A DNA stretch of 33,810 nt, from positions 5,163 through 38,972 of the forward strand of contig CAMYON010000020.1 in NCBI GenBank assembly GCA_947260025.1. The letters run 5' to 3'. A model generated the notes under the pieces. It ran no database searches. It was given only the letters and a program-made list of their open reading frames with translations, and had not been told where the DNA came from. Positions 1 to 33,810 of this stretch are shown one piece after another; position 1 is the first letter of the stretch, and the number at the start of each line of letters is the position of its first letter. The position numbers were made by a program, and so were the translations under genes. The stretch is from an uncultured Gammaproteobacteria bacterium. GTDB lineage: Bacteria; Pseudomonadota; Gammaproteobacteria; GCA-001735895.

Positions 1-1160
1 GCCCAGTCGCCGAAGCGGCGCGTATCCAGCGGCGCCATGTTGATCTCGGTCTGGCCGTATTTCATCCACTGCGCCATGTACTTGCCGATACCGCCCTGGG
101 CGATGCCGATGCTGGCGCCGCACAGGTTCCAGAAGTTGCGCAGGCCGGCGACCGGGCCGGCGAGGATGTTGTCGTCCGGGGTATGGGTGATCGGGCCGTT
201 GACCACCGATTTGACGCCGACTTCCTCGAACTTGGGCGTCAGCTCGAAACAGCGTTCCAGGAAAGGCATCAGTACTTCGAGATTGGGTTCGAACAGTTCG
301 CGGTCGAAAGCCCAGTCCATGCCGTCCAGCGCCCACGGGCGCGAGCCCCACATTTCGTAGGGTCCGACCAGGAAGCCCAGGCCTTCCTGTCGGATATACG
401 CCGAGCTGTAAGAATCGCGGCAAACCGGCAGCTCGAAGTCGAGCGCTTCGATATCGGGGTGCTTCTCGGTCACCAGGTACTGGTGCTCGAGATTGATCAG
501 CGGCACGTTGACGCCGACCATGGCGCCGACCTCGCGCGCGAAACAGCCGGCGGCGTTGACCACGTGCTCGGCCACGATCGTACCCTTGTCGGTGACGACT
601 TCCCATTCACCGTTGCGCTGTTCGTTGATCTCGGTGACGCGCGTATTGCGGTAAATTTCGGCGCCGTTGTTACGCGCCAGTTTCGACAGCGGCATCACCA
701 CCGAGGTCGGGTCGACGTGGCCGTCGTTGGGCGTGCTCACGATAACGCGCGCCCTGTCGAAATTCATCAACGGGTTCAGCTGCTGCGCTTCCTCCTTCGA
801 CACGATATTGAATTCGAAACCGACATTTTTCGAGCGGCTCTCGAGGTTCTTGAACCATTCCTCTTCGACCCGGGTAAAACCCTGGCGGATACTGCCGGTC
901 TGATGGAATACCGACTTTTCGCCAGTCTCCTGCGGCAGGATTTCGTTGTACAGCTTGATCGTGTAGTTGTGGATTTGCGAGACGGTGTGGTTACCGATGA
1001 AGTTCGAGCACAGGCCCGCGGCGTGCCAGGTCGAGCCGCTGGTCAGTTCGCCTTTTTCGACCAGCACCACGTCGCTCCAGCCTTCTTTGGTCAAGTGGTA
1101 AAGCAGGTTTACCCCGAGTGAACCGCCCCCGATGATTACGACTCTGGCATGACTTTTCAT
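1..1160 (-). CDS. FAD-dependent oxidoreductase, dimethylglycine/sarcosine dehydrogenase-like (3' end cut by window)
   Basis: Only the first 386 codons are visible; the gene runs off the left edge. The start is the ATG at 1160, behind an AGGA Shine-Dalgarno. The N terminus shows a dinucleotide fold (IIGGGSLGVNL, residues 9-19) followed by SGSTWHAAGL near residue 44. In dimethylglycine and sarcosine dehydrogenases the histidine of this motif carries covalent FAD, so this residue is consistent with a covalently bound flavin. Family knowledge: these enzymes oxidatively demethylate N-methylglycines, and many have a C-terminal GcvT-like folate domain that passes the C1 unit to THF; that part lies outside the window. 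It sits 31 bp behind the MttB-family gene on the same strand, so the two are probably co-transcribed in methylated-amine breakdown. The exact substrate cannot be read from this fragment. Confidence 0.85.
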   Translation of the reverse strand, partial: MKSHARVVIIGGGSLGVNLLYHLTKEGWSDVVLVEKGELTSGSTWHAAGLCSNFIGNHTVSQIHNYTIKLYNEILPQETGEKSVFHQTGSIRQGFTRVEEEWFKNLESRSKNVGFEFNIVSKEEAQQLNPLMNFDRARVIVSTPNDGHVDPTSVVMPLSKLARNNGAEIYRNTRVTEINEQRNGEWEVVTDKGTIVAEHVVNAAGCFAREVGAMVGVNVPLINLEHQYLVTEKHPDIEALDFELPVCRDSYSSAYIRQEGLGFLVGPYEMWGSRPWALDGMDWAFDRELFEPNLEVLMPFLERCFELTPKFEEVGVKSVVNGPITHTPDDNILAGPVAGLRNFWNLCGASIGIAQGGIGKYMAQWMKYGQTEINMAPLDTRRFGDW

Positions 1161-1191
1161 CTGTTTATCCTGTTACTGAATATTACGTGGT

Positions 1192-2739
1192 TTAATCGCT
1201 TCGGCCGAAGGCAGAACGAGGCAGAAATATATCGAACTGCGCGCGGATCTGTTTATCGACCTCGTCGCTGACGTGATCCGGGAAATAGCTACCGAGGATT
1301 TCTCGCTTGCGCGCGATGGCCTTGTCTAGCAGTACCGGTTTATCCTGTTCCACCCATTCGTTCGGGCTCAGGCGGTCGCCGAGTTCGGGGTAGATATACT
1401 CGGTTTGCATCACCTCGAGCGTTTGCCCGGCCCCGAGATAATGCCCCTTGTTGCCGAGGCAGACGTCTTTCAACACGTCGAAGCTCAGGGTTTGCTCGTT
1501 GACCTCGATGCCGCGGGTAATCCGCATCGCGGCGCCCAGTACGTCGTTATCGATCAACAGCGATTCGGGGCAGGTGCCGAGCAGGCTGGCGTACATGCCG
1601 GCCGATTCATAGATGATATTGGCGCCCGAAGTGGCCGCGCAGGACAGCGTGTAGGCGCGCTCGGCGCCGCCCTGAAAATCCGGAAACTTGGAATCGGTCA
1701 TGCCGCAGGCAGTGCCGGTGGGCAGGTTGTAGTAATTGCCCATTTGCGCGCAGGCCGACGACAGAATCGCCTGCTCGGGCGAGCCGCCGCTCATCGCGCC
1801 GGTACGCAGGTCCGAGACGAAGGGCCAGGTGCCGATGATGGCCGGTGCGCCCGGCTTGATAGCGTTGACGTAGACCAGGCCGCCGAGGCACTCGGCCCAG
1901 GCCTGGGCTACCGCACCCGCGAGGCAGGCCGGCGCGGTGGCCCCGGACTGGCCGGCGGAGAGCAGCAATACCGGCATGCCGCCCTCGACCGCGACCTTGA
2001 TACAGCTCAACGCTTCGTCGGTAAACTTCATTGGCGGCACGACGTGGCAGCAGGAGATGCTCATGAAGGGCCGCTCACGCCACTTGTCCTCGCCGCCGGC
2101 GATCAGGTGCAGCATCTTCAACGACTCTTCGAGATGGTGCGCCTCGGTCCAGCTCGAGCCGATATGCTTGGTCGTGCCCATCACCGCGTTGTAGGCGGTG
2201 TTGATATCCATCGCCTTGTTATCGCTGATATCGCGCAATACGCAGGTGCGCTGAAACATGTGGATGTGTTCGCACTGATCGGCGATGCGCGCCATGTCGT
2301 ACAGGTCCTGCGCGCCCGATTCGCGGTACTCGTTATTGGCAGGGTCGGCAATCATGACCGCGGCGCCGGCGGTCGAGAAATGAACCCGGCTGCCGTTCAA
2401 CTGCATGTCGTGTTTCGGATCCTGGCCGTAGAGGGTCAGTTCGCGCTGGCACTTGTTGAGCGCGTCTTCGACCACCGAGCGCGGAAAACGCAGGCGCTTG
2501 TCCTCGCCATAGGTGGCGCCGACCGCAAGACAGGTTTCGATACAGTACTCGTTGGCATCGGCAAAACCGACTTCCTCGAGGATGCGATAAACGGTTGCAT
2601 CTACTTGCGCGATATCGGATTCCGACAGTGGCTTGTACTGCCCGCCGGATTCCCCGGCGTGCACCGGCTTGAGGTCTTCGGCGAGCGCGGCCTTGCGCAA
2701 TGCAATTTTAGCCTGACGGGCGTTGGAACGTCTTGCCAT
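1192..2739 (-). CDS. MttB-family (trimethylamine/glycine betaine-type) methyltransferase, non-pyrrolysine
   Basis: A 515-residue protein of the trimethylamine:corrinoid methyltransferase family (COG5598). The reading frame is open without any in-frame amber codon, so it belongs to the non-pyrrolysine branch, in which a characterised member (MtgB) demethylates glycine betaine. Visible traits are the N-terminal LSESDIAQVDATVYRILEEV helix and the glycine/alanine-rich barrel core, including GLVYVNAIKPGAPAIIGTWP and GTACGMTDSKFPDFQGG. The ATG at 2739 is preceded by a GAGG site. No cognate corrinoid protein or MtgA-like partner is in view. Its neighbour downstream is a DMGDH-like flavoprotein and upstream is a divergent GcvA-like regulator, so a role in quaternary-amine demethylation is likely. 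The methyl donor is inferred, not shown. Confidence 0.82.
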   Translation of the reverse strand: MARRSNARQAKIALRKAALAEDLKPVHAGESGGQYKPLSESDIAQVDATVYRILEEVGFADANEYCIETCLAVGATYGEDKRLRFPRSVVEDALNKCQRELTLYGQDPKHDMQLNGSRVHFSTAGAAVMIADPANNEYRESGAQDLYDMARIADQCEHIHMFQRTCVLRDISDNKAMDINTAYNAVMGTTKHIGSSWTEAHHLEESLKMLHLIAGGEDKWRERPFMSISCCHVVPPMKFTDEALSCIKVAVEGGMPVLLLSAGQSGATAPACLAGAVAQAWAECLGGLVYVNAIKPGAPAIIGTWPFVSDLRTGAMSGGSPEQAILSSACAQMGNYYNLPTGTACGMTDSKFPDFQGGAERAYTLSCAATSGANIIYESAGMYASLLGTCPESLLIDNDVLGAAMRITRGIEVNEQTLSFDVLKDVCLGNKGHYLGAGQTLEVMQTEYIYPELGDRLSPNEWVEQDKPVLLDKAIARKREILGSYFPDHVSDEVDKQIRAQFDIFLPRSAFGRSD

Positions 2740-2797
2740 GGTGATTATCCTCGGTTGCCAGAATTAACGGGAAATGGCACAACAACACGGCATTTTC

Positions 2798-2818
2798 GAA
2801 TCAGAATTAAATGGATTC
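2798..2818. promoter_or_regulatory. Candidate LysR-type operator in the mttB/lysR divergent region
   Basis: The 133-bp gap between the two divergent starts is AT-rich compared with its surroundings. It contains the dyad GAATC-N11-GATTC (2798-2802 and 2814-2818), the size and spacing expected for a LysR-family recognition site. A TATAGT hexamer at 2833-2838 could be a -10 element for the regulator, and the 10-bp palindrome GGGTATACCC (2862-2871) lies directly before the regulator start. Binding is inferred only. Confidence 0.35.
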
Positions 2819-2872
2819 AAACTATTATTTTTTATAGTATGCATTAGTTTTAGTAATCTATGGGTATACCCG

Positions 2873-3754
2873 ATGGGCCGTCGTTTACCCCCGCTTAACA
2901 GTCTCAAGTGCTTCGAGGCGGCCGGGCGTCTGTTAAGCTTTACCGGCGCGGCGCGAGAACTCAACGTGACCCAGGCGGCGATCAGTCATCAGATCAAGGT
3001 GATCGAGGAATATCTGGGCGTTGCGCTGTTTGAGCGCTATCCCAGGCGCCTGGCCCTGACCGAGCAGGGCAAGGCCCTGTTGCCCGAGGTTATCGAGGCA
3101 TTCGACCGGGTTTCGGCCGCAATCGGAATGCTCAGCAAGGATCATTACTCCAACATGATCAGCGTGCGCCTGGCGCCGTCGTTTGCCGCCAAGTGGCTGT
3201 CGCCTCGCCTGAAATACTTCTGGCTGCAGTATCCGGAAATCGACCTGTGCCTGTTCCACGCCCATTCCGCGGTGGACTTCGAGCGCGAAGAAATCGATAT
3301 CGCGGTTACCTACGGCAAGGGCGACTGGCCGGGTGTGGTTGCGGACAAGCTATTGAGTCTCGATTTTTTTCCGGTCTGCTCGCCGGCTTTCCTGCACAAC
3401 GACAAGCCTTTGACCAACATCGACAACCTCCACTATTACACCTTGCTGCACGACGCTAACTACGAATGCTGGCGCGACTGGCTGAAGCTTGCCGGATTGA
3501 CCGACATCCAGGCCGACAAGGGAACTATCATCGATGACACCAACGTGTTGATCCAGGCCGCGATCGACGGGCAGGGGATTGCGCTGGGTTCGACCACCTT
3601 CGTCGAAGATCATCTCGAGTCGGGCAGGCTGGTGAGGCCCTTTGACGTGATCCTGGAAAACGAATTCAGCTACTACGTGGTTTGCCCCGAGTCGCGCCTG
3701 AAAAATCCGGCGGTGCTGGCGTTCAAGGAATGGCTACTCAGCCTGGTTGATTGA
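2873..3754 (+). CDS. LysR-family transcriptional regulator, GcvA-like
   Basis: A 293-residue LysR protein. The winged helix-turn-helix lies at about residues 6-65, with the recognition segment SFTGAARELNVTQAAISHQI, followed by the effector-binding domain. The opening PPLNSLKCFEAAGR and the KWLSPRL segment are typical of the GcvA group, which controls glycine cleavage and many amino-acid and amine pathways. An upstream in-frame ATG at 2774 would add 33 hydrophobic residues absent from the family, so the start at 2873 is preferred although its Shine-Dalgarno is weak. It is divergent from the MttB/DMGDH-like pair, the classic layout for a LysR protein controlling its neighbour. The effector is unknown; a methylated glycine or its product is a guess. 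Confidence 0.9.
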   Translation: MGRRLPPLNSLKCFEAAGRLLSFTGAARELNVTQAAISHQIKVIEEYLGVALFERYPRRLALTEQGKALLPEVIEAFDRVSAAIGMLSKDHYSNMISVRLAPSFAAKWLSPRLKYFWLQYPEIDLCLFHAHSAVDFEREEIDIAVTYGKGDWPGVVADKLLSLDFFPVCSPAFLHNDKPLTNIDNLHYYTLLHDANYECWRDWLKLAGLTDIQADKGTIIDDTNVLIQAAIDGQGIALGSTTFVEDHLESGRLVRPFDVILENEFSYYVVCPESRLKNPAVLAFKEWLLSLVD

Positions 3755-3791
3755 CAGTATCATGCGCGGCTAGTCCAGGCTGGAGTAATCG

Positions 3792-4364
3792 ATGGAATCT
3801 CACGACGAATTGAGACAGCGTAATCGCGCGCGGCGGGCCGCGCTGGATGAGGACGCGCTCGTACTTGCGGCCAGCGGGCTGGCGCAGCGCGTGCTGGACC
3901 TGCCCGAGTATCAGCAGGCGGGGAGCATTGCCGCTTATTTTGCGGTCAACGGCGAAATCGGTCTGAATCCGGTGATCGATCATGCCCTGTCCCGGGGTAA
4001 ACAGGTTTTTCTGCCGAACCTGGATCAACAGTCGCTGCGTTTTGCGCCGTATTTTCACGGACAAAAGATGCGCAACAACAAGTTTCGTCTGCCGGAACCC
4101 GACGTCGATTCCGCTGACATGCTGGCGCCCGATGCGCTGGAACTGGTGCTGGTACCGCTGGTGGTGTTTGACGCCGACTGCAATCGGATCGGGATGGGAG
4201 GAGGCTTCTACGATCGTAGCTTCGCTTTTCGCAAGGATCCCGCGAATTCAAAGCCTGCATTGATCGGGGTAGCGCACGAGCTGCAGAAGGTCGAACGCAT
4301 CGTACCGCAGGACTGGGACGTCAGGCTCGACATGATAGTTACCGAGCAGTCGATTTACCGCTAG
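3792..4364 (+). CDS. fthC: 5-formyltetrahydrofolate cyclo-ligase
   Basis: A 190-residue cytoplasmic enzyme that converts 5-formyl-THF to 5,10-methenyl-THF with ATP, returning an inhibitory folate to the C1 pool. The family signature GMGGGFYDR is at residues 134-142. The N-terminal basic helix (RQRNRARRAAL) and the C-terminal DWDVRLDMIVTE end are standard, and the length is normal. It starts 37 bp after the LysR gene on the same strand and may be read with it. In many gammaproteobacteria this gene follows zapA and the 6S RNA gene; that arrangement is absent here. Placement beside MttB/DMGDH-like genes fits a folate-linked C1 locus. It ends just before the structured repeat. Confidence 0.92.
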   Translation: MESHDELRQRNRARRAALDEDALVLAASGLAQRVLDLPEYQQAGSIAAYFAVNGEIGLNPVIDHALSRGKQVFLPNLDQQSLRFAPYFHGQKMRNNKFRLPEPDVDSADMLAPDALELVLVPLVVFDADCNRIGMGGGFYDRSFAFRKDPANSKPALIGVAHELQKVERIVPQDWDVRLDMIVTEQSIYR

Positions 4365-4368
4365 TTAC

Positions 4369-4575
4369 GGTCCCAGATCCCTTCGAGGGGGTCAGAGCAA
4401 AATTACCGGGCGATTTTTCGAGTTGTAGAATAACCTTTGCCGGTAATTTTGGTCTGACCCCAGGCTTCTCGATATCGGGACATCCGGGGTCAGACCAAAA
4501 ATTTCGTCACCTTTTATCAAATGACTCGATATCGAAGAAATTTTTGCTCTGACCCCTTCGAAGGGATCCGGGACC
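4369..4575. repeat. Composite double-hairpin repeat built from four GGGGTCAGA arms
   Basis: A 207-bp non-coding element made of two adjacent hairpins inside an outer inverted repeat. Hairpin 1 pairs 4388-4409 with 4440-4461 (22 bp, one mismatch). Hairpin 2 pairs 4486-4505 with 4537-4556 (20 bp, one mismatch). The flanks 4369-4387 and 4557-4575 also pair imperfectly, so the whole can fold as a cruciform. Each arm contains GGGGTCAGA followed by GCAAAA or CCAAAA. TCGATATCG occurs at 4469-4477 between the hairpins and again at 4526-4534. The design resembles REP/BIME or MITE-like elements mobilised in trans by REP-associated tyrosine transposases; no transposase is present here. It fills most of the 295-bp gap 4365-4659; nothing else is recognisable in the remainder. 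It may also act as a transcription barrier between convergent genes. Confidence 0.8.
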
Positions 4576-4659
4576 TCCTCCTCGAAGCGACCTGAAACTT
4601 TATATAAATTTCCCCATATCCTTAAAAACCACACAAATAGCGAAATCCGCGCTGTGTAA

Positions 4660-5517
4660 CTAAAAGTCGTACTTGCCGGCAGAGTAGAGTTTGGCCGCCT
4701 TTTCCCAGACCGGGCCCGGGTTGCCATCGCCAACCGGTTTGCCATCCAGCCGGACCACGGGAACGACTTCCTTGCTCGAGCTCGAGATCCAGATTTCGTC
4801 GGCATCCCAGACTTCATCCATCTTGATCACGCGTTCCTCGACCGGGATGCTGCCGTCGGCACGCAACACGCTGAGTAGCAGGTGGCGCGTTATGCCTGGA
4901 AGGATCTGGTGGTCCAGCGGCGGCGTCGAGACGACACCGTCGTTGACGACATAGGCGTTGCAGGCGCCGCATTCGGTGAGTTCGTTGTTTTCGTTGTACA
5001 ACAGGATTTCAGCGTCGCCCTTGCTATGGCCCTGCTGGTAATGCATGACGTTACCGAGCAGCGAAATCGACTTGATATTGCAGCGGTCCCAACGCATGTC
5101 GCGGCCCGTGGAGCAGGTGTAAGGCTTGATATGTTCCCGGTCCGGTATCGGCGGTGCGGGAATTTCGAAGGCATAGCCGAACAGGGTCGGTTCGACGCCC
5201 TCGGGATAGGCGTGATGGCGTTTGCTGTCGGCGCCACGGGTGACGTGCAGGTAAATGCCGAGATTGCCGTTACCGTTCTTTTCCAGCAGCGCGGTGCAGA
5301 GGTCACGCCATTGTTCATCGCTCCAGCCGAATTTGATTTCGATCGCGTCCAGGCCGTCTCGCATCCGTGAAATATGCGGTCTGAAACCAACCATTTTGCC
5401 ACCGTAGGCGGGAATCACTTCGTATATGCCGTCGCCAAACAGGAACCCACGGTCCATCGGCGATATGCGGGCTTCCTCCAGGGGCAGGAACTCACCGTTT
5501 AAATATGCAATCGTCAT
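4660..5517 (-). CDS. dat: D-amino-acid transaminase (class IV PLP aminotransferase)
   Basis: A 285-residue class IV aminotransferase. PLP-binding Lys149 lies in CNIKSISLLGNVM, and Glu182, expected to contact the pyridine nitrogen, lies in LTECGACNAYVV. MDRGFLFGDGIYEVI near the N terminus is typical of the D-alanine transaminase group rather than the branched-chain one. Expected reaction: D-alanine + 2-oxoglutarate <-> pyruvate + D-glutamate. The frame stays open upstream, but ATG 5517 has an AGAGG site at good spacing and matches the family N terminus; the longer version would run over the end of the preceding gene. As last gene of the D-glutamate/5-oxoproline set it would make or consume D-glutamate. 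The 130-bp gap before it contains a hairpin, so it may have its own promoter. Confidence 0.88.
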   Translation of the reverse strand: MTIAYLNGEFLPLEEARISPMDRGFLFGDGIYEVIPAYGGKMVGFRPHISRMRDGLDAIEIKFGWSDEQWRDLCTALLEKNGNGNLGIYLHVTRGADSKRHHAYPEGVEPTLFGYAFEIPAPPIPDREHIKPYTCSTGRDMRWDRCNIKSISLLGNVMHYQQGHSKGDAEILLYNENNELTECGACNAYVVNDGVVSTPPLDHQILPGITRHLLLSVLRADGSIPVEERVIKMDEVWDADEIWISSSSKEVVPVVRLDGKPVGDGNPGPVWEKAAKLYSAGKYDF

Positions 5518-5594
5518 ACTCAGTGCCTCTGATGTTTCGGTAGTACTCAAAATGGCCCGCAAGTTAAGCAGAAACCCGACTTTGCGGAATAGAG

Positions 5595-5614
5595 CCACTG
5601 TGCGGAAACAGTGG
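5595..5614 (-). promoter_or_regulatory. Hairpin in the leader before the D-amino-acid transaminase gene
   Basis: CCACTGT and ACAGTGG form a perfect 7-bp stem with a 6-nt loop, 78 bp upstream of the dat start and 33 bp past the DUF4392 stop. On the minus strand it is not followed by a clear U run, so it is a weak terminator at best; partial attenuation or mRNA processing is possible. Confidence 0.4.
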
Positions 5615-5647
5615 TGCCAGAGCAGAGGGCAATCGCGAAAATGGACG

Positions 5648-6493
5648 TCAGGTGAAGCCGCAAACCTGTCGCAGTTCGCGTAAAACCTTTTCACCTTCGC
5701 TGGCGTCCAGCCCGTCTTCGGTCAACTGGTTGACGCGGGTGACGCCATCGACGCTACCGAGCCCGGAGATATAACGCAGGATGTCGAGCGGCACGATTTC
5801 GTCGAGCAGGTCGCGTCCGTTCCACAGCGACAGAAACGAGATAATCCCGTAGGCGCCCCAGTTGGAAACGTCGGCGACGATAAGTTCGTCGCAACTCGTG
5901 GTTGCGGGTACGATATTCAGCTCCTGTAGCGCTGTCGCAACCTTGCCCATGCCGATTTCGTTACCGCCGTCGCCGATGGCAATGGTAGGGCATTGACTCG
6001 CGGTCATGAAGGTATCGAAACAGGCCGTGTTTTCGCTGATACTCTCGCCGCGCATGTTGTAGTAGCCGCCGTCGGCCGCCAGACCAGGGCGTTCGATCGA
6101 TATGATCGCCTCTGGCTGGAAGTGATCGAGCGCTTCCTGAGCCTCCTGTTCGCGCTTGTCGTGATCGCCAACCTCGATTTCGTGTACCCGGTACTTTTCG
6201 CAAAGCGCCTGTGAAATCGGGCGCCCGCAAACGATGGTCGGGGTAGCGCCGAGTTTTTCGAAGGTCTGGTACATGGCGATGGCGCCGACCGGCCCGTCGG
6301 TTTCGAAAGTCTTGACTACCGGGAAGCCGGTGCCGATCAGGATATTACCGCGACAGCCGTTCAGGAACCGCGCTGCGCGCAGGCAATAGCCGGGCTCGAG
6401 ATGCGGTTGCAGCGATTTCATTCCGCGCAGGTTACGCGCTACCAGGATATCTTCGATGGCGCGGCTAACAGCCAGTTCTTCGGCCTGGTTCAT
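5648..6493 (-). CDS. DUF4392 protein, D-glutamate cyclase-like (C-terminal DGLUCY domain)
   Basis: A 281-residue protein matching the DUF4392 domain that makes up the C-terminal half of mammalian mitochondrial D-glutamate cyclase. Visible hallmarks are the glycine-rich LIGTGFPV (about residue 53), TDGPVGAIAMY, IISIERPGLAADGGYYNMRG, and above all AIGDGGNEIGMGKV, the most conserved segment. Family knowledge: the mammalian enzyme converts D-glutamate to 5-oxo-D-proline, and the second domain, DUF1445, is fused N-terminally. Here DUF1445 is a separate gene at 8865-9653, with pxpABC between the two. This gene lies 10 bp after pxpC and is clearly in the same transcript. The product would be a 5-oxoproline that PxpABC could open, although PxpABC is known to act on the L form. 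Confidence 0.82.
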   Translation of the reverse strand: MNQAEELAVSRAIEDILVARNLRGMKSLQPHLEPGYCLRAARFLNGCRGNILIGTGFPVVKTFETDGPVGAIAMYQTFEKLGATPTIVCGRPISQALCEKYRVHEIEVGDHDKREQEAQEALDHFQPEAIISIERPGLAADGGYYNMRGESISENTACFDTFMTASQCPTIAIGDGGNEIGMGKVATALQELNIVPATTSCDELIVADVSNWGAYGIISFLSLWNGRDLLDEIVPLDILRYISGLGSVDGVTRVNQLTEDGLDASEGEKVLRELRQVCGFT

Positions 6494-6503
6494 GATTTTA
6501 TAC

Positions 6504-7439
6504 TCAACAGGCCTGCAGGCTGCAGCGTTGGAAACGTGCCTGCTCGAGACAGTGAATGTTATGCGCCTGCTCGATGCTGATTGCTTCGAAGCGCAGCTTT
6601 GAACCGGCCGTTAACTGGGCCAGCTTCGACGTATCGAGCGGGATTACCGAGCCTATTTTGGGATAGCCGCCAATGGTCTGGCGATCGTTCATCAGGACAA
6701 TCGGTTGCCCGTCGGCTGGAATCTGGATGGCGCCATGGCAAATGCCCTCGGACAGCATGCCGACCATGTTCGAATGCACGGTTTCGCCTTCGAGGCGAAA
6801 ACCCATGCGGTCGCAGCGCTCGGTGAGGCTGTACTCGGAGTTGTAAAAACGCCACTGCTGCGTCGGGTCGAAGGCTGATTGCTGGTAGCCAGGCACCACG
6901 CGCAGGCGGGCGAAGTCACCGTAATGCGGTCGGTCCCCCGCGGCCAGGCGGCGCTTGTCGGTGGTCGTACCACCGCTGCAGGGAAGCCGATCGCCGGCCT
7001 GCAGCTTGTCGCCGTGCAGGCCGCCGATTTTTTCACGCACCACTGTGGCAGTGCTGCCAAAGCTTGGGGCGATGTCGAATCCGCCCTTTACCGCGAGGTA
7101 AGCGCGCGTGCCATAAGTGGCGAAGCCGATCTCGAGACGGTCGCCAGCCTGGATATCCAGGGTTTGCCACTGCGGTATGGCATCGCCGTTGAGCTTGCAG
7201 GGGGCCTCGGCGCCGGTAATGACGAAGCTGCAGTCGATTTCAGCGTCGAGTGCGAGACCGCCAAAGCTAATCTCGAGACAGGTGGCGTTGGCATCGTTGC
7301 CCAGCAGGCGATTAGCCCAGTCGAAGGCGACGAAATCGAGCGGGCCACCGGTAGTCAGGCCGAGGTTATGCGCACCGTAGCGGCCGCGATCGAGCAGCAG
7401 GCTCAGCAATCCGGGCTGCTGCACCAGGAACCCGCTCAT
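6504..7439 (-). CDS. pxpC: 5-oxoprolinase subunit C (biotin-dependent carboxyltransferase-like/KipA family)
   Basis: A 311-residue KipA/AHS2-family protein. The N terminus QQPGLLSLLLDRGRYGAHNLGLTTGGPLD and the motifs CLEISFGG and GTRAYLAVKGG are diagnostic. A conserved region near residue 225 (ERCDRMGFRLEG) and NDRQTIGGYPKIG complete the domain. With PxpA and PxpB it forms the prokaryotic ATP-dependent 5-oxoprolinase that opens 5-oxoproline to glutamate. Its ATG overlaps the pxpB stop by 4 bp (ATGA), indicating coupled translation. Adjacent DUF4392 and DUF1445 genes suggest its 5-oxoproline supply comes from D-glutamate cyclisation, which raises a stereochemical question. Confidence 0.92.
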   Translation of the reverse strand: MSGFLVQQPGLLSLLLDRGRYGAHNLGLTTGGPLDFVAFDWANRLLGNDANATCLEISFGGLALDAEIDCSFVITGAEAPCKLNGDAIPQWQTLDIQAGDRLEIGFATYGTRAYLAVKGGFDIAPSFGSTATVVREKIGGLHGDKLQAGDRLPCSGGTTTDKRRLAAGDRPHYGDFARLRVVPGYQQSAFDPTQQWRFYNSEYSLTERCDRMGFRLEGETVHSNMVGMLSEGICHGAIQIPADGQPIVLMNDRQTIGGYPKIGSVIPLDTSKLAQLTAGSKLRFEAISIEQAHNIHCLEQARFQRCSLQAC

Positions 7440-8113
7440 AGTTCACCGCCCTGGGCGAGAAACTCGTCGCGACTAATGGCTTCGAAACGTATCCGGTCAC
7501 CGACCGCGACCGGCATGCTGGGCGTTCGATCAGGGTCGAACATGCGCGTCGGGCACAGACCGATCAGGTTCCAGCCACCCGGTGAAACCGCCGGGTATAC
7601 CGCGGTTTGCCGGTCGGCGATGGCGACCGCACCGCGCGGTACCTTTTGCCGCGGAGTCGCCAGCCGCGGCGCCGCAATGCGCTCGTCGACTTCGCCGAGG
7701 TAGGCAAATCCGGGAGCGAAGCCGATGGCATAGACGCGATATTCCTGCTGCTGATGGATTTCGATAACCTGCTCGATGCTCAAGCCCGCCCGCTCCGCGA
7801 TGATTTCGAGATCGGGACCCGCTTCGACGCTATAGTAGACCGGCAGCGTGACGAGTTCGCCGGCGCTCGAGTCGACGCCGTCGAGATTGTTAAGTGCAGC
7901 GCGCAATTGTTTTCTGATCGCGAAATGGTCGCTGCGATCGAGGTCGAAGATGACCAGTAACGACGCGTAAGACGGTACCAGGTCGATAATGCTGTCACCC
8001 ATCGTGGCGATTATATTCGCCACCGCCGCCTGGATTTGAGCGGAAACCGCCGCGCTGGTTTGTTCGGCAAAATACACGATAAACGAATTTTGCCCGGCGA
8101 TTTCAATCTTCAT
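7436..8113 (-). CDS. pxpB: 5-oxoprolinase subunit B (KipI/AHS1 family)
   Basis: A 225-residue KipI-family protein. The family core is clear: YRVYAIGFAPGFAYLGEVD followed by ATPRQKVPRGAVAIA and AVSPGGWNLIGLCPTRMFDP in the C-terminal half. It partners PxpC and PxpA in ATP-dependent opening of 5-oxoproline. The start codon at 8113 lies 7 bp after the pxpA stop and the end overlaps pxpC. Length is normal. Older annotations call this allophanate hydrolase subunit 1; the pxpA-pxpB-pxpC order argues for oxoprolinase. Confidence 0.92.
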   Translation of the reverse strand: MKIEIAGQNSFIVYFAEQTSAAVSAQIQAAVANIIATMGDSIIDLVPSYASLLVIFDLDRSDHFAIRKQLRAALNNLDGVDSSAGELVTLPVYYSVEAGPDLEIIAERAGLSIEQVIEIHQQQEYRVYAIGFAPGFAYLGEVDERIAAPRLATPRQKVPRGAVAIADRQTAVYPAVSPGGWNLIGLCPTRMFDPDRTPSMPVAVGDRIRFEAISRDEFLAQGGEL

Positions 8114-8120
8114 CGGATTG

Positions 8121-8852
8121 TCAGGAGTGGATTATCTTGCGAATTTCTTTAATCGCCGCTACGCCTTCGTCGTTATCGCCGTGCACGCACAGCGTATCGG
8201 GTTTCAACTCGAGGGTATGGCCGCTGACCGAAGTGACCGTGCCTTCACGACATATCTGTTCGACCTGGGCCAGCATCTTGTCACGGCTGTGCACCGCTCC
8301 AGGCCTGGCACGGGACAGCAGCTTGCCGTCGTCGTCGTAACAGCGGTCGGCAAAGGCCTCGAACCAGAGTTCTATGCCATGGGAGGCGGCCTCGCTGCGA
8401 TGCAGCTCGGCCTCGGGCGTGGCCTGCAGCATCAGCCGCACCGGTTTATGAAAATCGGCGATCGCTTTGAGAATCGGCGCCCGCACCGATTCGCGCGCCA
8501 TCATGTCGTTATACAGCGCGCCATGGGGTTTAACGTAGGCGAGCTCCAGGCCCTGGATCTTGGCCATGCCTTCGAGCGCGGCAATCTGGTAGTGCATGAA
8601 CGCCGAAATCTCCTCGGGCGAACAGTGCATCGGACGACGACCGAAACCGACCAGGTCGGGGTAGGCAGGATGGGCACCGACCATGACGTTGTTTTGCTTC
8701 GCCATCGCCAGGGTGCGCTCCATCACCAGCGGATCACCGCCATGAAAGCCGCAGGCGATGTTGGCCTGGTCGATATGCGGCATGACTTCGTCGTCACGCC
8801 CCATTTTCCAGGAACCGTAGCTTTCGCCGAGATCGCAATTGAGCATTAACAT
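8121..8852 (-). CDS. pxpA: 5-oxoprolinase subunit A (LamB/YcsF family)
   Basis: A 243-residue LamB/YcsF protein. Characteristic motifs appear in order: MLNCDLGESYGSWKMGRD, IDQANIACGFHGGDP, GAHPAYPDLVGFGRR, and YVKPHGALYNDM. This subunit is essential in PxpABC 5-oxoprolinase. The ATG at 8852 is chosen over a GTG 12 bp upstream because GGAGG stands 5 nt before the ATG; that GTG overlaps the ribosome-binding site itself. It follows the DUF1445 stop by 12 bp and precedes pxpB by 7 bp, so translation of the whole block is tightly linked. Confidence 0.94.
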   Translation of the reverse strand: MLMLNCDLGESYGSWKMGRDDEVMPHIDQANIACGFHGGDPLVMERTLAMAKQNNVMVGAHPAYPDLVGFGRRPMHCSPEEISAFMHYQIAALEGMAKIQGLELAYVKPHGALYNDMMARESVRAPILKAIADFHKPVRLMLQATPEAELHRSEAASHGIELWFEAFADRCYDDDGKLLSRARPGAVHSRDKMLAQVEQICREGTVTSVSGHTLELKPDTLCVHGDNDEGVAAIKEIRKIIHS

Positions 8853-8864
8853 GGTTGCCTCCAC

Positions 8865-9653
8865 CTACATGACCGCCAGGTGACTATTGGGCTGGTCCGT
8901 TACCAGCATGCAGCCCGGCGAATGGGTAATGCAAAACGGCGGCCTGGCCTGTTCGACCGCAACCTGCGGCGTTACGCCGCAGGCCCAGAAAACCGGAACT
9001 TCGTCGTCGCGAATGGTGACGGCGTCGCCGAACTCGGGCCGGTTTATATCGCGCACACCGATCCTGGCGGGATCGCCGAAATGAACCGGAGCGCCGTGTA
9101 CCGAGGGAAAGCGGGTGCAGATCTGGATCGCGCGAATCGCATCGGACGGAATCATCGGGCGCATGCTGACCACCATCTTGCTAGCGAAGCGGCCTGCCGC
9201 GTTGCAATCGATGTCGGTGCGATACATCGGTACGTTGACGCCCTCGGTAACGTTGCGGATTTCGAGGCCGTCGTCGATCAACGCCTCCTCGAAGGAAAAC
9301 GAGCAACCCAGCACGAACGACACCAGGTCGTCGCGCCACAGATCGCTGATATCCGGCACCTCGTCGACCAGTTCGCCGTTTTCGAACACCCTGTAGCTTG
9401 GCACATCGGTGCGGAGGTCGAGATCTTCGCCGAGCTTCGGGATGCGATAGTCACCCGGGCTCGTGGCCATGCCGATCAGCGGGCAGGGCTTCGGATTGGA
9501 CTGACAAAATTGCAGAAATTCACCGGCGTAATCGGCCGGCAAAATGCAAAGATTGCCCTGCACGAAACCGCGCGAATAGCCGGAGGTATTGCTGGTGAAC
9601 TCTCCGCTGCGAATCCTGTACCGCAGTTCGAGAGGTGAAATATCCTGATTCAT
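8865..9653 (-). CDS. DUF1445 protein (putative hydro-lyase / N-terminal DGLUCY domain)
   Basis: A 262-residue DUF1445 protein. The family traits are [20 protein letters not shown] near the start, [13 protein letters not shown] in the middle, SMRPM, and the C-terminal FWACGVTPQ followed by [12 protein letters not shown]. In animal D-glutamate cyclase this domain is fused ahead of DUF4392; here both are stand-alone genes in one run, separated only by pxpA, pxpB and pxpC. That makes a two-component D-glutamate cyclase, or two consecutive steps, the natural inference. The ATG at 9653 is preferred to an upstream TTG (9662), although neither has a convincing Shine-Dalgarno. A perfect palindrome AAACCCGGGTTT lies in the 33-bp gap behind the acyl-CoA ligase gene and might mark a weak transcription boundary. 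Confidence 0.85.
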
Positions 9654-9686
9654 GTTAGGCAAAAGAAGTAAGGTTAAACCCGGGTT

Positions 9687-11318
9687 TTACAACTCTTTCG
9701 CGCGTTCGCGCAATACATTTTTCTGAATCTTGCCGGTTGCGGTCTTGGGCAGTTCCCCGAAAACGACTTTCTTGGGGCGTTTGAACCGCGCCATGTTGTC
9801 CGCGCAAAAATCGATGAGATCCTGTTCGCTGGCCTCGGCCTGCGCCTTGAGTTCAACAAAAGCGCAGGGCACCTCGCCCCATTTTTCATCGGCCAGCGCC
9901 ACTACCGCGGCCTCGCCGACCGCGGGGTGCTTGTAGAGTACGCCCTCGACCTCGACCGACGAAATGTTTTCCCCGCCTGAGATAATCACGTCCTTGGCGC
10001 GATCTCGCACCTGGATATAACCGTCTGGATACACCACCGCAATATCGCCGCTGTAAAACCAGCCGTCCTTGAAGACTTCGGCGGTCGCTTTCGAATCCTT
10101 GAGGTAGCCCTTCATCACGGTATTGCCGCTAATCACGATCTCGCCCATGGTTTCGGCATCCCAGGGTACCGACTCGCCGGATTCGGGATCGATGACGTCT
10201 ACCGCTTCGGTCATCGCAAATCTTACGCCCTGCCGCGCTTTCAGTTCCGCCTGCTTTTCGATCGACTGCTGGTACCAGTCGTCCTGTGGCGCCGAGTGCA
10301 GGATATGACCATAAGTCTCGGTAAGTCCGTAAACGTGCATGACCTCGAAATTGAACTGCGCCATGCTTTCGAGCACCTTGGCCGGGGGCGGCGCACCTGC
10401 GGTCATGGCGTAAATCTTGTGGTCGAATTTTTTCTGCTCTTCGGCCGGTGCGTTGGCGAGCATGTTTAACACGATCGGCGCACCGCCAAAATGGGTGATC
10501 TCGTGCTCCGCGGCTAGTTCGAAGAACAGCTTGGGTATGAACGCGCGGATGCAGACCACGGTTGCCGCCAGCGCGGTCATGGTCCAGGCATGACCCCAGC
10601 CGTTGCAGTGAAACATCGGCACCGTGTAGAGGTAGCGCGGATGCGGCGGCAGGGCCCAGGAAATAACCGTGCCCATGGTCATCAGGTAAGAGCCGCGATG
10701 GTGATAAACCACGCCCTTGGGGAGACCGGTAGTGCCCGAGGTATAGTTCAACGTCAACGCCTGCCATTCGTCTTCGGGCGGGCGCCACTGGTAGGCGTCG
10801 TCGCCGCGATCCACCAGGTCCTCGTAGAAACTGAACTCGATATTGTCGGGAAGCGCGGGCTTCTCGCTCGCGTCTACATCGTCAATGATGACGATTTCGG
10901 GGCGCTGCTCGCAATGCTGCAGGGCCTGTTCCAGCACCGGCCACAGCTGGCGGTCGCAGATAAACAGGCGAGACTCGCCGTGATCGATGATGTAACCGAC
11001 GGTGGCCGCGTCGAGACGGGTGTTGATCGTGTTCAGCACCGCGCCGGCCATCGGCACCGAAAAGTGGCTCTCGAACATTTCCGGCGTATTGAACGCGAAT
11101 ACCGACACCGTATCGTTTTTGCCGATGCCGCGCGCCGCCAGGCTGGAAGCGATACGCAGGCAGCGGTTGCGGGTTTGCGCCCAGGTATAGCGGCGCTGGT
11201 TATAAATCAGGGACTCGCGTTGCGGATAAATATCGGCGGTTCGATGCAGAAAGGACAGCGGCGTCAACGGCACGAAATTGGCGGCGTTGGCTTCCAGTTG
11301 ATCGTATTCAATAGTCAT
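9687..11318 (-). CDS. AMP-forming acyl-CoA ligase (short/medium-chain; DmdB-like role possible)
   Basis: A 543-residue ANL-superfamily ligase. The AMP-binding P-loop is YTSGTTGLPKGVVYHHRG, followed by YGLTETYG, YSGDIAVVYPDGYIQVRDR, and the catalytic lysine in the C-terminal KTATGKIQKN. INTRLDAATVGYIIDHGE is typical of the short/medium- and aryl-chain group. ATG 11318 is chosen because a longer version would overlap the preceding gene. It comes 13 bp after the HAD/ECH fusion within the DmdA-headed run. In DMSP demethylation, DmdB activates methylmercaptopropionate to its CoA thioester, and this protein is a candidate for that step by position. It is not obviously the same branch as the Ruegeria DmdB enzymes, so the substrate is open. 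Confidence 0.88.
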   Translation of the reverse strand: MTIEYDQLEANAANFVPLTPLSFLHRTADIYPQRESLIYNQRRYTWAQTRNRCLRIASSLAARGIGKNDTVSVFAFNTPEMFESHFSVPMAGAVLNTINTRLDAATVGYIIDHGESRLFICDRQLWPVLEQALQHCEQRPEIVIIDDVDASEKPALPDNIEFSFYEDLVDRGDDAYQWRPPEDEWQALTLNYTSGTTGLPKGVVYHHRGSYLMTMGTVISWALPPHPRYLYTVPMFHCNGWGHAWTMTALAATVVCIRAFIPKLFFELAAEHEITHFGGAPIVLNMLANAPAEEQKKFDHKIYAMTAGAPPPAKVLESMAQFNFEVMHVYGLTETYGHILHSAPQDDWYQQSIEKQAELKARQGVRFAMTEAVDVIDPESGESVPWDAETMGEIVISGNTVMKGYLKDSKATAEVFKDGWFYSGDIAVVYPDGYIQVRDRAKDVIISGGENISSVEVEGVLYKHPAVGEAAVVALADEKWGEVPCAFVELKAQAEASEQDLIDFCADNMARFKRPKKVVFGELPKTATGKIQKNVLRERAKEL

Positions 11319-11331
11319 GTTTACACCCGTG

Positions 11332-13635
11332 TCAGTTTCGTACCGGAGATCCGGCATCGAGCATGCTGTTAATGCGCTCGCGCGTTGCGTCGGTCGTAAC
11401 CAGGCTCAGGAACGAACGTCGCTCGGCATCGTAGAAATCCTGTTCGCTCCAGACCGTTCCCGGGTCGACATCGCCACCGGTGACGATGCGGGCCATTTCG
11501 GTGCCGACGTTGACGTCGTGTGGCATGAACATGCCCTTGTCACGCGAGGTTTCCAGCCATTTGATCATTTCTTCGAACACCGGTCTACCGGGCAGCGTCA
11601 GGGCAGGGCGTTCGAATGCGACCTGGCCGGCAGGATCGTCGATGGCTTTGATCGCCTCGCCGAGGATGCGGTCACGGTTGATGACGAAGCGATCGTTGGG
11701 ACGCAGCATGGCCTGCTTCTTGGCGATGATCGGCGAAGTCGCGGTCTTGCCGTAACCGAGATTCATGAAAGCTTTCCAGCAGGCTTCGGTAATATCGTCG
11801 CCGCACTGGAGTAACTCGATCCAGCGATACAGGGTCTCCTTGCAGCCGCCGCCGCCGGGCACGACGCCGACCAGCGACTCGACCAGCCCGGTAACCGAGT
11901 TGGCGTGACATACGACCTGCCTGGCGTGCAGCACGACTTCGAAACCACCACCGATCGACATGCCTACCGGCGCCGCTACTACCGGGAACGACGCGGTTTC
12001 CATGCGGTGCACGGTGTCCTGGAAATCCTTGAGGAATCGATCCAGGCCGTCCATGTCGTCGCGCCGGAAAAATTCGCGCACTGCCTGCAGGTTCACGCCA
12101 CAGGAAAAATGCTGCGCGTCGTTATGCACGATAAGGCCGCGCATGCCATCCGGCTCGACATGGCTCAACGCGTCGTCGAGTATTTGCATCGAATCCGCGT
12201 CGAGCGCGTTCGCCTTACTGTGAAACTCGACCAGCGCGATACCGTCGAGCTCGTACCAGCTGGCCACGGCGCAGCGGTTGCGCGGCTGCATCGTTTGCCG
12301 TTTCTCAGTGAAGCGAATCACGCCCTCGGGGCGCTCTATGACTTGCCAGGTGTCGCCAAAGTGGCGCGCCTGCAGCTTGCCGTCGCTGACCCGGTAGAAA
12401 CTGGAGCCGGCAGCCTCGGCGAGGAAAGCGGGTAACGGCATGTCGTCCGCTTCGAGACGCCTGATGAATTCATCTACGCCGATTTCGTCGATCAGTTCGA
12501 ACGGGCCCTTGATCCAGTTGTAACCGAGCTTCATCGCATCGTCGATACCGACCGGATCATCTCCGACCTCGGGAATCAGGGAGGCCGCGTAGCTCAGGGT
12601 GCGCGACAAGATGCGCCAGGCATAACGACCGTGCAGGCTGTCATCCTGCAGCAGCTTGTTCACACCCTCGCGCTCGGCCAGCTCGGCCAGCGACAGGTTG
12701 AGCCGCGGTGCATCCTGGTATTGGGAGTTTTCCAGGTTCAACACTTCGCGCCCCGATGCGGTATCGCGATAAAAGCCCTGACCCTGCTTGTTGCCGGTTT
12801 GCCCGTTGGCGATCATCTGCGTCATCAGCGGGATTTTCGCCGCCTCGGCGTGAAACGCGTCGCTCCCGGGCAGGATGTTAACCAGGCTTTGCACCACGTC
12901 GGACATCAGGTCGATGCCGATCAGGTCGTACAGGCCGAAGACGCCGGTCTTGGGTATGCCCATCGGGCGGCCGAAGATCGCGTCGGCTTCGAGCGGCGTC
13001 AACCCGAGGTCGAAGGCCGCATGCAGCGCGCACTGAATCGCGAACACCCCGACGCGGTTGCCGAGAAAGCCGGGGGTATCGAGGCAGGGCACGACGCCCT
13101 TGCCGAGCTGTTGTTCGCAGAAATCGCCCAGCAATTCGATGATCGCGGGATCGGTATCTTCACCGCGCACCAGCTCGAGCAGGCGCATGAAGCGCACCGG
13201 ATTGAAAAAATGGGTAATCGCGAAACGGCGTCGAAAGGATTGCGGCATATTCTCGACCAGCAGCCGGATCGGGATGGTCGAGGTATTCGACGTGACGATC
13301 GCGTCAGGCTTGCAGACCGCGTCGAGACGCTGGTAAAGATCCTGCTTGATGTCCAGCCGCTCGACCACGGCTTCGGCGATCCAGTCGCAATCGGCCAGCT
13401 GGTCGAAATCGTCGCGCGTGTTACCGAGGTGAATCAGGCTTTCGGCCTGCTTGCTGATCAGTCCCGGTTGATTCGGATCCTGCAGGCGCTCTAACCCGCG
13501 TTCCGCCAGCGCATTGGGGTTGTCGTCGGAAGGCAGGTCCAGCAGCCAGACTTCGATACCCGCGTTGGCAACCTGGCCGGCAATGCCCGAACCCATGGTG
13601 CCGGCGCCGATTACGGCAACTTTCTTAATGCTCAT
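11332..13635 (-). CDS. 3-hydroxyacyl-CoA dehydrogenase / enoyl-CoA hydratase fusion (FadN-type order)
   Basis: A 767-residue bifunctional protein with the dehydrogenase first and the hydratase last, the reverse of FadB/FadJ. The NAD fold is VAVIGAGTMGSGIAG (residues 7-20), and the catalytic His142/Glu154 pair lies in ITHFFNPVRFMRLLELVRG. The C-terminal hydratase domain keeps GMSIGGGFEVVLHA and GLVESLVGVVPGGGG, so both catalytic glutamates of the crotonase family are present. The ATG at 13635 has an AGAGG site 7-8 nt ahead. It begins one base after the hydrolase stop. In this setting it could hydrate a methylthioacryloyl-like CoA (the DmdD/AcuH step) or 3-hydroxypropionyl-CoA compounds, or serve ordinary fatty-acid oxidation; no thiolase or acyl-CoA dehydrogenase accompanies it. 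Confidence 0.9.
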   Translation of the reverse strand: MSIKKVAVIGAGTMGSGIAGQVANAGIEVWLLDLPSDDNPNALAERGLERLQDPNQPGLISKQAESLIHLGNTRDDFDQLADCDWIAEAVVERLDIKQDLYQRLDAVCKPDAIVTSNTSTIPIRLLVENMPQSFRRRFAITHFFNPVRFMRLLELVRGEDTDPAIIELLGDFCEQQLGKGVVPCLDTPGFLGNRVGVFAIQCALHAAFDLGLTPLEADAIFGRPMGIPKTGVFGLYDLIGIDLMSDVVQSLVNILPGSDAFHAEAAKIPLMTQMIANGQTGNKQGQGFYRDTASGREVLNLENSQYQDAPRLNLSLAELAEREGVNKLLQDDSLHGRYAWRILSRTLSYAASLIPEVGDDPVGIDDAMKLGYNWIKGPFELIDEIGVDEFIRRLEADDMPLPAFLAEAAGSSFYRVSDGKLQARHFGDTWQVIERPEGVIRFTEKRQTMQPRNRCAVASWYELDGIALVEFHSKANALDADSMQILDDALSHVEPDGMRGLIVHNDAQHFSCGVNLQAVREFFRRDDMDGLDRFLKDFQDTVHRMETASFPVVAAPVGMSIGGGFEVVLHARQVVCHANSVTGLVESLVGVVPGGGGCKETLYRWIELLQCGDDITEACWKAFMNLGYGKTATSPIIAKKQAMLRPNDRFVINRDRILGEAIKAIDDPAGQVAFERPALTLPGRPVFEEMIKWLETSRDKGMFMPHDVNVGTEMARIVTGGDVDPGTVWSEQDFYDAERRSFLSLVTTDATRERINSMLDAGSPVRN

Positions 13636-13636
13636 G

Positions 13637-14443
13637 CTATTTCCTCTCGCTGCTGTACTCGAGCCCACCGATCAGTTCACGCAGCTTCTGCAACGTTTGG
13701 CGTGGGGCCTCTATCGGTAACATATGTCCGTAGCGTTCGATAATCGTGACGCCGGCGTTCAATTCTTCGGCAAAGGCCATGCCTGCCTTGACCGGGGTCA
13801 GCAGGTCCTTGCGCGCCAGGATCAACTGTGACGGCAGGTCGATGCCTTGCGCGACTTCGCTGCCGTTCTGGTATTCGTTGCAGGCGACCAGGTCTTCGTA
13901 TAAAGGATTGCGCGCCATGATCTGGCGCCCGATCGCAATCGGTTGCATCCCGGGCACCGCGCTGATTCCGTATTGCGCATCGGGGCCGAAACCCCACATC
14001 AACAGCATTTCCGCGGCGGCGCCGGCGTTGTCGGCGGCCGCATCGATCAATGCCGGATTGACCGGAATCGCGCCCGCCGTGCCGATGCCGGTGATAGATT
14101 TCAGTAACTCCGGGGCCTGGCGTGCCAGCTCGAGCACGTCAAGAAAGCCCTGCGAATGCCCGACCGCGTGCACTCTATCGGCGCCGGCGGCGCGAATGAA
14201 TTCAGCCAGCCAGGTGCCCATATCCTCGATAGTTTCGAGCGGCTTACCGTCAGACAGGCTATGGCCCGGCAGATCTGGCGCCAGCACCGAGTAACCGTTA
14301 TAGGCGAACCAGCGGGTTTGCAGCGCCCAGCTGCGGTGGTCGAGCCCGCTGCCGTGCACGAACATGACGGTCGGCAGGCTGGTGTCGAATTCCTTGCCGC
14401 CGGTCGCGGCGTAGGTTTTGTTTCCGCGTACGTCGAGGTACAT
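13637..14443 (-). CDS. Alpha/beta-fold hydrolase
   Basis: A 268-residue single-domain hydrolase. The oxyanion segment MFVHGSGLDHRSW, nucleophile elbow VGHSQGFLDV (serine near residue 96), acid in LILARKDLLTP and histidine in IERYGHMLPIE form a complete triad in the usual order. There is no signal peptide, so it is cytoplasmic. Its ATG shares one base with the metY stop (TGATG) and it ends one base before the HAD/ECH fusion, so all three are translationally coupled. A thioesterase or lactone/ester hydrolase role in the same pathway is plausible; the substrate cannot be told from sequence. Confidence 0.88.
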   Translation of the reverse strand: MYLDVRGNKTYAATGGKEFDTSLPTVMFVHGSGLDHRSWALQTRWFAYNGYSVLAPDLPGHSLSDGKPLETIEDMGTWLAEFIRAAGADRVHAVGHSQGFLDVLELARQAPELLKSITGIGTAGAIPVNPALIDAAADNAGAAAEMLLMWGFGPDAQYGISAVPGMQPIAIGRQIMARNPLYEDLVACNEYQNGSEVAQGIDLPSQLILARKDLLTPVKAGMAFAEELNAGVTIIERYGHMLPIEAPRQTLQKLRELIGGLEYSSERK

Positions 14444-15753
14444 CAGGCTGCTCCCGCGACGCGCTGCGCGGCCTTGAAACCGCGTTTGAAATCGGCCTTG
14501 ATATCGGCGATATCCTCGATTCCGACCGAGACCCGGATCATGTCTTCACTGATGCCGGCAGCTTTCATATCGTCGACGGTAAGCCTGGAATGCGTTGTGC
14601 TGGCGGGATGCAGCACCAGCGTGCGCGCGTCTCCGACGTTGGCCAGATTGGACGCCAGCTGCAGCGAGTCGATGAATGCCGCACCACCGGCGCGGCCGCC
14701 AGCAACTCCGAAGCAGAGCATGGATCCGGCGCCATGCGGAAACAGGGTCGCCGCCAGGGCGTGGCTGGGATTCGATTCCATGTCGGGATAGTTGGTCCAG
14801 GTGACGGATTCCTGCTGCTGCAGCCATTCGAGCAGCTGCAAGGCATTGGCGACGTGCTGTTTCATGCGCAGGTTCAGGGTTTCGATACCCTGCAGGATCA
14901 GAAACGCGTTGTGCGGACTCATCGCCGCACCGACGTCGCGCATCGATTCGGCGCGCATTTTCATTGCCAGCGCCGAGGGTCCGAACTCTTCCCAGAAGCG
15001 GATGCCGTGGAACGGCGCATAGGGCTCGGTCAACTCCGGGAACCGTCCGCTTTGCTCCCAGTCGAAGCGCCCGCCGTCGACGATAGCGCCCCCGATCGCG
15101 ACACCGTGGCCGCCCATCCACTTGGTTACCGAATGCACCACGATATCGGCGCCGTGATCGATCGGTCGGCACAGGGTGGGCGTGGCGAAGGTCGCGTCGA
15201 CCACCAGCGGTATACCGGCCTCGTGCGCGATCGCGCTGATTGCGGGGATATTGGCGATTTCGAGACCCGGGTTACCGATCGACTCGCAAAACACCATCTT
15301 GGTGTTGGGCTGGATCGCGTCGCGCAGCGCCTGTTCGTCATTGATCGGGATGAAACTGCATTCGATGCCGAGGCGCTTGATGGTGTGTTTCAGCAGGGTC
15401 GCAGTCGAGCCGTAGATCTGCGTCGCCGAAACCAGGTGATCGCCGGCCGAGCACAGCGTGATAAACGCGGTGAACAGCGCACTCATTCCCGATGCGGTAC
15501 AAATCGCGCCGCTGCCGCCCTCGAGCGCGGCGATGCGCTGTTCCAGTACCGCTACCGTGGGATTGGTGATGCGGCTGTAGATATGGCCGCCCTGTTCGAC
15601 GTTGAACAGCGACGAGCCGTCGCTGACGCTTTCGAATACGTAGGAGGTGGTCTGGTAAACCGGTACCGCGCGCGAGCCGTGATCGCTCTCCGGCACGTAA
15701 CCGGTATGCAGCGCCACCGTGTCTGGTTTGAGGTACGAAGATCGGCTCATCAT
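14443..15753 (-). CDS. metY: O-acetylhomoserine aminocarboxypropyltransferase (sulfhydrylase), MetY-like
   Basis: A 436-residue Cys/Met-metabolism PLP enzyme. The PLP lysine is Lys211 in VHSVTKWMGGHG, with Tyr59 in HIYSRITNPT and FCESIGNPG also typical. The length and the segment WEEFGPSALAMKMR favour the O-acetylhomoserine sulfhydrylase group over gamma-lyases (about 400 residues). Such enzymes make homocysteine from sulfide or methionine directly from methanethiol. Two consecutive ATG codons follow a GGGAG site; the first (15753) is used. It begins 11 bp after the DmdA-like gene, which is striking because methanethiol is the end product of DMSP demethylation. A methionine gamma-lyase function is the main alternative. 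Confidence 0.85.
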   Translation of the reverse strand: MMSRSSYLKPDTVALHTGYVPESDHGSRAVPVYQTTSYVFESVSDGSSLFNVEQGGHIYSRITNPTVAVLEQRIAALEGGSGAICTASGMSALFTAFITLCSAGDHLVSATQIYGSTATLLKHTIKRLGIECSFIPINDEQALRDAIQPNTKMVFCESIGNPGLEIANIPAISAIAHEAGIPLVVDATFATPTLCRPIDHGADIVVHSVTKWMGGHGVAIGGAIVDGGRFDWEQSGRFPELTEPYAPFHGIRFWEEFGPSALAMKMRAESMRDVGAAMSPHNAFLILQGIETLNLRMKQHVANALQLLEWLQQQESVTWTNYPDMESNPSHALAATLFPHGAGSMLCFGVAGGRAGGAAFIDSLQLASNLANVGDARTLVLHPASTTHSRLTVDDMKAAGISEDMIRVSVGIEDIADIKADFKRGFKAAQRVAGAA

Positions 15754-15764
15754 GGTCTCCCGGG

Positions 15765-16865
15765 TTAGCAAATCGCGTCGAAATCGAAAGGCAAATCGAC
15801 TATTTTACCGATTTTTTCGTCTACCGTTACGCTTTGGCTGGTTGCGAGGAAATCCCGTTTCATCATCGCCATCGCCAGGTACTTCTGGTAGCGCGGCGAC
15901 CACACCTGCGAGCGCACGTCGCCGACCACGCGATCATCCGCGATTACCTTGAAATCGTCGAATTCCACCGGCTGGTCGAATACCAGTCCAACCAGTTGAT
16001 GCACGTGCTTGCCCCGAATCCTGCGCAGCGCCGGCAGGCTCATGGATTCGATATCGGCGTCGATATCGGTAAAGGCGTCGAGGCCGCATTCGAACGGGTT
16101 ATGCGTGAAATTCATGTCATTGCCATAAGACAGCAATCCACTCTCGATACGTTCGATCAGGTTTGGGCCCCCGGGCCGCACGTTGAGATCCTGACCCTTG
16201 TCGAACAGCTCGTCCCACAGCGGTTCGGCCAGATCGGGGTCATTCAGGTAAATCTCGAAACCGCCCTGTTTGCTGTAACCGGAGCGCATCACCATCATCG
16301 CCTTGCCCCGGAACTCCAGCATCCTGGAGCGAAAGAAACGAATACCCGGAACCTCGTCGCCAAATACCCGGGTAACCAGTTCTTCAGCTTTCGGACCCTG
16401 CACCGCAAGCGGCCAGACTGCCGCTTCTCGAATCTGGACGTCGAGGCCGGAGCCGTACGCGAGGCCGCGTGCCCATAAACGAACATCGCTATCCGCAATC
16501 GAAATCCACCAGTCGTTTTTGGCGAACTTGATCAACACCGGATCGTTTACCAGGCCGCCAAACTCATCGCATAGCGGCGCATACATACCCTGGCCGATGA
16601 CGGCCTTGGAGATATCGCGCGGTGTCATCAACTGGATCAAACGTTCGCTATCGGGGCCCGAGACTTCGATCTGCCGTTCGCAGGAAACATCCCACACCTG
16701 GACGTCCTGGCAAAGGCTCCAGTAATCGGCCTCGTTGCTTTCGAAGAAAGTGGGTAGCAGCATGTGGTTATAGACCGTGTAACCCTTGACGCCGGCCGCC
16801 TCGACGCGAGGGGTGAACGGGGTTTTGCGCGTGCGCCGCGAAATGCTCAGGATCTTGTCAGCCAA
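15765..16865 (-). CDS. dmdA: DMSP demethylase-like GcvT-family protein (DmdA)
   Basis: A 366-residue GcvT-fold, folate-dependent methyltransferase. The N-terminal ISRRTRKTPFTPRVEAAGVK and YTVYNHMLLPTFF, then VQVWDVSCERQIEVSG, LMTPRDISK, WWISIADSDVRLW, AVQGPKAEELV, GYSKQGGFEIYL and PNLIERIESGLLSYGNDM, follow the dimethylsulfoniopropionate demethylase pattern as I recall it, rather than true GcvT. Reaction: DMSP + THF -> methylmercaptopropionate + 5-methyl-THF. There is no ATG; an in-frame stop lies 7 codons upstream, and TTG 16865 is served by GGTGGAG 7 nt ahead. It heads the long minus-strand run with metY next. A promoter with an overlapping palindromic operator lies upstream. Some DmdA-like GcvT paralogues do not use DMSP, which limits certainty. 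Confidence 0.78.
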   Translation of the reverse strand: MADKILSISRRTRKTPFTPRVEAAGVKGYTVYNHMLLPTFFESNEADYWSLCQDVQVWDVSCERQIEVSGPDSERLIQLMTPRDISKAVIGQGMYAPLCDEFGGLVNDPVLIKFAKNDWWISIADSDVRLWARGLAYGSGLDVQIREAAVWPLAVQGPKAEELVTRVFGDEVPGIRFFRSRMLEFRGKAMMVMRSGYSKQGGFEIYLNDPDLAEPLWDELFDKGQDLNVRPGGPNLIERIESGLLSYGNDMNFTHNPFECGLDAFTDIDADIESMSLPALRRIRGKHVHQLVGLVFDQPVEFDDFKVIADDRVVGDVRSQVWSPRYQKYLAMAMMKRDFLATSQSVTVDEKIGKIVDLPFDFDAIC

Positions 16866-16916
16866 AACGGGACTCCACCGTGGTTAATCAGTTTGCAGGT
16901 TAAAAAAGGCGCAGCA

Positions 16917-16945
16917 ATGCTAGTCGTTTTTGATTTGTCTGACAA
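16917..16945 (-). promoter_or_regulatory. Predicted sigma70-type promoter of dmdA
   Basis: On the minus strand TTGTCA (16940-16945) and TAGCAT (16917-16922) are separated by exactly 17 bp. They match the -35 consensus at 5 of 6 positions and the -10 at 4 of 6. This predicts a leader of roughly 45 nt before the TTG start at 16865. The -35 box lies inside the palindrome at 16933-16947, so bound regulator should block it. Confidence 0.5.
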
Positions 16946-16947
16946 AT
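16933..16947. promoter_or_regulatory. Palindromic operator upstream of dmdA (GntR/FCD-type)
   Basis: ATTTGT-CTG-ACAAAT is a perfect dyad with 6-bp arms and 3-bp centre, 68 bp before the dmdA start. GntR/FadR-type regulators commonly bind GT-N3-AC-centred dyads of this size. A near-copy, including matching flanks, lies between the gntR and acuI genes at 27202-27214. The shared site makes that GntR/FCD protein the leading candidate regulator of this run. Confidence 0.6.
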
Positions 16948-16989
16948 AAGAAGTTACCTGCATACCCCTTGTTTTTACCTGATCACGAC

Positions 16990-17826
16990 TCAGGCCGGGT
17001 AGCGCGGTGCGTGGGCCTCGATTTCAGCCACTCTCGGTCCATAGTGTAAAATGCTCGATTCGATACTGCCGTAAAGGTCGGGGCGGGTGGAATAGCCGAG
17101 AATTGCCTGGATGCGCTGGCGTTTGCCTGCCACTGGCGTGACTCGATGCAGCGAATAATGACCGCGAAACAATGACAGGGTTCCGGCCTGCAGACGATTC
17201 TGCAGCACGCCGTCGTGAAGACCATCTAGTACTGACTCTACCGCCTCGAAATTCTCGTTTTCCTCGGAGCGAATGGCGGGTACGTATTCGAAAACTCCGC
17301 CGGACTCGGGCGCCTGCAGCAGCAAGGTTGTTACCAGGTTACCGCTATCGAAATGCCACTGCTGACACCCGCCAGTGCCCATGACCGAGATATTGAGCGA
17401 TTGATAGGGATCCTGATTGAGATAAACAGGCAGGCCAGTAACGGCGCCGAGGAAGTCGAGCATCAGCTCGCTGCGGTAAAGTCGGCTGAGCAGAAATTCT
17501 TCGGGTATCAGGTCGGCGGCAACCTGTGCCAGATTGCGTTTGCCCTTGCGTCGCAGCGGGTGCGACGCAGGCAGATCCTCACCCTCACCGAGTCGGTAAT
17601 TGAAAAAGTAGGGTGACGCTTCGATCGGCCCGGGGTGGGCGAGATGAGCAATGCTGCGCGCCTGCGACGCCATTTGCTCGAGCGCCTCGGGGTCGATGAA
17701 TTCAGGGAACAGGCAGGAACCGTCCTGTTCGAGATTGTCGCGCACCTCGTCGAGCCACTCCCGTCCACGCGCCGAACTCAGGTTTTCGAGCGGATAACGC
17801 TCGAGGTTGATAATTGACGCCCGCAT
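16990..17826 (-). CDS. Fe(II)/2-oxoglutarate-dependent oxygenase, BesD/HalD-like family, with hydroxylase-type triad
   Basis: A 278-residue non-heme iron oxygenase. The iron triad is His158-x-Asp160 in GGCQQWHFDSGNLV and a distal His227 in HYSLHRVTPVAGKRQR; the arginine after it would bind 2-oxoglutarate. LLLQAPESGGVFEYVPAIRS between them resembles the amino-acid halogenase/hydroxylase family that includes BesD, as I recall it. Halogenases there have glycine where Asp160 stands, leaving room for chloride; the aspartate here predicts hydroxylation, probably of a free amino acid. The ATG at 17826 opens divergently from the radical SAM gene. It lies upstream of dmdA on the same strand but separated by 124 bp containing the dmdA promoter. 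The substrate is unknown. Confidence 0.78.
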   Translation of the reverse strand: MRASIINLERYPLENLSSARGREWLDEVRDNLEQDGSCLFPEFIDPEALEQMASQARSIAHLAHPGPIEASPYFFNYRLGEGEDLPASHPLRRKGKRNLAQVAADLIPEEFLLSRLYRSELMLDFLGAVTGLPVYLNQDPYQSLNISVMGTGGCQQWHFDSGNLVTTLLLQAPESGGVFEYVPAIRSEENENFEAVESVLDGLHDGVLQNRLQAGTLSLFRGHYSLHRVTPVAGKRQRIQAILGYSTRPDLYGSIESSILHYGPRVAEIEAHAPRYPA

Positions 17827-17912
17827 CGGGGCAAAATTACAGGATTTATCGTATGATGCAAGCCCGTTACACTTGTGTCATGCTGCGTTGATAATTTAAG
17901 CCTGCTGTTACC

Positions 17913-18812
17913 ATGCTCCATCAACTTCCCGTGCAATATATCGAGCCGCTGTTTCGCCCGCCGAGCGAGGCGCGGTCGCTCATTTTCCAGGTTACCAATG
18001 GTTGCAGCTGGAACCGCTGCAGTTACTGTGAAATGTACACCGATCCGCAAAAGAAATTCAGGGCGCGACCCGAATCGGAAGTGCTGGCCGAGATCCGAAA
18101 CTGCGCCGAACAGGGCCTTACGCCGCGCCGCGTGTTTCTCGCCGATGGCGATGCGCTGGTTTTGCCGATGCGGCGCCTGCGCAATATTCTCGAGGAAATC
18201 AGGATTTCGCTGCCGACGGTGAGCAGGGTATCTTCCTACTGCCTGCCGGCAAACCTGAAGCGCAAGAGTAACGACGATCTGGCCGAGCTCGAGGCGTTGG
18301 GATTGAAGATTATTTATGTGGGCGCCGAAAGCGGTAACGACGAGGTGTTGCAAAGGATCGACAAGGGAGAGACCCACGCGACTACCGCGGAGGCGCTGCT
18401 GCGCGCCCGGGCCGCCGGCATCAAAACTTCGGTAATGATATTGAACGGTCTCGGGGGCAGGTTATTGAGTCGGCAACACGCGCTGGAGTCGGCGCGGCTG
18501 GCGAACGAGACGCAACCCGATTACCTGGCGACGCTGGTGCTAACCTTTTACAAGGGACGCGAGCGATTCGAGGCAGGATTCGATAACCGGTTCGAGGAAC
18601 TCGCTACGGTGGGTTTATGCGAGGAAATGCAGACCTTTATCGGTGCGCTGGAGCTCGAAAACACGATATTTCGTAGCGATCACGTATCCAATCACATGGT
18701 GCTCAAAGGTGTACTCGGCAAGGATAAGGCACGCCTGTTGCAGCAAATCGATCAATCTATCGAGTATTTCAAAAGTCACCCGGAATTCGATCATGGCAAC
18801 TTCGGATATTAG
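17913..18812 (+). CDS. Radical SAM protein with CX4CX2C cluster motif
   Basis: A 299-residue radical SAM enzyme. The [4Fe-4S] cysteines are Cys31, Cys36 and Cys39 in NGCSWNRCSYCEMY, giving CX4CX2C instead of the common CX3CX2C. A SAM-binding glycine-rich segment (LADGDALVLP), the AESGNDEVLQRI motif and the SVMILNGLGG strand support a COG1032-type barrel. There is no B12-binding or auxiliary-cluster domain and no signal peptide. No Shine-Dalgarno is visible before ATG 17913. It overlaps the DUF1289 gene by 20 bp, and a Nudix gene follows, suggesting one transcript. It diverges from the 2OG oxygenase. I do not recognise a specific reaction. Confidence 0.82.
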   Translation: MLHQLPVQYIEPLFRPPSEARSLIFQVTNGCSWNRCSYCEMYTDPQKKFRARPESEVLAEIRNCAEQGLTPRRVFLADGDALVLPMRRLRNILEEIRISLPTVSRVSSYCLPANLKRKSNDDLAELEALGLKIIYVGAESGNDEVLQRIDKGETHATTAEALLRARAAGIKTSVMILNGLGGRLLSRQHALESARLANETQPDYLATLVLTFYKGRERFEAGFDNRFEELATVGLCEEMQTFIGALELENTIFRSDHVSNHMVLKGVLGKDKARLLQQIDQSIEYFKSHPEFDHGNFGY

Positions 18813-18996
18813 TAACGCGTTGCACGTCGAGTCACCCTGCGTGCGCAAATGCACGCTCGACAGCGACGATATTTGCGTGGGCTGCTACCGCAGCATCGAT
18901 GAGATCTGTGCCTGGGGCGGTGCCGATAACGACCAGCGCCGCGCGATTCTGTTGCAGGCCAGTGCACGGCGAGAAAGCAATAGCAGAAGTGCCTGA
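18793..18996 (+). CDS. DUF1289 mini-protein with four cysteines
   Basis: A 67-residue DUF1289 protein. Four cysteines (16, 20, 28, 31) sit in ESPCVRKCTLDSDDICVGC, followed by YRSIDEICAWG, the family signature. The spacing suggests a zinc or Fe-S site; function is unknown. It overlaps the end of the radical SAM gene by 20 bp and its stop overlaps the proposed Nudix start, so the three appear translationally coupled. Confidence 0.85.
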   Translation: MATSDISNALHVESPCVRKCTLDSDDICVGCYRSIDEICAWGGADNDQRRAILLQASARRESNSRSA

Positions 18997-19597
18997 TCTC
19001 GACCAGCTCAGCGCCGACGAAATTCGCGCCCGGCTGCATGCCCAGGGTGGTAAAACTTATGATGTACCCCCGGAAATGCTGAGCGATTCGGCGCGCGAAG
19101 CGGCGGTTCTGGTGCCTTTCCTGCGCATCGAGGATGCCTGGCATATCCTCTATATTCGGCGCGCGCATTACGAGGGGGACCGCCACAGCGGCCAGGTCGC
19201 TTTTGCCGGGGGCAAGCGTGACGCCGGTGACGATTCGTTACTGGCTACCGCGCTGCGCGAGACCGAGGAAGAGGTGGGCATTGCCGCGGACGATATCAAA
19301 GTGCTGGGTCATATCAATCATCATCACACCATCAGCGAGTTCCAGGTGCGCCCCTATGTCGGTGTCGTGCCCTGGCCATACGAGTTGACGCTGGACGAGA
19401 TCGAAGTCGCGCGGGCGTTTACCATGCCGCTCAACTGGCTGGCGCAGGAATCCAATTACCGTATCGAGGAGCGCCGGCATCCGGAATCCCGGCGGTCGTG
19501 GCCGATTGTCTACTATGACCTGTACGATGGCGAAATGCTGTGGGGCGCGACCGCGCGTATGACCCTGTCGCTGATCGATTTGCTGCGCGGAGAATAA
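18989..19597 (+). CDS. Nudix hydrolase, CoA pyrophosphatase-like
   Basis: A Nudix enzyme of about 202 residues. The Nudix box reads GGKRDAGDDSLLATALRETE followed by EEVGI, with the RE..EE core intact, and HSGQVAFAGGKRD is typical of the CoA pyrophosphatase (NudL) group that splits CoA into phosphopantetheine and 3',5'-ADP. The start is uncertain: GTG 18989 gives a family-like length and overlaps the DUF1289 stop by 8 bp, GTG 18962 is an alternative, and an ATG at 18899 would run deep through DUF1289. It is third in the radical SAM/DUF1289/Nudix set. Confidence 0.85.
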   Translation: MPDLDQLSADEIRARLHAQGGKTYDVPPEMLSDSAREAAVLVPFLRIEDAWHILYIRRAHYEGDRHSGQVAFAGGKRDAGDDSLLATALRETEEEVGIAADDIKVLGHINHHHTISEFQVRPYVGVVPWPYELTLDEIEVARAFTMPLNWLAQESNYRIEERRHPESRRSWPIVYYDLYDGEMLWGATARMTLSLIDLLRGE

Positions 19598-19640
19598 ATT
19601 GTCCGAGCGTTCTGCGACGCCGCAGGCTCGAAGTCCCTGA

Positions 19641-20384
19641 CTAGTGGTACTTCTCGGTAGTGAAATGACCGGGATCGCGGCGGCGATGTTTTTTCATGTC
19701 GCGCGACATCAGCTCGGCGCTAACGTCGGTAATCATGGCCGAGCTGCCGCACATCATGACGTGCGAGTCTTCGGCATTGATCGTTATCCCCGTATGCTGC
19801 TCCAGGCTGCCATCCTGCATCAGCGCGGGAACGCGGCTGCCGAGTGCGCCCTCATGCGACTCGCGCGTTACCACCGGCACGAAATGAAACTGGTCGCCAT
19901 GTTTGTCGCGGATGCCCGCAATGATCTCCCGGTAGGCCAGTTCCGCGGCATAGCTGACCGAATAGCAGAGCACGATTTTTTCGAATTGCTGCCACGCGGC
20001 CTCGCTTTTGAGAATTGACAGGAAAGGCCCGATGCCGGTGCCGGTGGCGATCATCCACAGATGCCTGCATTCGGGGACTTCGCTGACGGTCAGGAATCCG
20101 GACGGATTGTTGGATACTAGAATGTCGTCGCCGGTTTGAAGCTCGAACAGGCGTGGCGATAGCGGGCCTTGTTCGACCCGGTTGAAGTAGACTTCGAGAT
20201 GTTTTTCCTGCGGCGTATTGACCAGGGAATAGGGGCGAGCGAGCACCTCGTCGCCAGCAGGCAGCCCGATACGCACGAACTGTCCCGCTTCGTAATCGCC
20301 GATATCGACATCGATAATCAGCGCGGTCAGGTAATCGTTGAGTCGCCTGTTGTCGACGACCTTGCCTTCGAGCCAGCTAGCCAT
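19641..20384 (-). CDS. fpr: Ferredoxin/flavodoxin-NADP+ reductase
   Basis: A 247-residue FNR-fold flavoprotein. FAD binding is shown by ARPYSLVN (residues 49-56), NADP binding by IATGTGIGPFLS (about 113-124), and the C terminus HFTTEKYH matches the bacterial Fpr subclass whose tail stacks on the flavin. It moves electrons between NADPH and ferredoxin or flavodoxin, and could feed the nearby radical SAM protein. It starts one base after the GST stop, so the two form an operon; it converges with the Nudix gene. Confidence 0.92.
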   Translation of the reverse strand: MASWLEGKVVDNRRLNDYLTALIIDVDIGDYEAGQFVRIGLPAGDEVLARPYSLVNTPQEKHLEVYFNRVEQGPLSPRLFELQTGDDILVSNNPSGFLTVSEVPECRHLWMIATGTGIGPFLSILKSEAAWQQFEKIVLCYSVSYAAELAYREIIAGIRDKHGDQFHFVPVVTRESHEGALGSRVPALMQDGSLEQHTGITINAEDSHVMMCGSSAMITDVSAELMSRDMKKHRRRDPGHFTTEKYH

Positions 20385-20385
20385 G

Positions 20386-21045
20386 CTACGCCGCCAGCCG
20401 GGTCAGGCTATACGACTCGTTCTTTTCCAGTACCGCGAAATACAGGTCTTCGAACTCGTCCACCACCGAATCGCGAACTTCAGGCAGCGACAGCAGGCGC
20501 TCGGCCCAGGCGCTGACTTTGGGCATGGTTTTGGAGTCGATTATCGACAGCTTGCCACCGGCGACCGAATCATGACGGAACAGCGGTGCGAACGCGGTAT
20601 CGGCCAGCGAAAAATCCTCGCCGTTAAACCACGGGCCGTTGCCCAGGCGCTTTTCGACGCGTTGCAACTGGCTCACCAGCGTTTGTCGGTATTTGGTGTA
20701 GCGTTCCTCGTCCTTGCTCATCTTCATCATGTAGAGATTACCGAGCATGTTGGAGGCGAACTCGATCCAGGCCCGATTCTTGGCGCGCGCCAACGGATCT
20801 TTCGGTTGCAGTTCGCCGCCGGTGATTTCATCCAGGTACTCGTTGATCACGGCCGATTCGAACAGTATCTCGTCGTCGACCTTGAGTACCGGCACCTTTG
20901 CCAGCGGAGACATTTCCAGGAACCAGTCGGGTGGATCGGCGAGATCGATATAGGTAATGTCGAAATCGATATTTTTATGCTTCAGTGTAATCACCGCCCG
21001 CTGTACAAAGGGGCAGGTTTTAAAGCTGATCAGATGTAGCGACAT
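20386..21045 (-). CDS. Glutathione S-transferase family protein
   Basis: A 219-residue two-domain GST. The thioredoxin-fold N terminus carries a catalytic-type cysteine, CPFVQR at residues 11-16, as in omega/DHAR-like GSTs that act as thiol transferases. The cis-proline motif KVPVLKVDD and ESAVINEYLDE form the glutathione site. A helical C-terminal domain follows, with WFNGEDFSLADTAFAPLF. A GGGAGG Shine-Dalgarno lies 7 nt before ATG 21045. It is followed directly by fpr. Confidence 0.9.
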   Translation of the reverse strand: MSLHLISFKTCPFVQRAVITLKHKNIDFDITYIDLADPPDWFLEMSPLAKVPVLKVDDEILFESAVINEYLDEITGGELQPKDPLARAKNRAWIEFASNMLGNLYMMKMSKDEERYTKYRQTLVSQLQRVEKRLGNGPWFNGEDFSLADTAFAPLFRHDSVAGGKLSIIDSKTMPKVSAWAERLLSLPEVRDSVVDEFEDLYFAVLEKNESYSLTRLAA

Positions 21046-21165
21046 TGAGTTGCCTCCCGGCTTAAGTCAGAATGTAGTATCTTTCGTAGCAATGTATGGG
21101 CCTGGTATCGAAAACTCAAGCCTGGACTATGCGGATTGACCAGATCAGCCCGGGAGGCGTTTAAC

Positions 21166-21834
21166 ATGTCGACTTCGTCAATTGGTCTCGATGACCGGCT
21201 GCAGCAGTACCTGCTCGATGTCTCGTTGCGGGAGCCGCAAGCCTGCGCGCGCTTACGCGAGCAAACCCTGTCGATGCCCGATGCAAATATGATCAGCTCG
21301 CCTGAACAGGTGCAGTTATTGAAACTGCTGTGCAAGATGCTGGGGGCCCGCAGCGGGCTCGAGATCGGCACCTTTACCGGCTATACCACCCTGTGCCTGA
21401 CGATGGCGATGCCAGAACTGAAGATGACCTGCTGCGACGTGAGCGAAGAATACACCAGCATCGCGCGCGAACACTGGCAGGCGGCTAACGTGGCCCAGCG
21501 TATCGATTTGCAGATCGCTCCGGCTCAGGCAACGCTTGATTGGCTGATCGACGAAGGTTTCGAGGGCGCGTACGATTTTGCCTATATCGATGCCGATAAA
21601 TCTGGCTACAGGTCCTACGTCGAATCCTGCCTGTCGTTGGTCCGCAACGGTGGCCTGATCATGCTCGACAACGTACTGTGGAATGGATCCGTCGTCGATC
21701 CCGAGGATAACAGCACGGATACCGTGGCGTTGCGCGAGCTTAATGCATGGATCTACGAACGGGCACCGGGACGCTATGATCTGTCGCTGATTCCGATCGG
21801 GGATGGCCTTACGGTGCTGCGCAAGTATTACTAG
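21166..21834 (+). CDS. SAM-dependent O-methyltransferase (COMT/CCoAOMT type)
   Basis: A 222-residue class I methyltransferase. SAM motif I is GLEIGTFTGYTTLCL; FAYIDADKSGY supplies the acidic metal/catalytic segment and LIMLDNVLWNGSVVDP the conserved metal-binding part. The family methylates catechol-like hydroxyls with divalent cation. ATG 21166 has GGGAGG 8 nt ahead; an earlier TTG start is therefore unnecessary. It is divergent from the GST-fpr pair, with a 120-bp shared promoter region. The natural substrate is unknown. Confidence 0.9.
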   Translation: MSTSSIGLDDRLQQYLLDVSLREPQACARLREQTLSMPDANMISSPEQVQLLKLLCKMLGARSGLEIGTFTGYTTLCLTMAMPELKMTCCDVSEEYTSIAREHWQAANVAQRIDLQIAPAQATLDWLIDEGFEGAYDFAYIDADKSGYRSYVESCLSLVRNGGLIMLDNVLWNGSVVDPEDNSTDTVALRELNAWIYERAPGRYDLSLIPIGDGLTVLRKYY

Positions 21835-21901
21835 GCGCTTGCCGGCATAGAACTTTAGCCATGAATCCCTGAAATGAAGGATATGACCTGGGCGCTGTCG
21901 G

Positions 21902-23011
21902 TTAAACGGCGGGCCCGGTCGCCTGTTCGGGAAAGGCACGCGTCAGTGCCGACTCGCTTGCCGCCACGATACCGCGCTCGGTGATTAATCCCGTTACCAG
22001 TCTGGCCGGTGTTACATCGAAGGCATAGTTCGCTACCCGGGTGCCCGGCGGCACGATGGATACCGATTCGATCCGGCCGTCTGGCAGGCGGCCCGTGATC
22101 TGTGACACTTCGCTGCCGTCACGTTGCTCGATCGGCACCTGGTTCAGGCCGTCGTGGATAGTCCAGTCGATCGTCGAGCTCGGCAAGCAGACGTAAAACG
22201 GCAGCGCGTTGTCCTTTGCAGCCAGCGCTTTCAGGTAGGTACCGATCTTGTTGCAAACGTCACCGCTGCGCGTGGTGCGATCGCTGCCGACGAGGCACAG
22301 GTCGACCTGGCCATGCTGCATCAGGTGACCGCCGGTATTATCGGCGATCAGGCTATGGGGCACGCCGTGATGTCCGAGTTCCCAGGCGGTGAGGCTAGCA
22401 CCCTGGTTGCGCGGCCGGGTTTCGTCGACCCAGACGTGAATCGGGATGCCGCTGTTGAAGGCCATGTAAATCGGTGCGGTCGCGGTGCCCCAGTCGACCG
22501 TCGCCAGCCAGCCGGCGTTACAGTGAGTCAGGATGTTGATTACCTCGCCAGGCGCTTTGTGCGCGGCGATGTTGTTGATCAGTTGCAAACCGTGTCTACC
22601 GATTTGCTGGTTGATATCGACATCGAGTTCGGCAATATCCCGGGCCGTTTCGAGGGCGCAGGCGGCGCGCTCATCCGGTTCCAGTCCTGCGAGGCTAGCC
22701 CGCGTCCGATCCAGCGCCCAGCGCAGGTTAACCGCGGTTGGCCGCGCCGCGTAAAGCGATTCGTAAGCGCTGTCGATAGCGGCATTGGCAGCGTCCCGCA
22801 GCATCGCGAGATAAAAACCGTATGCCGCGGTGGCGCCGATCAGCGGTGCGCCGCGCACTACCATGTTGCTGATCGCGTCGCGGGCATCTTCGAGCGTACG
22901 CAAATTCAGGATTCGAAATTCATGCGGTAACCGGGTCTGGTCGATGACATCGATCGAGATACCGTCATCGTTGACCCAGATGCTGCGATAGGGCACGCCA
23001 TCGACATTCAT
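21902..23011 (-). CDS. mtnA: S-methyl-5-thioribose-1-phosphate isomerase
   Basis: A 369-residue MtnA. Catalytic Cys164 in [10 protein letters not shown] and Asp244 in [19 protein letters not shown] are present, along with [13 protein letters not shown] near residue 53 and [20 protein letters not shown]. It converts methylthioribose-1-P to methylthioribulose-1-P in the salvage of methylthioadenosine. The start follows the aldolase stop by 3 bp, so both are co-translated. The neighbour is a FucA-like aldolase, not MtnB/MtnC/MtnD, which points to the DHAP shunt. No mtnP or mtnK is in the window. Confidence 0.94.
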
Positions 23012-23014
23012 GAG

Positions 23015-23674
23015 TCAGTCTTCGCCTGCGGGCTGCTTGCCGTAATCGGCAAATTTCTCGATGACTTCCTGCATTTGCTCAGCGCTCAGGATCACGGGAT
23101 TGCCGGCCTGGCGCGCGTGCCAGTACTGCCTGGCCAGGGTTTCGACTTCGATTCCGAGCCACAGCGCCTTTTCCAGGTTATCGTGGAAACAGATCATGCC
23201 GTGAGTGCCAAGCAGGCAGGCACGCCGTCCGTCGAGCGCGCTGAGCATATGATCCGACAGCTGCTGGGTACCGAATAGCGCGTAATCGGCACACCTGATG
23301 TCGCTGCCACCGGCGACTGCGACCATGTAGTGGAAAGCCGGAATATCGAGTCGCAGGCAGGACAGCGCCGTGGCAAACGTCGGATGTGCGTGCAACACGG
23401 CGCCGGCCTCGGGTCGCTTCAGGTAGATATCTCGATGCATGCGCCATTCGCTCGAAGGTTTCATCCTGTCTTTGCAGTTACCGTCGAGCGCCACCAGCAC
23501 TATGTTGTCGGGTTGCAGGCGGTCATAGGCGAGGCCCGACGGCGTGATCAGGAAACCATTCTCGAAACGCAGGCTGATATTTCCAGCGCTGCCCTGGTTG
23601 ATACCGGCGGCGTTCATCGCCAGGCAGGTATCGATAAGCTGTTGGGACAGCGACGCGCGGCTGGCTGAATTCAT
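23015..23674 (-). CDS. Class II aldolase, probable methylthioribulose-1-phosphate aldolase (FucA/Ald2-like)
   Basis: A 219-residue class II aldolase/adducin fold protein. Zinc ligands are His95 and His97 (LHAHPT) and His158 (LGTHGM); Glu76 in MKPSSEWRMH is the catalytic base. FHYMVAVAGGSDIRCADYALFGTQQLSD is the fuculose-1-P aldolase pattern and differs from MtnB dehydratase. Next to mtnA, the likely reaction is methylthioribulose-1-P -> DHAP + (2-methylthio)acetaldehyde, as in the DHAP shunt. It lies between the thioredoxin-fold gene (12 bp) and mtnA (3 bp). A sugar-phosphate aldolase role is the alternative. Confidence 0.85.
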   Translation of the reverse strand: MNSASRASLSQQLIDTCLAMNAAGINQGSAGNISLRFENGFLITPSGLAYDRLQPDNIVLVALDGNCKDRMKPSSEWRMHRDIYLKRPEAGAVLHAHPTFATALSCLRLDIPAFHYMVAVAGGSDIRCADYALFGTQQLSDHMLSALDGRRACLLGTHGMICFHDNLEKALWLGIEVETLARQYWHARQAGNPVILSAEQMQEVIEKFADYGKQPAGED

Positions 23675-23686
23675 CGTCGCGCCCGG

Positions 23687-24646
23687 TTACTCGGCTGTCT
23701 CGCGCTGCTGCAGCCGCCAGCCCTGATAATCGAGACCGCTGCTGTAGCCACGGCGGTTGACGTAATCGAGTACGCCCCACAGGCGGTAGAACTGCACCAC
23801 GGAATCGACACGCATGATTTCCTTGCCCTCGGGGCTGAAAAGGATGATGGTCGGAGTATAAAACAGCTCCAGCTCCTGCCCCCACTGTTTTGCGGTCGTT
23901 TGCCTGCCGGATGGCGTAACGATCTCGGTATCGCCGAACAGGCTTAGCTGTACCACCTCCATTTTCTCGATCTCCGCCAGGATTTCGTCCTGCGACAGCG
24001 GCCCCGTGTGCAGCAGTTCGCAGGCATGGCAGGAGCCCTGTTCGAATATCACCGCGAGCGGTTTACCCGAATTGTTTCGGCTGCGATCGAGGTTGTAAGG
24101 CGGTGGCTGGTAGAAATCCCGGTCGATGAGCTCGCCGGAGGTGAAGAAAAGCCCGGGTTCCGCGCGCGCCAGGTAATCGCGAAACTTTTCGACGCGGTAA
24201 AATCCCTCGATCACGTAATGCAGTACCGCGCGAAACTGGTAGGGCGGGTAGTAGCCGCGCAGGCGATAAACGGGCTTGCCCTTGCGATCGTAGAACACCA
24301 GCGATGGCGTGAAGTTGGTCTTGTAGCGTAACGAAAGTTCGCGCTCGGTATAGTTGTTACCGTCGGTATCGACAAACTCCTCGATGCCCCAGATATCTAC
24401 CGGAATAACGTCGAAATTCTGCTGCAGGTAATGCGAAATGCTGTCATCGGCGAGGTTGATTTCGAAGAACTGTTCGCAATAGGCGCAGCGCTTTTGGCCA
24501 TAGTAGACCACGATGCCGAACTTGCCCTCGGCCCGGGCTTCCGCGATATCGTCGTTGAGGTCGCCGAGGCTGAGCTTGAACCATTCCGGATACTCCAGTT
24601 CTTCCTCGAGCAGGGTGTCGTCGAACTGAAGGTTCTGCGTTTCCAT
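23687..24646 (-). CDS. Tandem thioredoxin-fold protein
   Basis: A 319-residue protein with two thioredoxin-like domains. Domain 1 has CAYC at residues 54-57 and a cis-proline in FTPSLVFYD (Pro114). Domain 2 has CHAC at 206-209 and Pro265 in YTPTIILF. The tail of domain 1 (YRLRGYYPPYQFRAVLHYV) is echoed in domain 2 (MRVDSVVQFYRLWGVLDYV), suggesting internal duplication. There is no signal peptide, so it should act in the cytoplasm, unusual for SoxW/DsbE-like proteins it resembles. It opens the set containing the aldolase and mtnA; a link to thiol or methylthio chemistry is inferred only. Confidence 0.8.
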   Translation of the reverse strand: METQNLQFDDTLLEEELEYPEWFKLSLGDLNDDIAEARAEGKFGIVVYYGQKRCAYCEQFFEINLADDSISHYLQQNFDVIPVDIWGIEEFVDTDGNNYTERELSLRYKTNFTPSLVFYDRKGKPVYRLRGYYPPYQFRAVLHYVIEGFYRVEKFRDYLARAEPGLFFTSGELIDRDFYQPPPYNLDRSRNNSGKPLAVIFEQGSCHACELLHTGPLSQDEILAEIEKMEVVQLSLFGDTEIVTPSGRQTTAKQWGQELELFYTPTIILFSPEGKEIMRVDSVVQFYRLWGVLDYVNRRGYSSGLDYQGWRLQQRETAE

Positions 24647-24707
24647 AGTTTAGAAATATCCAGTTTCGTCACCGGTCGGGAATGATCCAGATCAATATTC
24701 GGTAAAA

Positions 24708-26114
24708 CTATTTATCGCTACGTCCATAAACATCTTCGAAACGCACGATATCGTCCTCGCCGAGGTATGAGCCCGACTGCACTTCGATGATGTCGAGCGG
24801 GTCATCGCCGGGATTTTCGAGATAGTGCGTGGCGCCGAGCGGAATAAAAACCGATTCGTTTTCGTGCAGGTCGAAAATCTCGTCATCGCGGAACACGCGT
24901 GCGGTGCCCCTGACCACAACCCAGTGCTCGGCGCGATGATGGTGCATTTGCTTGGACAGGCGCGCGCCGGGTTTGACGCTAATGCGCTTGACCTTGTAAC
25001 CCTCACCTTCGTCGACCGAATCGAAGCTGCCCCAGGGGCGATAGACGATTCGATGAAAGTTTTCTTCCTCGCGACTGTCCTGCGCCAGCCGTTCGACAAT
25101 TTGCTTAACTTCCTGCGCCTTTTCCTTGTCGGCTACCAGCACCGCGTCTTCGGTTTCGACGATCACCAGGTTGCTGACACCGACCGTTGCCACCAGTCGG
25201 CTACCGGCATGCACGATCGAGTTTTCGGTGTCGGTGGTCAGCACATCGCCGCGCGTGGCGTTACCCCGGTCATCTTTCTCACCCTGTTCCCACAGGGACG
25301 ACCAGCTACCGATATCGCTCCAGCCGGCATCCATCGGCACCACGCAGGCGAGGTCGGTTTTTTCCATGACGGCGTAGTCGATCGAGTCGGCCTCGCATTC
25401 GGCAAAGGCGTCGGCATCGAGCCTGAGAAAACCGATGTCCTCGGTCATGGCGTCGGCCGCCTGCCTGCAGTGTTTGATCATCTCGGGATTGAATTTCTCC
25501 AGCTCGTCGAGATAGCTTTGGGCGCGAAACATGAACATGCCGCTATTCCAGTAATGCTCCTTAGTAGTGAGGTACTGCTCGGCGGTTGAGTGATCGGGCT
25601 TTTCGACGAATTCGTCGACCCGAAAACCATTGCCGGTCTGCTGTCCGCGTTTGATATAGCCATAACCGGTCGCCGCGTAGGTCGGTACGATGCCGAAGGT
25701 TACCAGGTTGCCGGCCTCGGCCAGGGGTAAAGCCTGTCTGACGACGTCGGTAAAAGCCTGCTGGTCCGGAATTTCGTGATCCGCCGTCAATACCAGTAAC
25801 ACGGGATCGCCGCCCTGTTGCAGGGCGTGAACGGCAGCCACCGCGATTGCCGGCGCGGTATTCCTGCCGAAGGGCTCCAGTATTATCGATAAATCCTCGA
25901 TGCCGATTTGACGCGCCTGTTCAGCGACGATGAATCGGTGTTCATCGTTACAAACCACGGTGGGCGGCTGGTGTTCGAGGCCGTCGAGTCGTTGCAGCGT
26001 TCGCTGCAGCATGGTTTCATCATGTAACAGGCTATGGAACTGTTTGGGGTACATTTTGCGTGACAAGGGCCACAGGCGTGTTCCGGAGCCACCGGAAAGA
26101 ATAATGGGAATCAA
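24708..26114 (-). CDS. manC: Mannose-1-phosphate guanylyltransferase / mannose-6-phosphate isomerase
   Basis: A 468-residue bifunctional enzyme (ManC/AlgA/CpsB type). The nucleotidyltransferase begins at ILSGGSGTRLWPLSRKMYPK; the C-terminal cupin isomerase has KPGARLSKQMHHHRAEHWVV. It supplies GDP-mannose for polysaccharide or glycan synthesis. There is no ATG: an in-frame TAA lies two codons upstream, and TTG 26114 has AGAGG 7 nt ahead, so TTG initiation is well supported. No polysaccharide cluster surrounds it, so it may be a free-standing supply gene. Confidence 0.93.
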   Translation of the reverse strand: MIPIILSGGSGTRLWPLSRKMYPKQFHSLLHDETMLQRTLQRLDGLEHQPPTVVCNDEHRFIVAEQARQIGIEDLSIILEPFGRNTAPAIAVAAVHALQQGGDPVLLVLTADHEIPDQQAFTDVVRQALPLAEAGNLVTFGIVPTYAATGYGYIKRGQQTGNGFRVDEFVEKPDHSTAEQYLTTKEHYWNSGMFMFRAQSYLDELEKFNPEMIKHCRQAADAMTEDIGFLRLDADAFAECEADSIDYAVMEKTDLACVVPMDAGWSDIGSWSSLWEQGEKDDRGNATRGDVLTTDTENSIVHAGSRLVATVGVSNLVIVETEDAVLVADKEKAQEVKQIVERLAQDSREEENFHRIVYRPWGSFDSVDEGEGYKVKRISVKPGARLSKQMHHHRAEHWVVVRGTARVFRDDEIFDLHENESVFIPLGATHYLENPGDDPLDIIEVQSGSYLGEDDIVRFEDVYGRSDK

Positions 26115-26144
26115 TTGTTAGCCTCTGTCGATGTTGTGAAACAG

Positions 26145-26155
26145 TTACATTGTAA
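26145..26155. promoter_or_regulatory. Short palindrome in the manC divergent promoter region
   Basis: TTACA-T-TGTAA is a perfect dyad 31 bp ahead of manC and 54 bp ahead of the small membrane protein gene. TTATAG at 26175-26180 could serve as a -10 element for the latter. The role is speculative. Confidence 0.25.
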
Positions 26156-26208
26156 ATACCACGTTCAGCGTCCATTATAGTTCGATAAGAGAGTTAAAAA
26201 CAGGCGTC

Positions 26209-26430
26209 ATGACATCCGATATTGAACGCTCCGAAGCAGTGGTCGAAGGCTACAAAAAGCACAAGCTTGCAAGCAGCGCGCTGCGCCGGATTCAGGAAAT
26301 CATCAGCGGATTCGAACGCGACCGTGCCGCAGACTTGCGTATGGCTCGGATCGGAATCTTCATTATTATCACGATTCTGGGCGTTGCGGGCTGGTTCTTT
26401 TTAGGCGTCGATAGTCAAACGCTTTCCTGA
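26209..26430 (+). CDS. Small single-pass membrane protein, unknown function
   Basis: A 73-residue protein I do not recognise. The first 44 residues are charged and probably helical (ERSEAVVEGYKKHKLASS); residues 46-66 form one hydrophobic segment (GIFIIITILGVAGWFFLG). The N-terminal part would lie in the cytoplasm if the basic residues follow the positive-inside rule. It is divergent from manC and overlaps the 3' end of the convergent gntR gene by 16 bp. Coding is supported by sensible amino-acid composition and an ATG with a weak AGG site; no homologue is named. Confidence 0.55.
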   Translation: MTSDIERSEAVVEGYKKHKLASSALRRIQEIISGFERDRAADLRMARIGIFIIITILGVAGWFFLGVDSQTLS

Positions 26431-27149
26431 GCCCGAACGGCGGTAGCCTGCTCAAACTTTTGCAGCAGGTAATCGAGCAATACATCCATTAACTTGCCCA
26501 ACTCGGCCGCGTTGCGCTGACGCAACTGCGCCAGCATTCGCTGGTGCAGCGAGATGATGTCGCTGCGCTCGCGCACCACGGTAACCACCATGTTGGTTAC
26601 CGGTATCAGTGATTCGATGACGGTATACATGACGAAACGCAGCATGCCGTTGTTGGTTGCGTCGACCAGCGCGCGGTGAAATGCCACGTCGGCCTGGCAA
26701 AAGTCTTCATCGCTTATCTCCGGGTCCTGCTGACGTCGCAGCGCGGTTTCGATGTTTCGCAGGTGAGCCTCGTCCGCGCTGATTACCGCCTGCTGCAGGC
26801 AACTGACCTGGAGTATGCGACGGGCTTCGATGATTTCCTCGATGTCGAGTGCGCCCATGCCCACCAGTAGCGTTGCCGCGCCGCTCAGAGATTCGGCGAG
26901 TTCTTCGAAACTCGGCTGCACCACGAAATTACCACCCGTCGGGCCACGTTTGGCGCGCACCAGGTTCTGCGCCGCAAGTCTTTTCAGGGCTTCACGCACG
27001 CTCGGGCGCGACACGCCGTAGCGCTGCGCAAGCTCATCCTCGGTTGGCAGTCGCTCGCCGATTTTGAACTGCCCGCTGACGATAGCGCTGCGCAACTGCT
27101 CGGCGATCTGCTTCGAAATACTTGCCTTGACGATGGCGTTTTCCTGCAC
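26415..27149 (-). CDS. GntR-family regulator, FadR/FCD subfamily
   Basis: A 244-residue regulator. The N-terminal winged helix reads IGERLPTEDELAQRYGVSRP, then SVREALKRLAAQNLV; the C-terminal FCD ligand domain has QADVAFHRALVDATNNGML and a downstream ISLHQRML histidine, fitting a metal-binding acid sensor. The start is GTG (27149), with an AGGG site. It is divergent from acuI, with operator TTTGT-CTT-ACAAA between them; on the minus strand the operator includes a TTGTAA that could be its own -35, implying autoregulation. A matching site precedes dmdA 10 kb away. The ligand may be a DMSP breakdown product such as acrylate or its CoA ester; this is inference. Confidence 0.88.
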   Translation of the reverse strand: MQENAIVKASISKQIAEQLRSAIVSGQFKIGERLPTEDELAQRYGVSRPSVREALKRLAAQNLVRAKRGPTGGNFVVQPSFEELAESLSGAATLLVGMGALDIEEIIEARRILQVSCLQQAVISADEAHLRNIETALRRQQDPEISDEDFCQADVAFHRALVDATNNGMLRFVMYTVIESLIPVTNMVVTVVRERSDIISLHQRMLAQLRQRNAAELGKLMDVLLDYLLQKFEQATAVRAQESV

Positions 27150-27201
27150 GTTTCAACCCTGATTTTGTGATGCATTTAACGAATAATTACTTTACCATGA
27201 T

Positions 27202-27214
27202 TTTGTCTTACAAA
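27202..27214. promoter_or_regulatory. Palindromic operator between gntR and acuI
   Basis: TTTGT-CTT-ACAAA is a perfect 5-bp dyad with a 3-bp centre, inside a wider TGATTTT (27198-27204) / AAAATCA (27218-27224) inverted repeat. A direct repeat of TGATTTTGT occurs at 27160-27168 and 27198-27206. The site matches the one upstream of dmdA at 16933-16947 across core and flanks (TGA, then ATAAGAA or ATAGAAA). It lies 22 bp before acuI and 52 bp before gntR, suiting control of both. Confidence 0.62.
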
Positions 27215-27236
27215 TAGAAAATCACAGGATTGTTTC

Positions 27237-28226
27237 ATGGCAGATCAGTTTCAGGCGTATCAAATCGGTAAAAGCGACGATGGCCAGCGTTGTGCGCTGA
27301 CGCAACTCGACGACAGCGATTTGATGGAGGGGGACGTCACGGTGAGGGTCGAATATACGACCCTGAACTACAAGGATGGCCTGGCACTTACCGGCAGATC
27401 ACCCATTATTCGTAAATTCCCGCTCACGCCGGGTATCGATTTCAGCGGCACTGTAATTGCCTCGAGCCACGCCGATTTCAAGGATGGCGACCAGGTCATA
27501 TTGAATGGTTTTGGCGTGGGTGAAGTGCATTCGGGCGGTTATGCGCAAAGGGCGCGGGTCAGCGGCGACTGGCTGGTTCCGCTGCCGGATGGCCTCGATA
27601 TGCGGCAGGCCATGGCGATCGGTACCGCCGGCTATACCGCGATGCTGAGCGTTATGGCGCTCGAACAGCACGGCATAAAACCGGGCGATGGCGATATCCT
27701 GGTAACCGGCGCGTCGGGCGGTGTCGGCAGCGTTGCGGTTGCGACCCTGAGCAAGCTCGGCCATCGTGTGGTGGCTACCACCGGGCGCATGAATGAAAAG
27801 GACTTCCTGGCCGGACTAGGCGCCGCGGATGTGCTCGATCGTGCCGATTTTGCCGATAAGGCGCGTCCGCTCGGCAAGGAGTTATGGAGCGGGGCGATCG
27901 ATGTGGCCGGGGGTAATACGCTGGCTAACGTGCTTAGCCAGCTGTGTTATGGTGGTGCCGCGGCCATTTGCGGCCTGGCTGAATCCATGAATTTACCGAC
28001 TACCGTAGCGCCATTCATTTTGCGCGGGATTTCCATGTACGGTATCGATTCGGTAATGGCGCCGATTGCGAAACGCAAGATAGCCTGGCAGCGCCTGGCT
28101 TCCGACCTCGATCTGGCGTTACTCGACGAGCTTAGCTTCGATCTCGATTTTGCCGACCTGCCACAGGCTGCCGAAGATATACTCGCCGGCAAGATTCGCG
28201 GCAGGGCAGTGGTCAAGTTGCCGTGA
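27237..28226 (+). CDS. acuI: Acryloyl-CoA reductase, AcuI-like (MDR family, YhdH type)
   Basis: A 329-residue zinc-free medium-chain reductase. TTLNYKDGLALTGRSPIIRK, PLTPGIDFSGTV, the NADP fold DILVTGASGGVGSVAVATLS and YGGAAAICGLAESMNLPTTV are typical of AcuI/YhdH. It reduces acryloyl-CoA to propionyl-CoA with NADPH, which protects cells using DMSP or 3-hydroxypropionate. ATG 27237 has AGGA 7 nt ahead. The divergent GntR gene and shared operator with dmdA support a DMSP-linked function; in roseobacters acuI is commonly next to dmdA. A general quinone-reductase annotation would be less specific. Confidence 0.85.
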   Translation: MADQFQAYQIGKSDDGQRCALTQLDDSDLMEGDVTVRVEYTTLNYKDGLALTGRSPIIRKFPLTPGIDFSGTVIASSHADFKDGDQVILNGFGVGEVHSGGYAQRARVSGDWLVPLPDGLDMRQAMAIGTAGYTAMLSVMALEQHGIKPGDGDILVTGASGGVGSVAVATLSKLGHRVVATTGRMNEKDFLAGLGAADVLDRADFADKARPLGKELWSGAIDVAGGNTLANVLSQLCYGGAAAICGLAESMNLPTTVAPFILRGISMYGIDSVMAPIAKRKIAWQRLASDLDLALLDELSFDLDFADLPQAAEDILAGKIRGRAVVKLP

Positions 28227-28233
28227 CAGTCGT

Positions 28234-28249
28234 CCCGGACTGGTCCGGG
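28234..28249. repeat. Short palindrome after acuI
   Basis: CCCGGAC-TG-GTCCGGG has perfect 7-bp arms 7 bp after the acuI stop. It resembles the common dispersed extragenic palindromes with a CCCGGA core. It lacks a U tract, so it is not a clear intrinsic terminator, but it could stabilise the 3' end of the acuI mRNA. Confidence 0.45.
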
Positions 28250-28294
28250 ATTCATTATGCCCATGACTGGAGTTCCGTCCCGGGTTTGTTATTG

Positions 28295-28315
28295 ATCGCG
28301 GCTCGTGGCCGCGAT
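28295..28315 (+). promoter_or_regulatory. Hairpin overlapping the start of the EamA transporter gene
   Basis: ATCGCGGC and GCCGCGAT form a perfect 8-bp stem with a TCGTG loop. The right arm includes the first two bases of the proposed ATG (28314), so folding could limit translation. It could equally be a chance GC palindrome. Confidence 0.35.
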
Positions 28316-29219
28316 GACCCAGATGGAGCGTAGATACGGCTACGGCGTTATGCTGGTCGTCGTTGGCGGACTGTTCCTCAGCACCTCCGGTATCCTGTTA
28401 CGTAACCTCGAAACCGCCAGCGGATGGCAAGTCCTGTTTTATCGCGGCTTCACTTTTTCGCTGACGTTATTCCTCCTGTTACTGCTGCGTTACCGTTCGA
28501 ATATCGGACCTGCCTTTCGCGCGGTCGGTAAACCCGGCCTGTGGGCGGCGTTGGTGCTCGGTCTGGGTTCGATCTGCTATATCTTCGCAATCTTATGGAC
28601 CACGGTGGCCAACGCCGTGTTCATTATCGGCGCGGCGCCGTTGGCGACCGCCTTCGTCGCCTGGCTGGTGCTCGGCGAGCGAACTTCCCGTTTCGGCGTG
28701 CTCGCGATGTTGGTGTCGCTGGCCGGCATCGGCCTGATGTTTGCCGACGGTTTGCTGGAAGGGCGTTGGCTCGGCAACATCGCGGCGCTGGGGGTGGTCG
28801 CGTCTTTTGTCGTATTCCTGTTGATTATTCGTGACAAGCGCGGTACCGATATGTTGCCGGCGACCTGTCTCAGCGGCATCGTCATGGGGGGTGTGGCCGC
28901 ATTCTTTGTCGAATCCTTTACCATCTCGAATCACGACCTGGTAATCGCGATCACGATGGGTTGCCTGCAGTTCGGCATCGGATTCTGGTGTTTTACCGTT
29001 GCCGCGCGTTACATCATGGCCTCTGAGGTCGCCCTGTTTTCGCTAACCGAGTCCATCCTGGGTCCGGTCTGGGTCTGGATCGGGGTCGGTGAGCAGCCCA
29101 GCCTGTTAACCCTGGCCGGCAGCCTGGTGGTGCTGGTGAGCGTTAGCGCCTATTGTATTAACGGTATCCGGGCCGAGCGTAAACTGATAGCGGACTATCG
29201 CCGACTCGATCCCGACTGA
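28314..29219 (+). CDS. EamA-family (DMT superfamily) transporter
   Basis: A 301-residue inner-membrane protein with about ten hydrophobic helices in two repeated halves, as in drug/metabolite transporters. Recognisable segments include FLSTSGILLRNLETASGWQV near the start, AAPLATAFVAWLVLGERTSR in the first half and TESILGPVWVWIGVGEQPS in the second, each ending with the usual EamA glutamate. Start is uncertain among GTG 28305, ATG 28314 and ATG 28323, and none has a clear ribosome-binding site. It follows acuI by 87 bp on the same strand. The substrate is unknown; export of a pathway metabolite is only a possibility. Confidence 0.87.
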   Translation: MTQMERRYGYGVMLVVVGGLFLSTSGILLRNLETASGWQVLFYRGFTFSLTLFLLLLLRYRSNIGPAFRAVGKPGLWAALVLGLGSICYIFAILWTTVANAVFIIGAAPLATAFVAWLVLGERTSRFGVLAMLVSLAGIGLMFADGLLEGRWLGNIAALGVVASFVVFLLIIRDKRGTDMLPATCLSGIVMGGVAAFFVESFTISNHDLVIAITMGCLQFGIGFWCFTVAARYIMASEVALFSLTESILGPVWVWIGVGEQPSLLTLAGSLVVLVSVSAYCINGIRAERKLIADYRRLDPD

Positions 29220-29273
29220 AATCGAGCGCACTGGCTTCACCCGGGGAAACAGGTGCCTTAACTGCGAATCTCC

Positions 29274-29711
29274 TCAAGCGAATTCGATGCGATCGCCGAT
29301 CCTGATTTCGCCGGGCTTGACGACGTTGCAGCAAATGCCGCCGCGCCATTCCGGCGTCAGCGCCGCGGTCAGGCCCTGGTGCTGTGCATCCATGCGCGAG
29401 CAAGGGTCGGTTTCCTCGGTTACCACCAGCTCGACATCGCCGACACGCACCGTCTTGCCGACATAGCTCGCATCGAACTCGACGCCATCGACCAGCAGGT
29501 TGGCACGCCGTACGGTCCAGGGCAGATCCGCATCAACTTCGGTGCAGGCTTTTTGCCATGCCGATTCGCTCATTATCGTTATCTGGCGCCCGAGCTGGGC
29601 GCCGCGGAAATCGCCGAGGATGCCGTTGGCAACGGTGACCTGGGCGCTATCTATCGACTGCATCGCTACACGCGGGCGATTCTTGATCGCGATTGCCTTG
29701 ATTGAACTCAT
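29274..29711 (-). CDS. MOSC domain protein
   Basis: A 145-residue MOSC protein. The conserved cysteine is Cys104 in TDPCSRMD, and GGICCNVVKPGEIRIGD ends the domain; NGILGDFRG near residue 30 is the other conserved block. MOSC domains move sulfur or bind molybdenum cofactor. This is a compact stand-alone form lacking the N-terminal beta-barrel of larger family members. It converges with the transporter gene and starts 33 bp after ppnN on the same strand. Confidence 0.85.
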   Translation of the reverse strand: MSSIKAIAIKNRPRVAMQSIDSAQVTVANGILGDFRGAQLGRQITIMSESAWQKACTEVDADLPWTVRRANLLVDGVEFDASYVGKTVRVGDVELVVTEETDPCSRMDAQHQGLTAALTPEWRGGICCNVVKPGEIRIGDRIEFA

Positions 29712-29744
29712 TAATTGTGACCCCGGTTGACGCCAGCCAAAATG

Positions 29745-31121
29745 TTACCGGTTATGCAGGTAATAACAAGGAGCGTAGACTTTGCCCGGCACCTTCATGC
29801 GCTGCTGCTCGACAAAAGAATGCAGCAGGGCGTCCAGTGCCTGCATGATTTCGGGTTCGCCGCTTATCTGGAAGGGGCCATTCTGTTCGATCGATCGGAT
29901 GCCATCGTCTTTTACGTTGCCCGCCACGATGGCGGAAAACGCGCGGCGCAAATCGGATGCCAGTAAATGCTGTGGCTGGTCGCGCGTCAGGTTGAGCGCG
30001 GCAACGCGATCATGAGTCGGTTCGAAGGGTTGCTGGAACTGGTGATCGATTTTGAGAATCCAGTTGAAGTAATAAGCGTCCTTATGGTCTCGCCTGAAAT
30101 TTCGCACCGACTCGAGCCCCGCGGTAATTTCGCGTGCGACCTTGGTTGGATCGTCGATGATGATCGAGTAATGCTCCTGGGCATCCTGGCCGAGGGCTAG
30201 CTTGATAAAATCATCGATTTGCCTGAAATAGGGCGTTGCCGATTCCGGACCGGTCAGAATCAATGGAAAGGGAACATGACGATTTTCAGGATTGAGCAGG
30301 ATGCCGAGCAGGAACAGGATTTCCTCGGCGGTACCCACGCCTCCGGGAAAGACCACGATACCGTGTCCTGCGCGCACAAACGCTTCCAGCCTTTTTTCGA
30401 TATCCGGCAGAATAACCAGTTCATTGACGATCGGGTTTGGCGATTCGGCGGCGATGATACCCGGTTCGGTGAAACCCAGGTAGCGGCCCTCGCGTATGCG
30501 CTGCTTGCTATGCCCGATCGCGGCCCCCTTCATCGGCGCCTTCATCGCGCCCGGCCCGCATCCGGTACAGATATTCAAACTGCGCAACCCGAGCTGGTAG
30601 CCGACTTCCTTGCAGTAATCATACTCGGGTCTTTCGATAGAATGCCCGCCCCAGCAAACCACGAGGTTGGGCTCCGTCTCCGGGATCAACGTGTCAGCGT
30701 TGCGCAGTATGTGAAACACGACGTTGGTGATTCCCTCGCTGCTATCGACATCGAAGAGCTGGTTAGAATCTATTTTGTTTCTGACATAGGAAACGTCTCG
30801 CAATACGGAGAACAATTGCTCCTGGATGCCGGTTATGACCCGGCCGTCGACAAAGGCGCTTTCCGGTGCGTTTTCGATTTCGAGCTTGATGCCGCGTTCC
30901 TGCTGTACCACGCGGATATCGAAGTCGTGATACTGCTCGAGCACTTCGCGCGCGTCATCGGTCTTGCTGTCGACGTTCAGGGCCGCCAGCGCGCAGCGGC
31001 GGAAAATTTCGTAAAGACTGTCGTCCGTGCTGCCCTGTTTGAGCTGACTGACCTCGACTTGCGACAGTACGTCCATGTGGCCGTGCGGCGTCAGTCGGGT
31101 GATTTCCGTATTTTTTGTCAT
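29745..31121 (-). CDS. ppnN: Pyrimidine/purine nucleotide 5'-monophosphate nucleosidase
   Basis: A 458-residue PpnN (YgdH) protein. The central LOG/Rossmann domain has NLVVCWGGHSIERPEYDY, CTGCGPGAMKAPMKGAAIGH and VFPGGVGTAEEILFLLGI, the PGGxGTxxE signature for nucleotide N-glycosidases. N- and C-terminal extensions match the long form that responds to (p)ppGpp in E. coli. It releases ribose-5-phosphate and free bases, balancing nucleotide pools. Its ATG is divergent from the following repeat-tailed gene across 57 bp. Confidence 0.93.
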   Translation of the reverse strand: MTKNTEITRLTPHGHMDVLSQVEVSQLKQGSTDDSLYEIFRRCALAALNVDSKTDDAREVLEQYHDFDIRVVQQERGIKLEIENAPESAFVDGRVITGIQEQLFSVLRDVSYVRNKIDSNQLFDVDSSEGITNVVFHILRNADTLIPETEPNLVVCWGGHSIERPEYDYCKEVGYQLGLRSLNICTGCGPGAMKAPMKGAAIGHSKQRIREGRYLGFTEPGIIAAESPNPIVNELVILPDIEKRLEAFVRAGHGIVVFPGGVGTAEEILFLLGILLNPENRHVPFPLILTGPESATPYFRQIDDFIKLALGQDAQEHYSIIIDDPTKVAREITAGLESVRNFRRDHKDAYYFNWILKIDHQFQQPFEPTHDRVAALNLTRDQPQHLLASDLRRAFSAIVAGNVKDDGIRSIEQNGPFQISGEPEIMQALDALLHSFVEQQRMKVPGKVYAPCYYLHNR

Positions 31122-31178
31122 AGTACCTGTTGTCTGATTTTGTTCTATAGTATAGGTCAGCAGTTAGGAAATCATGAC

Positions 31179-31799
31179 ATGAGTGATCAATTATTCGAAG
31201 TCGCATTTTCCGGGCAGATCAGCGATGGCGCGAATGCGGATGAAGTCAGGGTCAAAGTCGCCAAGTTGTTCAATGCCGACGAGGCCAAGCTGGCGCAACT
31301 GTTCTCCGGCAAGCGTATCGTCATCAAGAAAAATATCGACCAGGCCACGGCAAACAAGTACCGGACCGCGCTCGCCCGCGCCGGCGCCGAATGCGAGGTC
31401 GCACCCGTGGGTGGAGCTGTCGAAGCGGCACCGCAACCCGCGTCAGAACCTGCACCGGCAGCCGCCCCGCAACCTGCTGCAGAACCTGCACCGGCAGCTG
31501 CTCCGCAACCCGCGGCGCCTGCGGCAACCAGCCAGGAGTATGAATCCAGCTACGACGGTGAGTTAGCACCGCCGCCGCAAACGGACCCGCTAGGGATCAC
31601 CGGAGATCAAATCGAGGAGCTGGCGGCCTCGATCGCGCCCGTCGGCAGCGAGTTGCAGGACGATTACGAGGCCCCGCAGGAACCCGATATCGATATCACC
31701 GGCTTCGATATCGCGCCGGTAGGCAGCGAGCTCAGCACGGCCAAGAAGGAACCCGACCCGCCGCCACCGGATACCTCCGGCATAACGCTGGCTGACTAG
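31179..31799 (+). CDS. Uncharacterised protein: small N-terminal module with Pro/Ala-rich repeated tail
   Basis: A 206-residue protein I cannot name. Residues 1-74 form a compact mixed alpha/beta region (LFEVAFSGQISDGANADEVR, VKVAKLFNADEAKLAQLFSG, KRIVIKKNIDQATANKYRTA) of a kind I recall in other gammaproteobacterial proteins ahead of membrane or zinc-ribbon parts. From residue 80 the chain is low complexity: two 12-residue units, PQPASEPAPAAA and PQPAAEPAPAAA, then an acidic tail in which IAPVGSEL occurs twice. There is no membrane helix or signal peptide. The ATG at 31179 has AGGA 9 nt ahead; the frame is open far upstream but that part opposes ppnN. It ends convergently with phoH2, sharing CTAG. 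Confidence 0.75.
   Translation: MSDQLFEVAFSGQISDGANADEVRVKVAKLFNADEAKLAQLFSGKRIVIKKNIDQATANKYRTALARAGAECEVAPVGGAVEAAPQPASEPAPAAAPQPAAEPAPAAAPQPAAPAATSQEYESSYDGELAPPPQTDPLGITGDQIEELAASIAPVGSELQDDYEAPQEPDIDITGFDIAPVGSELSTAKKEPDPPPPDTSGITLAD
31431..31514 (+). repeat. 36-bp tandem repeat in the Pro/Ala tail
   Basis: Two full 36-bp units (31431-31466 and 31467-31502) and a 12-bp partial copy encode the PQPA(S/A)EPAPAAA units. The copies differ at only a few positions, so copy number may vary between strains. Confidence 0.75.
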
Positions 31800-33214
31800 A
31801 GCTTTTCCGACGCATAGTCGGCCAGTCGCGAACGCTCGACATTCATCAGGGTAATGTGCCCGCTATGCTCCCAGTGCTTGAAGCGATCGACCACGTAGGT
31901 CATGCCAGAGGTGGTCTCGGTTAAATAGGGCGTGTCGATTTGTTTGAGGTTGCCCAGGCAAACGATCTTGGTCCCGGTGCCGCTGCGCGTGACCAGCGTT
32001 TTCATCTGTTTCGAAGTCAGGTTTTGCGCCTCGTCGATGATTATGTACTTGTTCTGAAACGTCCGGCCACGCATGAAGTTCAGCGAGCGGATCTTGATTC
32101 GGTTGCGCAGCAGGTCATTAGTCGCGGCCTGCTCCCAGGAGTCCTTCTGATCGCTGCCGGTGAGTACTTCCATGTTATCCATCAGGGCCCCCATCCAGGG
32201 CGTCATCTTCTCTTCCTCGGTGCCCGGCAGGAACCCAATATCCTCACCGATTGGAATCGTGACGCGGGTCATGATGATTTCCTTGTACAAACCCTGGTCC
32301 AGCGTCTGGGTTAGCCCCGCCGCCAGCGCCAGCAGTGTCTTTCCGGTGCCCGCGCTGCCCGACAGCGTTACGAAATCGATTTCAGGATCCATCAGCAGGT
32401 TGAGTGCGAAATTCTGCTCGCGGTTGCGCGCAGTGATGCCCCAGACCGAGTGGCGCTGACCGTAGTAATTCTGACAAACCTCGATCAGGAATCCTGCCTC
32501 GTTGCGCCGGCGCACGATGGCCTCGAAGTCGCTGTCCATGTAGATGAACTGGTTGGGAAACCATTCTTCGCCCTCGACGCTGGCAACCTCGTAATAAGCT
32601 TTGCCTTCTTCCTGCCAGCTCTCGATCTGCTTGCCGTGCACTTCCCAGAAATCACTGGCGAGCTGGCGCGAGCCGCTGAACAGCAGGTCGAGATCGTCGA
32701 CGACCCGGTCGTTGGCATAGTCTTCGGCCTTGATACCGAGGATCGTGGCCTTGATTCGCAGATTGATGTCTTTGGAGATCAACACGATTTCATGATCGCT
32801 GATCGCATTCTTAAGCCAGATTATCGTGTTCAGGATCGAATTGTCGGTTTTGTTCCCCGGCAATGATTCCGGCAGGCTGCTCTCGTGCGCCTCGGTCTGG
32901 AAAAACAGTCGACCGCTGCATTTGTAGGGTTCTTCGGCGGCGATGAAGCGGTTGAGCTGCAGGCCTTCTTCGATTACCAGTTCGCGTTGCGCGGTCAGCA
33001 ATTCGTCGATGAATCGATTGGTCTGACGCACGTTTCGGGCAACTTCGGACACCCCGATCTTGGCGTTGTCCAGCTCCTCGAGCACGGTCATCGGCAGGTA
33101 GACGTGGTGTTCCTGGAACTTGAAGAGGGCGGACGGGTCGTGCATTAAAACGTTGGTATCGAGCACGAAAACTTTGGTATCGGAGCCGGAATCGGCAAGT
33201 ACTACGGGTGACAT
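31796..33214 (-). CDS. phoH2: PhoH2-type protein: PIN ribonuclease fused to PhoH ATPase
   Basis: A 472-residue fusion. The N-terminal PIN domain starts VFVLDTNVLMHDPSALFKF with the first metal-binding aspartate at residue 19; the PhoH helicase-like part has Walker A LSGSAGTGKTLLALAAGL and Walker B KYIIIDEAQNLT. Such proteins are ATP-dependent RNA-unwinding ribonucleases. ATG 33214 has no strong ribosome-binding site nearby. The stop overlaps the stop of the convergent gene by 4 bp (CTAG), leaving no room for an intergenic terminator. Confidence 0.93.
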   Translation of the reverse strand: MSPVVLADSGSDTKVFVLDTNVLMHDPSALFKFQEHHVYLPMTVLEELDNAKIGVSEVARNVRQTNRFIDELLTAQRELVIEEGLQLNRFIAAEEPYKCSGRLFFQTEAHESSLPESLPGNKTDNSILNTIIWLKNAISDHEIVLISKDINLRIKATILGIKAEDYANDRVVDDLDLLFSGSRQLASDFWEVHGKQIESWQEEGKAYYEVASVEGEEWFPNQFIYMDSDFEAIVRRRNEAGFLIEVCQNYYGQRHSVWGITARNREQNFALNLLMDPEIDFVTLSGSAGTGKTLLALAAGLTQTLDQGLYKEIIMTRVTIPIGEDIGFLPGTEEEKMTPWMGALMDNMEVLTGSDQKDSWEQAATNDLLRNRIKIRSLNFMRGRTFQNKYIIIDEAQNLTSKQMKTLVTRSGTGTKIVCLGNLKQIDTPYLTETTSGMTYVVDRFKHWEHSGHITLMNVERSRLADYASEKL

Positions 33215-33271
33215 ATTGCAAACTCTGAGGTGACGATTAATGGTAATTCAATCGGTTGCATCATGCACCCG

Positions 33272-33286
33272 ATTTGTCGCAGAAAT
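33272..33286. promoter_or_regulatory. Degenerate copy of the dmdA/acuI operator
   Basis: ATTTGT-CGC-AGAAAT matches the dmdA operator arms with one mismatch (G for C in the right arm). It lies in the 228-bp gap between phoH2 and the CoA-transferase gene, 157 bp before the latter. A single imperfect dyad in an AT-richer patch can arise by chance, so this is a weak call. Nothing else is recognisable in this gap. Confidence 0.25.
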
Positions 33287-33442
33287 GTCAAATGACGCTG
33301 CCGTGCGCAGCCTTGAATCCGGGCCCGGGGTTTTCGCCACGAGTCTGAAACCGCCAGCGATCATGCCGGATAGCAGGTTTCGGCTGGTCACGCCCCGGTT
33401 TACTGCGTAACATTTCCAGGGACCAGGTTATCAGGAGCCTTT

Positions 33443-33810
33443 ATGAATTCTTCGGGCCCGCTCGCGGGATATCGCGTAATCGAACTGGGGCAGTTGCTCG
33501 CCGGTCCTTTTGCCGGTTGCATGCTCGGTTATTTTGGCGCCGAGGTGATCAAGATCGAGCCCCCCGACGGCGGCGACCCGATCAGGCGCTGGCGAGAAAT
33601 GCGCGGTGACACGTCGCTCTGGTGGCGATCGCTGGCGCGCAACAAGAAATCGGTGACGATAGATCTCAAAACCGAAAAGGGTGTCGAGCTGGTGCGCAGA
33701 TTGATCCAGCAGTCAGATGTCGTCATCGAAAATTTCAGGCCGGGCGTGGTCGAGAAGTGGGGGCTGGGCCCCGAGGATTTTCGCAGCAGTAATCCGGGAC
33801 TGGTATACGC
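33443..33810 (+). CDS. CaiB/BaiF (class III) CoA transferase, 5' part only
   Basis: The first 122 codons are visible; the gene leaves the window on the right. GPLAGYRVIELGQLLAGPFA, GYFGAEVIKIEPPDGGDPIR, RNKKSVTIDLKTEKG and VIENFRPGVVEKWGL are typical of class III CoA transferases, which swap CoA between organic acids through a catalytic aspartate further on, not yet reached here. ATG 33443 follows AGGAG at 5 nt. The DMSP enzyme DddD belongs to this superfamily as a tandem fusion, but that cannot be judged from one N terminus. Confidence 0.9.
   Translation, partial: MNSSGPLAGYRVIELGQLLAGPFAGCMLGYFGAEVIKIEPPDGGDPIRRWREMRGDTSLWWRSLARNKKSVTIDLKTEKGVELVRRLIQQSDVVIENFRPGVVEKWGLGPEDFRSSNPGLVY

Follow-up and report, generated by a model that had tools for sequence, protein, structure and literature searches.

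Demethylation and cleavage to DMS are competing fates of DMSP, and what sets the pathway is described in a 2022 paper as not fully understood (PMC9769926). In Ruegeria, the cleavage product acrylate raises expression of the demethylase (PMC3338564), and a named protein together with its operators would make such a switch testable. The locus described here raises the question of whether one DNA-binding protein governs both branches of DMSP metabolism: closely similar palindromes lie in the promoter of the demethylase gene dmdA and between acuI and a regulator gene, gntR. The window, that is, the whole stretch of DNA analysed, comprises 33,810 nt from an uncultured Gammaproteobacteria bacterium (GCA-001735895) with a 3.59-Mb genome (assembly GCA_947260025.1, contig CAMYON010000020.1, positions 5,163 to 38,972 of the forward strand).

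The coordinates of the features are collected in Table 1. An earlier note on this DNA had assigned dmdA and acuI to the two DMSP branches and placed the second palindrome between acuI and a GntR/FCD gene; the curated NCBIfam scores of the two enzymes and the domain scores of the regulator all exceed their cut-offs. The closely packed genes from dmdA down to position 4660 are probably co-transcribed, judging from their spacing. Among them, the MetY-like product could serve in methanethiol capture, and the acyl-CoA synthetase is a candidate MMPA-CoA ligase. The genome also encodes a protein of the PF16867 DMSP-lyase family (88.2 bits, cut-off 27); no operator was found before the PF16867 genes in the three genomes checked, where the best places had 7, 4 and 7 mismatches.

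Table 1. Genes, operators and promoter elements of the window.
Feature	Position	Strand	Basis or remark
Remainder of the closely packed run: D-glutamate cyclase, LamB_YcsF, carboxyltransferase CD and AB, GLUCM-like, aminotransferase IV	4660..9662	-	
Acyl-CoA synthetase	9687..11357	-	NF006020 816.2 bits, cut-off 677
3-hydroxyacyl-CoA dehydrogenase / enoyl-CoA hydratase fusion	11332..13668	-	profile matches
Alpha/beta hydrolase	13637..14443	-	profile match
MetY-like, O-acetylhomoserine sulfhydrylase family	14443..15771	-	TIGR01326 589.5 bits, cut-off 495.1
dmdA, DMSP demethylase, TTG start	15765..16865	-	NF009133 465.1 bits, cut-off 410
dmdA -10 box TAGCAT	16917..16922	-	consensus scan; conserved in relatives
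Operator 1, ATTTGTCTGACAAAT	16933..16947		overlaps the dmdA -35 box
dmdA -35 box TTGTCA	16940..16945	-	consensus scan
gntR, GntR/FCD regulator gene (proposed binder)	26415..27149	-	PF00392 73.6 bits, cut-off 27; PF07729 63.9 bits, cut-off 24.3
acuI promoter TTTACC-18-TAGAAA (predicted from relatives)	27191..27220	+	operator 2 inside the spacer
Operator 2, TTTTGTCTTACAAAT	27201..27215		between gntR and acuI
acuI, NADPH acrylyl-CoA reductase	27237..28226	+	NF051456 478.7 bits, cut-off 440

Operator 1 is a perfect 7-1-7 palindrome, and the 13-mer TTTGTCTTACAAA at 27202-27214 in operator 2 carries one arm mismatch. The flanks are similar, as had been claimed, with TGA 5' of both sites and ATAAGAA or ATAGAAA, respectively, on the 3' side. 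The overlap of the first site with a 17-bp-spaced -35 box also holds: TTGTCA-17-TAGCAT (minus strand, 16945-16917) is the sole promoter-like site that a consensus scan finds in 16860-17000 (shuffles, mean 0.0). The same scan returned no promoter for acuI; the one given in Table 1 is deduced from relatives, and the corresponding position in genome G024 reads TTGACA-17-TATCAT.

The earlier note proposed scanning the genome for the motif, and exact copies prove not to be scattered. The 13-mer TTTGTCNNACAAA occurs exactly at three places (four strand hits) genome-wide, namely the two window sites and one place within an ORF, against one strand hit of the reversed-pattern control. Within the window, 15 strand hits lie within two mismatches of the 13-mer (4.9 expected), a number reached by 0 of 100 shuffles. 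The 15-mer ATTTGTMWKACAAAT, composed after the sites had been seen, fits the two operators with 0 and 1 mismatch; no other place in the window comes closer than 3. At one mismatch the 13-mer finds 32 distinct places in the genome (39 strand hits), and the reversed control is commoner (61), so that, on their own, only copies close to exact are informative. Two of these 32 places are the window operators, two lie elsewhere in the window and 28 outside it; among the 16 of the latter that were examined, 10 fall inside the ORF of a presumed gene and six are intergenic. Conservation was examined for two of the six, before a SufS-like class-V aminotransferase gene and a cystathionine gamma-lyase-like gene, and both are conserved. 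The other four precede genes that, named by eye from the protein starts, are nadA-like, metK-like, Rieske-like and LemA-like.

Comparison with relatives that keep both loci speaks for a functional association. A gntR orthologue is present in 19 of 31 genomes of the genus, this one included, and the 14-mer TTTGTMWKACAAAT in 22 of 31, all 19 gntR carriers among them; its reversed control gives two strand hits across the genus. The palindrome stands beside gntR, at the gntR-acuI intergenic site, in 19/19 orthologues (0-2 mismatches). Among gntR-carrying genomes it is found at the dmdA promoter in 18/18 (0-1 mismatches) and at acuI in 17/18 at no more than one mismatch, a level reached by 0/3480 shuffled promoters. 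Site identity is 0.94-0.97 against diverging flanks at 0.57-0.76. The dmdA counts omit G018, whose gene is truncated at its start, and paralogues sharing about 50% identity, two of which (in G019 and G008) have five mismatches each; a second dmdA of G023, also outside the 18, has none. The acuI counts omit G017 (two fragments, the site being counted at gntR) and G012 (cut), and acuI in four genomes that do not belong to the genus was treated separately and shows 3-6 mismatches. On genome rarity, the genus scan and the promoter shuffles, we reject a chance origin of the near-exact sites. The comparison supports treating three elements as a single conserved unit: the regulator, the intergenic site it shares with acuI, and the promoter of dmdA.

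The operators mostly decay where gntR was not detected. In such genomes the dmdA site is kept in 3/8 (p 8.5e-4 against gntR carriers) and the acuI site in 2/8 (p 7.8e-4), both p values ignoring kinship. The sister pairs G001/G006 and G020/G019 (SH-aLRT 99 and 98) differ in both gntR and operator integrity. Conservation of the palindrome in relatives and its decay without gntR indicate that the regulator most likely controls both DMSP branches. The palindrome contains the dmdA -35 box and might in principle be a core promoter element instead of an operator. This reading is hardly credible: the distance from palindrome to -10 box varies from target to target, and the acuI promoters of G019 and G027 keep their flanks while the palindrome core is altered (by eye). 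We reject it on the position of the palindrome and the matched pairs.

The predicted protein combines an N-terminal GntR winged helix with a C-terminal FCD domain. Asp and His metal ligands are a feature of the FCD pocket; the candidate residues D154, H158 and H202 are invariant in 22 aligned sequences, and a later His of NanR is unmatched. NanR, LldR, PdhR and FadR are GntR-family sequence relatives of the regulator, yet its NCBIfam scores against these equivalogs fall far under the cut-offs (114/260, 75.7/311, 75/330 and 40.8/249.2, score/cut-off); relatives with solved structures include NanR (6on4) and the GntR protein 2di3. The operator beside gntR has the NyGTNxACNy form in 19/19 genes of the genus (0-2 mismatches), which is the consensus for GntR proteins (PMC8206213). 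It resembles the published DNase I footprints of LhgR from Pseudomonas putida W619, a GntR-family regulator of a small-acid catabolic gene that binds TTGTCTGACAA at its own promoter and TAGTCTGACAA in another fragment; LhgR differs in controlling L-2-hydroxyglutarate catabolism and no DMSP genes (PMC8206213). The system is most likely, by sequence, a GntR/FCD regulon with new targets.

The site type is common to GntR proteins (PMC8206213), and with eight FCD matches in the genome, another FCD-type GntR protein could be the binder and the acuI-adjacent gntR a mere neighbour. Two genomes without a detected orthologue favour this alternative: in G011 the sites at dmdA and acuI are both perfect, and in G025 the one at dmdA is; G012 (dmdA) and G018 (acuI) likewise keep sites at one mismatch each. 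A second binder is possible in these genomes; their MAGs are incomplete (87-96%). For the window we regard another binder as improbable, since site integrity tracks the acuI-adjacent gntR across genomes, and the best own-promoter site of five of the other seven FCD genes (L176 and L180 left out) has three mismatches to TTGTCNGACAA.

The proposed local regulon stands in part: the gntR, acuI and dmdA sites are conserved together, but "local" is too narrow because the two unlinked promoters also have a conserved site. The aminotransferase site (at most two mismatches) is present in 12/15 genomes with gntR against 1/10 without (p 9.8e-4), and the gamma-lyase-like site in 11/13 against 0/5 (p 2.5e-3), both p values again ignoring kinship. 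The exceptions are G019, which lacks gntR and retains the aminotransferase site at two mismatches, and the gntR carriers G003, G015 and G024 (no aminotransferase site) and G001 and G029 (no gamma-lyase-like site). Left out of the aminotransferase counts are the cut genes of G001 and G022 and the gene of G043, which lies outside the genus and has 7 mismatches; the gamma-lyase-like counts omit G028, G017, G010 and G018 (cut) and G012, G024 and G027 (about 45% identity, taken as paralogues).

The conservation of the operators, their positions and their loss together with gntR are computed observations; binding, dimerization, repression and the inducer we infer. With good confidence we propose that a dimer of the GntR/FCD protein binds ATTTGTMWKACAAAT and represses gntR together with acuI, also the dmdA operon, and two or more unlinked promoters, including those of the SufS-like aminotransferase and the cystathionine gamma-lyase-like gene, until a carboxylate releases it. 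The operators lie on the -35 box (dmdA), in the -35/-10 spacer (acuI) and, at the aminotransferase gene, downstream of a -10-like box and just 5' of the start codon, an arrangement that fits steric repression. Some GntR proteins activate. Transcription of acuI is reportedly enhanced by AcuR of Halomonas D47, which belongs to a different family (PMC13104084). The blocking positions nevertheless make an activator quite unlikely.

Under the preferred repressor model, a small DMSP-derived carboxylate would free the regulator from DNA. Acrylate is the best guess, by analogy, because it induces dmdA-acuI in Ruegeria. Acrylate arising from DMSP cleavage would then turn on AcuI, and so its own detoxification, together with the demethylation branch, which, once on, would spare the cell further acrylate production. 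The regulator might instead sense sulfur or C1 metabolites (methanethiol, methionine, MMPA or MMPA-CoA), with acuI a passenger target, as both unlinked targets are PLP enzymes of the sulfur amino-acid type and the MetY-like gene follows dmdA. We consider this rather unlikely: outside the genus the regulator family occurs with acuI (57/65 loci) more often than with dmdA (26/65), and in Ruegeria pomeroyi DSS-3 dmdA and acuI are induced together, about 10-fold in response to DMSP and 14-fold in response to acrylate, and MMPA does not induce them (PMC3338564).

Known regulators resemble the repressor proposed here only in part. AcuR (TetR) and AcuZ (LysR) of Halomonas D47 (PMC13104084) and AcuR of Rhodobacter sphaeroides (PMC3017554) likewise control acuI with DMSP genes and respond to acrylate, but they belong to other families with other operators and, as described there, act on cleavage genes, not dmdA. 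No AcuR-type TetR gene was found adjoining acuI in the window, where the adjacent gene encodes a protein with GntR and FCD domains. In R. pomeroyi DSS-3, dmdA-acuI forms one operon, whereas here there are two promoters (PMC3338564); the word GntR is absent from the text of that paper. The open-licence PMC literature searched, as far as its accessible text goes, names no GntR regulator of dmdA or acuI, which may be in print elsewhere, and no DNA-binding protein controlling both DMSP branches.

A wider reading is offered tentatively. An old acrylate sensor of the GntR/FCD type, associated with acuI in Gammaproteobacteria and Rhodobacteraceae alike, may have captured dmdA in each lineage and may be the unnamed regulator of acrylate-induced demethylation; feedback from the cleavage product would set the flux between demethylation and cleavage and, in these gammaproteobacteria, also sulfur amino-acid enzymes. 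Outside the genus, acuI or dmdA (at least 43% identity) lies at 60/65 homologue loci, within the fetched stretch of at most 10 kb on each side. The palindrome (at most two mismatches) precedes gntR in 64/65 of these loci (3.75 expected) and acuI in 20/33 (2.3 expected). The 230 bp upstream of dmdA at 26 alphaproteobacterial loci hold no site above chance (1/26 at no more than two mismatches, 1.7 expected). Homologues in Rhodobacteraceae also lie close to acuI, or to dmdA-acuI, and have a related palindrome, and Rhodobacteraceae related to Ruegeria carry a GntR homologue of about 40-48% identity near dmdA-acuI.

The dmdA promoter and the gntR-acuI intergenic region share one palindrome, as the earlier note had proposed; the first copy overlaps the -35 box of dmdA (DMSP demethylase) and the second lies between the GntR/FCD regulator gene (gntR) and acuI (acrylyl-CoA reductase). 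The exact 13-mer pattern TTTGTCNNACAAA is not widespread: the 3.59-Mb genome has just three copies, the two above and one within an ORF. With one mismatch allowed, the 13-mer is found at 32 places, a count no higher than that of the reversed control. The dmdA run extends (window 4660-9662) through genes for 5-oxoprolinase-like proteins and D-glutamate cyclase, none separated by more than about 25 bp, and an MttB-like methyltransferase gene (window 1192-2739) is divergent from a LysR gene.

Genes and palindromic operators of the two loci in the window
Feature	Position	Strand	Remark
dmdA	15765-16865	minus	heads a tightly packed minus-strand run
GntR/FCD regulator gene (gntR)	26415-27149	minus	divergent from acuI, 10 kb away from the dmdA run
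acuI	27237-28226	plus	divergent from gntR
Operator 1, ATTTGTCTGACAAAT	16933-16947		spans the dmdA -35 box
Operator 2, TTTTGTCTTACAAAT	27201-27215		gntR-acuI intergenic

Orthologues of gntR (E <= 1e-30) are present in 19 of 31 genus genomes, our own included; no orthologue passed this cut-off in the 26 genomes from outside it. The best match to the pattern ATTTGTMWKACAAAT within 250 bp upstream plus 15 bp has 0-2 mismatches at all 19 gntR genes, 0-1 at all 18 dmdA genes of gntR-carrying genomes (one, G026, has no dmdA at the search threshold) and 0-1 at 17 of 18 acuI genes, with two at the remaining one; the motif is thus kept in relatives with both loci. A second dmdA gene in G023 has a perfect site too. 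The gntR and acuI counts are not independent, since they mostly reflect one shared intergenic site. Shuffled promoters reached 0-1 mismatches in 0 of 3480 trials, and identity is 94-97% in the site columns against 57-76% in the flanks. The pattern ATTTGTMWKACAAAT was composed with the sites already in view and is therefore fitted; the exact scan, the genus scan with reversed control and the co-loss test are fairer. Outside the genus, 6 strand hits of the 14-mer against 4 of the reversed control in 26 genomes amount to background.

Genus-wide matches outside these loci revealed a third conserved site. It lies 7 bp upstream of the start of a SufS-like class-V aminotransferase gene (contig C28 of our genome, L004:3695-5164) and is present at two mismatches or fewer in 12 of 15 gntR-carrying versus 1 of 10 other genus genomes. 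A fourth, ATTTGTCTTACTAAT (L003:4804, C2:69802), came from a one-mismatch place in our genome; it immediately precedes the -10-like box of a gene resembling cystathionine gamma-lyase/synthase (11 of 13 gntR-carrying versus 0 of 5 other genomes). The comparisons support the local regulon of the earlier note at both local loci, but not as a strictly local one, as two unlinked promoters also carry conserved sites. No curated NCBIfam cut-off was passed by the aminotransferase (14 of 14 families) or, among the 25 families listed of 43, by the gamma-lyase-like protein. In relatives (L096-L105), the aminotransferase gene neighbours PuuE-like (below cut-off), homocysteine S-methyltransferase and gamma-lyase-like genes. 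One-mismatch copies also precede metK-like (L009:4106), nadA-like (L005:2551), Rieske-like (L006:4067) and LemA-like (L014:4293) genes of our genome, all named by eye.

No gntR orthologue was found in 12 genus genomes, where a looser search recovered only relatives of 26-34% identity, in 4 of the 12. Genomes without detected gntR keep a site with at most one mismatch at 3 of 8 dmdA and 2 of 8 acuI genes (Fisher p for site versus gntR presence, uncorrected for kinship, 8.5e-4 and 7.8e-4). Well-supported branches of an acuI tree (26 genus and 2 outgroup rows, quick method) require at least four changes of gntR label, and two sister pairs differ in it: G006 (not found) and G001 (present), SH-aLRT 99, and G019 (not found) and G020 (present), SH-aLRT 98. 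Directly upstream of acuI, and divergent from it on the same contig, G006 and G019 carry a manC-like gene (named by eye from its start); in the window gntR is placed between the two. The acuI palindrome is altered in both genomes and the dmdA palindrome in G006, with nearby promoter letters kept. There are exceptions: no orthologue was detected in G011 (92% complete) or G025 (87% complete), yet G011 keeps its dmdA and acuI sites and G025 its dmdA site; a one-mismatch site is kept in G012 and G018, and the aminotransferase site of G019 at two mismatches. The acuI promoters of four genomes without gntR (G016, G027, G008, G018; L125, L126, L128, L129) show a palindrome-like core with GC replacing GT, such as ATTTGCCATGCAAAT, while G027 keeps the acuI -35 and -10; this perhaps reflects takeover by another regulator, or decay.

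The acuI operator lies in the -35/-10 spacer, most clearly in G024, where TTGACA-17-TATCAT encloses the palindrome, and the aminotransferase operator follows a -10-like box and precedes the start codon. Together with the dmdA operator on the -35, these positions fit repression, and the GntR/FCD protein would repress its targets from them. Gamma and alpha homologues (22 aligned) hardly differ in the stretch VSRxx(V/I)REALKRLAAQ, its putative recognition helix. LhgR, a GntR regulator, has been footprinted on a palindrome of this type (PMC8206213).

The closest named records found for the regulator, at 71-91% identity, come from gammaproteobacterial MAGs and from a scaffold of the Olavius algarvensis Gamma 3 endosymbiont; Candidatus Thiodiazotropha follows at 61-63%. 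Beyond the genus, 64 of 65 homologue loci have a related palindrome before gntR at two mismatches or fewer (3.75 expected from shuffles), and 20 of 33, those with dmdA hits excluded, have one before acuI (2.3 expected). None of 26 alphaproteobacterial dmdA loci has a site directly in front of dmdA; the link to Ruegeria therefore depends on gene neighbourhood and on the palindromes next to gntR and acuI. Candidatus Thiodiazotropha (L195-L197) and Celeribacter (L201, L202, L205, L209, L212, L217, L218, L224, L228, L235) have gntR and acuI head to head, accompanied by a related palindrome; these stretches, of at most 10 kb each side, contain no dmdA, and the gntR-acuI pairing may therefore be older than its dmdA link.

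The open-licence PMC literature found, as far as its text was available, names no GntR regulator of dmdA or acuI. Acrylate, a DMSP cleavage product, is the probable inducer, because dmdA-acuI of R. pomeroyi is induced by acrylate and not by MMPA (PMC3338564), because the regulator family is commoner with acuI (57 of 65 loci outside the genus) than with dmdA (26 of 65), and because our genome encodes a PF16867 protein, a candidate acrylate producer without an NCBIfam name, PF16867 membership being no proof of DMSP lyase activity. In G018 a PF16867 DMSP-lyase-family gene (L270:5878-6492) adjoins a homocysteine S-methyltransferase-like gene, with the start of the class-V aminotransferase gene about 560 bp farther along.
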